A stretch of DNA of 64,000 nucleotides. Origin: Heliomicrobium modesticaldum Ice1. GTDB lineage: Bacteria > Bacillota > Desulfitobacteriia > Heliobacteriales > Heliobacteriaceae. How positions within the stretch are numbered: position 1 is the first letter of the stretch; each line of letters opens with the position of its first letter. This document shows positions 1 through 64,000 of this stretch, piece after piece. The position numbers and the translations under genes are program-made. The stretch is taken from positions 124,001 through 188,000 of the forward strand of contig NC_010337.2 of NCBI RefSeq assembly GCF_000019165.1, written 5' to 3'. A model generated the notes under the pieces. The model was not told the origin of the DNA. It did no database searches and saw only the letters and a list, made by a program, of their open reading frames with translations.

Positions 1-3000
1 AGCGCCTGGCTGTAAGCAGTGTTCACCGTGCCATCAGGCAGGCTTGCCGTGGTAATGGCCGGAGCTGCAGGAGCTGCCGTGACGGAAACCGGTACGGTTA
101 CATTTACGGTATCAGTACCGTCGTAGACCGTGACGACAACCGATGTGTCGCCCGCCGCCACGCCGGTGAGCGTTACGGTGCCGCTATTAAGGCTTACCGT
201 TGCCTTTGCTGTGTCCGGGCCTGTTACAATAGCCGTGATGGTCAGCGGGTCATTGTCCGTATCTTCCGCGATATCGGAAGCGGTGAAGGTGGCCGTGCCG
301 CCCGCCGTCACGCTTTGGGTTGGCACCGGATTTTTCGCCGTTGGCGGGTTATTCGCCGGAGGCGCCGTATTCACCGTCAAAGTTGCCGCATTGCTGGTTG
401 CGCTGCCCGCGGCATTGCTTACATGGCAGGTGTAGCTTCCGGCATCCGCCGCCTGCACATTGCTGATTGTCAGTGTTGCCGTCGCGGCCCCGCTGATGCT
501 GCCGTTGTCGGTCAGGTCCGCCCCGCCCTTCTTCCACCGGTAATTCAACGGCTCTGTCCCTGCCGCTTCCACTGTGAAGGTAACCGCCTGCCCCGCCGTT
601 ACCGTCTGACTCAAAGGTTGCTTCGTTATATACACCGGCGTCAACTCTGACGTGGCCACCTGCACACTGGATATGCAGGCGTCTGGCTGCAGGTTCCCCG
701 CTGCGTCCTCGGCCGTCATATAAACATAGTATTCCGTCTCAGGATCAAGTCCGTTAATGACTGTCTCGGCCAATACGCCGCCTCCCGCTATCTCCAGACT
801 TCCTTTCCGGTTTTCATTCAGGGCATTACCGACTGAGTCCGTCCCTTCCTTTATCTGAGCGGCACTGATGGTACCAGCAGCCGATTCCAGCACCACATAA
901 TAAACGGTACCTGCCTCATCCATTTGAACCTGCAGTTCCGCAGATTCGTGGGTAACATCGCCTGTTTGCGGGTAATTTTCGGCGAATACCGGAGGCGCGA
1001 AGTCGAAATCATCAGTCTGCCACTTGAAATAGGGATATGTGGAATTTTCCACAATGTTCCAGGTGCTGTCAAAATCCCAGTTCGCTTCCATGAAGGTGGA
1101 CTTCCGCTTCATCTCCGCGGTGGTCTTGCCCGTACCGCCTTGACTGCTTACTTGACAGGACGTCTGAGTATCCCAGAAGGAACCGGTTACGGTTGAATTG
1201 GAGCTGCGGTAACCTACCAGGCCGCCTACATTGCCGCTGCCCTGTACCCTCCCCGCGGAGTAGCAGTTCACAGTATTACTTTCTTGCTCGCAGCTGCCTA
1301 CCAAGCCGCCGACATAACGATCACCTGACACAACACTGGTGGAAGAGCTTTCACTAACAAGGCCATCGTTTTGGCCCACAAGGCCGCCGACATTAAAGTC
1401 TCCCGACACACTGCCGGAAACATGGCATTTGCTGATGCTGCCCTCGTTATATCCTGCCAGACCGCCGGCGTAGAAGACAGTAATATCCACTGGAGGCTCA
1501 ACGACTATATCGACCAGTTTTAGTTTTACGTTACGAACATTGGCATTAACGCCTATGTAGCCGAAAAGACCGACATAACTCTTAACGGTCTGTCTGATTT
1601 TGAGGTTGCTGATAGTATGATTACCGCCGTTGAAGCTGCCGCAAAACGGACTGGAAGAATTGCCGATGGGTTCCCAGCCGTTCCATATGTTGAATGGAGA
1701 TACATCCAGATCAATATCGCTTATAAGAATAAAGTGTTTATCCAGATGTTTACGCACGTTATTCAACTGGTATGCATCAGCGATCTGGTAGGGGTTTGCT
1801 TCCGTGCCGTCGCCGCCAGCAAATTCGGTCACAGAAATTTGCACTGTTATATATGCAAAATCCTCCCCGTCGCTGACCTTAACTGTAAACGACGTTTCGC
1901 CCGCTGCTTTGCCGGCGAGGGTAACAGTACCGCTGTCAAGGCTTGCCGTCGCTACATTAGAGTTGGGGAATGTCATTATGGCTGTGATGGTTAGCGGGTC
2001 TCCATCCGCATCCTCTGCGATATCGTAAGCATTGAATTCGGTTGTACCGCTCGCTGTCACGCCCATGACAGGTGCCGGGCTTTTCGCTACGGGCTTACTG
2101 TTCGGGGGAGCTGTAGCGGGAAATTCGGCAGTCACTACGCCCGAATCAGCTTCATTGCTTACCGATACGGCGCCCGCCACTTTGAAGTAATTTTCTGCCA
2201 CGCCGGTCAGGGTATAGTTTCCTTTCGGGGTCAGGATGATGGTCGCCGTGTAGACGGTGCTGCTGGCAAAAGGATTGTGGTTCGGCGACCAACTCACGGT
2301 TCCTGTGTATTGATCTGTTTCAGTTATCACGGTTACGGGCGTTGCTCCTCTTTCCGGAGGGGTCACGCCCGGAATGTCCTGAATGCTGACCGGGATACCC
2401 TCAACATTTAGTGACACGGTATACGTGTCGGAGGAGTCCTCGGTCCCGTCATAGGCTTTGAATATCAGTGTGGCTGTACCGGTGACAGCCGGTGTGTAGG
2501 AGTAATTTTTATCTGCCGCAGCATACGTAGCGCCGTTCACCGATACCTTGTAGGTCAGATTGTCGCCGTCGGCATCCTCGAATATCGTTGAAAGATCAAG
2601 CGTATATGCGTCATAGACGGTTACGCTGGCCGTTGCGGTCGCAGGCACATCTGATTTGCGTTTCGGCGCCGTATTCACGGTCAGGATCGCCTCATTACTG
2701 GTCGCATCGCCTAGCGTATTCCATACCATCACCGCATAGCTTCCGGCATCCGATAACTGTACATTGCTTATGGTCAACGTGTCAGTAGCAGCACCGCTGA
2801 TGTTGCCGCCGTCGGACAGGTCTGCTCCGTCCTTTTTCCACTTGTAGCTTATGGGCTCGGTACCTGTCGCCGCTACCGAGAAGGTGGCCGTCTGTCCCGG
2901 CGCTACTATCTGACTGTCCGGATGGCTGGTGATGAACGGGGGTGCGTTCACCGTCAGAGTAACGGGATTACTGGTCGCATCGCCCGCCGCATTCGTTACC

Positions 3001-5390
3001 ACCACCGTATAGCTTCCGGCATCCGACAACTGTGCATTGCTTATGGTCAACGTGTTCGTAGCAGCACCGCTGATGTTGCCGCCGTCGGAAAGGTTAACTC
3101 CGTCTTTCTGCCACTGGTAGCTTAAAGGTGTATCTCCTGCCGCTTCTACCGTGAAGGTGGCCGTTTGTCCAGCCGTTACCGTCTGGCTTTCTGGCTGTGT
3201 TGTTATGGAAGGCGGTACCATGATGGAAATAGGCACTTCAATCTGCGTGTAAGCCGAGGCGATGCCCGCAAACCGGGCGTAGATAACACAGCTCCCGTTC
3301 CCGGTAGCCGTTACCACACCCTGGCTGTCCACCGCGGCCACATTCTCATCGGAACTGGCGAAAGCAAACAGGCCGAAATCCGTTTGCACATAGGTGTCCG
3401 TCCACGTATTGCCGTCCGCTGACTGCTCTTTTTTCACGTCAGCCGCCTGTATCCCCAGAGTCTCACCGGCCCTTGTGAACACAAGGCCAGTCCCCGTGTA
3501 AGCATACCGGAATTGGGGTGTAACTGTTTTTGTGCCGGCCGGGCAAGCGTCCAGTTTGTCTTTTTCAGGCCCGGAAAAGACGTTTATAAAGTTCCTGTCA
3601 CACTTAAGAATTGTGAGCGTACCAGGCAGGTCCGGAAGACTTGTCAGCCTGTTTTCATCGCAGAATAGCCACTGAAGATTGGGAGGCAGTTCCGGCAATG
3701 CCTCCAGTTGATTATTATTGCACGTCAATACTGTCAAACCGCTTGGCAGCTGCGGGAGGCCGGTTAATTGATTGTAGCCGCATTCAACCACACTGACATT
3801 GGCCCCCAATGCGGGCAGCGCCGTCAACCGGTTACTTGCGCAGCGCAGTGTGTTTAAGGACGCAGGCAAAGCCGGCAATTGGGTTAGCTGATTGTAATTG
3901 CAGTTCAGTGTCTGCAGTCCGCCAGGCAAGCTGGGCAGGCCGGTCAACTGGTTGTTGTAGCAGTATAAGCCAATTAGGGAATCAGGCAAAGCCGGCAAAC
4001 TGGTCAATTGATTGTAGCCGCAATCCAGCTCCTGAATTCCCGTGCCTTGGAAATGCTCCAACCCCGCCAGGCTGGCTATGTTTTTGCTGTCAATATAAAG
4101 GGTATAGCCTTGGTCGGGCATCCGGGCGATCAGATCCTGCTTGGTAAAGCTCCCCGGCGCACCGCTGTTGCCCAGCCACTCCCAGACCGCCTGCTTGAAG
4201 TTGGGGTCGGTGAAGTCGCCGGAAATGTCCAGGTTCTCCACGGAAACGGGGACCGTTAACTTAAGGTTCCCGGAACCGGACTGGGCGGTCAGGACTAGAT
4301 CGTAGCCGCCCGCCGGGGTCGCCGGGGCAGGCTGCAGCGTCACGGTGTTGGAAGCGATGCTCGCCGCCAGCTCGCCGGCGGTGGCGGGGTCGATTGCAAA
4401 GGTGATGCTCTCGTCAACGCCGGCAAGGGCCACCTGCCCGGTCTGTCCCGCCGTCACCGTGACCGGCGACGGGAGAGCGCTGAGGAAGGATGGCCCGGTG
4501 CTGGCAAACACGCCCCCGCTGACCGTCAGGCCGCCGGACACGGTGATGTTGACCTGTCCGCTGGCCAGATTAACGCCCTTGTCGTCCCCTGAGATGGTGC
4601 CGCCGTTGATGTGGGCCGTGCCCAGAGTTACTTGCACGCCGGTTCCGGCCCCTCCTGACGCCGAGACCGTCCCGCCGTTGATGGTGGCGGAGGCCGAGGA
4701 GGTGCTGCCAGCCAGCAGGACGCCCGCTCCTGACGCCGAGACCGTCCCGCTATCTATGGTGACCGAGGCGCTGTTTCCCACCCTGACACCCGTTCCTGAG
4801 GCCGAGACCGTCCCGCCGCCGATGGTGACCGAGGCGCTGTTAACAGCTTGGACGCCTATGCCGGAAACGCCCGTCGCGTTGATGGCGCCGCCGCTGATGG
4901 TGACTCCCCCACCAAGGGCTCTGACGCCAACACCGCCGGTGCCCGCCGCGTTGATGGTGCCGCCGCTGATGACAGCGTTACCGCTGCTTTCTATTGCATA
5001 TAAGGCACTGTTGCTGACAGTACCTCCGGCCAGGGTAAAGCGCCCGCCGCTTTGCACCGAGATGGTTGACGTTGCGGCGCCGGTTATCGCCAGGTCGCCG
5101 CCGACAGTCACATCCGCGCCGGCGCCAATAACTATTTTGTAGCTGCCGCACGTAATTGTGCTGCCCGAAGATGTGATGGCAAACGCATTTGGGTTGGTAA
5201 TGGTCAAATCGCTGTCCAGCGTTATGTCGCCGGTGATGTTGATGGTATCGCCGCTGTACACGCTGGCAACAACAGTCTTCAGCTCTTCCAAAGTACTGAC
5301 GTCATGCGTCGCCGCCTGCACTTTCATCGGAAGCATAATGAATACCGCCATCACTGCCGCCAACAGCAGCGTTTTTACAATTGTTTTCAT
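1..5390 (-). CDS. Giant exported mosaic surface protein A (partial, C-terminus off the window)
   Basis: The frame is open from the ATG at 5390 to base 1, about 1796 residues without a stop, so the C-terminus lies outside the window. The start follows AAAGGAGG with 7-base spacing. Residues 1-26 are a signal peptide ending VQAA. Residues 27-290 are Gly/Thr/Ser-rich strands of the TISGGT type, suggesting a right-handed beta-helix. About 430-600 are short leucine-rich repeats (LTSLPxLP). Then come two Ig-like domains (725-905), a cadherin-like module, GLUG repeats (about 1187-1420, GGLVGxN), an FN3-like segment, a third Ig-like domain (about 1583-1673) and another cadherin-like module. The role is inferred to be cell-surface adhesion or S-layer association. 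By analogy with B, D and G it should end in SLH repeats, but this is not visible. It lies 18 bases after gene B and is probably co-transcribed with it. Confidence 0.85.
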   Translation of the reverse strand, partial: MKTIVKTLLLAAVMAVFIMLPMKVQAATHDVSTLEELKTVVASVYSGDTINITGDITLDSDLTITNPNAFAITSSGSTITCGSYKIVIGAGADVTVGGDLAITGAATSTISVQSGGRFTLAGGTVSNSALYAIESSGNAVISGGTINAAGTGGVGVRALGGGVTISGGAINATGVSGIGVQAVNSASVTIGGGTVSASGTGVRVGNSASVTIDSGTVSASGAGVLLAGSTSSASATINGGTVSASGGAGTGVQVTLGTAHINGGTISGDDKGVNLASGQVNITVSGGLTVSGGVFASTGPSFLSALPSPVTVTAGQTGQVALAGVDESITFAIDPATAGELAASIASNTVTLQPAPATPAGGYDLVLTAQSGSGNLKLTVPVSVENLDISGDFTDPNFKQAVWEWLGNSGAPGSFTKQDLIARMPDQGYTLYIDSKNIASLAGLEHFQGTGIQELDCGYNQLTSLPALPDSLIGLYCYNNQLTGLPSLPGGLQTLNCNYNQLTQLPALPASLNTLRCASNRLTALPALGANVSVVECGYNQLTGLPQLPSGLTVLTCNNNQLEALPELPPNLQWLFCDENRLTSLPDLPGTLTILKCDRNFINVFSGPEKDKLDACPAGTKTVTPQFRYAYTGTGLVFTRAGETLGIQAADVKKEQSADGNTWTDTYVQTDFGLFAFASSDENVAAVDSQGVVTATGNGSCVIYARFAGIASAYTQIEVPISIMVPPSITTQPESQTVTAGQTATFTVEAAGDTPLSYQWQKDGVNLSDGGNISGAATNTLTISNAQLSDAGSYTVVVTNAAGDATSNPVTLTVNAPPFITSHPDSQIVAPGQTATFSVAATGTEPISYKWKKDGADLSDGGNISGAATDTLTISNVQLSDAGSYAVMVWNTLGDATSNEAILTVNTAPKRKSDVPATATASVTVYDAYTLDLSTIFEDADGDNLTYKVSVNGATYAAADKNYSYTPAVTGTATLIFKAYDGTEDSSDTYTVSLNVEGIPVSIQDIPGVTPPERGATPVTVITETDQYTGTVSWSPNHNPFASSTVYTATIILTPKGNYTLTGVAENYFKVAGAVSVSNEADSGVVTAEFPATAPPNSKPVAKSPAPVMGVTASGTTEFNAYDIAEDADGDPLTITAIMTFPNSNVATASLDSGTVTLAGKAAGETSFTVKVSDGEDFAYITVQISVTEFAGGDGTEANPYQIADAYQLNNVRKHLDKHFILISDIDLDVSPFNIWNGWEPIGNSSSPFCGSFNGGNHTISNLKIRQTVKSYVGLFGYIGVNANVRNVKLKLVDIVVEPPVDITVFYAGGLAGYNEGSISKCHVSGSVSGDFNVGGLVGQNDGLVSESSSTSVVSGDRYVGGLVGSCEQESNTVNCYSAGRVQGSGNVGGLVGYRSSNSTVTGSFWDTQTSCQVSSQGGTGKTTAEMKRKSTFMEANWDFDSTWNIVENSTYPYFKWQTDDFDFAPPVFAENYPQTGDVTHESAELQVQMDEAGTVYYVVLESAAGTISAAQIKEGTDSVGNALNENRKGSLEIAGGGVLAETVINGLDPETEYYVYMTAEDAAGNLQPDACISSVQVATSELTPVYITKQPLSQTVTAGQAVTFTVEAAGTEPLNYRWKKGGADLTDNGSISGAATATLTISNVQAADAGSYTCHVSNAAGSATSNAATLTVNTAPPANNPPTAKNPVPTQSVTAGGTATFTASDIAEDTDNDPLTITAIVTGPDTAKATVSLNSGTVTLTGVAAGDTSVVVTVYDGTDTVNVTVPVSVTAAPAAPAITTASLPDGTVNTAYSQA

Positions 5391-5408
5391 AAATAAACCT
5401 CCTTTTGT

Positions 5409-8400
5409 TTATTTTGTCAGCAAGTTATACAGCACCTGGGCCATCTGCGCCCTGGTGGTGGTGTCCTGAGGCAAAAGTTTGCCGCCGCTGCCGCCGATGG
5501 TGCCGGTTTCCACCAGCAGCTTCATAGCCTCTTTCGCCCAGGGGGCGATGTCGTCCGCGTCGCTGAAGTCTGAGAGCGGCCTGCTGGAACTGCCCCGGGG
5601 CAGCCTATTTATGGCTTTCAGCGCATTATGCAGCAGGGTGAACATCTCCTGGCGGGTGATTTCCTTTTCGGGTGCGAACATGTTGCCGCCCACGCCCGCG
5701 GATATGCCGGTCCGCTTGGCCGCAGCCAGGTAGCCGGTATACCAGGTGCTGCCTGCGTCCGCGAAATTGTCCTGCGGGTTTGCATCGGGGGTTATGCCGT
5801 ACGCCTTCAGCAGCATAACGATGAACTGCCCCCTGGTCAGCTTCGCTTCGGGGCTGAAATTGCCGCCTCCCGTGCCGGTAGTGATCTCCCTGGCGGCGAT
5901 GAAGGAAACCGCTTTTGAGTACCACGCATCCTTTGCCACGTCCTTGAAGCTCACCTGCTTGTAGCTTACGGCATAATAGCTGAAGTGGGTGGTGGTGAAT
6001 GTCACGGTGCCTGTATCCGGGTCGTAGCGCCCGTTGGGCACCGAAACCACGCTGCCGCTGCCGTCGATGTACCAGACCACGATATGCTCGGGGTTTTCCA
6101 GCTCCGCCGCCGTCGGCGTATAGGGGATGCTTACCGTCACCGGCGCGCTTGGGTTGTTCCATTCGGTCTGCTTGCCGTCCAGGGTCAGGGTGAGCTGGAC
6201 AATAGGCCGGTCGCCGACGGCTGCTTTTACTTCCTCCGGCAGGCCGGACTTGTCACCTTGGCCGATGGTGATACCTGCGCTCGATTCTTCCGTTCCCGGA
6301 ATTCCCGCCAGCATGCCGGACGGGAGGGTGACGCTGCCCGCGCCGGTGGAGAAGGTCAGTACGCATTCCCCTTGTGATCCTGACAGGGAAGCGGCGGGTA
6401 TTCCTACGGTATAGGAGTTCACGCCGGGAATGGAGGGTACTGTGAGGACTGCCGTCCCCGCGCCGGCAAAGATATCTTTGGCCAGTGTACCAAGGTCTGT
6501 TGCCGCACTGTCCGTATTTGTATTGACACTGACGGGCAGTTTGGTTTCTGATATGTTGCTCCCGGATACGGTGGCCTTGTATGTTGGGGTGGCAGGAGTG
6601 CTGCTACTGCTGCCGCTGCCGCCTCCGCCGCCTCCGCCGCCATTATATATCCATTTGGCATAGAGGGTTATATTCGCCGTTACCGTGTCAACGCTGAAGT
6701 TCCAGGCGTTGACGCAGGACGCTTCCTTATACCAGCCGCCGAAGGTATAGCCAGTCCGTGTCGGCGCGGACGGCGCGGTTATGACGGAGCCCGGTGCAAC
6801 GCCGGTAATGCTTGCTACCGCACTGCCGCCCTGGGAGTCGAAAGTGACGGTGCAGGTTACAGCGGCACCGGCCGTCAGGGTTACGGTGTACGTGTCTAAG
6901 GAATCCGTTGTCCCATCGTTGGCTGTGAATACCAGGGTGGTTATACCTACAGCAGCCGGCGTGTATGAATAATCTTTGTTTGCCGCAACCGCCGCGGCGC
7001 CGTTCACCGATACCTTGTAGGTCAGATTGTCGCCGTCGGCATCCTCGAATATGGTGGACAGATCAAGGGTGTAGGCGTTGTTCACGGTCACGACGGCCGT
7101 CGCTGTTGCCGGTACGCCGGATTTGCGCTTCGGCGCGGTGTTCACGGGCGGCGCGGCCGCGGTGGTTACTGATGTCATGGTGTAAGCGGTTTTGTTCCCG
7201 GCTTCGTCCATAACGATGACGTTAAAGTAGTAGGTGGTATTGCTATTCAAGCCGGTAATTTCTTTTGTGCCGATATCTGTTGCGTAATCTCCTGCTGCTG
7301 TGCCGTTATATACCGCGTCTGTTACTGATGCTATATTGTCTGAATCCGAATAATAGACCCGATACCGCAGAGCGCCCTGGGGGCTCACATCGTCCGTCGC
7401 CTTGCTCCAGCTCAAGGTGACTCCGTTGTGGGTGAGGCCGCCGGCAGTGATGGTTCCGTCCGCCACGGCCGGCGGAGTGGTGTCAGGCTGGGCCGGCGCT
7501 GCATCCGTCGATACGGTCAGCCCCGCGCTCTCGGACGATGCCTTGTGGGTGGCGGTTTCTTTGACCCTGGCGGTAAAGGTGTATGAGGTTTCCGGTGATA
7601 GACCCGTGAATATATTGCTGTCCTGCCACAGGCCTCCGTTTACCCTGAATTCGTAGGCTGCGTTGGCTGCCAGGGTGACGCTGTTGTGGGTTTTGCTTGC
7701 CAGCGAAGGTGCTCCCGGGGCCGCCGGCCCGTCGGCTTTGTCCACAACAGCCGTCGGAGCACTGGTGACGCTGCTCGTAGCGTGGATGCCATCGGCGGTG
7801 ACAGTCACGGTGATGGTCTGGCCGATGTCGGCCTGCGCCAATGTGTAGGTTGAGGCTGTGGCCCCCGGGATATCCGCTCCGCCGCGTTTCCACTGGTAGG
7901 TTGGCACGTCATCGCTGGTGTCCGGGGTATAGGTGATGCCTGATGTATCCGCTGTCAGTGTTTCGCCGTATTTGGCATTGCCGCTGATGGTTACACTGCC
8001 GCCCATGACCGGCAGCGGCGCCGCCGTGACGGTGATGGTTGCCTCGCCGTATACCCCGGAGCCGTCGTTGGCTGTCGCCCTTACCGTCACCGTGCCTTCT
8101 CCGGTGCCCGTCAGCAATCCGGTGGAAGCGTTTATGCCGGCTGTGCCCGTTCCGGAATACACGCTCCAGGTCACGGTCTTATCCGTGGCATCAGAAGGCA
8201 ATACTTCCGCTGTCATTTGCAGGGTACCGCCGTTGACCACGGTGGTCGCGTCGCCTGCCCCTTTTACGGTGATGGAGGTTACCAGGGTGGGCGGCGCCGC
8301 CGTTACCGAAACCGGTACGGTTACATCTGCTGTGTCCGTCCCGTCGTAGACCGTGACCACAACCGATGTGTCGCCCGCCGCCACGCCGGTGAGGGTAACA

Positions 8401-11400
8401 GTGCCGCTATTAAGGCTTGCCGTCGCCTTTGCTGTGTCCGGGCCTGTTACAATAGCCGTGATGGTCAGCGGGTCATTGTCCGTATCTTCCGCGATATCGG
8501 AAGCGGTGAAGGTGGCCGTGCCGCCCGCGGTCACGCTTTGAGTTGGCACCGGATTTTTCGCCGTTGGCGGGTTGTTCGCAGGAGGCGCCGTATTCACCGT
8601 CAAAGTTGCCGCATTGCTGGTTGCGCTGCCCGCGGCATTGCTTACATAGCAGGTGTAGCTTCCGGCATCCGCCGCCTGGGCATTGCTGATTGTCAGTGTT
8701 GCCGTTGCGGCCCCGCTGATGTTGCCGCCGTCGGTCAGGTCCGCCCCGTCCTTCTTCCACTGGTAGCTTAGAGGCTCCGTGCCTGTGGCTGCTACCGTGA
8801 AGGTGGCTGTCTGGCCTGCCGTTACCGTCTGATTAGTCGGTTGGGCAGTAATGGCCGGAGGCACAGGAGCCGGATTAATGGTTATGCTCAAGGCTTTTGT
8901 GTCGCTGCCTGCGCTGTTGTCAGCCTTTACGGTAAAGTTAAATGTACCGGCGGCCGTCGGCGTTCCGGATATGTTTCCATCACCTGACAGTGTCAGTCCG
9001 GTTGGCAGGCTTCCGCTATCAAGGCTCCAGGTGATGGGCGCATCACCGGTTGCTGTAAGCGCCTGGCTGTAAGCAGTGTTCACCGTGCCATCAGGCAGGC
9101 TTGCCGTGGTAATGGCCGGAGCTGCAGGAGCTGCCGTGACGGAAACCGGTACGGTTACATCTGCTGTGTCCGTCCCGTCGTAGACCGTGACCACAACCGA
9201 TGTGTCGCCCGCCGCCACGCCGGTGAGGGTAACAGTGCCGCTATTAAGGCTTGCCGTCGCCTTTGCTGTGTCCGGGCCTGTTACAATAGCCGTGATGGTC
9301 AGCGGGTCATTGTCCGTATCTTCCGCGATATCGGAAGCGGTGAAGGTGGCCGTGCCGCCCGCGGTCACGCTTTGAGTTGGCACCGGATTTTTCGCCGTTG
9401 GCGGGCTATTTGACGGCGGATCCGCTTCGGTGGCCGGGAATACGGCGGTCACCACGCCCGAGCCAGCCGCGTTGGTTGCCGATGTGGCTCCGGCTACGGT
9501 AAAGAAGTTTTCAGCCACGCCTGTCAAGGTGTACCCGGCCTTTGGCGTCAGGGTTATGGTGGCCGTGTAGACCGTGCCGCCCCTGAACGGGTTGTCGGCC
9601 GGTGACCAGCTTACGGTTCCCGTATATTGGGCCGTTTCGGTTATCGCGGTTACGGGCGCCGCTCCCCTGGCCGGAGGGGTTACCCCCGGAATGGCGGCGA
9701 TGTCGATTACGGCGGGATTTACAGTTAAAGTTGCCGCGTCGCTGGTCACGCCGCCCGCGGCATTGCTCACATAGCAGGTGTAGCTTCCGGCATCCGCCGC
9801 CTGCACATTGCTGATTGTCAGGGTTGCCGTTGCGGCCCCGCTGATGTTGCCGCCGTCGGAAAGGTTATTGCCGTCCTTCTTCCACTGGTAGCTTAGAGGC
9901 CCCGTGCCTGTGGCTGCTACCGTGAAGGTGGCTGTCTGGCCTGCCGTTACCGTCTGGCTGGACGGCTGGGTGGTAATGGACGGAGGCATCACAAAGTCTA
10001 TTTCCAGATCGAAGCTTTTAACGGTCGTGTTGCCTGCATTATCCGTCAGTGTGATGGTCGCGGGGGATGTCCCGGCGCTTGCGGGTGTGCCACTGATTAC
10101 ACCGTCGCTGCTCATGCTCAATCCCGATGGCAAGCCGGCGGCGTTCCAGCTGTAGGGCGGGGTTCCGCCCGCAGCCCTCAAGGCCAGACTGGCTATGTTC
10201 AGCGCCTGGGCACTATAGTTAACCGCCAGCCGGCAGTCGTTGATGTTCAAATCCAGAGAACCCAGGTCTACTGCCAGTACCAAACTCATACTTGCCGTGC
10301 TGCCGGCGCCGTCTGTTACCGTGATAGTGGCTGTGGAGGTTTCAGTGGCTGTAGGAACGCCGCTGATTACTCCGTCGCTGCTCATGCTCAGTCCCGATGG
10401 CAAACCGGTGGCGCTCCAGCTGTAGGGCGGCGTCCCCCCTGAGGCCCCAAAGGCCACCCTGTCCACAATCGGTCGTTGAGGATGTACTGTGATCACCTTA
10501 TCCCAGAAAGGAATACTTCCGCCCCCACCGGCCAACTCCGCGATTTCTTCATCCGCAAGTACTCTGTAATACACCCGCAGGTCGTCCAGGTATCCGCCGA
10601 AGAACCCGGTATTATTAAAGCGCTTGCCGATATATAGATTTCCGGATGATTGCAAATTGCTGCTCGATGTCCGGGAGCCAAGCATGGCGCCATCCTGATA
10701 GATACGCTGAAGTTTCGTGCCGCTGTCATAGGTGACGGTCCAGTGGTGCCATCCAGTGTCGCCGGACACATTGACGTCCAGATCATTGTACCAAAAAGCG
10801 ATGCTGAATGTGGTTGCGTTGCGGAAGCCTACATGCAGCCCTTGGTTGTTGGCAGTGGTACCCTGGCTGATAATCCAATTTTCCCCATATTTGATGCATC
10901 TGGCCCAAAAGGCAATAGTAAAGGACTTGTCGGCCAGGTTAACTCCGTTCCCGGCATCAACATAATCATTGCTCCCGTCAAACATGAGTCCACCGTGGTT
11001 GGTAAAACTGATGTCCGGGGCGCCGTTTACCCAAGCGCCTGCGTCGGTATTGATCAGTGTACCATTGTAACGGTTGCCGGAAAAGTCCACGGCAAGACTG
11101 CCCTTTCCCTCGTCAAACCTCCAATACCCCTCAGGGTCTCCGCCGGATAATCTGGATACCCACAGGGTAGTATCACCAAGGCGGTTGAGTGCCAGGTTAT
11201 CAAACACCTTCACGTTGTTGTCGGTTTCAACAAAAGTATATCGCCCGGGCAGCTGTGCCTGTGAATCATCGCAGGCAAAACCTATGGTGCCGGTAAACAC
11301 CCCGCCGGTATTGCCGTAAATGTCTCCCCCGCCAGCTGTAACCCTGATCTGAAATGGCTTACCTGCCTCCACCGTGCCAGGCGTTTCCACAGTCAGGGTT

Positions 11401-14339
11401 TCAGGGCTGCCCGGCCTGACCGTTACAGGCGCGCTTTCGCCAAAAGAACCGTCATCTTCGGCGGCGGTGATGGTTATTGTCTCTGCATTGGTCAGCCTGA
11501 ATCCGCTAACCGTGGCCACACCATTGCTAAACATCGCCATCCCGTCGGCGGGCTTGACCGGTGCCGTGCCATTGGGCGAAGGGCTTGCCGTCCAGTTCCA
11601 GTTAATATTGTGTATGCCGCCATAGTCCGCTAAGGTTTGCCCCGACTGGTCCAGGGCGGTAAGTACCACGCTGAAGGTCTCTCCCGCTCGGACTTCGGCC
11701 GGCGCGCTCACCGCGAAAGATACGGCGTCGCCGGATCCAAAAACCAGTTCCCTTACTTCCTGCTCCGTCAAGGGCCGATTGAATACTTTGAAGTCGTCAA
11801 TGGCACCATAGAATGGATACCAGAACGTACCAAGTCTCCCGACATAGAAATCCTTGGCATTTGAGCCGCTAAAGTCCAGAGTGCCTGATAATGCCTGCTC
11901 CGCCACTTTTGCCCCATCCTTGTAGATCACAGCTCCGCTGGCTGAGATGACATAAGTTATATGCATCCATTTGCCGAGGGTGTAAAAAGGGCTGACAGAG
12001 GCGCTGGATCCCCCGCCTTTGATGGTATTGGTGTTTGTATTGCCATAGATCAGTGAATAGATCAGATTGCTTTGATCGCCGTCTTTGGCAAAAAAACACT
12101 GCCGACCCTTTTCAACCGCATTGCTGTTCCCGTCCATACCTCTTTCGCTGTCCACTCTGGCAAAGAAGGAAACGGTTAATCCGTCGGTGAACCGCAGCGA
12201 GTCGCTGTTGGCAATCATGATGTGGCCTGGCGCGTCAACGCCGCGAAATAAAGCGGCCTTTCCCATGATACCCGGCACATACTCCACATTACCGCCGGCC
12301 GTGCCATTATTGCCATAGGGTGTGCTATCTTCCGGATTGTCTTCGAATTTAAGATGCAGGACCAAACTGGGATCCACAAAGGCGCAGACCACAGTCCAAT
12401 CCTGGGTTTGGCCATGCTGAGCGGTTACGGTATAGATGACCGGATTGGTGAAATCCTGCGTTTGCCCTGAGGACGGCGATACCGTGGCGCTGCCTGTCAG
12501 TGTTATTGCCGGCGCCAGGGATGTTACATCCGCTCCTTCCGGCATATAAAAAGTCACCGTATGAGCCGCGGCATCTATTTTCGACATTCCCACCTGTCCG
12601 GCAACCGTAAAGCCGGTGATGCCGTTTTCATCACCGCTCCATTCCGTACGGGCTGTCAGCTTGGTAAGGGAATGGGTATAATTACCGACCCTGTCCTCGG
12701 CAAACAGATAAATGTCATAGTCTGTGCCCGAAACCAGCCCGCTGATCTCCACGCTGGCTTCCACTCCCGCCGCTGTACCGATCCAGCCCTTTCTATTGGC
12801 AGGCAATGCGTCCAAACCGTTTTCCGCCCGGCCGGTTGTCATCGAGTAGTAGAGATTCTCCGTAAACAACTGACTTAATGAAACGCCTTTGTCCAGTACC
12901 ACAAAATAGACATCAGCGTCCTCATCGGTCTTCACTTTCAGGCGAAAGCCCTGAGGCGTAGCTTCATCATAAGCAGGATAGCCTGTTTCAAAGCCGGGGG
13001 GAGCCAAATCGGGCGCAGGAATCTGCCAGCGGAGGTAAGGATACCCGCCCGTTTCAATGTTCCATACGTTATCAAAGTCCAGACCGGCAAATGACGCCTG
13101 TATCTTCATTTGGGATTCTGTCAGACCGGTGGTACCGCTTTTATCACTCGGTACCCATATGGGCCAACCAAATTTATCTTTGTTCCAAAAGCTGGTGCTT
13201 ATGCTCCCTTCATTTCTTCCAATCAATGCACCACAACGGTATTCCTCTTCGCTAAGATGATTGGATGTGTAGCATTTTACAACTGAACCGGTATTATGCC
13301 CTACCAACCCTCCGCCTATATATCTGGATGTCACATCCCCGACGGCATAGCAATCCGTTATTGAACCTCCGTCGTTCACACCTATCAAACCGCCTGCATA
13401 TCCGAGTCTTCCGATTGTACTGACAGTACAGCTGGAATAGCTGAATTTAATTGAAGCGCCATAATTAATCCCGATTAATCCTCCGCCTGCCCCATCGTTA
13501 TAAGTTGTTGTAGTTCTTACATCGCCACTGGAAAAGCAGTTTTCCACCAAACCGCCATACTTAGATCCTACCAGCCCTCCAATCTTGTAAGGTCCTTTAG
13601 TGCTGGTAACGGCATAGCAGTTAATGATATTTACATTATTTTGCGCATCTCCAATTAATCCTCCGGCATTGGCGCCGCCCGTTACCTGGCTTTGGGCATG
13701 GCTGTTCCGGATTGTTCCCCCATTTATAGTACAAGCCCCTATTAATCCGCCAATACAAAAACCATCACCGGTCACATACCCCGAAGCCCAGCTATCCTGG
13801 ATGTTGCTTCCGTCGCTTTTTCCCACCAATCCGCCCACTGTATGATAACCAAACACACTGCCGGAAAAGCTGCAACCGTTAATGGAAGCATTGCTGGCCC
13901 TGCCAACCAAACCGCCGGTTTCATATCTGCCGCGGACAAGCCCGTTTTTTATTATCACATTCTGAAAGCTTGCTCCATTAACAGAACCAAAGAGGCCAAT
14001 AATGTCCTCATTAGATCGGTCAATGGACAGATTCCTGATGCTGAAGCCGCCGCCGTCCAGGCTGCCGGTAAAAGGGGCCGACTGGCTGCCGATAGGCTGC
14101 CAGCTCATGTACCCCGACAGGTCGATGTCGGCCCCCAGCCGGTAATGGGCCGAGAGGTTGTTCCGCACCTCGTTCAACTGCTCGGGGGTGGTGATGACAT
14201 AGGGATCTCCCGCCGTCCCCGAACCGCTCCCCGAAAAGCCCGCCGCCTGGGCCGTCACCGGCGTGGCCAGGAACGCCACCGCCAGCAAAAAGCCGGTCAG
14301 AATGAGGCGGGTCCGCAAAATGGATAAAAGCTTTTTCAC
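5409..14339 (-). CDS. Giant SLH-anchored mosaic surface protein B (GLUG, LamG, Ig-like)
   Basis: 2976 residues. The start is GTG at 14339 after AAGGAGG. Residues 1-33 are a signal peptide (ends AQAA). Modules in order: GLUG repeats 33-413; DUF5018-like near 580-655; LamG/ConA-like lectin 656-873; a second LamG 1070-1273; putative Ig (He_PIG type, [16 protein letters not shown]) 1286-1440; Ig-like 1446-1540; cadherin-like and He_PIG modules to 1823; Ig-like 1823-1913; cadherin-like; Big2 2013-2100; two FN3-like 2200-2393; an InlB-type B repeat 2490-2560 ([10 protein letters not shown]); a polyglycine linker; a pre-SLH beta domain 2583-2793; three SLH repeats 2793-2975 with TRGQ, TRQE and TRAQ motifs. 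SLH repeats bind pyruvylated wall polymer, so this is a wall-anchored, possibly glycan-binding adhesin; the ligand is unknown. Its C-terminal third is nearly identical to protein G. Confidence 0.93.
6602..6650 (-). repeat. Polyglycine codon run in genes B and G
   Basis: A run of GGC/GGA codons encodes eight glycines then SGSSSS, at 6602-6650 and identically at 31448-31496. It is a flexible linker before the pre-SLH domain. Triplet repetition makes it a candidate for length variation. Confidence 0.6.
8300..8585. repeat. Internal direct duplication in gene B (partner 9134-9410)
   Basis: A cadherin-like module is repeated at offset 834 with the same 62-codon core (8353-8541 and 9187-9375). A third copy opens the window in gene A (about 85-360), and further copies are in D and G. 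Confidence 0.8.
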
Positions 14340-14431
14340 AAAATCTACCTCCTTGTTATGGTAATATTTAGAATCTGCTTTGCATGGGCAAATGCCCTGG
14401 GATTTTCCGGCAATGCATTTTGCCGCGGAAT

Positions 14432-14477
14432 ATTATAACAGGTCAACCTTTAGGCTCTATCCCTTTTTACCTTTAGG
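14432..14477 (-). promoter_or_regulatory. Promoter of gene B with direct-repeat operator
   Basis: The TATAAT box (minus strand) is at 14437-14432. Just upstream are two copies of ACCTTTAGG (plus-strand reading) at 14446-14454 and 14469-14477, start to start 23 bp. No good -35 hexamer is seen; the repeats occupy that space, which suggests an activator-dependent promoter. The same arrangement precedes genes C and G. The leader to the GTG at 14339 is about 85 bases. Confidence 0.6.
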
Positions 14478-14496
14478 GAAGGTAGATTTTTTCAGG

Positions 14497-14572
14497 GCTC
14501 AGGAGACAGGAGACAGAATACAGGAGACAGGAGACAGGAGTCAGGAGTCAGGAGACAGAATACGGAAGTCGG
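14497..14572. repeat. Degenerate CAGGAGA/CAGGAGT short tandem repeat
   Basis: About ten copies of a 7-base unit (CAGGAGA, CAGGAGT) are interspersed with CAGAATAC. They lie between the gene B operator and the kinase-tail fragment. Short traces of the same unit occur near 22857 and at 42219-42230 upstream of the kinase gene. Function unknown. Confidence 0.6.
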
Positions 14573-14594
14573 ATTATGGAACACGCATGAGGGC

Positions 14595-14629
14595 AAAAAA
14601 AACACAGGCTGTTTGCTTTAGCCTGCGTT
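14595..14629 (-). terminator. Rho-independent terminator after kinase-tail fragment 1
   Basis: On the minus strand a CAGGCT/AGCCTG stem with an AAAGCAAAC-type loop is followed by TGTTTTTTTT. It sits directly downstream of the kinase-tail pseudogene and upstream of the gene B promoter. Confidence 0.7.
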
Positions 14630-14638
14630 TGATGCCGC

Positions 14639-15225
14639 TTATGCCAATTCCTTTTGAATTTTCACAAGCTCACGGCGGATTTTTTCCGCCAGCTCCCCGG
14701 CCCCCTCAAGGGCGCCGGCGACGGCCTTTTCCTCCATCTCCCCGCACAGGGCGGCGAAGGAGGCGGCTCCGACAAACTGCCCGCTTGATTTCATCCCGTG
14801 GGAGAGCAGCCGGGCACGGGGGGCGTCTTTTTCCTTCAGGGCGGCTTCCAGCGCGGCAAGCTTTTCCGGCATATCCCTAAGGAAGGCGGCCAGCACCCGG
14901 GACAGAAGCGCCGGGTCCGCGCCCACCGTTTGCAGAAGCTCCGCCTTTTTCCCCTCCGGCACAAAGGAGGGGAGAATAACCCGGCTTGCGGCGGTTTCGG
15001 CGAAAGCGCCCCCCAAAACCTGCCGCCCGTTTTTCACGGCGCCCGGCAGCCAGCGCGCCAGCGTCCCGGACAGGGCGTCCAGCAGGACGGGCTTTTTTAT
15101 GTAATCGTCCATGCCGGCGGCAAGGCTCATTTCCTTTTCCTCAGGGGTATCGCCGGCGGTGACGGCGATAATGGGGGTATGCCTGTTTTTCCCGGCCTCC
15201 AGCCTGCGGATGGCTGCCGCGGCCT
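14639..15225 (-). pseudogene. Truncated duplicate of the hybrid histidine kinase 3' end (REC remnant + HPt), copy 1
   Basis: This stretch matches residues 801 to about 997 of the kinase at 39211-42216, including the last part of the receiver domain ([12 protein letters not shown]) and a full HPt domain with the phosphorylatable His ([12 protein letters not shown]). The receiver phospho-Asp (D790 in the parent) lies upstream of the break and is missing. The homology starts abruptly at GGCCGCGGC (15225). The frame stays open to a stop at 14639, and can be extended upstream to 15319 only by reading through a 12-bp palindrome, so no credible start or ribosome site is seen. It could still make a free HPt module, but a gene remnant from tandem duplication is the simpler reading. 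Confidence 0.8.
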
Positions 15226-15287
15226 CATGTTGATAAAGCTCTGTTTCAGGCCGTTCCTTAACCTTATCCTCAGTATTTGCCTTTGCC

Positions 15288-15317
15288 GCAGATCCGGCAT
15301 ATGAGTGCCGGATCTGC
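15288..15317. terminator. Perfect 12-bp hairpin after gene C
   Basis: GCAGATCCGGCA and its exact reverse complement are separated by the 6-base loop TATGAG, about 40 bases past the gene C stop. There is no T-tract, so it may be a stabilising hairpin or weak terminator. The same hairpin follows gene D, and a shorter one with the same loop follows gene G. Confidence 0.5.
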
Positions 15318-15355
15318 ATATTGCCAAGCTTTAGTTCCTTGCTGCATGTGTCCTT

Positions 15356-18300
15356 TTATTTTGTCAGCAAGTTATACAGTACCTGGGCCATCTGCGCCCT
15401 GGTGGTGGTGTCCTTAGGCAAAAGTTTGCCGCCGCTGCCGCCGATGGTGCCGGTTTCCACCAGCAGCTTCATAGCCTCTTTCGACCAGGGGGCAATTTCG
15501 CCTGTGTCACTGAAATCGGAAAGCCTTTTGCCGGAATCGCCTTCAGGCAGCCGTCCTATTACCTTCAGCGCGTTGTACAGCAAAGTGAACATTTCCTGGC
15601 GGGTGATTTCCTTTTCGGGGGCGAACACGTTGCCGCCCACGCCCGCGGATATGCCGGTCCGCTTGGCCGCGGCCAGGTAGCCGGTATACCAGGTATTGCC
15701 CGCGTCCGCGAAATTGTCCTGCGGGTTTTCATCGGGGGCGATGCCGTACGCCTTCAGCAGCATGACGATGAACTGCCCCCTGGTCAGCTTCGCTTCGGGG
15801 CTGAAATTGCCGCCTCCCGTGCCGGTAGTGATCTCCCTGGCGGCGATGAAGGAAACCGCTTTTGAGTACCACGCATCCTTTGCCACGTCCTTGAAGCTCA
15901 CCTGCTTGTAGACTACGGCGTAATAGCTGAAATGGGTGGTGGTGAAGGTAACGGTGCCGGTGGCCGGGTCGTAGCGCCCGTTGGGTACTGATATTACATT
16001 GCCGCTGCCGTCGATGTACCAGACGACGATATGCTCGGGATCGGCCAGCTCCGCCGCCGTCGGCGTATAGGGGATGCTTACCGTCACCGGAGCGTCCGGG
16101 TTGTTCCAAGCCTTTTGCTCGCCATCAACCGTAAGGCCCAGCTGTATCACCGGTTTATCGCCTACGGCGTTTCTAACCTCCTCCGGGAGAGTTGATTTGT
16201 CAACATTTTTAATTGTCAAGCCTGCATCACCCTGATTTTCAAATCCTGTACCAGCAAGCATGTTGCCCGGAAGTGTAACTGTGCCTGCATCAGTTTTGAT
16301 TTCAATGTTTATATCAGCCTGCGGATTGGAAAGGGCCGATGCCGGAAATTCCACATTGTAGCTTCCCGTAGCCGACTTGGACAGTTCAACTTCCAATGTC
16401 TTTTTCCCGTCATCACCTGTCAGTGCGCCTTCCAGGGCCATATTCAGAGCATCGGCATCAAGCTCTGTTTTTACGGTACCCGTAGCTGCATCCACAGTTG
16501 CGGTGGTCTTCAACCCGCCGACAGTCGCTGCCGGAGGTTGCACAGGCTGGGGTTGAAGGGTTGAGGTTCCGCCACTGCCTCTGTCATCATCCCTATCTCT
16601 ACTTGGCGCTGCCGCCCTGTTCACAGTGACTGTATATGTCCTGACGGTTACACCATCCTGTGCCGTAACCACAATAGCAATCGTGTTGCTTCCGACTTTA
16701 AGCGCTATGGGTTCGGAGGACCGACCGCTTTCAACATCCTTTCCGTTCACCTGCACCCTGGCATTTGCATCCGCTGCAACAGGGGTAACCGTTGTGCTTG
16801 TTACTCCATTGGCTACGCTTAGTGTATAGCTTACCGTATCCGGCGCGAAGCTCAAGCTCCCGGCGCTCAATGTCAGCCCGCTTAGGCTTGCATTGGAGGA
16901 TAGCGGTGGCTCTGCCACAGTAAAGTGTATGGTGTAGGTCAGCACAGTGCCGTCCTCGGCAGTGACCTCCACTTTGGCCGCTCCGGGCAGGGACGCAGCC
17001 TGAGTGATGCGCACGTTTGCCCTGGAGTCATTCGGCGTTGCGCTGACGAAGGCTGCCGGGCTGCCGGGCTGAGTGCCGTATGGCAGCTGGACAGTGTATT
17101 CATATTGTTTGTATACAAAGCCCGCAACGGTTTCTCCGCCCACTCTCAGATCGCTTAAAGCAGCGTCACCGGACGGCACGTAGCTGCTGACAGCGTTAAC
17201 TGTCAGTACCGCGCTGTCTCCCGCATTAAACGAGATTTCAAAATCTATGGAATTCCCATCGGTCAGATTTAGTCCGGAGAGGCAGGTTTCCTTTATGGTC
17301 AGGGTGTTCCCGCTAACGTTGTAATCCGCAGGCGATGTCAAATAAACTGAGCCATAGACCACATCAGTGACGGTAGCTGCGCTGCCCCAGGATATGGTTG
17401 TGCTTACGTCGCCGGGGCTATCCAGATCGAAAGTCACTGTCGTCGGGCTGATGGTTGCGCTGATGATTTGCGGTGTCGTATCGAGTATATTGATAGCCAG
17501 CGTCGCCGCATTGCCCCTGTCGAATTCCACCGTCAGCACAAGGCCGCCTGTGGGCTGAGTTGCCAGGTACTCCTTCTTTATAGTCAGGATATTTCCGTTT
17601 ACAGCATAGTTTTCCATTCCAATGGAGGCTCCGGCCTTCTTAACATCGGTAACGGCTGTGGCGCTATTCCAGGTGATGGTGGTTTCCACATCCGCCTGGT
17701 TGGCGATATTTTTGTCAAAATCCGCAGCATCCGAAGAAATAACGGCATTTTCTACTGTCTGGCCTATAACGGTCACATTGAAGGTTTTAATAGCCGCGTT
17801 GCCCCTCGAATCCTCCGCCATACAGGTTACCCTGGTAGTTCCCACCGGGAATACAGAGCCCGGCGTCCTTGAATACATGACCTCAACCGGACCGTCCACC
17901 AGGTCTGTGGCCGTAACGGAGAAATTAACCGCCGCGCCGCCGGAACCGGCCGCGTCGACTTCTACATCCCCCACAGGCCCAAAGGACGGCGGAGTGGTGT
18001 CCTGCACCTTGACAGTAAAGCCGGCTGTGGCGGTGTTGCCCGCCTGGTCCTGGGCGGTGACGGTTACGGCGGTGTCACCCACCGGGAATACGGAACCCGG
18101 GTTTTTGCTGTAGGTCACAGGCACTTCGCCGTCCACGGCGTCGATGGCCCTGGCATTGAAGTTGACGACCGCCCCGGCGGAAGAAGTCGCCTCGACCGTG
18201 ATGTTCACCGGCACTCCGATGGAAGGCGGCGCGGTGTCGGGCGGCGCCGCGCGGTTTATCGTGACGGTATAGGTCTTGGTGTTTTTGCCGTTCGGCGCGG

Positions 18301-21300
18301 TGACTGCAACCTCAACTTTATTCGCTCCCGCGCTGAGGGGCACTTCCCGCCATTCGCAGTACTGTACTGGATATGGAGAGTTGACATCATCGTATTGATA
18401 TTCCGCTGTAGCCCCGTTGATGGTCAGAGATGCTCCGGGGTACCAGGGTTTGGCGCGAAGGTAGATTTTATCCACCTCGCTGCCCACATTGACGGTGTAG
18501 GCTAAGTTGAAAGGGTAGGAAACCGGATTTAAGCTTTCTATGCTGTTCTTGTCTATGCTTACCTGCAGTCCGCTGTTAGGGTCCAACCAGGCGTTCGCAG
18601 AAGGGGAGCGCTGGATGGTAATGTTGTAGACCTTGCTCACCTGTCCGTTCGGAGAGGTAACGGAAAACTGCACAGGGATAGGGTCCCATGTATATATGTT
18701 TTCCACATGGATCTCATATAATAATGGATTTTGGGAGCCTTTGTCACCGTGAACCTTGTATTTCCTCCAGACATATTGTGTAGGCACCTGGAATGTCGAA
18801 CCGTCTGACGCGCATGCAAGCGTAATTATAACCGAACTCGGCCACCCCGGGTACGTGGTTGAATTGGCGTCTTCGTCCGGCTGATACGGGATGGTGAGGA
18901 AATAACTTGTAATTCGCGGATCGAAAGCATGGTCAAAACTTCCGCAGTTAGCAGAAATGCTGGTAAGATCGGCAATCATTTCCGGAGGTGTCGGCCGCGT
19001 AACGTAAAGATTATATGTCGAGGTATTGCCGTTTGCGGCAACGACGGTTATGGGAATGGTGTTCATTTCGACTCCAAGGGAAACGGTTACGCCCGGAACA
19101 CTGTGGTCGACAAAGACAGTCGAACCGGCATAGTCAATCATATGATTTACGAAAGTGTAAGCAGGATTGTTACCTGTAGTGTATTCGGGCGTTGCATACA
19201 CCTTAATGTGATCTACGTAGGAAGGCACCTCCGCGTGGAACCCGTCAGTGCCGGATGACGGCACAACCGTTTGATCGTTGCCGGATTGGTCTTTGTATAC
19301 AAACCTGACACTCTCCAGGCCCATGTCTTGGTTTGACAAATTGAACCTGATTACATAATCGGTCCGCTTAAGGTCGGCTAATGTTCTGACCGTGACGGGA
19401 ATCGACACCTGCTGGTCTTCGCGGATTTGCCCAAGATTTGCCGTCCACCCATCTTCTTTGGTGACCACTGCATTTCCTATATAGACTTTTACGTTCTCGC
19501 TTATGGGCTCTGCGGTTATATAGACGTTGGAGTCACTGTTCAAATCTAAACCATGGCCTAAGCTAGAGGGAGTTAGTTCTATGTTTTGAGCGCCTGCCCC
19601 ATCGCCTATCCTGACCGCCAGTCTTTTGAGCGGCACATTTGTCCGGAAGACATTGAGGCTATAAGTTTCCCTGGTTGTACCGTCCTGGGCGGTGACCACA
19701 ATCTCGAAGCTGTTCTCTCCCGGCTGGATTTCAACAGTTTTGCGAATGCCGTAGAGCTGGGACTGCAATTCTTCACGCTGATTTCCGTCCACCTTGTACA
19801 GGGTTGCCGTCGCGTGGGGCTCATTAACATCGGCGTAGATAGCAATACTGGCGACATCTTCACCGACGCTCACGGTATAGGATGTCGTGTTTTTGTCAAA
19901 GGCCGGATCCAGTGTGCCCTGGTTAACGCTCAGATAGGCAAGCGTGGCGTCGCTGGACGGAGCCCGGTTCACTTTGACCGTGTAGGTGTTGGTGTCCATG
20001 TAGTCGCCGACCTCAAAGGTAATGATGTTTTCTCCCACGTTGAGGGGGGCCTTGAAAGTTTGCCCGCTGGACCATGGCACGCCGTTCACTTTGAGGGTGG
20101 CTCCGATGTGGTCCAGTACCGGGACGAACTCAATATCGGTGCGATATAAAGGTACGTTGATAACATAATTGTTCTGGTCAGGACTAAACTGGTCAGGACT
20201 AAAGTATAAGGAATCATTCGGCGAACTCAGGGACCTGAGCTTGATGGAAGGACCCTGCAGCACCGACAGTTGGTATTCCTTCATTGTCCCGTCTTCCGCC
20301 CATACGGTGATCGGTACCAACATGTTGTATCCGTTGAGGTCTTCCGTGTACCGATTCGTATCCAGGCCCCAAAATCTCACTTTTGCGCCTGGGCTCTGGG
20401 GTTTTGCCTCAATGGTGACTAAATTGGTGTTGTAAGGAACATACGCAGTGTAGCTAGTATCAGTATCATTCAGCTCCGGTATCAGGTTGCGCTGCTTCCC
20501 GCCGACTGTTACGGTCAGCTCGCCCAGGTTGGCGTTGGACGAACCTTTTACGGTATAGAGATCATCAATGGGACCGTGATGCTCCTCCAGGAGCAGCTTG
20601 AGCAGGCTGGTATCCACGCTGGCGCCGCCCTGAACCCCCAGCTCCACGCCCTCGCCCAGGTTGACGCCGCCGCTGGCGCCCACCGAGATGTCAATGCCCG
20701 CCTGCGCCAGGCCCGTCACGTCGTCAAACTGCAGCTCGCCCAGGGAGGTCACGAAGAAGATCATTTCGGGGTTTGCTTTCATGTACACGGAGGCTCCGCC
20801 GTCCACCGTCACCGTCGCCTCGGCTCCCAGGTCGGCGCTGGCGCCAATACCGAGGTCAAGGCCGAACATGGACCCGCTGATGCTTTTGATAAACTCAAGC
20901 AGGTGCTCCTTGCCCCCTTGGATGTAATTTTCGATGTTCCGCAGCGGTTCCAGGCTGCCTTCCCTGGCGGCATGAAGCATGGCGCGGTTTAGCCCCCTGA
21001 GGCATTCGATACTGGTCTTGGACGCCTCGACCAGCGGCCTGGCCGAAAGCTCCGCGGTAAGCTGGACATAGAGGGGCGTGCAGATGTCGAGTCTCAGCAC
21101 CGTCCCCTCCGCCAGGTTGTCAACCACTTCGTCCAGCCTGTCAAGCTGGTCCGGCACATCCCGGTCCACATTGCCGCTCAGCATGTTGCCCAGGAAAAGG
21201 GCCAGGCCTTCGACAGTATCGCTGATGAATTCTCCATTGGCAGCCGCCACCAAAGCCTCTCCCCCGGGAATTGAGGCATCGGCCGCAAAAAGGTTGAAGG

Positions 21301-22714
21301 AGCTTTCAGTGCCGCCGTCGCCGCCACCAGAGGTACTGCCTTCTCCCGCTAGGTCAAGGGATAAGGAAATGCCGACACTGGTTTGAGCAACGGCCCCTAC
21401 AGTATCATTGACTATATTTTCAAATACCGGTTTTGCGCCGTTTTCCCAGGAATTCCGGAGCCTCGCGGTCACTTCATTCAGAGTTTCGCTGCTAAGATCG
21501 CCGCTTAACACACAGGATGCAATCCGGTGGATATCGTTAGCCATCAGCTCGGTATTTTCCAGTAAACCATCCAAAGCGTCCAGCCCGATGTTTGCCGCCG
21601 CGTCCAGGGGCAATTCCAGATACAGCCCGCCGGAAGCGCTGATGCCCGGCCAGACGGAATCCGCCACTCCCAGCCCCACCAGCCCGGCGATATCCACGCC
21701 CAGGGTAACCGAACCAATGGCCCCGGGGTTTTCAGCGGAGCAGGCTTTCAACTGGCCAATGGCCGCCTTGATGACCCTGGCCGCCGCCTCGGGGCCGAGT
21801 TCGCCCTTTTCCGCCTCGGCGATCAGGGCCCTATTCATGGTGATCATAGTCCGGTTGGCGACCTTCTGCGCCTCCTGGGGCGACACGCCCACCGAGAAGC
21901 TGGCTTTGGCCTCGCCCTCAATGGATACCTCCGCGTCCGCCGTCCCCTTCAGGCTTACCTCAAAGTTGAGGTTTACCTGGGTGTCGGTCATGCCGCCGAT
22001 TTCAACCTTAATGTACTGCTCATCCTTAGACCCCCAGGGGATATAGCCGCGCGCATACACTGTGGGCATATCCATACCTAAAGGAAGCCGGGCATGGACA
22101 TAGTCACGCCCATTGGGGGTCATGTCATAGAAAGCAGTGGTTATGTGCCCGGAGTTCTCAAAATGAGGCGCGTTCCCCCCGCCCAGAGGGTCGTCGTTGG
22201 CGATGCCGAAAACGGCCTGGCTGCGGCCGGGGCCGTCCACCCATATGCACAGTGAAATGTAATCCCCCTGCTTCTTCGCCCAGGCTTTCGCTCCCATATC
22301 GTTGCCCAAGTCTCCCGGCATGGGCACGGCAACATCAACGTCGAAGTCAATGGGTACGGCGCCCAGAATTTCAGTAACAACGTTTCCGGTTTCCGCAATT
22401 TCCCGCAGCACCGGCATGATCACGGAAAGCTGCGCTGCCGCCTCTTCCGCTTTTGCCTTGGTGTCGTCCATGACCATTTCCGGTACTTTCTCCAACACCG
22501 GCAGAGTGCCGTTCACGGTGTCTTCCAGAGTCTCGGCCACATCGTCCGCCAGATCCTTCATGCCCGTTTGTTCAAGAGCTTCGTTGACCAGATCCTCTAT
22601 TGACGGAAGCGCGTATGCCTTAGCAGGCATAACTGGATTCACCGTCAGCAACAGGACAAGGAATAGGACAAGAAAAGAACTGGCCCTCCTTTTCCTGCTT
22701 CGTCTGCTATTCAT
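15356..22714 (-). CDS. Giant SLH-anchored protein C with unique N-terminal domain and cadherin-like repeats
   Basis: 2452 residues; ATG at 22714 after GGGAGG, with spacing 8. Residues 1-33 are a signal peptide after an RRSRKRR basic start. Residues about 34-735 are a region I do not recognise: alternating helical stretches and Gly/Ala/Val-rich strands (for example LGVDIAGLVGLGVA). Then come cadherin-like beta-sandwich repeats (about 738-1490; LAYLSVNQGTLDPAF, TSYTVSV), two HYR modules (1491-1651; SVFPVGxTxVT), two X2-type Ig modules (1651-1838; ATVTDV), two more cadherin-like repeats, a Pro/Gln linker, a pre-SLH domain (2071-2268) and three SLH repeats (2268-2451). The last ~380 residues resemble those of B, D and G, while the rest is distinct. 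It has its own promoter. A role as a wall-anchored structural or adhesive protein is inferred. Confidence 0.92.
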   Translation of the reverse strand: MNSRRSRKRRASSFLVLFLVLLLTVNPVMPAKAYALPSIEDLVNEALEQTGMKDLADDVAETLEDTVNGTLPVLEKVPEMVMDDTKAKAEEAAAQLSVIMPVLREIAETGNVVTEILGAVPIDFDVDVAVPMPGDLGNDMGAKAWAKKQGDYISLCIWVDGPGRSQAVFGIANDDPLGGGNAPHFENSGHITTAFYDMTPNGRDYVHARLPLGMDMPTVYARGYIPWGSKDEQYIKVEIGGMTDTQVNLNFEVSLKGTADAEVSIEGEAKASFSVGVSPQEAQKVANRTMITMNRALIAEAEKGELGPEAAARVIKAAIGQLKACSAENPGAIGSVTLGVDIAGLVGLGVADSVWPGISASGGLYLELPLDAAANIGLDALDGLLENTELMANDIHRIASCVLSGDLSSETLNEVTARLRNSWENGAKPVFENIVNDTVGAVAQTSVGISLSLDLAGEGSTSGGGDGGTESSFNLFAADASIPGGEALVAAANGEFISDTVEGLALFLGNMLSGNVDRDVPDQLDRLDEVVDNLAEGTVLRLDICTPLYVQLTAELSARPLVEASKTSIECLRGLNRAMLHAAREGSLEPLRNIENYIQGGKEHLLEFIKSISGSMFGLDLGIGASADLGAEATVTVDGGASVYMKANPEMIFFVTSLGELQFDDVTGLAQAGIDISVGASGGVNLGEGVELGVQGGASVDTSLLKLLLEEHHGPIDDLYTVKGSSNANLGELTVTVGGKQRNLIPELNDTDTSYTAYVPYNTNLVTIEAKPQSPGAKVRFWGLDTNRYTEDLNGYNMLVPITVWAEDGTMKEYQLSVLQGPSIKLRSLSSPNDSLYFSPDQFSPDQNNYVINVPLYRTDIEFVPVLDHIGATLKVNGVPWSSGQTFKAPLNVGENIITFEVGDYMDTNTYTVKVNRAPSSDATLAYLSVNQGTLDPAFDKNTTSYTVSVGEDVASIAIYADVNEPHATATLYKVDGNQREELQSQLYGIRKTVEIQPGENSFEIVVTAQDGTTRETYSLNVFRTNVPLKRLAVRIGDGAGAQNIELTPSSLGHGLDLNSDSNVYITAEPISENVKVYIGNAVVTKEDGWTANLGQIREDQQVSIPVTVRTLADLKRTDYVIRFNLSNQDMGLESVRFVYKDQSGNDQTVVPSSGTDGFHAEVPSYVDHIKVYATPEYTTGNNPAYTFVNHMIDYAGSTVFVDHSVPGVTVSLGVEMNTIPITVVAANGNTSTYNLYVTRPTPPEMIADLTSISANCGSFDHAFDPRITSYFLTIPYQPDEDANSTTYPGWPSSVIITLACASDGSTFQVPTQYVWRKYKVHGDKGSQNPLLYEIHVENIYTWDPIPVQFSVTSPNGQVSKVYNITIQRSPSANAWLDPNSGLQVSIDKNSIESLNPVSYPFNLAYTVNVGSEVDKIYLRAKPWYPGASLTINGATAEYQYDDVNSPYPVQYCEWREVPLSAGANKVEVAVTAPNGKNTKTYTVTINRAAPPDTAPPSIGVPVNITVEATSSAGAVVNFNARAIDAVDGEVPVTYSKNPGSVFPVGDTAVTVTAQDQAGNTATAGFTVKVQDTTPPSFGPVGDVEVDAAGSGGAAVNFSVTATDLVDGPVEVMYSRTPGSVFPVGTTRVTCMAEDSRGNAAIKTFNVTVIGQTVENAVISSDAADFDKNIANQADVETTITWNSATAVTDVKKAGASIGMENYAVNGNILTIKKEYLATQPTGGLVLTVEFDRGNAATLAINILDTTPQIISATISPTTVTFDLDSPGDVSTTISWGSAATVTDVVYGSVYLTSPADYNVSGNTLTIKETCLSGLNLTDGNSIDFEISFNAGDSAVLTVNAVSSYVPSGDAALSDLRVGGETVAGFVYKQYEYTVQLPYGTQPGSPAAFVSATPNDSRANVRITQAASLPGAAKVEVTAEDGTVLTYTIHFTVAEPPLSSNASLSGLTLSAGSLSFAPDTVSYTLSVANGVTSTTVTPVAADANARVQVNGKDVESGRSSEPIALKVGSNTIAIVVTAQDGVTVRTYTVTVNRAAAPSRDRDDDRGSGGTSTLQPQPVQPPAATVGGLKTTATVDAATGTVKTELDADALNMALEGALTGDDGKKTLEVELSKSATGSYNVEFPASALSNPQADINIEIKTDAGTVTLPGNMLAGTGFENQGDAGLTIKNVDKSTLPEEVRNAVGDKPVIQLGLTVDGEQKAWNNPDAPVTVSIPYTPTAAELADPEHIVVWYIDGSGNVISVPNGRYDPATGTVTFTTTHFSYYAVVYKQVSFKDVAKDAWYSKAVSFIAAREITTGTGGGNFSPEAKLTRGQFIVMLLKAYGIAPDENPQDNFADAGNTWYTGYLAAAKRTGISAGVGGNVFAPEKEITRQEMFTLLYNALKVIGRLPEGDSGKRLSDFSDTGEIAPWSKEAMKLLVETGTIGGSGGKLLPKDTTTRAQMAQVLYNLLTK

Positions 22715-22792
22715 ACATTTTTCCTCCCTTCTTAATTTGCAAAGGCAATCTTCATAATGCCTTTTTCAAACAATTCATTTTGCTTCCGGAAC

Positions 22793-22838
22793 ATTATAGC
22801 AGGTCAACCTTTAGGCTCTATCCCTTTTTACCTTTAGG
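22793..22838 (-). promoter_or_regulatory. Promoter of gene C with direct-repeat operator
   Basis: TATAAT (minus) at 22798-22793, with ACCTTTAGG repeats (plus reading) at 22807-22815 and 22830-22838, again 23 bp start to start. Leader about 78 bases. The sequence is almost the same as the gene B promoter, including the TTCCCTAAAGG flank. Confidence 0.6.
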
Positions 22839-22900
22839 GAAGGTAGATTTTTTCAGGAGTCAGGATACGGAAGCCGGATTATGGAACACGCATGAGGGCA

Positions 22901-22936
22901 ATAAAAAACACAGGCTGTTTGCTTAAGCCTGCGTTT
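22901..22936 (-). terminator. Rho-independent terminator after kinase-tail fragment 2
   Basis: Minus strand: CAGGCTTAAGCAAACAGCCTG followed by TGTTTTTTA. Same stem as the terminator at 14595-14629, placed just after the second kinase-tail copy. Confidence 0.7.
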
Positions 22937-22940
22937 GATG

Positions 22941-23533
22941 CTACTGTGCCAGTTCTTTTTGAATTTTCACAAGTTCCCGGCGGATTTTTTCCGCCAGCTC
23001 CCCGGCCCCATCAAGGGCGCCGGCTACGGCCTTTTCCTCCATCTCCCCGCACAGGGCGGCGAAGGAGGCGGCTCCGACAAACTGCCCGCTTGATTTCATC
23101 CCGTGGGAGAGCAGCCGGGCACGGGGGGCGTCTTTTTCCTTCAGGGCGGCTTCCAGCGCGGCAAGCTTTTCCGGCATATCCCTAAGGAAGGCGGCCAGCA
23201 CCCGGGACAGAAGCGCCGGGTCCGCGCCCACCGTTTGCAGAAGCTCCGCCTTTTTTTCCTCCGGCACAAAGGAGGGGAGAATATCCTGGCTTGCGGCGGC
23301 GGTTTCGGCGAAAGCGTCCCCCAAAACCTGCCGCCCGTTTTTCACGGCGCCCGGCAGCCAGCGCGCCAGCGTCCCGGACAGGGCGTCCAGCAGGACGGGC
23401 TTTATTATGTAATCGTCCATGCCGGCGGCAAGGCTCCTTTCCTTTTCCTCAGGGGTAGCGCCGGCGGTGACGGCGATAATGGGGGTATGCCTGTTTTTCC
23501 CGGCCTCCAGCCTGCGGATGGCTGCCGCGGCCT
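22941..23533 (-). pseudogene. Truncated duplicate of the hybrid histidine kinase 3' end (REC remnant + HPt), copy 2
   Basis: Second copy of the last ~195 codons of the kinase. It breaks at the same GGCCGCGGC junction as copy 1 and keeps an open frame to a TAG at 22941. The HPt His motif is intact. The receiver piece reads DDYIIKP, so one of the two lysines in the parent's KKP is changed. Both flanks are shared with copy 1: the terminator and promoter of an SLH gene on one side, and the 3' end of another SLH gene with its palindromic hairpin on the other. No phospho-Asp and no start with a ribosome site are visible. Likely a duplication remnant, possibly a free HPt. Confidence 0.8.
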
Positions 23534-23595
23534 CATGTTGATAAAGCTCTGTTTCAGGCAGTTCCTTAACCTTATCCTCAGTATTTGCCTTTGCC

Positions 23596-23625
23596 GCAGA
23601 TCCGGCATATGAGTGCCGGATCTGC
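23596..23625. terminator. Perfect 12-bp hairpin after gene D
   Basis: Same GCAGATCCGGCA palindrome with TATGAG loop as after gene C, about 40 bases beyond the gene D stop. No T-tract. Confidence 0.5.
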
Positions 23626-23663
23626 ATATTGCCAAGCTTTAGTTCCTTGCTGCATGTGTCCTT

Positions 23664-26600
23664 TTATTTTGAGAGCAAGTTATACAGTACCTGGGCCATC
23701 TGCGCCCTGGTGGTGGTGTCCTTAGGCAAGAGTTTGCCGCCGCTGCCGCTTACTGTTCCGGTTTCCACCAGCAGCTTCATAGCGTCCTTTGCCCAGGGGG
23801 CGATTTCGCCTGTGTCACTGAAATCGGAAAGCCTTTTGCCGGAATCGTCGCCTTCAGGCAGCCGTCCTATTACCTTCAGCGCATTGTACAGCAAAGCGAA
23901 CATCTCCTGGCGGGTAATTTCCTTTTCAGGGGCGAACATGTTGCCGCCCACGCCCGCGGATATGCCGGTTCGCTTGGCCGCAGCCAGGTAGCCGGTATAC
24001 CAGGTGCTGCCCGCGTCCGCGAAATTGTCCTGCGGGTTTGCATCGGGGGTTATGCCGTACGCCTTCAGCAGCATAACGATGAACTGCCCCCTGGTCAGCT
24101 TCGCTTCGGGGCTGAAATTGCCGCCTCCCGTGCCGGTAGTGATCTCCCTGGCGGCGATGAAGGAAACCGCTTTTGAGTACCACGCATCCTTTGCCACGTC
24201 CTTGAAGCTCACCTGCTTGTAGCTTACGGCATAATAGCTGAAGTGGGTGGTGGTGAATGTCACGGTGCCTGTATCCGGGTTGTAGCGCCCGTTGGGCACT
24301 GAGACCACATTGCCGCTGCCGTCGATGTACCAGACGACGATATGCTCGGGATTGGCCAGCTCCGCCGCTGTCGGCTTATAGGGGATGCTTACCGTCACCG
24401 GCGCGTCGGGGTTACTCCAGTTTGTCTGCTTGCCATCCAGCGTCAGGGTAAGCTGGACAATGGGCCGGTCGCCGATTGCTGCTTTTACTTCCTCCGGCAG
24501 GCCGGTTTTGTCGCCCTGTGCGATGGTGATGCCCGCTGTTTTTTCTTCCGTTCCCGGTATTCCAGCCAGCATGCCGGACGGCATGGTGATGCTGCCCTCG
24601 CCGGTGGAGAAGGTCAGGGCGCCTTCGCCCTGTGAGCCGGACAGGGAAGCGGCGGGTATTCCTACGGTATAGGAGTTCACGCCGGGAATCGAGGGCACTG
24701 TGAGGACTGCCGTCCCCGTGCCGGCAAAGATATCTTTGGCCAGTGCACCAAGGTCTGTTGCCGCACTGCCCATATTTGTATTGACACTGACGGGCATTTT
24801 GGTTTCTGATATGTTGGTCCCGGAAACGGTGGCCTTGTATGTTGGCATGGCAGGAGTGCTGCCGGTGATAGCACTGCCGCCTCCGCCACTGCCACCTCCG
24901 CCTCCGCCACCGGCACTGGAAGCCGTCAGGGTAACCGTGTAGGTGTCGGCGGAGTCCGCCGTACCGTCATTGGCTTTGAATACCAGTGGGGTTGTGCCTA
25001 CAGCATTTGGCGTGTAGGAGTAATCTTTATCTGCCCCAGCATACGCTACGCCGTTCACCGATACCTTGTAGGTCAGATTGTCGCCGTCGGCATCCTCGAA
25101 TATGGTGGACAGATCAATGGTGTAGGCGCTGTTCACGGTCACGCTGGCCGTTGCGGTCGCGGGCACGCCGGATTTGCGCTTCGGCGCAGTGTTCACGGGG
25201 GGCGCAGCCGCGGTGGTTACTGATGTCATGGTGTAAGCGGTTTTGTTCCCTGCTTCGTCCATAACGATAACGTTAAAGTAGTAGGTGGTATTGCTATTCA
25301 AGCCGGTAATTTCTTTTGTGTCTGTATCTGTTGCGTAATCTCCGACTGCTGTGCCGTTATATACCGCGTCTGTTACCGATGCTATATTGTCTGAATCCGA
25401 ATAATAGACCCGATACCGCAGAGCGCTCTGGGGGCTCACATCGTCCGTCGCCTTGCTCCAGCTCAAAGTGACTCGGTTATGGGTGAGGCTGCCGGCAGTG
25501 ATGGTTCCGTCCGCCACGACCGGCGGAGTGGTGTCGGGCTGGGCCGGTTCCGCATCCGTCGTGACGGTCAGCCCCGCGCTCTCGGCCGATGCCTTGTGGG
25601 TGGCCGTTTCCTTGACCCTGGCCGTGAAGGTGTATTCGGTTTCCGGATCCAGTCCCGTGAATACATTGCTGTCCTGCCACGGGCCTCCGTTTACCCTGAA
25701 TTCGCAGGCTGCACTGGTGGTCAGCGTAACGCTGTCGTGCGTCTTGCTTGCCAGCGAAGGTGCTCCCGGGGCCGCCGGCCCGTCGGCTTTGTCCACAACA
25801 GCCGTCGGATCGCTGGTGACGCTGCCTGTGGCATGAACGCCATCGGCGGTGACGGTCACGGTGATGGTCTGGCCGATGTCGGCCTGCGCCAATGTGTAGG
25901 TTGAGGCTGTGGCCCCCGGGATATCCGCTCCGCCGCGCTTCCACCGGTAGGTGGGTACATCCTCGGTAGTATTCGGTGTATAGGTTATACCTGATGTTAC
26001 CGCTGTCAGTGTTTCGCCGTATTTGGCACTGCCGCTGATGGTTACACTGCCGCCCATGACCGGCAGCGGCGCCGCCGTGACGGTGATGGTTGCCTCGCCG
26101 TATACCCCGGAGCCGTCGTTAGCCGTCGCCCTTACCGTCACCGTGCCTTCTCCGGTGCCCGTCAGCAATCCGGTGGAAGCGTTTATGCCGGCTGTGCCCG
26201 TTCCGGAATACACGCTCCAGGTCACGGTTTTATCCGTGGCATCAACAGGCAATACTTCCGCTGTCATTTGCAGGGTACCGCCGTTCACTACTGTTGCCGC
26301 GTCACCTGCCCCTCTTACGGTGATGGAGGTTACCAGGGTGGGCGGCGCCGCCGTTACCGAAACCGGTACGGTTACATCTGCTGTATCCGTCCCGTCGTAG
26401 ACCGTGACCACAACCGATGTGTCGCCCGCCGCCACGCCGGTGAGGGTAACAGTGCCGCTGTCAAGGCTTGCCGTTGCCTTTGCTGTGTCCGGGCCTGTTA
26501 CAATAGCCGTGATGGTCAGCGGGTCATTGTTCGTATCTTCCGCGATATCGGAAGCGGTGAAGGTGGCCGTGCCGCCCGCGGTCACGCTTTGAGTCGGCAC

Positions 26601-28076
26601 CGGATTTTTCGCCGCTGGCGGGCTATTTGACGGCGGATCCGCTTCGGTGGCCGGGAATACGGCGGTCACCACGCCCGAACCAGCCGCGTTGCTTACCGAT
26701 GTGGCTCCGGCTACGGTAAAGAAGTTTGCAGCCACGCCTGTCAAGGTGTATCCTGTCTTTGGCGTCAGGGTTATGGTGGCCGTGTAGACCGTGCCGCCCC
26801 TGAACGGGTTGTCGGCCGGTGACCAGCTTACGGTTCCCGTATATTGTGCCGTTTCGGTTATCGCGGTTACGGGTGTTGCCCCCCTTGCCGGGGCGGTTAC
26901 TCCCGGAATAGCAGCAATGTCGATTGCAGCCGGCGGTTCAATGATATTGATGGCAAAGCTCCCCCCTGCGCTCCCCCCGGCGGTCCCGTCGGAGACGGTA
27001 AAGCTGAAGCTGTCAGCGCCGGTTGCATTGGTGTTCGGTGTATAGGTAATCAGGCTGTTGTCGATATCGGCCTGGGTGAAGGTCCCGCCTGCGGCGACTG
27101 CATTCCCGTTTTTCTTCAAAGTTCCCCTGGCAGGCGCCGTTCCCACGGCAAAGGTCAGGGAAGCCGCCCCCTGTTCGGGGTCGGTGGCCCTAAGCATGGT
27201 ATCGGTGATGGTCACAGCCTGGCTGTTCTTATTGACGCTTAGTCCGGTATTGACCGCCAGCACCGGCGGATTTCCGGTGGTAAAGCTGCAGGCGCCGCCG
27301 TAAGCGGTCCCGAAAGCATTGGTGACGTATGCTTTGTAATAGTAAGTGGTGTTCGCCTGCAGACCGCTGAGCGTCGCTGTAAACGGGCCGGTGGAGCCGG
27401 TGCTTCCCGCAGACACAGCTGTGCCGGAGGCCAGCGTAAGATTGGCGGGGTTGGTGGAGTAGACGATTCCCCGTTCCACGGTGGTGTCGTTTCCCAGTGA
27501 GGTGACGTTTCCGCCGGCGACGGCGGAGGTTGCCCCCACCGAGGCCGGAGCGGCATTGGTGGTTACGGTCGGATCGGTCGTCCCGTAAATCTTCAGTTCG
27601 GTGATGGCAGCCCATTTATTGTTCAGTCCGTTTCCGGTGTCCACCCGAACCCGGACATAGCGCGTGGTATAAGGGATGGAGATATTAAAAAAGCTTGTTC
27701 CATCCGGGCTTGCCTGCACCTGGTAATGCTGAATATTATAGGCAGTGCTCCACCCCGCGGAGGACATGCCTATCACTTCGATATTGTCAATCCGGTAACT
27801 GCTGCCCAGATCCACCTGCAGCCACTGGTTGGTTACACCGTAAGCTTTGGCGCAGACCCAGCGGCTGGCCGGAGCGGTGCTGCCGTCCACCGCCCGTTCC
27901 GGCCCGTAAGGCGCCATAAAGCTACTGGCTGATACGCCGACAGGCGATATGGGAATTAATTTGCCGGCGGCATGGGCCGTCTGTGCAATTCCCAGCATCA
28001 ATACCAAAACAATAACTGCCACTGCCGCAAGGCGACCGGCAATCCCGGCTATTCCAAATTTATGAGTTATTTCCAT
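23664..28076 (-). CDS. SLH-anchored surface protein D with F5/8-type C (discoidin) domain
   Basis: 1470 residues from the ATG at 28076, which follows GGGGG at 7 bases; an upstream TTG at 28094 is less likely. Residues 1-36 are a signal peptide (ends AHAAG). An F5/8-type C/CBM32-like domain follows (about 32-165; [20 protein letters not shown]), suggesting carbohydrate or lipid-headgroup binding. Then an FN3-like module with [12 protein letters not shown] (172-268), a cadherin-like module, the shared block of Ig/Big2/FN3-like modules, a Gly-rich linker, the pre-SLH domain and three SLH repeats (about 1289-1470). The C-terminal two thirds are a more diverged relative of the block shared by B and G. 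It is the last gene of a probable F-E-D operon (gap to E 35 bases). Confidence 0.92.
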
Positions 28077-28111
28077 GACACAACCCCCTTTCAAGCTTTA
28101 CGTCCTTCTGA

Positions 28112-29032
28112 TCATGGATTCGGAAGGATTGAGTACTGCTCATCCGCCACGATGCAATACAATCCCCAATCCGTCCCGCCCCAGGGGTTGGCGGGATTGG
28201 TACCGCCATTAAGATTCGGCAGATTGAAGGTGCTGCCACTGCCGCCGTACATCGTGCCCATCAAAGAGGACAGCCTCGGGTAAGCGGATGCGGAGAGGGA
28301 TTGCCCGTCACAGCGCAGCCAGCCCGCCGGCGGAGTACATGCTGTGTTGCTCGCTGATGTGGCAAAAAGGCGGATCTCACCCGTGTACACGGTAGGAAGG
28401 GCATACATATTCTTTCCATCAGAACTAGGATAATATCCTTGCGTACAAATGCAGTAGCGGCTGCCGGGAACGGGCTCAAGGCCGCGCAAATCGGGCAGGG
28501 CGAAGTTGGTGGTGTCGCCGCCGTACTCCGTGCCTAATAAAGAATATAAAGCTGCGTTCCCGGACACCGGCAGCGCATCACCGTTGCATACACGCCAGCC
28601 CTTGGGAACGGGCGTCGCCGGAGAAAACATAAAGAGGCGGATTTCGCCCAGGTATGGGTTGATCGTAGCCATTGTATCAGTACCGGAATCCGGGTAAACA
28701 CCGTAGGCCGCTATGAAGTAACGGCCTTTGCCGGCTCCCCAGGGATTGGCGCTGCCTGCGCCGTTGAGGTTGGGGACGGCGAAGGTGTTCATCCCGTCGC
28801 CGCCGTAAGCGGTACCGATCAGACCAAACAAATAGTCATACTGGGTAATCTGCAAAGTCTGGCCGTCGGCGGGCACCCAGACGCCGTCGTTGGGCGCGAA
28901 GTCAAAGGCAAACAAGCGGATCTCCCCCAGAAAGGGGATTGATCCGGCGTCGGCCCGGGCCGAAAATGGGCAGAGCATGACCGAAATTAGTAAAAAGATG
29001 ATGATTAGGATTTTGAGAATTGGCTTATGCAT
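28112..29032 (-). CDS. Exported three-repeat phage tail-collar-like protein (gene E)
   Basis: 306 residues from the ATG at 29032, which follows GGAGGTG by 6 bases; the frame extends upstream to 29119 but would overlap gene F without a ribosome site. A signal peptide (MHKPILKILIIIFLLISVML) is followed by three repeats of about 90 residues. Each begins GEIRLF, has a middle W/V-x-x-x-DG segment and ends YGG-(x)n-F-x-x-PNL/DL. This is the phage tail collar (microcystin-dependent-protein-like) fold, which in phages forms fibre trimers and is also found in bacterial secreted proteins. There is no SLH or other wall anchor. It lies between F (20 bases) and D (35 bases), so it is probably co-expressed with the discoidin/SLH protein. 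Role unknown. Confidence 0.85.
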   Translation of the reverse strand: MHKPILKILIIIFLLISVMLCPFSARADAGSIPFLGEIRLFAFDFAPNDGVWVPADGQTLQITQYDYLFGLIGTAYGGDGMNTFAVPNLNGAGSANPWGAGKGRYFIAAYGVYPDSGTDTMATINPYLGEIRLFMFSPATPVPKGWRVCNGDALPVSGNAALYSLLGTEYGGDTTNFALPDLRGLEPVPGSRYCICTQGYYPSSDGKNMYALPTVYTGEIRLFATSASNTACTPPAGWLRCDGQSLSASAYPRLSSLMGTMYGGSGSTFNLPNLNGGTNPANPWGGTDWGLYCIVADEQYSILPNP

Positions 29033-29052
29033 GTTCAACACCTCCGGAAATG

Positions 29053-30141
29053 TCAGGGCTTTTTCTTGTTTTTGTACTGAGCAACCAAATTCCTGCATTC
29101 TCTCAGGTAGTCCTCCCATGAGCCGTATAACAGCCTGACGGCCTCATCTTTGGCATCCGGGCAGACCCCCAGCGCTTTCAACTGCTTGTCGGTGAGCGTC
29201 ATTTGATCGGAATAGGCGTTAAATATCCGGTCCCATACAACGCCCGGCCCCGGATTATTCAGTTTTCCGTAAGTTCCCCAGAGCCCTTTTGTATCATTAT
29301 ATAAGGCCATGTCGGCCATGTCCCCGGCGTCCAGATTTGTGACGGCGGCGCAGATGCGGTTGGCCATCTGGTGGCAAACGCCGGAATGAAGGTAAATGAT
29401 GCCGCAGCAATCGCCGAGACGAAGTTTGCCGCTCGGCGTTAACGTTGATACACACGGCTTTCTCCCATAGTCCGTCCTGCTTTCATCGATTTCGAAGCTG
29501 CATATGGCCCGGGCCAGCAGGAGCTGGTCTTCGGTGGCCGTGAAGGACAGCGAAGGATAAACCCAATCATTTGAAGGATCATCGGGATAAGTGCCACCAT
29601 AGCAGTCGAAATTCACAGTACGGCTCCCGTCAAAGCTCACAACCTTCACATAGGCATGGGCCGCCCACTGCCATTTGTCAAGTACCGGTGCGTATTTGCA
29701 GCCATAGTGCCCAAAGTTGAAAATATAGTCAGGCGGGTTATCAGTCCATTGGGATTGGATGATCAAGGTAAAGGAGTCATTGTCCTTTGCTGTGTCAAAG
29801 TATCCCGGGAGGGGATTGGGAGTAACCCGATCTATATTATGGCTGTTGTTGGCGCGCAGGCCGGCGCTGACCCGGTCGCCGTTGTGCGACCATGGATCGG
29901 CAAAGGCAAAAAACTCAATGGTAGCCTTATTGACAACGTCCTGGACATACCACCAGCCCCAGTTGCCGGATCGAAGCCCCGCTTTAGGCAAATCAATTGT
30001 TCCAATTTCCACTATCCTTTTCCCTTTTTCTCCCCCGGGAATAAGGGCGCCTGAATTGCAGCTGATGCTGTCTCCCCAACTGCCGATGCATTGAAAGTCA
30101 TGGTTCGAGTTATTTATAACCCTTATGGTCATAGCGCACAT
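29053..30141 (-). CDS. Hypothetical protein F
   Basis: 362 residues from the ATG at 30141, preceded by AAGGAGG at 7 bases. I do not recognise the family. There is no signal peptide or membrane segment. The N-terminus (TIRVINNSNHDFQCIGSWGD) resembles the opening strands of small beta-sandwich proteins such as aegerolysin-like folds, but this is only an impression. The middle is rich in Trp/Tyr/Asp. A Cys/His cluster, CCGIIYLHSGVCHQMANR, near residues 245-265 might be catalytic or metal-binding. The C-terminal 70 residues are basic and helical, ending QYKNKKKP. It is the first gene of a probable F-E-D operon. Confidence 0.75.
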   Translation of the reverse strand: MCAMTIRVINNSNHDFQCIGSWGDSISCNSGALIPGGEKGKRIVEIGTIDLPKAGLRSGNWGWWYVQDVVNKATIEFFAFADPWSHNGDRVSAGLRANNSHNIDRVTPNPLPGYFDTAKDNDSFTLIIQSQWTDNPPDYIFNFGHYGCKYAPVLDKWQWAAHAYVKVVSFDGSRTVNFDCYGGTYPDDPSNDWVYPSLSFTATEDQLLLARAICSFEIDESRTDYGRKPCVSTLTPSGKLRLGDCCGIIYLHSGVCHQMANRICAAVTNLDAGDMADMALYNDTKGLWGTYGKLNNPGPGVVWDRIFNAYSDQMTLTDKQLKALGVCPDAKDEAVRLLYGSWEDYLRECRNLVAQYKNKKKP

Positions 30142-30189
30142 TTTAATGCCTCCTTATAATAAAGTTTACTAATACGTATTTGCCTCGGC

Positions 30190-30246
30190 CCCGGTATATG
30201 AGTACCGGGATTGCAAGCTGCAAGGCTTTTATCCCTTGCAGCTTGC
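30190..30246. terminator. Two hairpins after gene G
   Basis: A 13-bp perfect stem (GCAAGCTGCAAGG, 30213-30225, pairing with 30234-30246) lies just after the gene G stop. It is followed by a 7-bp stem CCCGGTA/TACCGGG (30190-30209) with loop TATGAG, the same loop as the hairpins after C and D. Neither has a T-tract. They separate gene G from gene F, and no convincing promoter for F is visible in the remaining space. Confidence 0.55.
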
Positions 30247-30254
30247 CACCTGGT

Positions 30255-33200
30255 CTATTTTGTCAGCAAACTGTACAGTACCTGGGCCATCTGCGCCCTG
30301 GTGGTGGTGTCCTGAGGCAAAAGTTTGCCGCCGCTGCCGCCGATGGTGCCGGTTTCCATCAGCAGCTTCATTGCCTCTTTCGCCCAGAGGGCGACGTCGT
30401 CCGCGTCGCTGAAGTCTGAGAGCGTCTTACCCGAATCGCCCCGGGGCAGATGGCCGATTACTTTCAGCGCGTTGTACAGCAAAGTGAACATTTCCTGGCG
30501 GGTGATTTCCTTTTCGGGGGCGAACACGTTGCCGCCCACGCCCGCGGATATTTTAAGCCTCCTGGCCGCAGCCAGGTAGCCGGTATACCAGGTGCTGCCC
30601 GCGTCCGCGAAATTGTCCTGCGGGTTTGCATCGGGGGTTATGCCGTACGCCTTCAGCAGCATAACGATGAACTGCCCCCTGGTCAGCTTCGCTTCGGGGC
30701 TGAAATTGCCGCCTCCCGTGCCGGTAGTGATCTCCCTGGCGGCGATGAAGGAAACCGCTTTTGAGTACCACGCATCCTTTGCCACGTCCTTGAAGCTCAC
30801 CTGCTTGTAGCTTACGGCATAATAGCTGAAGTGGGTGGTGGTGAATGTCACGGTGCCTGTATCCGGGTCGTAGCGCCCGTTGGGCACCGAAACCACGCTG
30901 CCGCTGCCGTCGATGTACCAGACCACGATATGCTCGGGGTTTTCCAGCTCCGCCGCCGTCGGCGTATAGGGGATGCTTACCGTCACCGGCGCGCTTGGGT
31001 TGTTCCATTCGGTCTGCTTGCCGTCCAGGGTCAGGGTGAGCTGGACAATAGGCCGGTCGCCGACGGCTGCTTTTACTTCCTCCGGCAGGCCGGACTTGTC
31101 ACCTTGGCCGATGGTGATACCTGCGCTCGATTCTTCCGTTCCCGGAATTCCCGCCAGCATGCCGGACGGGAGGGTGACGCTGCCCGCGCCGGTGGAGAAG
31201 GTCAGTACGCATTCCCCTTGTGATCCTGACAGGGAAGCGGCGGGTATTCCTACGGTATAGGAGTTCACGCCGGGAATGGAGGGTACTGTGAGGACTGCCG
31301 TCCCCGCGCCGGCAAAGATATCTTTGGCCAGTGTACCAAGGTCTGTTGCCGCACTGTCCGTATTTGTATTGACACTGACGGGCAGTTTGGTTTCTGATAT
31401 GTTGCTCCCGGATACGGTGGCCTTGTATGTTGGGGTGGCAGGAGTGCTGCTACTGCTGCCGCTGCCGCCTCCGCCGCCTCCGCCGCCATTATATATCCAT
31501 TTGGCATAGAGGGTTATATTCGCCGTTACCGTGTCAACGCTGAAGTTCCAGGCGTTGACGCAGGACGCTTCCTTATACCAGCCGCCGAAGGTATAGCCAG
31601 TCCGTGTCGGCGCGGACGGCGCGGTTATGACGGAGCCCGGTGCAACGCCGGTAATGCTTGCTACCGCACTGCCGCCCTGGGAGTCGAAAGTGACGGTGCA
31701 GGTTACAGCGGCACCGGCCGTCAGGGTTACGGTGTACGTGTCTAAGGAATCCGTTGTCCCATCGTTGGCTGTGAATACCAGGGTGGTTATACCTACAGCA
31801 GCCGGCGTGTATGAATAATCTTTGTTTGCCGCAACCGCCGCGGCGCCGTTCACCGATACCTTGTAGGTCAGATTGTCGCCGTCGGCATCCTCGAATATGG
31901 TGGACAGATCAAGGGTGTAGGCGTTGTTCACGGTCACGACGGCCGTCGCTGTTGCCGGTACGCCGGATTTGCGCTTCGGCGCGGTGTTCACGGGCGGCGC
32001 GGCCGCGGTGGTTACTGATGTCATGGTGTAAGCGGTTTTGTTCCCGGCTTCGTCCATAACGATGACGTTAAAGTAGTAGGTGGTATTGCTATTCAAGCCG
32101 GTAATTTCTTTTGTGCCGATATCTGTTGCGTAATCTCCTGCTGCTGTGCCGTTATATACCGCGTCTGTTACTGATGCTATATTGTCTGAATCCGAATAAT
32201 AGACCCGATACCGCAGAGCGCCCTGGGGGCTCACATCGTCCGTCGCCTTGCTCCAGCTCAAAGTGACTCGGTTATGGGTGAGGCTGCCGGCAGTGATGGT
32301 TCCGTCCGCCACGGCCGGCGGAGTGGTGTCAGGCTGGGCCGGTGCTGCATCCGTCGATACGGTCAGCCCCGCGCTCTCGGACGATGCCTTGTGGGTGGCG
32401 GTTTCTTTGACCCTGGCGGTAAAGGTGTATGAGGTTTCCGGTGATAGACCCGTGAATATATTGCTGTCCTGCCACAGGCCTCCGTTTACCCTGAATTCGT
32501 AGGCTGCGTTGGCTGCCAGGGTGACGCTGTTGTGGGTTTTGCTTGCCAGCGAAGGTGCTCCCGGGGCCGCCGGCCCGTCGGCTTTGTCCACAACAGCCGT
32601 CGGAGCACTGGTGACGCTGCTCGTAGCGTGGATGCCATCGGCGGTGACAGTCACGGTGATGGTCTGGCCGATGTCGGCCTGCGCCAATGTGTAGGTTGAG
32701 GCTGTGGCCCCCGGGATATCCGCTCCGCCGCGTTTCCACTGGTAGGTTGGCACGTCATCGCTGGTGTCCGGGGTATAGGTGATGCCTGATGTATCCGCTG
32801 TCAGTGTTTCGCCGTATTTGGCATTGCCGCTGATGGTTACACTGCCGCCCATGACCGGCAGCGGCGCCGCCGTGACGGTGATGGTTGCCTCGCCGTATAC
32901 CCCGGAGCCGTCGTTGGCTGTCGCCCTTACCGTCACCGTGCCTTCTCCGGTGCCCGTCAGCAATCCGGTGGAAGCGTTTATGCCGGCTGTGCCCGTTCCG
33001 GAATACACGCTCCAGGTCACGGTCTTATCCGTGGCATCAACAGGCAATACTTCCGCTGTCATTTGCAGGGTACCGCCGTTCACCACTGTTGTCGCGTCGC
33101 CTGCCCCTCTTACGGTGATGGAGGTTACCAGGGTGGGCGGCGCTGCCGTGACGGAAACCGGTACGGTTACATCTGCTGTATCCGTCCCGTCGTAGACCGT

Positions 33201-36200
33201 GACCACAACCGATGTGTCGCCCGCCGCCACACCGGTGAGGGTAACAGTGCCGCTATTAAGGCTTGCCGTTGCCTTTGCTGTGTCCGGGCCTGTTACAATA
33301 GCCGTGATGGTCAGCGGGTCATTGTCCGTATCTTCCGCGATATCGGAAGCGGTGAAGGTGGCCGTGCCGCCCGCCGTCACGCTTTGGGTTGGCACCGGAT
33401 TTTTCGCCGTTGGCGGGTTGTTCGCAGGAGGCGCCGTATTCACCGTCAAAGTTGCCGCATTGCTGGTTGCGCTGCCCGCGGCATTGCTTACATAGCAGGT
33501 GTAGCTGCCTGCGTCGTAAGCTTGTGCACTGTTAATGGTCAATGTGGATGTGGCAGCTCCGCTGATATTACCTTCGTCGATCAAACTATTGCCATTCTTC
33601 TTCCATTGGTAACTTAAAGGTGCATCTCCTGCCGCTGTTACAGTGAAGGTGACTGTCTGTCCCGCAGTTACTGTCTGACTGACCGGCTGTGCTGTTATGG
33701 ACGGCGGTGTAAATTCGTATTCGTTTATTTCAAAGATAGCTGTTACTGTAATGTTACCTGTGACATCCTTATCTGTCCTGGTAGCGGTGGTCACATCATC
33801 GCTCCACCTGACGAAGTGATAACCTGTATCCGGTACAGCAGTTACAGCAGTTCCGTTACCTCCATGGCTTACAGTCTGGGTTGCGTCCCCGCTAATGCTT
33901 CCGTGTTCTCCTGCTATATAGGTCAGCGTGTATTCATTTATCGCAAAAGTTGCAGTCACCGTCAGGTCGGAAGTTATATTACTAAAGTCAACATCCCAGC
34001 CGGTGAAGTGATATCCTTCTCTTGTCGGCTCTTCTGGTGCTGTCGCTCTGCTGCCATGCTCTACTACCTCTGTCTTAAGTTCACTTCCGTCCCAGTTCTT
34101 GAAGGTTACTGTGTAGGTGTTTACGATATTAAATTCATCACTTTCGCTGTAACTCGAGGATACTTCTGCATCACTGGCTTTTACTCTGAACCTTGCCGAT
34201 GATGTATTAATTCCACCGGTATCGCTGAAAGCGAACGATGTATTAGTTCCTGAATATACATTCGTTATCCAGATATTCCCATCCCAAAAGTCAACTGTGT
34301 ATGTTATAATGTCTCCTTCTATATCTGTTGCTTCTCCCCAAGCAACATTTATATTGCTTCCACTTACAAAGGACTGCCCCAATGATGGCGTTGTAAATGC
34401 GCCAGGCTGAGACGGAGCATCATTTACGGCATTTACGGCAATGTTTGCTGTTTCCTCAGCTTCACTAAAATACGTCGATCCTCCGTTGACAGTGGTATTG
34501 GCTGTCTGGCCGGAAGAACTGATCCATGCAGCTCCGCCGTGAATAATTCCGTTGTGGCTTCCAGGCCCGCTATCTGCCACAACCGTCCCATTCCCTTCAT
34601 TAAACTTCCAGTAGCCTATAAGTCCGCTTTCATTTCCCGTTAAAGAACCGTTAGCCATGTTGGCCGCCAATTCGGCTTCGCTGCGCTCCACGCTCCACAA
34701 GCGAAAATCGCTGAAGATTCCTCTGCTGAAACGCTGCATTGTCCCGCTGTTGTTCCATGCGCCTAAACTGAAACTGCTTACATTAATGCCGGGGATATTT
34801 GCCAAGTTACGATACTTTGTCTCTTTATATACGCCGTCCACATAAAGCTTGTAATTTCCAGTAGCTTTGTTAATTGTAACGGCAATATGGGTCCATCTGC
34901 CGACAATCTGATTGAAGTCGTAATCAAATCGGACGTACGGTGTCGGCGAACCATATACTGCAATTTCCAGCTGTGTCGGGTTTCCCTTGAGGAACTGGCT
35001 GTGCAGCAAGCCAGGTATTTCCCAGTTATTGCCATTCATGATAACATTAAAGCCGTCTGAAAAGCTATCTATACGTATCCAACTTTCTATCGTAATGGCG
35101 GGATAAGTACCCAAACCAGATACAGCCACATAATCATCAACGCCATCCAGCTGCAAGCCTGCCGCATTATTCTGCCATGCCCTGTATGTAAAGGTGGATG
35201 TTCCATTCCAATTGGCATTGGGCACAAAACGAAGGCGGGCATTTTCGTCCAGTAGAAGGGAATTGGCGCTAAGATCTATAACTCTTCCTGTTACATCACT
35301 GACATCCAGCCATGTAATGCCTCCGTTTATTGAGTACTGCCATTTACCGTTGGTGTTATCTACCGATGTAACAGCTATATTTTCAGCCGTTGAGCCATCA
35401 AAGCAGGTAATCGAGCCATCCGTAACAATTTGTGCAATTGTATTTCCGTTTGAAGAATAATCATCTTCATCAATTGAATTGAGCATCGGGAATCCATCTG
35501 TATCCAAAACCGGCGCACTGTATGCTGGTGTGGCATTTACAGTTAGCGTTGCTTCATCGCTGGTCACACTGCCCGCTGCATTGGTTACCACTACAGTGTA
35601 ATTTCCAGCGTCCGCCACCTGGGCGTTGTTGATGGTCAATGTGTCCGTGGTGGCTCCGCTGATATTGCCGCCGTCAGAAAGGTTATTGTCGTCCTTCTTC
35701 CACTGGTAGCTCAAAGGTTCAGTTCCTGACGCTGTTACCGTGAAGAAAGCTGTCTGTCCCGCGGTCACCGTTTGGCTGGATGGTTGAGTGATGATGGTCG
35801 GAGCTACAGGAGCTGCCGTGACGGAAACCGGTACGGTTACATCTGCTGTATCCGTCCCGTCGCTGACTGTGACAACAAGCGAGGTGCTGCCCACCGCCAC
35901 GCCGGTGAGCGTTACGGTGCCGCTGTCAAGGCTTGCCGTCGCCTTTGCGGAATCCGGACCTGTCACAATGGCCGTGATGGTCAGCGGGTCATTGTCCACA
36001 TCCTCAGCGATGTCGGCTGCGTTAAAAGCGGCTGTGCTTCCTTCAGTAACGCTTTGGGTTGGCACCGGATCTTTCGCTGCGGGCGGATTATTCGGATTTA
36101 CCGTCAATGTGGCGGCATTACTGGTAACACTACCGCCATATAGGTTACTCGTTATCATTACAGTGTAGCTGCCTTCGTGCGATTTCTTGACATTATTGAT

Positions 36201-36953
36201 AGTCAATGTTGGTATATTTGGTAAAGTGACATATCCATCACCTGTATTCAGTTCAACGCCATCCTTTTTCCATTGGTATCTTAAGTCTACTCCTCTTGCC
36301 TCTACAGTAAATGTAGCTGTTTTTCCCTCTGTAACTGTTAAATCCTGCGGTTGAGAGTCGATTAGAATTTGTGCACCATAATCCATAATCCTGAGATTGT
36401 CAAATCCCACTGTCAATCCGCTACCGCTGGATTCAACATAGAAAACAAAATTAATTTTATTTGAGTCAAAGCTTGACATGAATTTTTCATAACTGGTCCA
36501 AGTATTGTTATTTCCTTTCTCTCCGGTTGATGAGAATTCCTTGATAATCGTCCAGTTCGACTGGTCGTTTACAAAATCTTCCGCATTATAATTTCCAAAA
36601 CTGTACGCAACAATCACCCGATAATTCATGGTATAATCAGACGGTAATTTTATATCAATAGAGGAACTATAATTTTTCCACGGATAAAGGGGGTATGATA
36701 ATGTCCTGGCGGTTACAACCGGCCCGTTGGCAATTACCTGCAGCTGATTATTGAACTTGCCTGCATTACCGCCCGGAGCTGTATTCCAGGTAGCTGCACT
36801 TTCGGAGGGAGAGCTGAATTGGCTGCTAAAGCTCGGCATCGACTGAAATTCCTGCGAAATTATCTGAGTAGCGGCATAAGCTTCAGATGAAGAATATACC
36901 AGGTATACACCTAATATCATTACAATTATAAGAATTCCCACGCATTTTCTCAT
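30255..36953 (-). CDS. Giant SLH-anchored mosaic surface protein G (Ig-like, LamG, InlB-type repeats)
   Basis: 2232 residues; ATG at 36953 after AAAGGAGG with spacing 10. Residues 1-27 are a signal peptide (AYAATQ). About 28-190 is a beta-rich region like a carbohydrate-binding jelly roll (unassigned). Then Ig-like (198-288), cadherin-like, Ig-like (384-474), a cadherin-like stretch, LamG (about 600-800; [16 protein letters not shown]), two InlB-type repeats ([25 protein letters not shown]), then Ig-like, cadherin-like, Big2, FN3-like, InlB repeat, polyglycine linker, pre-SLH and three SLH repeats. From about 33501 to 30581 it is nearly identical at the DNA level to gene B. The second SLH repeat ([11 protein letters not shown]) differs from the others ([11 protein letters not shown]). 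It has its own promoter and lies nearest the regulatory genes. Confidence 0.92.
30581..33501. repeat. Partner of the 5735-8655 block, in gene G
   Basis: Covers the C-terminal Ig, cadherin-like, Big2, FN3-like, InlB-repeat, pre-SLH and first SLH coding parts of gene G. The corresponding part of gene D (about 24000-26600) is a third, more diverged copy. Confidence 0.9.
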
Positions 36954-37121
36954 GATTTACTGAGCCTCCTTTGTAAAAAGAAAAGTTTATGAAAAATCCT
37001 CCACCAAAACAGCACATCTGTAAACCAATTAATTCAGACAATAAATGCCGGAATATATGACTGCTTCTATATTTATGAATGAAATCATAATGCATTTTTC
37101 AGCCATACTTTTTGTTCAAAT

Positions 37122-37167
37122 ATTATAGCAGAGCAACCTTTAGTCTCAATCCCTTTTTACCTTTAGG
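37122..37167 (-). promoter_or_regulatory. Promoter of gene G with direct-repeat operator
   Basis: TATAAT (minus) at 37127-37122, with repeats ACCTTTAGT (37136-37144) and ACCTTTAGG (37159-37167), plus-strand reading, 23 bp start to start. The leader to the ATG at 36953 is about 165 bases, longer than for B and C. The conserved core matches the B and C promoters, although flanking bases have diverged. Confidence 0.6.
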
Positions 37168-37232
37168 GAAGGTAAAGAATGAAATTTTTTTATAATTATG
37201 TGGAAATTTAGGTAAAAATGTCGCTTTAGGCA

Positions 37233-39132
37233 ATCGAGTAGGAGGGAAAATTAAATAATTTTCCCGACCTCTCACACCACCGTACATACCGTCCGGTATA
37301 CGGCGGTTCTCTAGTTTACACACACTTGTTGATAATAATCAGAAAAGAATAAGAAACCTAACTTCTTTAAAGTTTGGTTGTTAAGTGATTGATTTAGAAT
37401 TGGGCTGTTGGATATTCTCCAATAGCCTTTTCTTGTATTTGCGAATTCCCAAGCCTTGCTCTCGTTGGTTCCTAGTCTTTTGAGTTCTCGGTATTTTGTT
37501 TTGACCTTCTTCCATTGTTTCCAGTAAATCATGCGAATTCTTCGCCTCATCCACTCATCCGTGTCTTTAAGCAGTTGTTTCATATCAGCCAGTTTGAAGT
37601 AGTTAATCCATCCATGATATACTTTCTTAAGTTGAAGATTCGCTGTTCATTTCCCATTCCATTGCTTCTCGCTGTCAGTTCTTTAATTCTTGTTTTCATC
37701 TTTGCAACAGCTTTAGGGTGGATTCTCACCCTCGTTTGTCCTTTGTGTCTATAGAAAGTGTACCCAAGAAACTTAACTTTACTAATATGTCCAACCTCTG
37801 TTTTCTCCCTATTCACTTTAAGGAATAACTTCCCTTCTATGTATGGAAGAATGTTTTCCAGTGTCCGCTTTGCGCTCTTTTTGCTCTTGCAGAGAATGAC
37901 CATGTCATCTGCATATCTCACAAATCTGTGTCCTCTGCGTTCCAGTTCCTTATCTAGTTCATTCAGCATGATGTTACTTAATAGCGGACTTAGTGGTCCG
38001 CCCTGTGGCACTCCAACTTCTGTTCCCTCGAATTTGTGCCCTATTACGACTCCGGCTCGTAGAAACTTATGTATAAGTGAAATTACTCTTCCGTCTTTTA
38101 TGGTTCTTGATAAAACTTCAATCAGTTTACTTTGATTGACTGTATCAAAGTATTTCTCCAAATCCATGTCCACTACATATTTGTAGCCTTCATCTACATG
38201 CTTCTGACATCTTCGAATGGCGTCGTGTGCACTACGCTTTGGGCGAAATCCAAAACTACTATCCGAAAACTGTCTCTCAAATATTGGTGATAGTACTTGC
38301 GTTATCGCTTGTTGTACTACTCTGTCCACTACTGTCGGAATTCCAAGTCTTCTTACCTTTCCCTTTTCTTCTTTGGGTATTTCTACCCTTCTTACAGGAT
38401 TCGGACGATATTTACCTTCCTGGATTGCTTGAGTTAGTTGCTGTCCGTTCTCTTTGAGATATCGTAGAAGTTCCTCCACTCCCATCCCATCGATTCCGCA
38501 AGCTCCCTTATTGGATTTCACTTTCTTGAATGCCTTGTTCATGTTGTCTCTATCCAGTATTTTCTCTAGCAATCCCCCTGTCAACGAGTCTGTGTCGGTG
38601 ATGTTGTTTTCAGTTATCCTTGATGGAGCATACACTTCTGCATTCCCTTCCTGTTCCGCAGGTACTCTCTGCAGATAGCCCTCTTTTAGAGGTTGTCTGT
38701 ATTTCATTCCATTCTCAGTAACATTCATTTACTTTCACCTCCTAAAGTTCAGTCCTTCCTCCGTGTCGTCGACTACACAGAGTACTATGACCTCTGCTGA
38801 CTCCTCACGGCAAATCTTATTTCAACCGTGTTTCATACTCTGTTTCCACACGTCCGTGAGACCTCCCCAGGTAAGAACGCAATCTTTCCTTCCATATATC
38901 TGCCACATTTACACCGTATGCTTCCGGATAGTTTAGGGCTTTGATTTGTTATGCAATCTCACCCAGCATACATATGCCTGATGTAGTTCCTGTTCGTCAG
39001 ACCAGAAGTTTGCCGCCAGCTTCCTTCAGATTCCACCTCACGATGGACACCCTTGCTCTTGGCTATGTGCTTGGCACTATCAACCCGCACTCGGGACTTT
39101 CACCCGTTAGATTGCGCCCATGCTGGGCGCAC
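37233..39132 (-). mobile_element. Group II intron (bacterial, probably class C-like)
   Basis: The 5' end is GTGCGCCCAGCATGGGCG (minus, from 39132), followed by the conserved GGGTGAAAGTCCCG and the domain I-III region (39132-38730). The intron-encoded protein follows. The 3' end holds a typical domain V (GAACCGCCGTATACCGGACG near 37313-37290), a domain VI hairpin with an AAAATTATTTAATTTT stem, and ends near CCTACTCGATT (37233). It sits immediately after the T-tract of the kinase terminator, which is the preferred site of class C introns. The exact 3' boundary is uncertain by 1-3 bases. The encoded protein is frameshifted. Confidence 0.88.
37311..38728 (-). pseudogene. ltrA: Group II intron reverse transcriptase/maturase, frameshifted
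   Basis: The ATG at 38728 follows AGGAGG. The first frame runs 382 residues with all RT motifs, including the catalytic YADD (residues 272-275) and GVPQGGPLSPLLSN. It ends early at 37580. The missing C-terminal maturase part continues in another frame to 37311 (RRRIRMIYWKQWKK, KGYWRISNSPI). At 37611-37620 the sequence reads TATATCATGGATGG where related proteins' KYIHGW would need one more C, so a single-base deletion explains the break. No HNH/endonuclease domain is present. The intron is probably immobile unless helped in trans, or the indel is a sequencing error. Confidence 0.88.
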
Positions 39133-39133
39133 A

Positions 39134-39167
39134 TAAAAAACGCAGACCGCCTGTCGTGGTCCGCGTC
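39134..39167 (-). terminator. Rho-independent terminator of the histidine kinase gene
   Basis: Minus strand: CGCGGACC, loop ACGACAG(GC), GGTCTGCG, then TTTTTTAT. The group II intron begins at the next base (39132), so the terminator is its 5' exon. Confidence 0.8.
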
Positions 39168-39210
39168 CGAGTCCCTGCCATATAAGACATCTGATACCAA
39201 GCACTTACTG

Positions 39211-42200
39211 TTAAGTCATTTCTCCTGCATATTGTGCCAGTTCTTTTTGAATTCCCAGAAGCTCCCGGCGGATTTTTTCCGCCAGCTCCCCGGCCCCCTC
39301 GAGGGCGCCGGCGACGGCCTTTTCCTCCATCTCCCCGCACAGGGCGGCGAAGGAGGCGGCTCCGACAAACTGCCCGCTTGATTTCATCCCGTGGGAGAGC
39401 AGCCGGGCACGGGGGGCGTCTTTTTCCTTCAGGGCGGCTTCCAGCGCGGCAAGCTTTTCCGGCATATCCCTAAGGAAGGCGGCCAGCACCCGGGACAGAA
39501 GCGCCGGGTCCGCGCCCACCGTTTGCAGAAGCTCCGCCTTTTTCCCCTCCGGCACAAAGGAGGGGAGAATAACCCGGCTTGCGGCGGTTTCGGCGAAAGC
39601 GCCCCCCAAAACCTGCCGCCCGTTTTTCACGGCGCCCGGCAGCCAGCGCGCCAGCGTCCCGGACAGGGCGTCCAGCAGGACGGGCTTTTTTACGTAATCG
39701 TCCATGCCGGCGGCAAGGCTCCTTTCCTTTTCTTCAGGGGCAGCGCCGGCGGTGACGGCGATAATGGGGGTATGCCTGTTTTTCCCGGCCTCCAGCCTGC
39801 GGATGGCTGCCGCGGCCTGAAAGCCGTCCATGCCCGGCATGCGGCAGTCCATCAAAACCAGGGCATAATTCTTTTGGGAAAACATCTCCACCGCTTCCTG
39901 CCCGCCGGCGGCGGTTTCCGCTTCCAGCCCCAGCTTGCCAAGCTGCATGGTCAATACCCGGCGGTTGAATTCGAAATCATCAGCGACCAGCACCGTACCC
40001 GGGCTGTTTTCCCACAGGTATGACGCTTTTGTCCCGCCGTTGGCGGGCTTTGCCTCCTCCAGGCCCGTCCCGGTATCGGAAATCTTTAAGGGAACGGTGA
40101 ACCGAAACAGCGAGCCAACTCCTGCGGTTGTCTCAAAGCTGATGCCGCCGCCCATCAGCTCCACAAGGCGCCTGCAGATGGAAAGCCCGAGGCCGGCGCC
40201 GCCGTGCATGCTGTCCGTCCCGGAATGTCCCCGGGTGAAGGGCTTAAAGATGCTCCCCCTTATTTCCTCCAGTATGCCGGGGCCGGTGTCTTCCACCTCA
40301 AAGGTGATTTCGTTCCCTGTCACATATGCCCGCAGGGTAATGCATCCCTTTGCGGTGAATTTGACGGCGTTGTTCAAAAGGTTTAAAAGCACCTGGCGCA
40401 GGCGCACCGGGTCGCCCCTGAGGACAGGCGGCACCGACGGGGAGAATTCGGAGACAAAGTCCAGCCCTTTCCTGGCGGCCATGGGTTCGATGAGGCTTAC
40501 CAGGTAACGCTTCATGCTTTTTGTCTCAAAATCCTTTTCTTCCAGGGAAACCGCTCCCTTTTCTATCCTGCTTAAGTCCAGCACATCGTTTATAAGGGAA
40601 AGCAGAAGGTTTGAGCAGTCCCTGACCACCGAAACATACTCCCTTTGCTCCTCATCCAGAGGAGTGGCCTCAAGGAGCTCCAGCATGCCCAGCATGCCGT
40701 TCATGGGAGTGCGGATTTCATGGCTCATGGTAGCTAAAAAATCGCTTTTGGCGCGGCTGGCCAGATCCGCTTCCTCCTTGGCCCGGGCAAGGGCGGAGGT
40801 CCTTTCCTGCACAATGTTTTCCAGGTTCCGGCTGTATTCCTCCAGCCTTTTTAAAGCTTCGCACCTCTCGCCGTCCAGCTTTATAAGCTCGGTATTTTTG
40901 TCCCGCATTTCCTCCGAGAGTTTTTCCACGGTGGCAAAGGAGCGGGAGAAGCGCATGGACAGGACGCAGCACTGGAAGAATATAAAGACGAACACGCCGA
41001 AATCGCCGATGTAGGGACCCCACAGGATATCGTTGGAGACCAGGGAGTCGTTGACGACCGCCAGCACAAGGGCCGCGGTGCCGGGAAGGAAAAGGGCGGC
41101 GCCCTCGCGTCCCCTGGCTATGGCGCGGATCAAAACGGGGCCCAGGACAAAAAGCAGCAGGACGACGGCGTACACCTCATAGAAGGGCATGAGCCAGGTG
41201 TACACACTGGGCGGGGCAATGAGCACGGTGAGGCTTGAGGCGGCGCCGGCGGCCCAGGCGGCTGCGGCAAGCTTTGCGGGCATCTCGTCCGGGTACAGTA
41301 TTCTCATAAACTGGAGAAAGGCCGGGAGCGCCAGATAAAATCCGAGGTACTGCACGATATAGACGGCGTTCCAGCTTAAGTCCGGAAAATAGCTTAAAAG
41401 GAAAATCTCGCCTGTGACGCTTGCCCTTGCCGCTATGAATAAGCAGAGCAGGGCGCAGAAAAGAGGAGCCCTGTCCTTGCGGCGCAGCAGGTAAAGCCCC
41501 AGGTGGTATACGGCCATGATCAGCAGACCGCCGCACAAAAAGAGGGTGCTGAAGGCCTGTTTTTCCCGCAGCGCCTGGAGCTGGCCGGGAGTGCCCATTT
41601 TTATGTCCGTCCAGATGCCTCCCTTGCGGTGGGTGAAATTGGCGATCTGCAGTACGATTTCAACAGTTCCGGCATCGTTTTGGAAGCTGACAAGCCGGGG
41701 AAAGGACTGGGGTCGGGTTTCGTCCTTGCTTGTCGCCACCCTGCCGTTTTCCGAGAGGAGCTCGCCGTTGACCCACAGGCGGTAGGAAGTGGCAAAATCC
41801 AGTATTTTAAGGCCCAGCACCGGCTCACCGGCATTGGTATGGACAACAAGCCGGTAGGTGGCATAGCCCTCGCCCGGCAGCTTTTGCCCTTTCCCGCTCC
41901 CCGGCGGCGCGTAACCGTTCCAGGTGCCGGGAACGCGAATAAATCCGGTCCGGGAGGCTGCCCCGCCGCTTTTAAAGTCTTCGGGGGCAAGAAGCTGCCG
42001 CCAGTAGAATTCCCACTCGCCTTCCAGGCTCAAAACGCCATCCCGCCCGAAGGACCAGTTCCTGAGGTCAAGCATGCCCTGTGCAGCCCGGGGGGGCTGC
42101 GGCGCCTTCGACGACAGATGTCCGGATATGTAAAAGGCCGCGGTCCCCAGGACTGCTGCGGCCAGGAGAAGAAATACCGCTGTTTTCAGCTTTCCGGCAT

Positions 42201-42216
42201 TGCTCAAGATATGCAC
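39211..42216 (-). CDS. Hybrid sensor histidine kinase (7TM-DISM-type sensor, HisKA, HATPase, REC, HPt)
   Basis: 1001 residues. TM1 is about 12-30, followed by an extracytoplasmic jelly-roll-like sensor (about 50-215; [23 protein letters not shown]) as in 7TMR-DISM receptors. Seven hydrophobic segments span 220-425 and a coiled coil 425-490. HisKA has the [10 protein letters not shown] box with H499. HATPase has N616, DTGPG and GAGLGLSI. The receiver has DD746-747, phospho-Asp D790 ([11 protein letters not shown]) and K843/K844. HPt has H942 (LLSHGMKSS). A four-step phosphorelay within one protein ending on HPt implies a separate response regulator; the divergent OmpR-type gene at 42329 is the obvious partner. 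The sensed signal is unknown, but the ligand fold suggests a carbohydrate or wall fragment. The 3' third is duplicated in truncated form at 14639 and 22941. Confidence 0.95.
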
Positions 42217-42237
42217 CTCCTGTCTCCTGTACTAAAA

Positions 42238-42267
42238 TTGCAACATATCAATGAAATATGCTATAAT
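42238..42267 (+). promoter_or_regulatory. Promoter of the response regulator gene
   Basis: TTGCAA (42238-42243), 18-base spacer, TATAAT (42262-42267). GCTATAAT at 42260-42267 is mirrored by ATTATAGC at 42283-42290, so the kinase and regulator promoters lie back to back. Confidence 0.6.
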
Positions 42268-42282
42268 TTAATATATATTGGT

Positions 42283-42290
42283 ATTATAGC
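42283..42290 (-). promoter_or_regulatory. Possible -10 box of the kinase gene promoter
   Basis: TATAAT on the minus strand within ATTATAGC (plus). The -35 position holds only TTCTAT (42311-42306), a weak match. The kinase ribosome site is GGAGGTG just before its ATG at 42216. Confidence 0.4.
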
Positions 42291-42328
42291 AGATATTTGA
42301 GGGATATAGAAGGAAGGAGGCGTGAATC

Positions 42329-43027
42329 TTGGCAGGCGAAAAAATCATGATTGTGGACGATGAGGCGGTTGTCCATGAGCTTCTTACCCATTATCTCGAA
42401 AGAGAAGGCTTCAAGGTGTTTTCGGTTTACAGCGGGAGCCATGTCCTGGACAAAACCGCCTTCCACAAACCCGACCTGATACTGCTGGACATTCTGCTGC
42501 CGGGGCTGGACGGCATTGAAATCTGCCATGAGCTCCGCAAAAAAACGGATGTACCCATTATCTTCATCACCTCAAGGGACGCTCCCCATGAAGTGGCGCT
42601 GGGGCTTGGCATCGGCGGGGACGATTACGTCAAAAAGCCCTTCAACCCCGTGGAGGTGGTGGCCAGGGTCAGGGCGCAGCTGCGCCGCTTCCGGAAGCAG
42701 TGCGCATTGCAGGAAGACGAGCCTGCCGTCCTTGCGTTTGGCGACCTGCGCATCAACCTGTTCGACCGTACCGTGGAGATGAAAGGGGAACGGGTGGAGC
42801 TTACCGTCAAGGAGTATGACCTGCTTCTTTTTCTGGCTCAGAACCCCAACCGGTACTTCAGTTCCGACCAACTGATCGAGGCGGTGTGGAATCACCCCCG
42901 GTCCATCAGCCAGAAGGCTTTGATGACCCATATCAGCAACCTGCGCAGAAAGCTGGGGGAGGACCCCGACAGCCCCAGGTACATTGCCACGCTGAAAGGG
43001 GTCGGCTATATGTTCAGCAGCCGCTAG
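42329..43027 (+). CDS. OmpR/PhoB-family response regulator
   Basis: 232 residues. The likely start is TTG at 42329, 8 bases after AAGGAAGGAGG; the ATG at 42347 would cut the first beta strand (KIMIVDD). The receiver domain (1-120) has acidic D10/D11, phospho-Asp D54 (LILLDILLPG), Thr/Ser (FITS) and Lys (YVKKPFNP). The C-terminal winged-helix DNA-binding domain (130-230) has ELTVKEYDLLLFL and SNLRRKLGED with GVGYMF at the end. It is divergent from the hybrid kinase and shares its promoter region, so the two should form one phosphorelay. OmpR-family proteins bind tandem direct repeats, so the ACCTTTAGG pairs upstream of the SLH genes are candidate targets; this link is inference only. Confidence 0.93.
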   Translation: MAGEKIMIVDDEAVVHELLTHYLEREGFKVFSVYSGSHVLDKTAFHKPDLILLDILLPGLDGIEICHELRKKTDVPIIFITSRDAPHEVALGLGIGGDDYVKKPFNPVEVVARVRAQLRRFRKQCALQEDEPAVLAFGDLRINLFDRTVEMKGERVELTVKEYDLLLFLAQNPNRYFSSDQLIEAVWNHPRSISQKALMTHISNLRRKLGEDPDSPRYIATLKGVGYMFSSR

Positions 43028-43086
43028 GCGCGCTGCATATGCATCCTGTTCTCGCATAAACTGTTCAAGCAAATAGTGAATATCCT

Positions 43087-43701
43087 TCAACGAGCTGCTT
43101 CGCTCTTGATAGTTTCATACAGCATCGCGTATTCGCATTGCTTGGCTCCTTTGTCCATAAGGCTTCTAAGTGATATCGTTTTTTGCCCCGGCGCCGTTTT
43201 GTTTAGAACAGCCGTCGACAAAACATAAAAATCCCATTGTAACAAGTCAAGCGGATTAAGGGTCGCCTGCTCCTTATGTTTTAGTATGCAAAACACATAG
43301 ACGTCGGATTGACGCTTTTTTTCTGCATCATATTCATTTGTAACGCTGTCCCAGCCGTAGGTTGGCTGGATACCAAAGCTTATTTTTGATAAATTCTGTT
43401 GGCTCCAAGACTGAAGATATGCAGAAGTTTTGACTTCTACACGAATGCCTTCTTTGGAAAGCAAATCATATTTATCCCACGATACACTAATACCCTCTGT
43501 AATACCAAGCGCCATAGCAACTATGAATTCAGCCAGTCTGCCTCTTTCGGTATTACCAATAAGATCAGAATACGCCCAGGCCCAAAAATCTCTTAGCGTA
43601 CAGACATCGCTGCCTGCATTCAAAAATTGTTCGTTGCCTGTCTTTTTCTTTATTTCAATGGCAGGATATTTGCATCCTTTTTCGACAGTTTTCTTTTCCA
43701 T
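43087..43701 (-). CDS. Hypothetical protein with nuclease-like ExK motif
   Basis: 204 residues from the ATG at 43701, which follows GGAGAAG; the frame could start at 43731 but without a ribosome site. I do not recognise a named family. GRLAEFIVAMALG followed by WDKYDLLSKEGIRVEVKTSAY gives an E-x-K core after an acidic residue, the layout of PD-(D/E)xK nucleases. The C-terminal part has a conserved-looking block (QSDVYVFCILKHKE, LNPLDLLQWDFYVLS). It is the last gene of the restriction-modification operon, 61 bases after the ImmA/IrrE gene. It might be an extra nuclease effector or a DNA-binding helper; function unproven. Confidence 0.75.
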   Translation of the reverse strand: MEKKTVEKGCKYPAIEIKKKTGNEQFLNAGSDVCTLRDFWAWAYSDLIGNTERGRLAEFIVAMALGITEGISVSWDKYDLLSKEGIRVEVKTSAYLQSWSQQNLSKISFGIQPTYGWDSVTNEYDAEKKRQSDVYVFCILKHKEQATLNPLDLLQWDFYVLSTAVLNKTAPGQKTISLRSLMDKGAKQCEYAMLYETIKSEAAR

Positions 43702-43762
43702 ATGTCTTCTCCAGTGACATCTTCTTTGCATAAAATTCTTCCGGTACCACTCATGCTAATCC

Positions 43763-44566
43763 TCAGTGGTTTGTATAATACTCTACTTTCAAAATAGTCA
43801 TAGATACATCATGCTCATAATTTCCCCGAGTGCACTCGTAAACAATAATATTGCTATATAATTGTCCAAACCATACAGAGCCAGGCGAAAGATAGAACTG
43901 CTTTTGATTCTGCTCATATTGAATCGCTCTGTATGCATGACTTTCTGTAGGAATATTTTTTACTACTTTCCCAAATCTCTTGGCTGCATTTGAGCATTTG
44001 ATTGCGGTAACGGATGTCCCCTTGGAGCATATAAGAATATAGGGTTCCTTCATAAAATCTAAAATCCTGTTCCCGCACGCGTGCTTTGATACATAAAACT
44101 GGTTTGCCAAACTACTCATTAAGGTAAAATCAAAAACAGTCCCTGCTAAAAGTGGCTTAAAAAGCAACTCAGGCATTAATAATTCGACAGCGAATTGATT
44201 CGCCTCAGCTTCTATAGAAGAATAGTTATCTACAACTTCCATGTCTTGATTTGAGCATCTGAAACTTGACTCCCCATCCAATGTATATGGAGGTTTATGC
44301 CTTAAAAAATAATGGCCAAGCTCATGGGCAAAAGTAAAGTTTTGGCGTCCGATGTTTTCAATATATGTATTGATAAGGATACCTTTCTTTTCACCTCTGT
44401 ATATCAGCATCCCGCTGAAATCCTTTTCTGAAGGCAAAGAACGTCGCTTTACTTTTATCTTCTCCTGACGCGCAATATCGTCAAAATATGGAGCCGGAAC
44501 GTCCTTTATACCCATTGTTTCCAAAACCCATTTTGCTTTGGCCGTCGAAGTGTTTGCGTTAAACAT
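43763..44566 (-). CDS. ImmA/IrrE-family metallopeptidase
   Basis: 267 residues; the ATG at 44566 overlaps the hsdS stop by one base (TGATG), and the GTG just upstream is an alternative. Zinc motif HELGH at about residues 81-85 within TFAHELGHYFLRHK, with a downstream SIEAEANQFAVELLMP helix supplying the third ligand. Family members cut Xre-type repressors (ImmA) or act in stress control (IrrE/PprI). The C-terminal half is a beta-rich extra domain. Placement at the end of a type I restriction operon suggests regulation or abortive defence, not phage-element excision. The nearest Xre gene is 8 kb away at 52796, and the operon's own HTH protein at 49999 is a more likely partner. Confidence 0.88.
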   Translation of the reverse strand: MFNANTSTAKAKWVLETMGIKDVPAPYFDDIARQEKIKVKRRSLPSEKDFSGMLIYRGEKKGILINTYIENIGRQNFTFAHELGHYFLRHKPPYTLDGESSFRCSNQDMEVVDNYSSIEAEANQFAVELLMPELLFKPLLAGTVFDFTLMSSLANQFYVSKHACGNRILDFMKEPYILICSKGTSVTAIKCSNAAKRFGKVVKNIPTESHAYRAIQYEQNQKQFYLSPGSVWFGQLYSNIIVYECTRGNYEHDVSMTILKVEYYTNH

Positions 44567-46182
44567 CACTCGTCCTCCGCAAACATCTCATCAATCGCTT
44601 GCATCAGTTCGTTGGAAGACTTTTTACTGATTTCTCCACGAGCCGCTAACTGGAGCTGCCCATCTTGTTTTACTGCCGGGAAGTCTATAACCTTGTTAGT
44701 ATCCCTTTGTTCAATGGGTTTTGTTTTTACCGCTTTTATTTCCTCGCATAATGCCATTAATTCATTTGCTTTAGCAACAATGCGCTGTTGCTCGGCAAGA
44801 GGTGGAAGGGGAAAAAGCATGTTATGTAATTCCTCAATCGAAATACCCTTAACTGTTGTACCCTCACCTCGGATACTCAGAGTTTTATAGTATGCGATAA
44901 TATATCGCAAATCAATGTTCATTCTTGAAATAATTAGAGCCCTTAAATCTTGGTTGATTGCCACAGGAATTGTGTTAATAGCTATTTTACCTAATCCCAT
45001 ACGAGTACAAACAATAATACTATTGGCAGGTATAAGGTTAGATGAGCTTTCTTCTAACCCTAACTCAGTTATACAATCTCGTGTTTTGTCTAATATTGGC
45101 CCCGTGAGATCTTTTACACTCGCCCATGGTATATTACCATTCCAGTACGCTAAATTTTGCTTAGAAGGCGTTCCTCCACCAATATTTTGAATAATAATAT
45201 CCCCTAACCTGCACCAAACCCATCCCTCAGGCAAGTCGTAGGGAATTTCATCCTCTGAAATAGGAGGTAGAGGCTTTTCTTTTTTTATTTTCCCTTCTTT
45301 CACAAGACGAGCTTTTTCAGCACGAATGCGCTCTAGCAAAACTGAAGCCGGTTCGTCATGTATATCCTGTGGCACAAGTTTTCCTTGTACCGCCGCTTGA
45401 AGGATAGATTTCGGTAAATACTCTTCAAAACGGCTCTCAAGAGCATCCAGTTCCTGTTCAGCTGCCTCTAATTCATCGCATAATGCCATTAATTCATTTA
45501 CTTTAGTAACAATGCGCTGTTGCTCGGCAAGAGGTGGAAGGGGAAACAGCGTGGACAGGAAATCTTCTTGAGAAACACTCGGCGAATTAAACCCGGAAAG
45601 CAATGATAAATAATATGTCTTGACAAATGGAGACAAAAGAAAACTAATGAAGTAATTTATCTCAATTTTAATTGGCTTGAACACAACAAAACCCGTACTG
45701 CCAATATAGTTTTCTTTTTCGTCCTCAACCACTGCAATATTATTTAAATACGGACGCACGAGAGAATAAACAATAAAGCCCTTTTGAAGCACCCTTCGCG
45801 CACGAGACGAGAGACTTTTGACAGGGATTTGCTTTACGTCCTTTATACAATATTTTTTATTATCAATTGCATCAATATCAACATAATTTACCAATGTATT
45901 TTCGGGTAAGTTTTTATGAATATTATTGTTTTCTGCTATCTGGATAAGTTCTCCTAACCTGCACCAAACCCATCCCTCCGGCAAGTCGTAAGGAGTTTCA
46001 TCCTCCGAAATAGGTGGCAGAGGTTTTTCTTTTTTAATCTTTCCTTCCTTAACAAGTCGCTCTTTCTCAGCACGGATACGCTTCAGCAAAACCGAAGCCG
46101 GTTCGTCATGTATATCCTGAGGCACAAGTTTTCCCTGTACCGCCGCCTGCAATATAGATTTACGCAATTCCGCTGCTTTCAT
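44566..46182 (-). CDS. hsdS: Type I restriction-modification specificity subunit HsdS
   Basis: 538 residues. It recognises the bipartite DNA target through two TRDs: a first at about 60-225 and a second at about 320-480. Each is flanked by near-repeated conserved regions: ILQAAVQGKLVPQDIHDEPA at about 10 and again at about 255, and PPLAEQQRIV at about 220 and 485. The C-terminus adds a ~45-residue tail (QLQLAARGEISKKSSNELMQ). It overlaps HsdM by 4 bases (ATGA) and touches the ImmA gene, indicating translational coupling. Both TRDs look intact. The repeated arms (about 85-90 percent identical DNA) could recombine to alter specificity. Confidence 0.95.
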   Translation of the reverse strand: MKAAELRKSILQAAVQGKLVPQDIHDEPASVLLKRIRAEKERLVKEGKIKKEKPLPPISEDETPYDLPEGWVWCRLGELIQIAENNNIHKNLPENTLVNYVDIDAIDNKKYCIKDVKQIPVKSLSSRARRVLQKGFIVYSLVRPYLNNIAVVEDEKENYIGSTGFVVFKPIKIEINYFISFLLSPFVKTYYLSLLSGFNSPSVSQEDFLSTLFPLPPLAEQQRIVTKVNELMALCDELEAAEQELDALESRFEEYLPKSILQAAVQGKLVPQDIHDEPASVLLERIRAEKARLVKEGKIKKEKPLPPISEDEIPYDLPEGWVWCRLGDIIIQNIGGGTPSKQNLAYWNGNIPWASVKDLTGPILDKTRDCITELGLEESSSNLIPANSIIVCTRMGLGKIAINTIPVAINQDLRALIISRMNIDLRYIIAYYKTLSIRGEGTTVKGISIEELHNMLFPLPPLAEQQRIVAKANELMALCEEIKAVKTKPIEQRDTNKVIDFPAVKQDGQLQLAARGEISKKSSNELMQAIDEMFAEDE

Positions 46183-47615
46183 AGCACATCCTCCTGTGCC
46201 AGGGCTATTTGAATCTTTGCGAGTATACTTTCAATTCTCTCTGTTAAAATTGCCTTCTCATTGCGATATTGCGCAATAAATTCATCCGGAGGCAAAATTT
46301 CCTCGGTTTCGTGAGGAAACCCGCAAAAATCCAAATTATACTCCGCCGCAATGATATCCTCCACAGGAACATATTGGGAAACATCGCTCTCTTTACGATT
46401 GTTCCACCATGCACGCACAGGCGCGAAGTGCTCGTACAACATCGGCTTTGTTTTTGAAAAATGCTTATAGCCTTGAGGCATTTCCAAGCGGTAAAACCAT
46501 ACGCCTTGTGTGGGTTTCCCTTTTGTAAAGAAAAGCAGGTTTGTATTTATGTTGGTATATGGTGCAAACACGTCCTTAGGCAAACGAACAATGGTATGCA
46601 GATTGTTTTCCTCCAACAGTTTTTTCTTGATAGCAGCTTTTACGCCTGTTCCAAATAAAAATCCATCCGGCAAAACCATGCCACAGCGTCCGCCGTCTTT
46701 AAGAAGTGCCATGATGTGTACTAAAAACAGATCCGCTGTTTCCGTGTTTCGTAATTCTGCTGGCACCGACTGAGAAATGGCTTTCTCTTCCGCCCCTCCA
46801 AAAGGCGGATTGGTAACAATAACGTCTACCTTATCAGCCAAACTATAATCTGTTGTCGGCGTACGCAAGGTATTGTCGTGCCTAATCAATGGCACATCAA
46901 TGCCATGGGCAATCAAGTTAGTGACGCACAGTAAAAAGGGGAAAGGCTTCTTTTCGATACCCCTAATGGTTTTTTGCAATGTTCTATACTCATCAGCCGT
47001 CTTGATATCAAAACGGTCAATGACACTGGTTAAAAATCCGCCGGTTCCACATGCCGGATCAAGGACAATTTCACCTAACTGAGGGTTCACTTTATCTACA
47101 ATAAATCTGGTAACGGGCCTCGGAGTATAGAATTCCCCGGCTTTGCCAGCGCTTTGCAGATCCTTGAGCATGGATTCGTAAATGCCATTGAATAAATGAG
47201 CGGTTTTTACTTCATCAAAGTTAATATCAGCATTAATTTTATTAATAACTTGCCGCAAAAGCGTTCCTGATTTCATGAAGTTATTTACGCCTTCCATGAC
47301 ATCACGGACAAGGAATTTTCGTGGATCTCCATCTGAAACATCCAAATTGCGCAACGTCCGGAACATATTTTCTACATGCTCAATCAGGGCATCTCCGGTA
47401 ATGCCTTCATCGTCTTCAGCCCAGTTTCTCCATCGATATTGCTCGGGAATAACCGGAACATAATCATCCTCTAATTCCCATTCCTGTTCTTTGTAATCAA
47501 ATGCTTTTAGGAAAAGCAACCAAGCAATCTGTTCTATGTACTGCGCATCGCCGTTTATCCCCGCATCGATACGCATAATGTCTTTCAGGGCCTTTGTTGT
47601 ATTTGATATAGCCAT
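46179..47615 (-). CDS. hsdM: Type I restriction-modification DNA adenine methyltransferase HsdM
   Basis: 478 residues, close to the usual length. It starts with ATG after GAGGAGG at 7 bases. The N-terminal helical HsdM_N domain (1-140) is followed by the N6-adenine methylase domain with AdoMet motif I DPACGTGGF (186-194) and catalytic NPPF (269-272). It methylates adenine in the target set by HsdS and forms the M2S core for restriction with HsdR. There is an 18-base gap to hsdR and a 4-base overlap with hsdS. Confidence 0.96.
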   Translation of the reverse strand: MAISNTTKALKDIMRIDAGINGDAQYIEQIAWLLFLKAFDYKEQEWELEDDYVPVIPEQYRWRNWAEDDEGITGDALIEHVENMFRTLRNLDVSDGDPRKFLVRDVMEGVNNFMKSGTLLRQVINKINADINFDEVKTAHLFNGIYESMLKDLQSAGKAGEFYTPRPVTRFIVDKVNPQLGEIVLDPACGTGGFLTSVIDRFDIKTADEYRTLQKTIRGIEKKPFPFLLCVTNLIAHGIDVPLIRHDNTLRTPTTDYSLADKVDVIVTNPPFGGAEEKAISQSVPAELRNTETADLFLVHIMALLKDGGRCGMVLPDGFLFGTGVKAAIKKKLLEENNLHTIVRLPKDVFAPYTNINTNLLFFTKGKPTQGVWFYRLEMPQGYKHFSKTKPMLYEHFAPVRAWWNNRKESDVSQYVPVEDIIAAEYNLDFCGFPHETEEILPPDEFIAQYRNEKAILTERIESILAKIQIALAQEDVL

Positions 47616-47633
47616 TTGGCTTACCTCCTCAAA

Positions 47634-49973
47634 TTATGCGACATAAAGTTCTTGCTCTAACTCCCGTATAGCCTGTTTGAATTTTTCTTTTCCCCCAAAG
47701 ATTTTGTTGACAATAAACTGAGGGGTTCCAAACTCTCTTATGGGATTTACCTTTAAAACATCCAAACTCTCTATATTAGAAATGCCCGAATCGGCATATT
47801 TGTCCAACAAAGCGTCCAAAACAGCCGCCGCTTTTTCCCCGTATTTAGCAAAATAATTTCGTTTTTTTACCTTATTTGCCCTTTCACGCCTTGTTAAAGG
47901 GGGTTGGTCAAATGCAATATGACACAGCAAATCAAACGGGTCAAATTCATGCCCGATTTGCTCCTGTAATTCTTCGATTAAGACGCCTTGTTCAGCAAGC
48001 TCGTCTAAAATGGCCTGCTTGCGTTCCGCGCTGTTCCAAACATGTAAAAAATCATGCAACGAGGCATACTTACTCAAAACATTTCGTTTTGTATAGTCTG
48101 TAAGAGATTCCGTAATCAATTTCCCATTTTTATCGATGTATTGAACTCTTTGCTTTAAAACAGATACCTCTACATCACCCACGTAGTATTTTTTACGTTT
48201 GCCAGACTCCGAATCGTTATCAATGGTGTAGTCCTTAGGATCTTCTCTTACAAATTCGCTATCGGAATCAGAATCATGTATATTGCCATTTTCATCAGGC
48301 ATATATTCATCATCCTGTTCACAGGGCCCGTCAAAGTCAGGATCGGCAAACAATCGCGTAGCATCTCTAAAATCAAAAATAGTAAAGAACACTTTCCCTA
48401 AATCTTCGCGAATCCGGGTGCCGCGTCCAATAATCTGCTTGAATTCAGTCATGCTGTTGATGTTGGTATCCAACACAATATATTTGACGGTCTGTATATC
48501 TACGCCGGTTGTCAACAATTTTGACGTTGTTACTAAAACGGGATATCTGCTGGACACATCGCGGAAATTGTCAAGCTGTTTTTTTCCGATATCGTCATCA
48601 CCGGTTATTCGCATCACATAGCGCTCGTCTTCTTTTACAAAATCGCTGTTCTCGTTAATTAGTGCCTGCCGCATGCGATCAGCGTGTTCAGTATCAACGC
48701 AGAAAAAGATGCTTTTATCCATTCGAGCGTTATGCGCTTTTAAATAATTGGAAACCACTTTTGCAACCACTTTAGTACGTTGCTCCAATACCAATTCCCG
48801 GTCAAAATCGGTAATGTTATATTCACGATCCTCTATAATATTTCCAAAACGATCCGTCTGTCCAAGATAAGGACGGAAGCCTTCGGCATCCTTATCAAGT
48901 AAGACTCGAATTACCCGATATGGAGCTAAAAATCCATCTTCAATACCTTGTTTTAACGAATATGTATAGACTGGTTCCCCAAAATAATCAATATTAGAAA
49001 CCTCTTTCGTTTCTTTTGGCGTTGCCGTTAAGCCGATTTGCGTAGCAGATTTAAAATATTCTAAGACCTCTCGCCATTCACTGTCAGCTTTGGCGCTGCC
49101 GCGGTGACATTCATCAACAACAATTAAATCGAAAAAATCAGGACTAAATTGACGGAAAATATCCTTGTCGCCTTCACCTGTAAGCCCTTGGTAAATAGCC
49201 AGGTATATTTCATATGATTTATCCACATGGCGATGGCGAATAATTGTCATTTTATCTTTAAATGGAGCAAAATCATTAGTATAAGTCTGGTCAATAAGCG
49301 CATTTCGGTCTGCTAAAAATAGAATACGTTTTTTAATACCCGCTTTCCAGAGTCTCCAAATAATCTGAAATGCTGTATATGTTTTTCCGGTTCCGGTTGC
49401 CATGACCAGTAATACTCTATTATTCCCTTTAACAATAGATTCAACAGTGAGATTAATCGCATTTAGCTGATAATATCGCGGTTGCTTATCAGGCCTTTCA
49501 ACATAATAAGGCTCCGTAATAACTTTTTCTTGCTTTTCATCTATACCTTTGTATTGCTTATACATGCTCCATAGTGTTTCAGGTGAGGGGAATTCAGAGA
49601 TGGATAAAATTGTTTCACGATTACTGCCTTCACTATTGCGGTTATGAAAAGTGAAACCGTCACCATTTGATGTAAATACAAACGGCACGCGTAATTGTTC
49701 GGCATAACCTAATGCTTGCTGCATTCCATCCGATATTGTATGATTGTTATCCTTTGCCTCAATAATAGCAATGGGAATGTGTGGTTTATAGAAAAGGACA
49801 TAATCTGCATATTTAGCCTTATCTCTCTTATAAGACCCGCCGCGAGCTATAATTCGCCCTTTTGTAATAGCATATTCTTCACGGATTTGAACATCAGTCC
49901 ACCCAGCAGCTTTAATAGCCGGAGTTATAAACCTTGTACGTATTTCTTGTTCAGTAAGTGATCTCTTGTCCAT
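47634..49973 (-). CDS. hsdR: Type I restriction endonuclease subunit HsdR
   Basis: 779 residues from the ATG at 49973; the frame extends 5 codons to a TTG but the ATG fits better. An N-terminal HSDR_N nuclease domain has ADYVLFY and IEAK (PD-(D/E)xK core, about residues 57-74). The SF2 helicase has ATGTGKT (about 191-198), DECH (287-290), GLTATP, and motif VI QIIGRGTR. The C-terminal part (about 640-779) contacts the methylase. It translocates and cuts unmodified DNA with HsdM and HsdS. At ~780 residues it is of the shorter EcoEI-like type. The region is visibly richer in A/T than its neighbours, consistent with transfer. Confidence 0.95.
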   Translation of the reverse strand: MDKRSLTEQEIRTRFITPAIKAAGWTDVQIREEYAITKGRIIARGGSYKRDKAKYADYVLFYKPHIPIAIIEAKDNNHTISDGMQQALGYAEQLRVPFVFTSNGDGFTFHNRNSEGSNRETILSISEFPSPETLWSMYKQYKGIDEKQEKVITEPYYVERPDKQPRYYQLNAINLTVESIVKGNNRVLLVMATGTGKTYTAFQIIWRLWKAGIKKRILFLADRNALIDQTYTNDFAPFKDKMTIIRHRHVDKSYEIYLAIYQGLTGEGDKDIFRQFSPDFFDLIVVDECHRGSAKADSEWREVLEYFKSATQIGLTATPKETKEVSNIDYFGEPVYTYSLKQGIEDGFLAPYRVIRVLLDKDAEGFRPYLGQTDRFGNIIEDREYNITDFDRELVLEQRTKVVAKVVSNYLKAHNARMDKSIFFCVDTEHADRMRQALINENSDFVKEDERYVMRITGDDDIGKKQLDNFRDVSSRYPVLVTTSKLLTTGVDIQTVKYIVLDTNINSMTEFKQIIGRGTRIREDLGKVFFTIFDFRDATRLFADPDFDGPCEQDDEYMPDENGNIHDSDSDSEFVREDPKDYTIDNDSESGKRKKYYVGDVEVSVLKQRVQYIDKNGKLITESLTDYTKRNVLSKYASLHDFLHVWNSAERKQAILDELAEQGVLIEELQEQIGHEFDPFDLLCHIAFDQPPLTRRERANKVKKRNYFAKYGEKAAAVLDALLDKYADSGISNIESLDVLKVNPIREFGTPQFIVNKIFGGKEKFKQAIRELEQELYVA

Positions 49974-49998
49974 TTTCTCACCACACAAAATAAGTATT

Positions 49999-50178
49999 TT
50001 AATTTTCGGTTTTCGTTTTTATTCGAGCATCTCTCGGTTTTTCCGCATCCTTTGGTATCGCCCATGCCCAACCTAAGCGAACAGCGCCTTTTACTCGGCC
50101 CTGCTCGCATAAGACCTGCACCCTGCGCGGGGATATATTCCATTTTTCAGCGGCCTGTTTTGCCGTTAAGTAATCCAT
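49999..50178 (-). CDS. Small helix-turn-helix (excisionase/MerR-like) protein heading the restriction operon
   Basis: 59 residues: starts MDYLTAKQAAEKWNISPRRV and contains QVLCEQGRVKGAVRLGWAWA, the winged-helix pattern of excisionase-type HTH_17 proteins. The ATG at 50178 follows GAGG with 8-base spacing. It lies 25 bases upstream of hsdR and directly behind a strong promoter, so it is probably the first gene and an autoregulator of the restriction operon. Confident as a gene; target not known. Confidence 0.85.
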   Translation of the reverse strand: MDYLTAKQAAEKWNISPRRVQVLCEQGRVKGAVRLGWAWAIPKDAEKPRDARIKTKTEN

Positions 50179-50214
50179 CGCGAATACCTCACAGAACAGA
50201 AAATTCCAACTTCC

Positions 50215-50243
50215 ATTATATGCGAAGAAACGAATAATTTCAA
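50215..50243 (-). promoter_or_regulatory. Promoter of the HTH-hsdR-hsdM-hsdS operon
   Basis: TTGAAA (50243-50238), exactly 17-base spacer, TATAAT (50220-50215) on the minus strand: near-consensus sigma-A. It lies 37 bases upstream of the HTH start codon. Confidence 0.8.
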
Positions 50244-50273
50244 TATGCCTGCAGAAAAATTTACAATTAAAGC

Positions 50274-50314
50274 GAAAAACCGCCGGCCAAAGCCTTTAAG
50301 CCCTGACCGGCGGT
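50274..50314 (-). terminator. Rho-independent terminator after the recombinase
   Basis: Minus strand: ACCGCCGG ... CCGGCGGT (stem 8 bp) followed by TTTTTCG. It follows the recombinase stop at 50329 and insulates it from the restriction operon promoter. Confidence 0.8.
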
Positions 50315-50328
50315 ATTATTTTATTACC

Positions 50329-51902
50329 CTACAATTCCACATTTACTTCCGTCCCTGTCTTAAACTCCACCGTCAGCCTGCCGTCATATACAGTAACCCT
50401 GTTGACAATCCTTCTGACAAGCTTGTCGTCAAACTCAAAAAAGATGCCAGACTGGCTGTTTAAAAATTCCTCCATCTCGGCGACGCTCCGGCGCTTACCG
50501 TGAATGTCGGCGCTGCCCGAAAGGATTTTGCCCTTGATCTCCCGCAGGCGGTAAATCTCCTCGACCACCGCCTCATAGTTTTGCCCGCCGCTGGCGAGCC
50601 TTACAAGCTCGTCCTGAAGCTGCGCAAGCTTTTCCTCGATTTCATCAACGCCCTGCCCGGCTCCGCCGCCTATGACGGCCTCCACGTTTTTCCGCATGGC
50701 GGAGATAAACTCCTCCTTGCCCAGCACCAGCTTGTTGATTGCCTTCACCACACCACGCTTGAGATCCGCTTCCTTGACGCTCTGCGAATGGCACTCAGGC
50801 GTACGGCACTCAATCTTCCTGACGCACCGCCAGACCACCGTCGGCCGGTTGCCGTAATACCAGGTAATGCGCCGGTACAACTCCCCGCAGTCGCCGCAAA
50901 AGACGATGCTTGAAAGCGCGTACTTGCAGCTGTAGCACCGCATTTTCCCGCCGACGTCGGTGAAAGGCTTGGCCCGCCTTGCAAGCTCCTCCTGAACCTG
51001 CATGTAGATTTCCCTTGGGATGATCGCCTCGTGGCTGTTTTCCACATAATACTGCGGGACAATGCCGTTGTTGATTACCCGCTTTTTGGTCAGGCAATCG
51101 ACGGTGTAGGTCTTCTGGAGAGGCGCGTCCTCCATGTATTTTTCGTTTTTCAGTATCTTCCTTATCGTTTCCGGCCGCCACTTGGGCTTGCCCGCCGCGG
51201 TAAGGATGCCGTCGGCCTCAAGCCCCTTTCCTATCTGCAGAAGGCTTGAGCCTTCGAGAAACTCGCGGAAAATGCGCTTGACAATCTCCGCCTCTTCCGG
51301 CACAACCACAAGCTGCTTGTTTGCGTCCTTGGTATAGCCCAGAAAGCGGGTATGGTTGACCTGTATCTCCCCCTGCTGGTAGCGGTACTGTATCCCCAGC
51401 TTTACATTCTGGCTTAGGGATTCGCTCTCTTGCTGGGCGAGGCTGGCCATGATTGTCAGCATGACCTCGCCCTTGGAATCCATGGTGTTGATGTTTTCCT
51501 TCTCGAAAAATACCGGGATGCCCTTGTCTTTTAATTGCCGGATGTATTTCAGGCAGTTGAGGGTGTTTCGGGCGAAGCGGCTGATGGATTTGGTTATCAC
51601 CATATCGATTTTGCCCGCCATGCATTCCTCGATCATGCGGTTGAATTCCGCCCTTTTTTCGTATTGGTGCCGGAGATGCCCTCGTCGGCAAATATGCCAG
51701 CCAGCTCCCACTCCGGATTGCCCTGTATGAAAGACGTGTAATGCTCGATTTGCACCTCGTAGCTGGAGGCCTGCTCCTCCTCGTCGGTGGAAACCCGGCA
51801 GTAGGCCGCCACCCGCAGCTTATGCCCGGCGCTGTCCTCCGCCGCCAGGTGCATATTTCTTTGCGCCGGTATGACCGACACGTTCCTTGCCGTCTGCAGC
51901 AC
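50329..51902 (-). pseudogene. Large serine recombinase, frameshifted
   Basis: The N-terminal part (51902-51640; GTG start, weak AAGGAG) has the resolvase catalytic motif [16 protein letters not shown] with the nucleophile Ser and [13 protein letters not shown]. The frame then breaks and resumes as a 460-codon frame ending at 50329: ITKSISRFARNTL, a recombinase domain, a zinc ribbon (CYSCKYALSSIVFCGDCG, later WRCV and CRTPEC) and a coiled coil. Joined they give about 520 residues, normal for element integrases. The break is at a run of six T (plus strand, 51654-51659); one more base would restore the frame. It would mediate integration and excision if the frameshift were corrected or is a sequencing error. 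Confidence 0.88.
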
Positions 51903-52555
51903 CCAAACTCAACTCCTTTCCGTAGGTTTTGCCGTTTAAAAGCTCAAACTCCGCCCTATCCCCGCATACCGTTATGCGCCGGACGACACTTTTCATAAAC
52001 TCCCCGTCGAAGACCGGCGGCGCTTCCAGGAGCAGCTTTTTAAGCTTTTTCGTCAGATAAGCAAAGTCGTCTATTTCGATAAGCGAATACGCGTACTCCG
52101 CCTGCTTTACCGGGTCGTCATATTTGATTTCAATATCCGGCGCGGCCCTTTTCGGGCCGTCCTGCAAATCAGATAAATCGATCGACCGCATAAGCTCCAT
52201 AAACGCTTTTTCCAATGCCGCTTCGGGGATCATCGGGCAATTTTCATGCAAAGCGCGCCGCTTTGCGCTCCTCTTGCGCCCAGTCATAAATTTCCTGAGA
52301 TATGACGGGAGGATAAAAACCGTCGCCAAGATATTTACTGTCCCGCAGCATCTTTCCCAGGGTCGCCTGCGCACTGTGGATGCCGTTTCGCCTTGCCGCT
52401 TCCTGCTGCGAAGTTCCCTTGAGGTAGTCTTCAAAAAACGCCCACACCCTCTGCGCCTCGTCCGGATCCAAAACGACTTGCCCGTTTTCGATCCTGTATC
52501 CGTAAGGTATGTGCCTTATTATCTTTCCATCCTTTCCCGCAGGACAAGGCCGCAC
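51820..52555 (-). pseudogene. Second recombinase-family gene, frameshifted remnant
   Basis: A first frame (GTG 52555 to 52244) has HIPYGYRIENGQVVLDPDEA and LGDGFYPPVISQEIYDWAQE, the recombinase domain without a catalytic resolvase part. A second frame (about 52255-51820) continues with DDPVKQAEYAYSLIE and an RRITVCGD C-terminal segment. The two overlap out of frame near 52250, and related proteins have extra residues there, so a frameshift with a small deletion is likely. Its 3' end overlaps the start of the next recombinase, as in element modules with paired recombinase genes. Confidence 0.7.
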
Positions 52556-52573
52556 TTTAAGCGGAAGCCGATT

Positions 52574-52795
52574 TCAGCCGGCGAAAAGACCGTCCATGCT
52601 TTTCACAAAGCGGTCAAAGAAATCTTTATCGAATTCCTCCATATATCCCCGGCGGGAAAGATAGCGATAGACCTCCTCGGCCGATGAAACCGCCGAAAAC
52701 TCGCTGATTGCGGCGGTGAGCGCCGCTTTTTCCTTTTTCAGCCTTTCCGCCTCCAGTTTAAGCGCGTTTGCCTGCGAATTGAAAAGAGCGGCTCT
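52574..52795 (-). pseudogene. C-terminal fragment of a third serine recombinase
   Basis: 74 codons open to the TGA at 52574: coiled-coil segment (LKLEAERLKKEKAALTAA) and the typical end SSAEEVYRYLSRRGYMEEFD. No start codon; the upstream part is replaced by the Xre gene, whose stop directly abuts it in the same frame. Confidence 0.7.
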
Positions 52796-53011
52796 CTAAT
52801 GCGTTTTTGTATCGTCAACAATTTCCATGATATCTGAAATATCACAGTTTAAAGCTTTGCAAATCTTGACGAGAATATCGGTCGTAACGTTTTCATTTCT
52901 GCCAATCTTCGCAACAGAAGCATGGCTGATGCCTGCCTGTTCTCTCAAGTCCTTCTTTTTCATGTCTTTATCAATCAACAGTTTCCACAGTTTCTTGTAA
53001 CTCACAGACAT
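52796..53011 (-). CDS. Xre-family HTH transcriptional regulator
   Basis: 71 residues from the ATG at 53011, after AAGGAGG with 8-base spacing; the longer frame to 53047 would bypass this site. The HTH is of the Cro/C1-YozG type: REQAGISHASVAKIGRNENV, then DILVKICKALNCDISDIMEI. It has its own promoter. It probably controls element genes. It sits where the 5' end of a recombinase gene should be, so it seems to have arrived with, or caused, that truncation. Confidence 0.88.
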   Translation of the reverse strand: MSVSYKKLWKLLIDKDMKKKDLREQAGISHASVAKIGRNENVTTDILVKICKALNCDISDIMEIVDDTKTH

Positions 53012-53037
53012 ACCCGGCACCTCCTTGCGTTTCATAT

Positions 53038-53066
53038 ATTTTACCATGAAACATCAGCGTAAACAA
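53038..53066 (-). promoter_or_regulatory. Promoter of the Xre gene
   Basis: TTGTTT (53066-53061), 17-base spacer, TAAAAT (53043-53038) on the minus strand, 27 bases before the start codon. Confidence 0.6.
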
Positions 53067-53215
53067 TATAAAAATCAGCGTTCGCATACATATCAAAATA
53101 GTATAGAGAATATGCCGGATAAGCTAATAAGGGTATTCTTGTTTCTTTTCTGCTCTTTAACATATTTCAGAGTGGGCAGTTCAGTAGATGGCTCATCGTG
53201 GACCGTGCCATGGTT

Positions 53216-53244
53216 CGCCAAAGGGGCAGACCGCCCCCTTGGCG
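53216..53244. terminator. GC-rich hairpin between the winged-helix gene and the Xre gene
   Basis: CGCCAAAGGGG pairs with CCCCTTGGCG (one bulged A), 38 bases past the stop at 53282. No T-tract. Otherwise 53067-53281 shows nothing clear. Confidence 0.45.
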
Positions 53245-53281
53245 CGGCGATAGGTTTTCTGCCGTCCCGGCGCGCGTCCGG

Positions 53282-53536
53282 CTACCGGACATAATACATG
53301 CAGCTGCTCTTTCCCCCGTTTTCACGCCATCTTTGCTCCTTGCGAATCCAGCCGCTTTTTACAAGATCGCCGATGGCCCGCTTGACGGTGCTGCGGGACA
53401 GCTTCAGCTCCGCGGCGATGGTGTTAATCGCCGGGTAGCACTTGCCGTCCTTGTCCGCCCGGTCCTTGAGGTACATGTACACGGCCACCGCCCGGTGGGG
53501 CAGTTCCGAGGCATAAAGGGATGCAAAGTAACCCAC
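53282..53536 (-). CDS. Winged-helix DNA-binding protein of the mobile element
   Basis: 84 residues; GTG start at 53536 with AGGAGGTG 4-5 bases upstream, 11 bases after the VirD4 stop. The pattern AINTIAAELKLSRSTVKRAI followed by DLVKSGWIRKEQRW is the helix-turn-helix found in element replication or transfer regulators. Function within the element is unknown; it is translated directly after the coupling protein. Confidence 0.8.
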   Translation of the reverse strand: MGYFASLYASELPHRAVAVYMYLKDRADKDGKCYPAINTIAAELKLSRSTVKRAIGDLVKSGWIRKEQRWRENGGKSSCMYYVR

Positions 53537-53547
53537 AGCTTCACCTC

Positions 53548-55368
53548 CTACTCAATCCGAACAGGCGCTTCCGGCTGCCTTGATTTAAGCAGCGCTTTTG
53601 TTTTCGGCGCGGCTTTCGCTTCTTCCCTGACGGGCGCGTGCGCCATGCCGCCCGCCGCCGCTTCCGGTTCCTCGTCGGTATCCACGCAGGCCGCGTGCCG
53701 CCGGATGATTTCCTGTTCCAGCTCCCCGCGGTCGGCGTAGACCACCTTGCGGGCGGATTTCTCCGCAATCTCATAGGGCTTGCCGAAGGTGATGCCCCAT
53801 TCGAGGAACAGCTTGAGGGTGCCGCGCATGGGATTGACCCCGGTCTTGGTGACGATGAAGCGGCCTTTGGGCATGCTTTTCAGCTCGTCCGGCGTCATCA
53901 GGGGGCGCTGGATCATCTGCAGGGACTGGCCGGGATCGTTTTTGCCGCGGCTTACCGAGCCGCTCATTACGGTCCTGTTGCCGAGGGCTTTTGACAAAAC
54001 TTCAGCGGACTCGCTGTTGGGCGCGAAACCGCCGAACACCATGTCCTGGCAGTTGTCGACGATGATGGACGCGCCCTCCTTGCCGTAGTTCTTCTCCAAT
54101 TGAGCGAAGCTCTGGATAATGGCCACGATGGATATGCGGCGGGAACGGGAGGCGGAAAACATCATCTCGATGGATTCAATCTTGGGAATGGTGCCGATCT
54201 CGTCCAGGTACATCATGACCCTGTTGGGGAGCCTGCCGCCATGCTCGTCGGCCACGGCCAGCATCTCCCGGTAGAGCTGCTGGACGATGAGGCTGATCAA
54301 AAAGTATTTGGTGCTGTCTTCCTCCGGCATGACCAGGAAGATGGCGCTTTTTTTAGTGCAGAACTTTTCCGCGTCGATGGCGGTGTCAAAGCAGAGGATT
54401 TGCTCCAGCTCGGAATCCAGAAAGGCGTTCAGGCGGGACAGTGCCGTGGAGAGGACGCTCTGCATGGCCTGTTCCGCGCTGTTGACGGCCGCCCCCGCGA
54501 ACCAGCGGGCCTTGTGCTCCGGAGGCAGCTTTTCAATCAGCAGCTGGAATTGGTTTTTACCCTTGACGCCGGAGGGAGCCAGCAGGTCCTGGATCAGCTT
54601 GAACACGCTGATGATGTGCCGCTTGGGCGGCGGGCAGTATTCCGCGACGAGCAGGATGACGGAGGTCAGAAGCCCCTCGGCGGCGTCATAGAAGAAAGCG
54701 TTTTGCCCGTAGGCGGCCGCGTCCGCACCTCCCGGATTTATTATGGTCTTGGCGATGATCTTGGCGTACTTCTCCGCTTTGGCCTTGAAAGAAAGGTTCT
54801 CCGGATCGGCGATATAGGCGTCCATATACTTGTTGACCAGATGGAGCATGTTGTTGCCGTCGCTTCTGGTAGGATTACGCAGGTCAATGACCGCCACATC
54901 GTAGCCGTAGTGTTCCTTCGCGATGCCGCCGTAGTTGCGGTACAGGTCGCCCTTGGTGTCGGTTGTGATGAAGGACATGCCGGAGGCGCAGGCGTATTCC
55001 AGGTTGGGGTACAGGAAATGAGCCGTCTTGCCGACGCCGGCGGCACCGATCATGAGGCAGTGAATATCGCCGGTGTCCACCAGGGCGGTGACGCGGCCGC
55101 GGGATATTTTGCAGCCCACCACCAGCCCCTGGGCGGAGGGCAGGTTCTTTTTCCGCCGCCACAGCGTCGGCGTGTAGGGCAGATGGACATATGTCTTATG
55201 AATTTCTTGTTTTGTCGCCCAGCGCGCGGTGCCGTGCTGTCCGTCGCCGACGGTTTTGGATTTGATTCCGTTTAGAGTATAATAATGGGCCAGCAGGGAA
55301 AGGAAGCCGATAACCCCGAACATGGTCAAGGCCGCGGCGGTCAGCGTGATGATTTGGGATGTTTGCAT
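53548..55368 (-). CDS. VirD4/TraG-type conjugative coupling protein
   Basis: 606 residues from the ATG at 55368 after AAGGAGGTG; the open frame extends 44 codons further but overlaps the previous gene and lacks a ribosome site. TM segments: residues 5-28. Walker A GAAGVGKT (about 108-115), Walker B MMYLDEIG, and GGFAPNSESAEVLSKALGNR typical of TraG/VirD4. It couples the relaxosome to the secretion channel at the membrane and powers DNA transfer. The C-terminal 40 residues are Ala/Glu-rich and disordered. Lies between the Toprim protein and the winged-helix gene in the transfer operon. Confidence 0.95.
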   Translation of the reverse strand: MQTSQIITLTAAALTMFGVIGFLSLLAHYYTLNGIKSKTVGDGQHGTARWATKQEIHKTYVHLPYTPTLWRRKKNLPSAQGLVVGCKISRGRVTALVDTGDIHCLMIGAAGVGKTAHFLYPNLEYACASGMSFITTDTKGDLYRNYGGIAKEHYGYDVAVIDLRNPTRSDGNNMLHLVNKYMDAYIADPENLSFKAKAEKYAKIIAKTIINPGGADAAAYGQNAFFYDAAEGLLTSVILLVAEYCPPPKRHIISVFKLIQDLLAPSGVKGKNQFQLLIEKLPPEHKARWFAGAAVNSAEQAMQSVLSTALSRLNAFLDSELEQILCFDTAIDAEKFCTKKSAIFLVMPEEDSTKYFLISLIVQQLYREMLAVADEHGGRLPNRVMMYLDEIGTIPKIESIEMMFSASRSRRISIVAIIQSFAQLEKNYGKEGASIIVDNCQDMVFGGFAPNSESAEVLSKALGNRTVMSGSVSRGKNDPGQSLQMIQRPLMTPDELKSMPKGRFIVTKTGVNPMRGTLKLFLEWGITFGKPYEIAEKSARKVVYADRGELEQEIIRRHAACVDTDEEPEAAAGGMAHAPVREEAKAAPKTKALLKSRQPEAPVRIE

Positions 55369-55424
55369 GGGACACCTCCTTATGGGTGGTTTTGCTTGCT
55401 GTTTGTGGAGAAGGATTTGCAATT

Positions 55425-56930
55425 CTACAGCATGAGTCTTTGTGACGCCAAACCCGTATGCTCCGCCTGTCGAACATTTCCGTCCGCTTTTTGCAGGCAA
55501 AGCGTTTCAGTATTCTGTTTGAGTTCTTCAAGGCGGACAAAAATCTGCGACCTGACGCAGTCCAGCGCAAGGCGCAGATAGGATGCGATGAGATTATGCT
55601 TGTCTTCCGGACTGCGGAGGCCGGCTGCGCTGATCTGGCGGTTGAGAGAGGAAACGTCCTGCCGCAGGTCGTCCGCCCTGGAGCGCAGCATGCCCCTGTC
55701 CCGGTGGAGACGGTAGCTGTCCTGAAGCTCTGCAATGAGCTGCTCTATGGCCGCCGGCTGTTCCATCTGCCGGTATTGTCTTTGGGCGGCAAGCAGAGCT
55801 GCCGCAGCCATGACTCTCAGATGCTCCGTCACCGCGGGCGCCTTTCCCTGCGGCAATTTTCCGTTTGCTATCAGGGGTTTCAGCTTTTCATAATGCTCCA
55901 GCAGCATAGCGTACGGGTTGTGCGTAGATATTAAAGATTTGCAGGTTTCATAAAGCCCGGCGCAGATTTCCGGCAGGGCCTCCAGCTTGGGATGGCCCTG
56001 TGCCGGGATGGGTGCGACGCCGTTCTTTGCTTTTAAGTCTTCATTCCAGTCCTTGTATTCCGGTTGCCGGACCGGCACCTTCCTGCACCCCCGCGCATTG
56101 AGGATTTCGGCCAGCCGTCCCGCGGCTTCGATGCCCGCCTCGTCATGGTCCAGGCACAGTACAACCTTTTGCAGGCGGGGGTTTAATTCAAGCTGCCGCA
56201 GCAGGGCGTGTTCGGCCACGCCGTCCAGGGCCACATAGCTGTTTTGCTTCCAGTCCTCCGGGTAGAGGGTGATAAAGGACAGCATATCTATGGGCGCTTC
56301 AAACACATACAAGGTGTCGTTAGCGCCTATATGATGGAAGCTGTATGCCGGATCGCTGCCTTCCACGTTGCCCCGGTAGCTGCCGCCCACGGTGTAAAGC
56401 CCCCGTTTGTGCGCATGCCTCGGGACGCCGTTTTCATCATACCCGACAAAAACAGCGTTGTGATATTCTTTTGTTTTATCCGCGGACCGCTCGCAGCTTT
56501 CATAAAGCATTTTTGACTTCGCGAAATGGGCGATAACATCCCGGTCTATGAACCGCTGTTTGATCAGGTACGCATAGACGCGGCGCATGTCGCTGTTCAT
56601 TTCCGGCAGTGCAAAGGGTTTGCGGGGAGCCGGGGCGCTTTTATGGGTTTGATTCCATTCCACGCCCCCTTCGCCGCCCAGGAGCAGCGTCACCGCCTCC
56701 GGAAAGGACAGGCCGTAGAATTCCCGCACGAAGTCGATGGCAAGGCCGCCTTCCTCCCTGCTGTGCCTGTACCATTGGTTGCCCCGGATGGTCACACTGT
56801 CATGCCGCTTCCAGCGCCAGTCCCTTCCGGCGCGGGTGAGCTGCTCTCCCTGGCGCCGCAGGAAGTCCGCTATGTCTATCGAATTGGCCCGGCGTTTTTG
56901 TTCATCGGTGAAGGGAATGTATTTGCTCAT
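55425..56930 (-). CDS. DUF3991/Toprim primase-like protein
   Basis: 501 residues; ATG at 56930 after GGGAGGG. The N-terminal DUF3991 domain (about 20-140; WRWKRHDSVTIRGNQWYRHS, GLAIDFVREFYGLSFPEAV) is followed by a Toprim fold with ETxx-like APIDMLSF and KVVLCLDHDEAG (about 210-280). The C-terminal part is helical. Such proteins are carried on conjugative elements and may prime or protect transferred DNA; activity is not proven for this family. Confidence 0.88.
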   Translation of the reverse strand: MSKYIPFTDEQKRRANSIDIADFLRRQGEQLTRAGRDWRWKRHDSVTIRGNQWYRHSREEGGLAIDFVREFYGLSFPEAVTLLLGGEGGVEWNQTHKSAPAPRKPFALPEMNSDMRRVYAYLIKQRFIDRDVIAHFAKSKMLYESCERSADKTKEYHNAVFVGYDENGVPRHAHKRGLYTVGGSYRGNVEGSDPAYSFHHIGANDTLYVFEAPIDMLSFITLYPEDWKQNSYVALDGVAEHALLRQLELNPRLQKVVLCLDHDEAGIEAAGRLAEILNARGCRKVPVRQPEYKDWNEDLKAKNGVAPIPAQGHPKLEALPEICAGLYETCKSLISTHNPYAMLLEHYEKLKPLIANGKLPQGKAPAVTEHLRVMAAAALLAAQRQYRQMEQPAAIEQLIAELQDSYRLHRDRGMLRSRADDLRQDVSSLNRQISAAGLRSPEDKHNLIASYLRLALDCVRSQIFVRLEELKQNTETLCLQKADGNVRQAEHTGLASQRLML

Positions 56931-56945
56931 GATATCCCTCCCCGG

Positions 56946-57065
56946 TCAGCGTTTCCGTTTGCCGCACCTGCCAAAAAAAGCCGCCCTTTGCGGGAGCGGC
57001 TTGCGATTGGAAGGCAAACGCGGGATAAGCACTTTATCTTTTTTGCGTAAATATTCTTTCATCAT
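56946..57065 (-). CDS. Small basic hypothetical protein
   Basis: 39 residues starting MMKEYLRKKDKVLIPRLPSN, rich in Lys/Arg. The ATG at 57065 follows AGGAGGG at 6 bases. It fills the gap between the relaxase gene and the primase-like gene with a 15-base spacing to the latter. No homology recognised. It could be a real small protein or a leader. Confidence 0.5.
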   Translation of the reverse strand: MMKEYLRKKDKVLIPRLPSNRKPLPQRAAFFGRCGKRKR

Positions 57066-57079
57066 GGAAATCCCTCCTG

Positions 57080-58864
57080 TTAATAGCTTTGGCGAGGTTC
57101 GCGATCGTCATGGGCGTGGCCCTGGGCCGCTTTTTTCTGCGCCAGCTTTTTGCGCAGCTTGCGATCCACCTGCATAACGCCTCCGCCAAATCGCTTTTGC
57201 TCGTCGCGGAAGATATTGCCCAGGTGGTGCATGAGCCGTGTGGCCGCCAGCAGGACCGACGGTTCGCGGAAGGAGTCCACGCGGTCGAGGAAAAACTGCG
57301 CATAGATGTTTCCCTGTCCGGCTGACAGAGAAAGCCAGCGTACCGCGGCCTCCCGGTCCCTTGGAACCTCATGCCCCATAAGGTAGAGCTTGCCGAGCGC
57401 ATACTGCGCATATTGATTTCCCTGTTCCGCGGAAGCAGTCAGCCACTTGACGGCCTCATCCACATCTTTGGGAACATCCTTTCCCAGCAGGTAGAGCTTG
57501 CCCAGCCTGTACTGGGCGAATGAATTGTCCTGCATTGCGGATTTTGCCAGCAGTTCTACGGCCTTCGGAACATCTTTGGGCATATCCTCTCCAGTAAGAT
57601 ACAGCTTTGCCAGCGCGTATTGGGCATGGACGTTGCCCAGCCGGGCCGTCTTTTCAAAATATGCAGCCGTCGCGGACACATCCTTGGGAATATCTTCTCC
57701 CGCGAGATACATGTCTGTTTCCATATCCTCATCCGGCTCAAAAGTGAAATGGTGGCCGCCGATGCTCATTGCCTCGGCGATCACCATATTTTTTATGCTC
57801 TTGAATTCCTTCCGTCTGGAGAGAGGCAGCGGATCGGGAAGCATGTCGGCATAGGTGCGCAGCACTTCGTTGCGCAGCTCGCACCATTTTTCGTAGCACC
57901 GGGCTACCCGCTCATCCCTGGCCAGCTCGTCCACGATCTGATCGACGACCGCCTTGAGGGGCGCTTTCAGATAGCCGTATTTCTTTTTGCCGGAGGTGTG
58001 CTTGAGCCGCTCCGCCAGGCGCGCAATCAATTCCTCAATGGTTTTGTTTTCGCAGACTCCCGAACTTATCTGACCGATGATTTCCCGCATGGACTCCCGG
58101 CTTTGTCTGGTCAGGGCGTCGCGGCGCTTCGTCTGTTCGGAATAAATCTGAATAAGGTCCTGTTTGAAGATTTCCCTTGCCAGGCTGCTTCGCATGTTTT
58201 CAATGCCCTGTTTGGTGAGATAGGCTTCCGTGGGGTTAACGGAGTATGCGATTAAATGCACGTGAGGATGATGACCCTCGTTATGGTAGGCGGCGTACCA
58301 GCGGAGATTTTCCGGGGCAATCTTCATCTGCTCCGCGATATGGTTGCGCTGTCCCCGGATCAGGTCCCGCCACGCTTTGGCGTTGTCGTAGCCGAGCCGA
58401 GCCGCGTCCTCCCGGCGCAGGGAGATGACATTGGTCCACACGTTGCCAGCGTGATTGGCGACTTCCTCTGCCACTTTGGACAGCACCACAGGCAGGTCGG
58501 CGTCGGTAAACAGGCCATGGCTGCCAAGGGCCTCCGCCCCCGGGCGGTTGGCGATGTATCCGACATAGTTTTCGCGCTTGCCGAGGAGATCGAGGTTTTG
58601 CTCCAGCGCCACGGCGATAAACTCCGACGCGTTTTCCCTGGTCTTATCTTTAAAGTAGTCTTCGTACTCGAAGAGGCCGGCCGTGTCGGGAAGCTTGCTT
58701 ATGATTTCTGCGATGAGCCGCTGTTGTTTTTGGGTGGCGGGAAGCAGTCCCGTGCTGTCCGGCACTTTTTCCACGCCCTCGCGGGTGGCTGCGTATTCTA
58801 TGAAATTGGCAAGGTGTTCCGGCGCGTTTTTCAGGTAACGGCATTTGAAGATAATCCTCGGCAT
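57080..58864 (-). CDS. MobP-type relaxase with C-terminal Sel1 repeats
   Basis: 594 residues; ATG at 58864 after AGGTGAC, 11 bases past the mobC stop. The N-terminal relaxase domain has the metal-binding triad YHNEGHHPHVHL (193-204) and a likely catalytic Tyr near 100-103 (NYVGYIANRPG). It nicks oriT and stays covalently bound to the transferred strand. A helical linker (250-370) leads to four 36-residue Sel1 repeats (about 388-540; AQYALAKLYLTGEDMPKDV), then a basic tail. Sel1 repeats form protein-binding solenoids and probably recruit the coupling protein or another partner. Confidence 0.92.
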   Translation of the reverse strand: MPRIIFKCRYLKNAPEHLANFIEYAATREGVEKVPDSTGLLPATQKQQRLIAEIISKLPDTAGLFEYEDYFKDKTRENASEFIAVALEQNLDLLGKRENYVGYIANRPGAEALGSHGLFTDADLPVVLSKVAEEVANHAGNVWTNVISLRREDAARLGYDNAKAWRDLIRGQRNHIAEQMKIAPENLRWYAAYHNEGHHPHVHLIAYSVNPTEAYLTKQGIENMRSSLAREIFKQDLIQIYSEQTKRRDALTRQSRESMREIIGQISSGVCENKTIEELIARLAERLKHTSGKKKYGYLKAPLKAVVDQIVDELARDERVARCYEKWCELRNEVLRTYADMLPDPLPLSRRKEFKSIKNMVIAEAMSIGGHHFTFEPDEDMETDMYLAGEDIPKDVSATAAYFEKTARLGNVHAQYALAKLYLTGEDMPKDVPKAVELLAKSAMQDNSFAQYRLGKLYLLGKDVPKDVDEAVKWLTASAEQGNQYAQYALGKLYLMGHEVPRDREAAVRWLSLSAGQGNIYAQFFLDRVDSFREPSVLLAATRLMHHLGNIFRDEQKRFGGGVMQVDRKLRKKLAQKKAAQGHAHDDREPRQSY

Positions 58865-58875
58865 GGTATGTCACC

Positions 58876-59283
58876 TTACTCGCCCTTCTGGAATTTCACC
58901 ACGTCCTCGAAGGTGACGGCGCCGACGGATTTCTTCACGTCGTTCACGCACTTGCCCCGCAGCCTCTGCAGCAGGGCTTCGTCAATCTCCGCGTTGGACG
59001 CGATGATGTTCATCATCATGGACATTTCCACCGCCAGCTTGAAGAGCAGGCGGGCGATCCTGTTCTCCGAGCTTTCCACCACCCCGGCCATGGCGGAGGT
59101 TAGGGCGGCGGGCAAATACTTCATGCTGTTTTCCGCGGAGATGTAGCCGCAGTAAAACAGGACCGCCTTTTCGATGAACTCGCTCTGGCTGCCGCAGTTG
59201 TCCTTTTTATACCATTCCTTGACCTGCTTCCGCGTTTCCGGGCGCATCCACAAGGGGAATTTCTTTTTGTTTTCTTCTGCCAT
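58876..59283 (-). CDS. MobC-like relaxosome accessory protein
   Basis: 135 residues from the ATG at 59283, after GGAGGTG at 6-7 bases. The frame runs further upstream to 59403, but that part is translated repeat DNA. The N-terminal part (FPLWMRPETRKQVKEWYKKD, SQSEFIEKAVLFYCGYI) is a ribbon-helix-helix-type DNA-binding fold. The middle has two hydrophobic helices (SSENRIARLLFKLAVEMSMM). It is expected to bind oriT and load the relaxase encoded immediately downstream. Confidence 0.82.
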   Translation of the reverse strand: MAEENKKKFPLWMRPETRKQVKEWYKKDNCGSQSEFIEKAVLFYCGYISAENSMKYLPAALTSAMAGVVESSENRIARLLFKLAVEMSMMMNIIASNAEIDEALLQRLRGKCVNDVKKSVGAVTFEDVVKFQKGE

Positions 59284-59687
59284 ATTGTCCACCTCCAATC
59301 CGGTGCGCATTTTTGCCGCAACGCCTGTCGCGACGCCTGTGAAAAGCCTTCGGCTATGGGCTTTGCCGCGGCCTGCGACTCCTGTAGCAACCCCAAATGA
59401 CAAAATCCGACCCCGGCGGGAAACGTCCTTCAGCCCGCATTGCGGGCTGATGTGAGCCGAGGCGGAGGCGTTTGCGACCCCGCCTCTTTAACCTGCAAGG
59501 TTTTCGACCCCATGGTTCACCCCCCAAAAGGGAGGGTAGCTTCCATGCCTGCGTCCGCTTTTTTGTTTTCCCGCTCACAAAGCCCCGATACGGGGCGTTA
59601 TTCTGCCCGCAGGTGTTATGATGTCACCCCCGCCGCAAAAAGCGGACACAGGGGTACACAGGCGGCGACAGTGCGTCCAAACCGCAT
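59284..59687. other. Noncoding region upstream of mobC, candidate oriT
   Basis: 404 bases without a credible gene. It holds an almost perfect inverted repeat CAGCCCGCA/TGCGGGCTG (59431-59439 and 59441-59449), and near-repeats of GTCGC-ACAGGCGTTGC type around 59315-59395. Its position just upstream of MobC and the relaxase is the usual place for oriT. Confidence 0.4.
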
Positions 59688-59945
59688 TTACGCATTCCCG
59701 CCCGCGCTGTTGTTTTTCGCCGGTGCCGATGGAGCGGGGCATGAGGGACGGTTAGGCCTTTCAGGTTCCGGGAACTTCCGGCTTTCAATGTATTCCCGGA
59801 CGGGAGCGGGAACGTGTTCTTCGTAGAGCTTCTGGAGAAAATCCTCCAGCTCGGCCTGAAACTCCGTGTCCTCTTTGCCCATGTACTGGCGGATGGCGCG
59901 AAGCTTCTCGGCGTCGTATTGGATTTGGACGGTTGATTTTCTCAT
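59688..59945 (-). CDS. DUF6103-like small element protein (copy 1)
   Basis: 85 residues. Helical core with YDAEKLRAIRQYMGKEDTEF and VPAPVREYIESR, then a Pro/Ser-rich tail. It is a paralogue of the protein at 61269-61634 (same AEKL/TEKL and VREYxESR signature). Family assignment is from memory of clostridial elements; molecular role unknown. It is separated from parR by a long inverted repeat. Confidence 0.7.
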   Translation of the reverse strand: MRKSTVQIQYDAEKLRAIRQYMGKEDTEFQAELEDFLQKLYEEHVPAPVREYIESRKFPEPERPNRPSCPAPSAPAKNNSAGGNA

Positions 59946-59993
59946 AGTAGGTTCACTCCTTTACAAAATTTCTGTATCGCAGGAAAAAGTGAG

Positions 59994-60055
59994 CCATGTT
60001 GGTGTACTTTCCTGACCCGCCGTCATAACGGCAGCAGGAAAATGAGCCAACATGG
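59994..60055. repeat. Nested inverted repeat between parR and the DUF6103-like gene
   Basis: CCATGTTGG (59994-60002) with CCAACATGG (60047-60055); inside it TTTCCTG (60008-60014) with CAGGAAA (60035-60041); and CCGT/ACGG (60020-60023, 60028-60031) around the loop CATA. On the minus strand the outer arm is followed by CTCACTTTTTCC. A similar GGCTCA-(x)TTTTCCTG is found in both arms' flanks as a direct repeat. Confidence 0.6.
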
Positions 60056-60349
60056 TTACAATTCCTCCAGCGCACGGATAAGGCTGCCGGGGAGATCGGA
60101 CAGCCGAACACCATCATCCGTTTCCTCTGGCAGCGTGGTTTGCGGTGGCGGCGCAGCATTTCGCAGCTCGTCCCTGACCGCCTGCCGGACAACCTGCTCC
60201 AGGCTTTCCGTCTGATGTGCCGTCAGGATGCTGGTAACCACATACTCGGTGCGCTGCCTGCTGGCCTGCCGCGCAAACAGTGTCTCGGCTTCCCGATGTC
60301 TTGGGTTGTCCATATCGAAGGAGAGATAATATCGTTTTCGCCCGGACAT
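60056..60349 (-). CDS. ParR-like centromere-binding protein
   Basis: 97 residues. Starts MSGRKRYYLSFDMDN, then DPRHREAETLF-type and RTEYVVTSILTAHQ segments fitting a ribbon-helix-helix DNA-binding fold; the C-terminal tail (LSDLPGSLIRALEEL) could contact the actin-like partner. The gene starts 4 bases after parM, whose end supplies the GGGGTGAG ribosome site. It would bind the segregation site and link it to ParM filaments; assignment rests mainly on context and length. Confidence 0.72.
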   Translation of the reverse strand: MSGRKRYYLSFDMDNPRHREAETLFARQASRQRTEYVVTSILTAHQTESLEQVVRQAVRDELRNAAPPPQTTLPEETDDGVRLSDLPGSLIRALEEL

Positions 60350-60353
60350 AGGC

Positions 60354-61235
60354 TCACCCCATCAGGAGCTTGTAGCCGTCCGCATTGGCGAACCGGTTCA
60401 GCACAGCCACAGTATTGATGTCGCTCCTGCGCAGCATGAGTTCGAGCAGTTCCGCACCACCGCCCGCGAACACCGTGGGGAGCCGCAGGTCAAGTCCGCG
60501 CTCCCGGAGCGCATTGAGCAGCTCCTTGCAGTAAGCCACCACAGCCTGCTCCACCACAGCATGGATCAATTTGCTGTCGGCGTGCTGGATATCCCCGCGG
60601 ATCGCGTCGGTGATAAGTTCGTCCGACAGGAGGATGTCATTGCGCTGGAGCGTATCCTGAATCCGGCTGTAGAGGGTAATGGTTCCCATGCGCAGGCTGG
60701 CGCAGCTCGATCTGTCCAGCCGGAAGTCATGGAGTGTGAGGATATCCACCGTATACCCGCCGATATCCACCAGCGTGATGCTTCGGTAATCCTTCAGCTG
60801 CGGATAATACCGGCACAGCGCCGCATGACCCTGCGCGAACACCTTGCACTCGGCGATGCGGCATCGGTAAGACGTTCCCTCGAACAAGAACGAAACATTG
60901 TCACGCAGAAAATATCGCCGAAATGCCTCCTTCTGCGTCCCGTAGCTGCCAATGGGCAGGCCCACGCCAAGGGCGATTTCCGCGCTTGTGGTTCCCGCGT
61001 GCTTCATCGCATCCGCGATTGCCGGCAGCGTAAGCATAAAGGTATCCGGCTCTCTGGTCTTGTCCTGCTGAAAACGCATGCGGCGCTCGCCGATGGCGTA
61101 ATATCTGCCCTCGTAGAAGAGCTGCATATCCGGCGTGATGAATTCCTTGTCGCTTGCAGTGTATCCGGAGGCATAGAGCATCCCCTCCGAGGATTTGGTG
61201 TTGTAGTTTCCGTTGTCCACACCAAGCTTAATCAT
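60354..61235 (-). CDS. ParM/StbA-like actin-fold partitioning ATPase
   Basis: 293 residues from the ATG at 61235 after AGGAGGTG at 9 bases; GTG at 61247 is inside the ribosome site region and unlikely. ATPase phosphate motif IKLGVDNGNYNTK at the N-terminus, TLVDIGGYTVDIL in the middle (phosphate 2) and VFAGGGAELL (adenosine motif) near the C-terminus. With ParR it should move element copies apart in the extrachromosomal or replicating state. Encoded inside the transfer/maintenance operon. Confidence 0.88.
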   Translation of the reverse strand: MIKLGVDNGNYNTKSSEGMLYASGYTASDKEFITPDMQLFYEGRYYAIGERRMRFQQDKTREPDTFMLTLPAIADAMKHAGTTSAEIALGVGLPIGSYGTQKEAFRRYFLRDNVSFLFEGTSYRCRIAECKVFAQGHAALCRYYPQLKDYRSITLVDIGGYTVDILTLHDFRLDRSSCASLRMGTITLYSRIQDTLQRNDILLSDELITDAIRGDIQHADSKLIHAVVEQAVVAYCKELLNALRERGLDLRLPTVFAGGGAELLELMLRRSDINTVAVLNRFANADGYKLLMG

Positions 61236-61268
61236 TAAAATTAACACCTCCTTTTTCCTTTCCGCTGT

Positions 61269-61634
61269 TTACATGCTCATGGTCATGCCCTGGGTTTCTT
61301 CCTCGGCAGGTCCCTCCGTCCCGGTCTGAGCTTGCGGAGAGGAAGGCGCCTCGGTTGCTGCCTGCTCACGCTGGCGGCGGGTCTGCCTTGGCTGGCGCTG
61401 CGGTTCCGTCTGCCGTTCCTGGGCTTCCGGTCCTGGCATCTGTTCCTGGGCAGGCTCCTGTCCGATCCTGCTTTCCACATACTCCCGGACATGGACGGGG
61501 ACGATCCTCTCATAGGTTTTTTCAAGGTAATCCTTCATCTCCCGTTCGATGTCCAGCTCTTTTTTGCGCATAAAAAAACGGAGGGCCTCCAGCTTCTCCG
61601 TGGGGAACAGTATCGTAAGTTCCGTTTCTCTCAT
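61269..61634 (-). CDS. DUF6103-like small element protein (copy 2)
   Basis: 121 residues; ATG at 61634 after AAGGAGGAAATG. Core FPTEKLEALRFFMRKKELD and VPVHVREYVESR match copy 1, followed by a long Gln/Pro/Arg-rich, probably disordered tail ending TMSM. It lies between parM and the M23 peptidase gene (17 bases). Two paralogues in one element suggests different partners. Confidence 0.72.
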   Translation of the reverse strand: MRETELTILFPTEKLEALRFFMRKKELDIEREMKDYLEKTYERIVPVHVREYVESRIGQEPAQEQMPGPEAQERQTEPQRQPRQTRRQREQAATEAPSSPQAQTGTEGPAEEETQGMTMSM

Positions 61635-61651
61635 GTCTCATTTCCTCCTTT

Positions 61652-62737
61652 CTACGGCAGATAGCTTCTTGGATTTTGGATTTCTCCATTGATGCGCACC
61701 TCAAAATGCAGGTGCGGGCCGGTGCTTCTTCCGGTGCTGCCAACCTCCGCGATGATGTCGCCGGCCTTGACCGCCTGACCCTCGGTGACGAGGATTTTGG
61801 AGCAGTGGGCGTAGAAAGTGACAAAGCCGCCGCCGTGGTCGATGGCTAAATGATAGCCGTAGCCCGTGGTCTTATAGCGTGCAAACAGCACCGTGCCGTC
61901 CAGCGCAGCGCGGATTGGCGTCCCTTGGGGCGCGGCCAGGTCGATGCCGGAGTGTCCTTTGTGCCGACCAGTGAATGGGTCGGTCCTGTACCCGAATTCC
62001 GAGGTCACCATGCCGCGCCAGCCTTCCCCCAGGGGAGAACAGAAGCCGTCGGCTCCGACAAAGGGCGCGTCGGACAGAGGCAGTCCGTTTGACCAGGCGT
62101 TGAACGCCTCCCCATAGGTGGGGATGCCGCCGCCGTACAATATGCGGTGGTAAATCTCCGAGGCGTTGGCCCGGTCCTCATGGGTGATTGTCCTGCCCAG
62201 GGTGGTTTGGAGGTTGGCGTAGATCTCCGGCAGGGATTTAAGCGGCACGGCCACGGTGTAGGTTTTACCGGTTTTGTTGCCGTCCTCATCCTTTTCGGCG
62301 CGGGTTTCGTACCGCACGAAGCAGTCGGCGAAGGCCCGGTAATCCGAGGCGTCCATCCGCAAGTTTTCAGCGCCGAAGAACAGAGAATAAAAAACCGCCT
62401 TTATGCGGGTGGCGTCAAGCTGTCCATCCTCCACCTGCGAAGATATGTCGGCGATGGCGGCGTCAAGCTCCGAAAAGCCGTTGCGCATCTCCCGGATATG
62501 GGCGGCGTAATCGGCGGGGACCCGGGAAGAGATAGCGCCGCCGTTGAAGCACAATTCTATGGCGTTGCTGTTGTGATCCGCCGCAGCCGAGAGCAGGCTC
62601 ACGATCATCACGACGATAAGGATAAAGGGCGTCAGGATGGCGGCGACAAGAACGCCGGCAGCCTTCCATGTCCTTTTGTCGGTTGCCGCGGCGACGGCCG
62701 CCCTGACCGCAAGGGTGATGGTTGCGGGATCAGCCAT
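61652..62737 (-). CDS. Membrane-anchored M23 peptidase (element wall hydrolase)
   Basis: 361 residues. TM segment at about 27-50 (GVLVAAILTPFILIVVMIVS). The middle region (90-225) is helical and lysozyme-like in placement. The C-terminal M23 domain has GHSGIDLAAPQGTPI (first His and Asp) and GPHLHFEVRING (HxH), a full zinc set. It would cut peptidoglycan cross-links to let the transfer channel through the wall. It follows the cyclotransferase-like gene by 4 bases. Confidence 0.92.
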   Translation of the reverse strand: MADPATITLAVRAAVAAATDKRTWKAAGVLVAAILTPFILIVVMIVSLLSAAADHNSNAIELCFNGGAISSRVPADYAAHIREMRNGFSELDAAIADISSQVEDGQLDATRIKAVFYSLFFGAENLRMDASDYRAFADCFVRYETRAEKDEDGNKTGKTYTVAVPLKSLPEIYANLQTTLGRTITHEDRANASEIYHRILYGGGIPTYGEAFNAWSNGLPLSDAPFVGADGFCSPLGEGWRGMVTSEFGYRTDPFTGRHKGHSGIDLAAPQGTPIRAALDGTVLFARYKTTGYGYHLAIDHGGGFVTFYAHCSKILVTEGQAVKAGDIIAEVGSTGRSTGPHLHFEVRINGEIQNPRSYLP

Positions 62738-62741
62738 GCTC

Positions 62742-63236
62742 TCACCACCATTTCAGGCCAAACAGGTTCTCCTGTTCCGGCTGCTGTTCCTCGGCCAGCC
62801 GGATGGATTTTTCCACCGCCTGTTCCAGAACCTCGGTGTCAAAGCCCGCGCTTTCATAGCCTTCCAGGATGGTGTTCAGGTAGTGATCCGAGGGCGCGCC
62901 GAAGGGATGCCCGTCGTTCATGATATACGCCATGGCGGAAACGATCCCGCCTTTCAGCTCCACATTGAGGATTTTCTTGCGGTAAAAGTGGGGATATCCC
63001 TCGTAGCGATCGAGAGCCTGCAGGTCTTTTTCCTTCAGCGTCCATAAAAGAACAGGCACACAGCCGCCTTTGCAGGGTTCCACCGTTGCCACCGCGCTAT
63101 GGCGGCTGCCTCTGAACAGCAGCTCATAATCCTTAAGCTCGCTTGTCCCGACTACTTTGGCGGTGGGGCAGCGGCAGGCCATCTGCGTCAGGTTGAGGTT
63201 GCTGCCGTAGGCGATGTATAGGGTTTTGCTTTTCAT
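62742..63236 (-). CDS. Gamma-glutamylcyclotransferase-like (AIG2) protein
   Basis: 164 residues. The family motif YIAYGSNLN (residues 7-15) and the acidic catalytic region ALDRYEGYPHFY are present; the C-terminal 40 residues are a charged extension. This family releases 5-oxoproline from gamma-glutamyl peptides. It lies 19 bases after an amidoligase gene, the combination known from mobile elements and proposed to make and break peptide tags or cell-wall links. Confidence 0.88.
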   Translation of the reverse strand: MKSKTLYIAYGSNLNLTQMACRCPTAKVVGTSELKDYELLFRGSRHSAVATVEPCKGGCVPVLLWTLKEKDLQALDRYEGYPHFYRKKILNVELKGGIVSAMAYIMNDGHPFGAPSDHYLNTILEGYESAGFDTEVLEQAVEKSIRLAEEQQPEQENLFGLKWW

Positions 63237-63255
63237 TTTCTCTCATTCCTCCTTG

Positions 63256-63981
63256 CTACATGGACATGGAAAGGCCGGGTCCTTCTTCAGTCCCGGCCTG
63301 TTCCATGTCTGTTTGATCTTGTTCCTGTGACGCCTGTACGGCCCCGGCGGCCCGCGCCAGTTCCTTTTCTTTTTTCTGCCTTAGCCTTTGTTTTTGCCGT
63401 TCCGCCTGGGCGGGGTCTTTCCACGCGATGCAGCCGTCCAGATGTTCCAGGAGATGAAGCCGGGCGGTCTTGAATTCGTCGCCGATAAGGCCTAGCCGCA
63501 GAAGCCAGGTGCGGAAGGTATATTTTTCATTGGTGCTTTGGGTTTTGATGCGGCTGGCGCACCTCTGTGTCAGTGCCTGATGGCTGATGGCAAGGCAGAT
63601 CTGGATGTATGCCTTGATCTTTCCGGCATGGGTGGTGCCGTTGAACAGCCTGAATTCAATCGTGCCCTTCTGGAACACGCTGTGGAGGTTCAAACAGTGG
63701 TAGCGGCTGTTGTGGTAATGCTCATGCCTACCGTCGTTACCGTTGTACCAGATCCGGCTGACCTGCTCCAGGGTTTTCGGCTTCTTGCGGTTGAGTTCCT
63801 CCAAAAAGCTCTGCTCCACCTTTTTGCAGTAGCGGCGTTCCCGTGCCACGCTCACCTGCAGCGCCTTGTAGATCAAGTCCTCCTTGCTGGCCATGATGTT
63901 GGTGATGTTGCGCAGGGTGTTGGCGTTGTGGGGCGAGGCGTCCACGTGGACATGGATGTTATGTGAAGCTTTGCATAACAT
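63256..63981 (-). CDS. Amidoligase-family protein, 5' end missing or rearranged
   Basis: 241 residues visible from an ATG at 63981. Typical C-terminal amidoligase features: IHVHVDASPHNANTLRN, MASKEDLIYKAL, YHCLNLHSVF and TIEFRLFNGTTHAGK (catalytic Glu/His/Arg set), then a Lys/Gln-rich tail. The normal N-terminal ~100 residues with the earlier acidic motif are absent. A TAA lies in frame two codons upstream, and a perfect 12-bp inverted repeat (63952-63963 and 63974-63985) covers the breakpoint. Truncation by rearrangement or an assembly edge is possible; the window ends 19 bases later, so I cannot decide. Confidence 0.75.
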   Translation of the reverse strand: MLCKASHNIHVHVDASPHNANTLRNITNIMASKEDLIYKALQVSVARERRYCKKVEQSFLEELNRKKPKTLEQVSRIWYNGNDGRHEHYHNSRYHCLNLHSVFQKGTIEFRLFNGTTHAGKIKAYIQICLAISHQALTQRCASRIKTQSTNEKYTFRTWLLRLGLIGDEFKTARLHLLEHLDGCIAWKDPAQAERQKQRLRQKKEKELARAAGAVQASQEQDQTDMEQAGTEEGPGLSMSM

Positions 63982-63985
63982 CCAT
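63952..63985. repeat. 12-bp inverted repeat at the broken end of the amidoligase gene
   Basis: ATGGATGTTATG and CATAACATCCAT separated by the 10-base loop TGAAGCTTTG. It coincides with the loss of the amidoligase reading frame. Confidence 0.6.
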
Positions 63986-64000
63986 TATGACAAGAAGAAC

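Follow-up and report, generated by a model that had tools for sequence, protein, structure and literature searches.

Two truncated copies of the 3' end of a hybrid histidine kinase gene are embedded in an array of giant SLH protein genes of Heliomicrobium modesticaldum Ice1. We consider it likely that an imprecise tandem duplication within the array left these kinase tails behind as non-functional scars. The array itself is carried by a conjugative-type mobile element. The window, i.e., the whole 64,000-nucleotide stretch of DNA analyzed here (contig NC_010337.2, positions 124,001 to 188,000), encodes on its minus strand, in this order, the kinase, genes G, F, E and D, tail 2, gene C, tail 1, and genes B and A (Table 1; the gene letters follow what we presume to be the scheme of the earlier note).

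Table 1 Features of the kinase-SLH locus (window coordinates)
Feature	Coordinates	Strand	Remarks
SLH gene A	1-5391	-	extends beyond window edge
SLH gene B	5409-14339	-	2976 aa; Ig, laminin-G, GLUG, SLH
Gene B promoter box	14432-14484	-	CTAAAGGT-N15-CTAAAGGT direct repeat plus extended -10 TGTTATAAT
Terminator after tail 1	14597-14628	-	intrinsic; homologous to JT and Dethiobacter kinase terminators
Tail 1	14639-15225	-	truncated kinase 3' end upstream of gene B; ~98% vs kinase
Junction 1	15215-15225	-	AGGCCGCGGCA; putative microhomology, SLH terminator arm/kinase
Leader after gene C, joined to tail 1	15226-15355	-	hairpin 15289-15316
SLH gene C	15356-22714	-	2452 aa; cadherin-like, CBM_X2, HYR, SLH
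Gene C promoter box	22793-22845	-	same box type as gene B
Terminator after tail 2	22903-22934	-	intrinsic; same family as after tail 1
Tail 2	22941-23533	-	truncated kinase 3' end upstream of gene C; ~97% vs kinase
Junction 2	23523-23533	-	AGGCCGCGGCA; putative microhomology, SLH terminator arm/kinase
Leader after gene D, joined to tail 2	23534-23663	-	hairpin 23597-23624
SLH gene D	23664-28094	-	end of G-F-E-D run; own promoter box absent
Gene E	28112-29119	-	three phage tail collar domains
Gene F	29053-30141	-	no Pfam match
SLH gene G	30255-36953	-	fills kinase-adjacent slot in window and A05DMB13
Gene G promoter box	37122-37174	-	same box type as gene B
Group II intron	37233-39132	-	between kinase terminator and gene G promoter; site empty in A05DMB13 (L040)
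Terminator after living kinase	39135-39166	-	A05DMB13 type; stem not homologous to tail terminators
Kinase segment copied in tails	39232-39818	-	receiver domain end plus Hpt; last fifth of gene
Crossover interval	39258-39289	-	entry point of A05DMB13-like kinase end, terminator, gene G
Hybrid histidine kinase (parental)	39211-42216	-	1001 aa; Pfam: 7TMR-DISM, HisKA, HATPase_c, receiver, Hpt
OmpR-family response regulator	42329-43027	+	divergent from kinase; kinase-adjacent also in JT, A05DMB13, Dethiobacter

The presence of two near-identical kinase 3' fragments upstream of genes B and C, noticed earlier, was confirmed: the tails are 587-592 bp long and 97-98% identical to the kinase and, as is typical of pseudogene remnants, show truncated homology to an intact parental gene located nearby. 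Apart from the kinase and the two tails, the whole genome contains no further copies, which excludes a chance resemblance; no tail copies were matched in plasmids either. Orthologs of the kinase are present at related loci (L040, L041 and L042). In Pelotomaculum terephthalicicum JT, an intact kinase, a tail-type terminator, the promoter box and a homolog of gene C (C') follow each other directly in an array without tails, so that the tails are identified as kinase remnants. The only tail-bearing contig other than the window belongs to A05DMB11, a metagenome-assembled genome (MAG) in which this contig is possibly misbinned.

The order of genes in JT is kinase, C', F, E and a D/A chimera, which can represent either an ancestral or a rearranged state; a simple deletion derived from the window arrangement was rejected because F, E and the start of D are retained while C' is adjacent to the kinase. 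Genes E and F, which lie between the SLH genes G and D, are thus kept in JT. The JT chimera (L102, about 13105-18848) is split into two frames, either by a real frameshift or by a sequencing error.

According to the earlier note, each fragment is followed by a terminator and then by the promoter type found after the parental kinase. This claim holds, the box being that of gene G; the terminator of the parental kinase, however, differs from those of the tails (Table 1). The box lies beyond the tail terminators at 14459-14484 (B) and 22820-22845 (C), and is present once more at 37149-37174 (G). Its direct repeat CTAAAGGT-N15-CTAAAGGT is located just upstream of the extended -10 and occurs at these three sites only in the 3.08-Mb genome. 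Whole-genome counts are similarly low in JT (one site, before C'), A05DMB13 (one, before G) and A05DMB11 (two, C and B), and every site in the four whole genomes belongs to such a unit. Genes D and A have neither a tail nor a promoter box. The box is a putative target of the divergently encoded OmpR-type regulator, and control by the kinase/regulator pair next to it is probable.

The kinase and the promoter of gene G are now 1.9 kb apart through insertion of a group II intron (39132-37233) immediately after the T run of the kinase terminator. The reverse transcriptase frame of the intron (37580-38728) appears to stop early owing to a frameshift relative to the following sequence. Between the terminator and the promoter of unit B, at 14490-14560, there is a minisatellite of the CTCCTGTCTCCTGACTC type that is dispersed in several Clostridia genomes. 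Short matches to many relatives at query positions 1173-1270 were discarded as merely a dispersed TCCTGTCTCCTGACTCCTG-type repeat rather than homology of the unit.

The joint between the SLH leader and the kinase

Homology of the tails to the kinase ends at the junction, and the 138 bp upstream, which are 99% identical between the two window copies, are the SLH-downstream leader. The approximately 130 bp that separate the SLH stop codon from the junction contain a strong hairpin and are related to the sequences downstream of gene G and of the JT homolog of gene C. Accordingly, the flanks are homologous beyond the kinase tail; the lack of such homology was one of two findings that, in the earlier note, would speak against duplication. 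The other, relatives with the fragments as independent intact genes, was not encountered: in a survey of 40 related genomes, none had a tail lacking a kinase-type parent, and an origin of the tails as independent small genes was rejected.

The unbroken parental state of the leader is found in a Dethiobacter MAG (L109), where the leader after the SLH gene continues without interruption into ATGAGGCAGCGGCATCAAACCCGCTGCCGCTGCCTCA, a terminator-like hairpin. The 5' arm of this hairpin, GAGGCAGCGGCA, matches the kinase codons CAGGCCGCGGCA in 10 of the 11 bases, and it is exactly at this match between the two parental sequences that the window switches to the kinase. In A05DMB11 (L111), one junction reads GGCAGCGGCA, as in Dethiobacter, and is then followed by the kinase. 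Few position pairs, 16 of 904,490, reach 10/11 or more when an SLH-downstream region is compared with the kinase. Given this rarity and the sequences in Dethiobacter and A05DMB11, the joint is best read as a microhomology joint at which a kinase tail has apparently taken the place of the SLH terminator, and, because the junction falls exactly on the 10/11 match, microhomology-mediated tandem duplication appears to be the best explanation for the tails.

The earlier note also held that both fragments break at the same junction. Both indeed start with AGGCCGCGGCA, an 11-mer that is found in the window at the two junctions, in the kinase (39808-39818) and at one unrelated site (59364), but their identity seems to reflect, at least in part, later gene conversion, given that A05DMB11 has GGCAGCGGCA at one of its two junctions. 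The identity of the leaders is 99.3% between the two window units vs 95.7% between the window and A05DMB11 orthologs of one unit (C/B), and the sequences around the leader show the opposite trend, with orthologs closer to each other than paralogs. This pattern points to gene conversion of the leader, so the identical junctions in the window are weak evidence for two identical events.

The following scenario can be proposed. The ancestral arrangement, represented piecewise in the relatives, would have consisted of an intact kinase, a terminator, a promoter, an SLH gene, the leader and a hairpin terminator. The 10/11 match between the 5' arm of the hairpin and the kinase codons would then have joined the leader to the interior of the kinase gene, a process deduced from the junction that is actually present, resulting in duplication of the segment comprising kinase tail, terminator, promoter, SLH end and leader, with loss of the 3' arm of the SLH terminator at every joint. 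Further recombination evidently involved the repeated flanking sequences (up to ~1.9 kb); it homogenized the leader and junction and led to exchange of SLH bodies as well as of the 3' end of the kinase. At present, transcription of the upstream SLH gene would continue across the tail and stop at the old kinase terminator, and a separate copy of the promoter box would drive each downstream gene. Because the breakpoint inside the kinase gene carried the terminator and promoter along, a new copy would have been insulated from the start, and, with the box probably under the adjacent kinase/regulator pair, new SLH genes would be born under the same control.

SLH gene bodies and later recombination

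The proposal that duplication created the SLH gene family turned out to be too strong. The DNA shared by gene C with B, D and G is limited to the last ~0.85 kb (847 bp for B and C; 335 residues in the protein), and nothing in common was detectable between the body of C and those of B, D or G; the stretch common to genes B and G is 3.45 kb long and 96% identical. Head-to-tail copies are found for the leader, tail, terminator, promoter and SLH 3' end, i.e., the flanks common to the units extend into the SLH genes, covering their final ~0.85 kb; the SLH bodies are not so repeated, and the idea of repeated duplication of a unit survives with this restriction. Since B and C have unrelated bodies apart from the final 847 bp, plain duplication of a whole SLH gene is not today's picture. 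The event appears to have multiplied the promoter unit together with the SLH 3' end, not the whole family, which also includes D and A without tail or box, and the SLH bodies were apparently replaced or are of other origin.

The kinase itself bears the marks of recombination. Whereas the living window kinase ends as that of A05DMB13, both tails, including the terminators, match the kinase end of JT and Dethiobacter; the tails therefore keep the older kinase end. Up to position 39289, 36 consecutive informative sites group the window kinase with its own tails, and from 39258 onward the informative sites group it with A05DMB13; identity to this MAG is 99.6-100% over the following 3 kb, which take in the first half of gene G. 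Thus, a crossover within its last ~80 bp gave the living kinase its new end; the donor, an A05DMB13-like element, also contributed the terminator and gene G.

These exchanges bring up a different origin of the tails, namely, that they were not duplicated in place but came as flanks of SLH cassettes recombined from a second copy of the element, each unit being acquired and a single illegitimate joint ever having been made. The unrelated bodies of B and C between common flanks, the occupation of the kinase-adjacent slot by C' in JT and by G in the window and A05DMB13, and the arrival of the G cassette with the kinase end by crossover all fit such acquisition. We nevertheless regard it as rather unlikely because the first leader-to-kinase joint would still have to arise by an illegitimate, duplication-type event, A05DMB11 has two different junction sequences, and a donor element with a single tail was not found.

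As in an S-layer cassette switching system, different bodies occupy one slot between conserved flanks. More tentatively, the flank made up of tail, terminator and promoter, together with that at the SLH 3' end, might serve as homology arms for S-layer cassette exchange on the conjugative element, with the kinase-adjacent slot as the exchange site and its residents under one two-component switch, although we consider this possibility doubtful. We infer that exchange is ongoing and that the box is regulated.

Coding capacity of the tails

Both tails retain open reading frames (226 and 228 aa) with an intact histidine region and an Hpt domain scoring well over the cut-off (44.6 bits). Conceivably, they could be functional small genes for stand-alone Hpt proteins that feed or compete with the kinase phosphorelay, but we consider this very improbable. 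With only 2-3% divergence, open frames say little. The frames (14639-15319 for tail 1), with the predicted leader-encoded N-terminus MQIRHSYAGSAAK, begin inside the stable leader hairpin and have no Shine-Dalgarno site and no promoter of their own. The dN/dS ratio between the tails is near 1, albeit with small counts (2 synonymous and 7 nonsynonymous changes over 164 codons), and is 0.8-1.4 for the window tail/kinase and tail/tail pairs (164 codons, 5-10 changes each). For comparison, the 5' part of the kinase has a ratio of 0.21-0.22 (window vs JT or A05DMB13), and the orthologous kinases have one of 0.28-0.54 over the tail region, which evolves faster than the 5' part; tail 2 of A05DMB11 vs the window kinase gives 0.24. 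Tail 1 of A05DMB11 has a 324-bp deletion that removes most of the Hpt domain. We favor the view, not considering it proven, that the tails are decayed and non-functional, the substitution ratios being compatible with neutrality. Finally, near-identical repeats of more than 1 kb are classic sites of misassembly, but an assembly or sequencing artefact in this repeat-rich region is hardly credible considering that the genome is a single 3.08-Mb contig, 99.99% complete, and that A05DMB11, an independent assembly, shares the joint of tail 2 and has a variant form of that of tail 1.

The mobile carrier and other S-layer loci

The kinase-SLH region is part of a conjugative-type mobile element that starts ~10 kb before the left edge of the window and reaches ~33 kb past its right edge. 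The element encodes a MobL relaxase, a VirD4/TraG coupling protein, a TraG/VirB4-like P-loop ATPase and, at its left end, large serine recombinases, and so combines the relaxase, coupling protein and transfer ATPase characteristic of integrative and conjugative elements (ICEs). Large stretches of the backbone are 98-99% identical in JT and A05DMB13, whereas host rpoB segments align at only 68-73%. A BchL-type protein is encoded by the host of the window element. The right end of the element is at tRNA-Asp here (window coordinate ~96750, L100) and at tRNA-Ala in A05DMB13 (~56376, L108). A search for direct repeats at the element ends gave only chance matches of 10-14 bp and no clear attachment repeat.

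Other parts of the element vary as well. The segment 43035-53139 is an insert with a type I restriction-modification system and a serine recombinase that is absent from JT, where the two-component system directly adjoins the transfer genes; A05DMB13 carries other DNA in this place, so the segment looks like a hot spot of variable genes. Two insertions of ~3.5 kb (window coordinates about 63958-67451 and 73655-77194, L099), absent from JT and A05DMB13, each contain three adjacent tyrosine recombinase-like genes resembling recombinase-in-trio elements.

Recombination between S-layer genes is known from other bacteria. In the slpA region of Clostridioides difficile, S-layer cassettes recombine and hybrid cassettes are known (PMC8809339, citing Dingle et al. 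2013). As in that region, the present locus contains hypervariable surface-layer genes swapped as cassettes; however, the C. difficile cassette consists of five genes (with slpA, secA2 and cwp genes), is chromosomal and is not on a conjugative element, and no unit of kinase tail and common promoter is described for it in the text of that paper (PMC8809339). At the sap locus of Campylobacter fetus, several S-layer gene copies recombine, giving rise to, among others, sapAB recombinants (PMC4943207). The array described here is similar in that multiple S-layer copies, like sapA and sapB, recombine within one locus. The sap locus has a single promoter plus silent copies. In contrast, every unit here is equipped with a promoter box and a terminator of its own, and no inversion was seen in this array. 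With its position at a short and imperfect match (10/11) of sequences that are otherwise unrelated, the joint resembles those of bacterial microhomology-mediated tandem duplications, but here the unit begins inside the presumed regulating kinase and takes the terminator and promoter along. The cargo, a two-component system plus a giant SLH protein array, likewise sets this putatively transferable element apart from known ICEs. No paper describing this kinase-tail/SLH locus was found in our literature searches, and it is the kinase-tail unit and the mobile carrier that seem to differ from S-layer recombination in C. difficile and C. fetus.

The growth of this surface gene array is unusually legible because the parental states, the exact joint, the crossover and the gene conversion can be read from four relatives. 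Giant S-layer proteins together with their sensor appear to be mobile-element cargo common to distant Bacillota, and the tails indicate how the element gained, and probably swaps, surface genes with one regulated promoter type. If the exchange reading is true, hosts from different bacterial families would trade and switch giant surface proteins via this element.

Follow-up and report, generated by a model that had tools for sequence, protein, structure and literature searches.

The relaxase encoded at 57080-58864 of the window (the whole 64,000-nt stretch of Heliomicrobium modesticaldum Ice1 DNA analysed here) carries an array of four Sel1 repeats between its nuclease domain and a conserved C-terminal module. 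This fusion marks one subclade of the MobP3 relaxases, not MobP3 overall. Comparison of the members' sequences suggests that the Sel1 repeats are an optional arm and that the C-terminal module, or tail, is the part that must stay. The gene is organized as follows:

57080-58864, minus strand: relaxase frame, ATG start, 594 amino acids
57707..58864, minus strand: MobP3/MobL relaxase (HUH nuclease) domain, residues 1-386, from Pfam MobL and NCBIfam MobP3
58793..58795, minus strand: Tyr24, candidate catalytic tyrosine
58256..58285, minus strand: histidine motif HNEGHHPHVH, residues 194-203
57248..57679, minus strand: four-repeat Sel1 array, residues 396-539, last repeat degenerate, from Pfam, AlphaFold and fold comparison
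57083..57262, minus strand: conserved C-terminal module, residues 535-594, made of a helix (LLAATRLMHHLGNIFR), a basic helix (DRKLRKKLAQKKAAQGH) and a polar end

Residues 1-386 match the Pfam MobL model (PF18555) at 144.9 bits (cut-off 28.5). The NCBIfam MobP3 model (NF041499) is matched over its whole length at 416.9 bits (cut-off 150), from residue 24 to residue 361, but this match ends before the repeats. H194, H198, H199, H201 and H203 are invariant across 37 aligned rows, with H194, H201 and H203 making up the three-histidine signature of HUH nucleases; a more diverse set of 15 rows shows H194, H199, H201 and H203 without exception and H198 almost always. Y24 and Y103 are both invariant tyrosines in 15 rows, and Y24 is the putative catalytic one. 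The MOBL relaxases (PF18555), such as RelLS20 of pLS20, likewise have a three-histidine motif and an N-terminal tyrosine. RelLS20 uses Y26, and no repeat arm is mentioned in the available part of the publication (PMC5313138), whereas the window relaxase has one.

The repeat region scores 114.7 bits with the Pfam Sel1 model (PF08238, cut-off 30.7), and three stretches pass singly; it consists of tandem 36-residue helix-pair repeats. Borders were placed at 396-431, 432-467, 468-503 and 504-539 with a model made from the same protein's own four repeats, which is circular as detection and supplies borders only. An AlphaFold prediction from 14 aligned rows had a mean pLDDT of 51.5, and since the nuclease domain was poorly modelled it was used for the Sel1 part only; there, four helix pairs are seen, with block pLDDT values of about 71-92 over residues 401-530. 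The closest solved folds are Sel1 proteins, the best being 6orc (Z 17.4 over 134 residues, in a comparison that effectively covered residues 383-555 only), and Sel1 proteins of the PDB also match by sequence, down to 1.3e-49. LceB, LpnE, HcpC and AlgK share this solenoid fold (Z 13-17), but in the window relaxase it forms an internal module of a DNA-transfer enzyme. In the tail, whose start overlaps the end of the last Sel1 repeat, helices are predicted with low confidence at 535-558 and 568-580 (blocks at about 30-59). Thus, the original prediction of a relaxase joined to four Sel1 repeats was borne out by Pfam, NCBIfam, AlphaFold and PDB fold matches, far above chance. A chance or mis-framed fusion was also considered and ruled out, the arrangement being common to 36 relatives at 40-98% identity.

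A search for the same fusion, the check proposed together with the prediction, recovered Sel1 repeats in 43 of the 44 subclade members of the final tally. The tail module was found in 42 of the 44, although 17 of these rows, L149 not among them, served to train the tail profile and match by construction; the two members without it are L081, which is cut by the contig, and L103, whose frame is broken. When full or nearly full frames were scanned with Pfam (E 0.001), Sel1 was detected in 37/37 subclade rows versus 0/36 other MobP3 rows, and Sel1 as a general MobP3 feature was rejected on the latter count. The possibility that the repeats are a family-wide trait with a known role, raised with the original prediction, therefore applies to nearly all of the subclade but not to the other MobP3 relaxases, and a described role was not found in the literature searched. 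In a quickly built 73-row tree of the nuclease domain alone, the Sel1 trait amounts to one change, the Sel1 group lying on one side of a branch with an SH-aLRT value of 98; L072, the nearest row outside the group, has a long branch. A subclade profile of the nuclease domain gave at least 579 bits with members and at most 137 bits with other MobP3 proteins (197 relatives of one member's genome). Near-identical relaxases occur in other organisms, at 97% identity in Pelotomaculum terephthalicicum and 98% in a Tepidanaerobacteraceae MAG. Five Sel1-less MobP3 relaxases of 812-844 amino acids (L109, L110, L111, L112 and L119) show a second, weak and partial MobP3 match in the same frame, possibly a partial duplication.

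No description of a relaxase-Sel1 fusion was found in the literature on MobP3, on Sel1 or tetratricopeptide relaxases and on Sel1 in integrative and conjugative elements, subscription journals being largely outside the coverage. The available part of one paper found for MobP3 relaxases (PMC6907783) describes none, and two papers holding both 'relaxase' and 'Sel1' concern, in the parts available, separate Sel1 genes; the MOBL publication (PMC5313138) is not one of those with both words. Among the matches listed for phage and plasmid collections, stand-alone Sel1 proteins were found apart from a few relaxases.

To collect relaxases, 82 genomes of the window's class were scanned for the MobP3 model, which matched in 19 of them and passed its cut-off in 17. 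A partly overlapping set of 398 genomes from the phylum had matches in 39, with 36 passing. The window protein as query in genome_contigs gave 14 loci, and four plasmid or phage records were added. The Sel1-less member described below came from 46 genomes of another class, where the model matched in 8 and passed its cut-off in 6; other class searches (22, 4, 4 and 37 genomes) gave no additional subclade member. In viral_contigs, no relative was retrieved with a single-protein query and six loci with the nuclease-domain alignment as query; five of the six have a readable relaxase frame, and all five carry Sel1 and the tail (13.8-60.3 bits with a tail model built before their retrieval). Both are also present in L150, a member found later. 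Duplicate contigs were dropped (L039, L042, L044, L097 and L099), together with L043 (a 340-aa subclade frame that looks broken and in which Sel1 was not detected), L169 (relaxase split in two close to the end of its contig), the fragments L018, L019 and L028 (the last being the contig-cut end of a Sel1-bearing relaxase) and a second, short relaxase frame in L114. L081 was counted though cut by the contig, and so was L038, which is incomplete in the N-terminal region and shows neither a VirD4 nor a Toprim homologue within the stretch covered. The Pfam Sel1 scan did not extend to L029 and L030 (424 and 448 aa) or to L151 and L152, nor to the new rows of the 37-genome search (393-424 aa, one 231 aa), all of them over the MobP3 cut-off; our own Sel1 model gives nothing above 5 bits in L151 and L152.

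Judging from the sequences, the size of the array has changed repeatedly. Frames in the subclade range from 463 to 1082 amino acids, and detected repeats number from 2 up to 11, or 1 in a contig-cut row. When members were sorted into four size classes of our own choosing (20 long, 15 short, 2 middle and 1 none, with one cut row excluded), eight changes were needed on a careful tree; the window array is of the short form, like those of its closest relatives. A clear case is the pair L037 and L040: 404 of their 436 aligned positions agree, yet most of the array is missing in the frame from L037, and one junction of the deletion falls inside the conserved part of a repeat. By eye, no association was seen in the subclade loci between array size and any neighbouring gene.

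At the same time, the array is under purifying selection, with dN/dS values below 1. A value is defined for the array in 11 of 12 pairs and lies between 0.12 and 0.59, compared to 0.09-0.38 for the relaxase domain in 12 pairs; some rows recur among the 12 pairs, and the values involving the window depend on a small number of changes. The value for the array exceeds that of the nuclease domain in 10/11 pairs. Relative to the array, the tail has the lower value in 6 of 11 pairs, an equal one in 1 and the higher in 4, reaching 0.89 in a pair with the window where changes are few. There is no sign of positive selection on the array as a whole (11 pairs).

One member of the subclade, L149 (also L136), has a relaxase frame of 463 amino acids from which Sel1 repeats are absent. 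As it groups with the Sel1-bearing L103 at 100/100 support in the careful tree, the array was probably lost rather than never present. With a profile from which L149 was left out, its tail module scores 31.8 bits, against best values of 8.3 bits in 1000 shuffles and 8.6 bits in the tails of 36 other MobP3 rows; the model of the short basic tail by itself gives the L149 tail only 10.2 bits. The locus also has homologues of the VirD4, Toprim, M23 peptidase, amidoligase and GGACT proteins. The module looks complete and its frames are open, yet this is a single case and the element may be decaying. Because the tail is retained in L149 it is preferred as the essential part; dN/dS alone does not single it out. 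The tail is thus also a better candidate than the array for the contact with the coupling protein. The relaxase frame of L103 stops short of the tail, and the tail is matched about 1.1 kb further along by a different frame, immediately preceding the Toprim gene; this relaxase gene looks broken or interrupted.

The array could be largely a passive spacer, or baggage that was inherited and recombines readily since the repeats are alike; frequent length change and one complete loss are compatible with this. We consider this distinctly improbable, given the purifying selection and the presence of the array in 43/44 members. The latter figure also argues for more than a marginal role and in that respect speaks against a dispensable arm.

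The genes and the non-coding segment around the relaxase gene are the following:

58876..59403, minus strand: small gene directly upstream of the relaxase gene, true start probably internal
59420..59535, minus strand: conserved non-coding block with two hairpins, upstream of the transfer operon, from BLAST conservation
55425..56930, minus strand: DUF3991/Toprim (primase-like) protein of 501 residues, next gene downstream, from Pfam
53548..55500, minus strand: VirD4-like coupling protein of the CD1115 family, from Pfam and NCBIfam; the start may be 55368

The usual gene order in the subclade is small gene, relaxase-Sel1, DUF3991/Toprim and VirD4, the Toprim gene being usually, not always, next after the relaxase. 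Homologues of the window Toprim protein were found in 34/36 subclade loci (duplicate contigs removed) and of the window VirD4 protein in 32/36; both genes are missing in L081 (contig end) and L038, and VirD4 only in L034 (contig end) and L088. In other MobP3 loci, a Toprim homologue was present in 8/36, always upstream of the relaxase. The DUF3991/Toprim match ends near residue 300 of 501 in L098, L079, L103, L149 and L167, so that about the last 200 residues are missing. Docking of the Sel1 array on the C-terminal part of the Toprim neighbour was considered and is weakened by the short Toprim protein of the Sel1-bearing L098, L079, L103 and L167; the Sel1-less L149 has a short match just as these four do.

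The window VirD4 protein matches the NCBIfam VirD4 CD1115 model (NF045973) at 267.1 bits for a cut-off of 250. The original prediction had named the coupling protein as a possible partner of the array, and in keeping with this Sel1-bearing relaxases accompany a VirD4 of the window type in 32/36 loci. Moreover, an 8.1-kb Subdoligranulum plasmid record retains relaxase-Sel1, Toprim and VirD4 as a set. Such linkage is equally explained by co-inheritance in one operon. L149 keeps the tail and a VirD4 of the same family (853 bits to the window protein) without any array, many Sel1-less MobP3 relaxases also lie near a VirD4 homologue, and repeat number varies over its full range while VirD4 stays alike. 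We therefore regard it as quite unlikely that the array itself is a docking arm for VirD4. No Sel1-binding role came up in the literature for the VirD4 CD1115 family under that name. The Subdoligranulum record (L071, OY725859.1, circular, 8097 bp) has a homologue of the upstream gene together with the other three; no other transfer gene was noticed by eye in its frame list.

Upstream of the operon, the non-coding block was matched by BLAST in 29/44 subclade loci versus 0/38 other loci. A loose hairpin pattern occurs in 26/40 loci, a count made without a shuffled control. The two arms of the first hairpin seem, by eye, to change together; the second hairpin is CCCGCAATGCGGG. No Rfam match was obtained for the block at the gathering score or to E 1. 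From its conservation and place we infer that the block is a candidate oriT or leader RNA. The small gene that follows it has no Pfam or NCBIfam match. Its label as 'RHH-like' is a guess by analogy with the auxiliary relaxosome proteins of pLS20 and with a CopG-family regulator gene that occupies the same upstream place before a different MobP3 relaxase.

Altogether, the reading that we prefer, and to which we give about an even chance, is that the window protein is the relaxase of a Gram-positive conjugative element whose tail would be read by VirD4, the Sel1 repeats forming an accessory, partner-binding arm. The nuclease would nick a nearby oriT, for which 59420-59535 is the candidate, and the VirD4 coupling protein would recognize the basic C-terminal module; both steps are suggested by conservation and position. 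The Sel1 solenoid would recruit a partner, either an element or a host protein, to the relaxosome or carry it along, and would improve transfer while being needed for neither nicking nor export. As an accessory, it could drift in length. The repeats are thus probably a tunable, dispensable docking arm, a role proposed because of the nature of Sel1 solenoids, the purifying selection and the natural deletion in L149. Of the built-in protein-docking arm originally predicted, the arm itself makes the best sense of a Sel1 solenoid under such selection, and the coupling protein as its partner is what L149 weakens.

Relaxases travel covalently bound to the transferred strand. The array might act after transfer, the relaxase being delivered with the DNA and its solenoid binding a replication, repair or defence factor of the recipient; host factors in recipients were the other partner that the original prediction had suggested. 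Near-identical relaxases in different organisms (the 97% and 98% cases) would fit with this, as a host-side adaptor could matter there, and so would the slightly weaker constraint on the array relative to the relaxase domain. Yet the array as a whole lacks the mark of positive selection and nothing links it to a recipient protein; we hold an action of this kind to be rather unlikely. A natural series of relaxases, from those without repeats through those with a few, the window relaxase among them, to those with as many as eleven detected, provides ready variants for testing what a docking arm contributes to transfer. Which further cargo a conjugation system takes up and delivers depends on the C-terminal parts of relaxases.

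A short hydrophobic motif is shared by the C-termini of several proteins of these elements. Two candidate carriers of such a signal are encoded in the window:

61269..61634, minus strand: DUF6103 protein, C-terminus GMTMSM
63256..63981, minus strand: amidoligase-like protein, C-terminus GPGLSMSM

Of 4279 stop-to-stop frames in subclade loci, 31 end in the pattern (M/L)(S/T)(M/L)(S/T)(M/L), and 23/44 loci have such a frame, versus 0/3691 frames in 38 other MobP3 loci; the loci are related and these counts are not independent. In a first count, which included repeated contigs and the window, the motif was C-terminal in 34/8150 frames, with 63 occurrences anywhere in 1,045,011 residues. A looser pattern ends 20/21 DUF6103 proteins (p61269-like), 16/20 amidoligases, 13/33 Toprim proteins and 5/36 relaxases. 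The same pattern ends none of the VirD4 (0/35), upstream-gene (0/33), ParM (0/12), M23 (0/28), HTH (0/30), p59688 (0/28), p60056 (0/12) and GGACT (0/20) frames. Although p59688 and p61269 are related, being matched by the same frames, p59688 is without the motif, so the motif is not merely a trait of the DUF6103 family; relaxase, Toprim, amidoligase and DUF6103 proteins belong to different Pfam families. Two viral_contigs relaxases end in PTITM and PTMSM. The window Toprim protein ends in QRLML, and the window relaxase ends in EPRQSY, without the hydrophobic (M/L)(S/T)M(S/T)M ending of some relatives.

The motif comes after a basic and then an acidic stretch and is a candidate secretion signal; a degradation signal is the alternative. 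Neither 'secretion signal' nor 'C-terminal motif' is found in the available part of PMC5512222, which deals with polyvalent proteins of conjugative elements. Tentatively, the shared C-terminal signal (basic, acidic, (M/L)(S/T)M(S/T)M) on relaxase, Toprim, amidoligase and DUF6103 proteins may define substrates of Gram-positive type IV secretion, with the removable, length-tunable Sel1 arm just before the relaxase signal bringing in partners that accompany the transferred strand or assist in its loading; we see this as possible rather than probable. The retained tail and the C-terminal motif common to unrelated element proteins are pointers to testable secretion signals for Gram-positive type IV systems.

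The GGACT-like and amidoligase genes are adjacent in the window (62742-63981, minus strand), as in related elements such as L149, and two L071 frames resemble this pair. A large serine recombinase is encoded at 50329-51902 (minus strand). The match between its 460-aa frame and the Resolvase model starts only at position 47, and an overlapping frame (51633-51902) reads by eye like the missing start; the gene looks broken. A type I restriction enzyme R subunit (47634-49988, minus strand) adjoins the recombinase. At 5409-14339, 15356-22714 and 23664-28094, all on the minus strand, lie genes for three very large proteins with S-layer homology, which also have Ig-like, cadherin-like or carbohydrate-binding domains.
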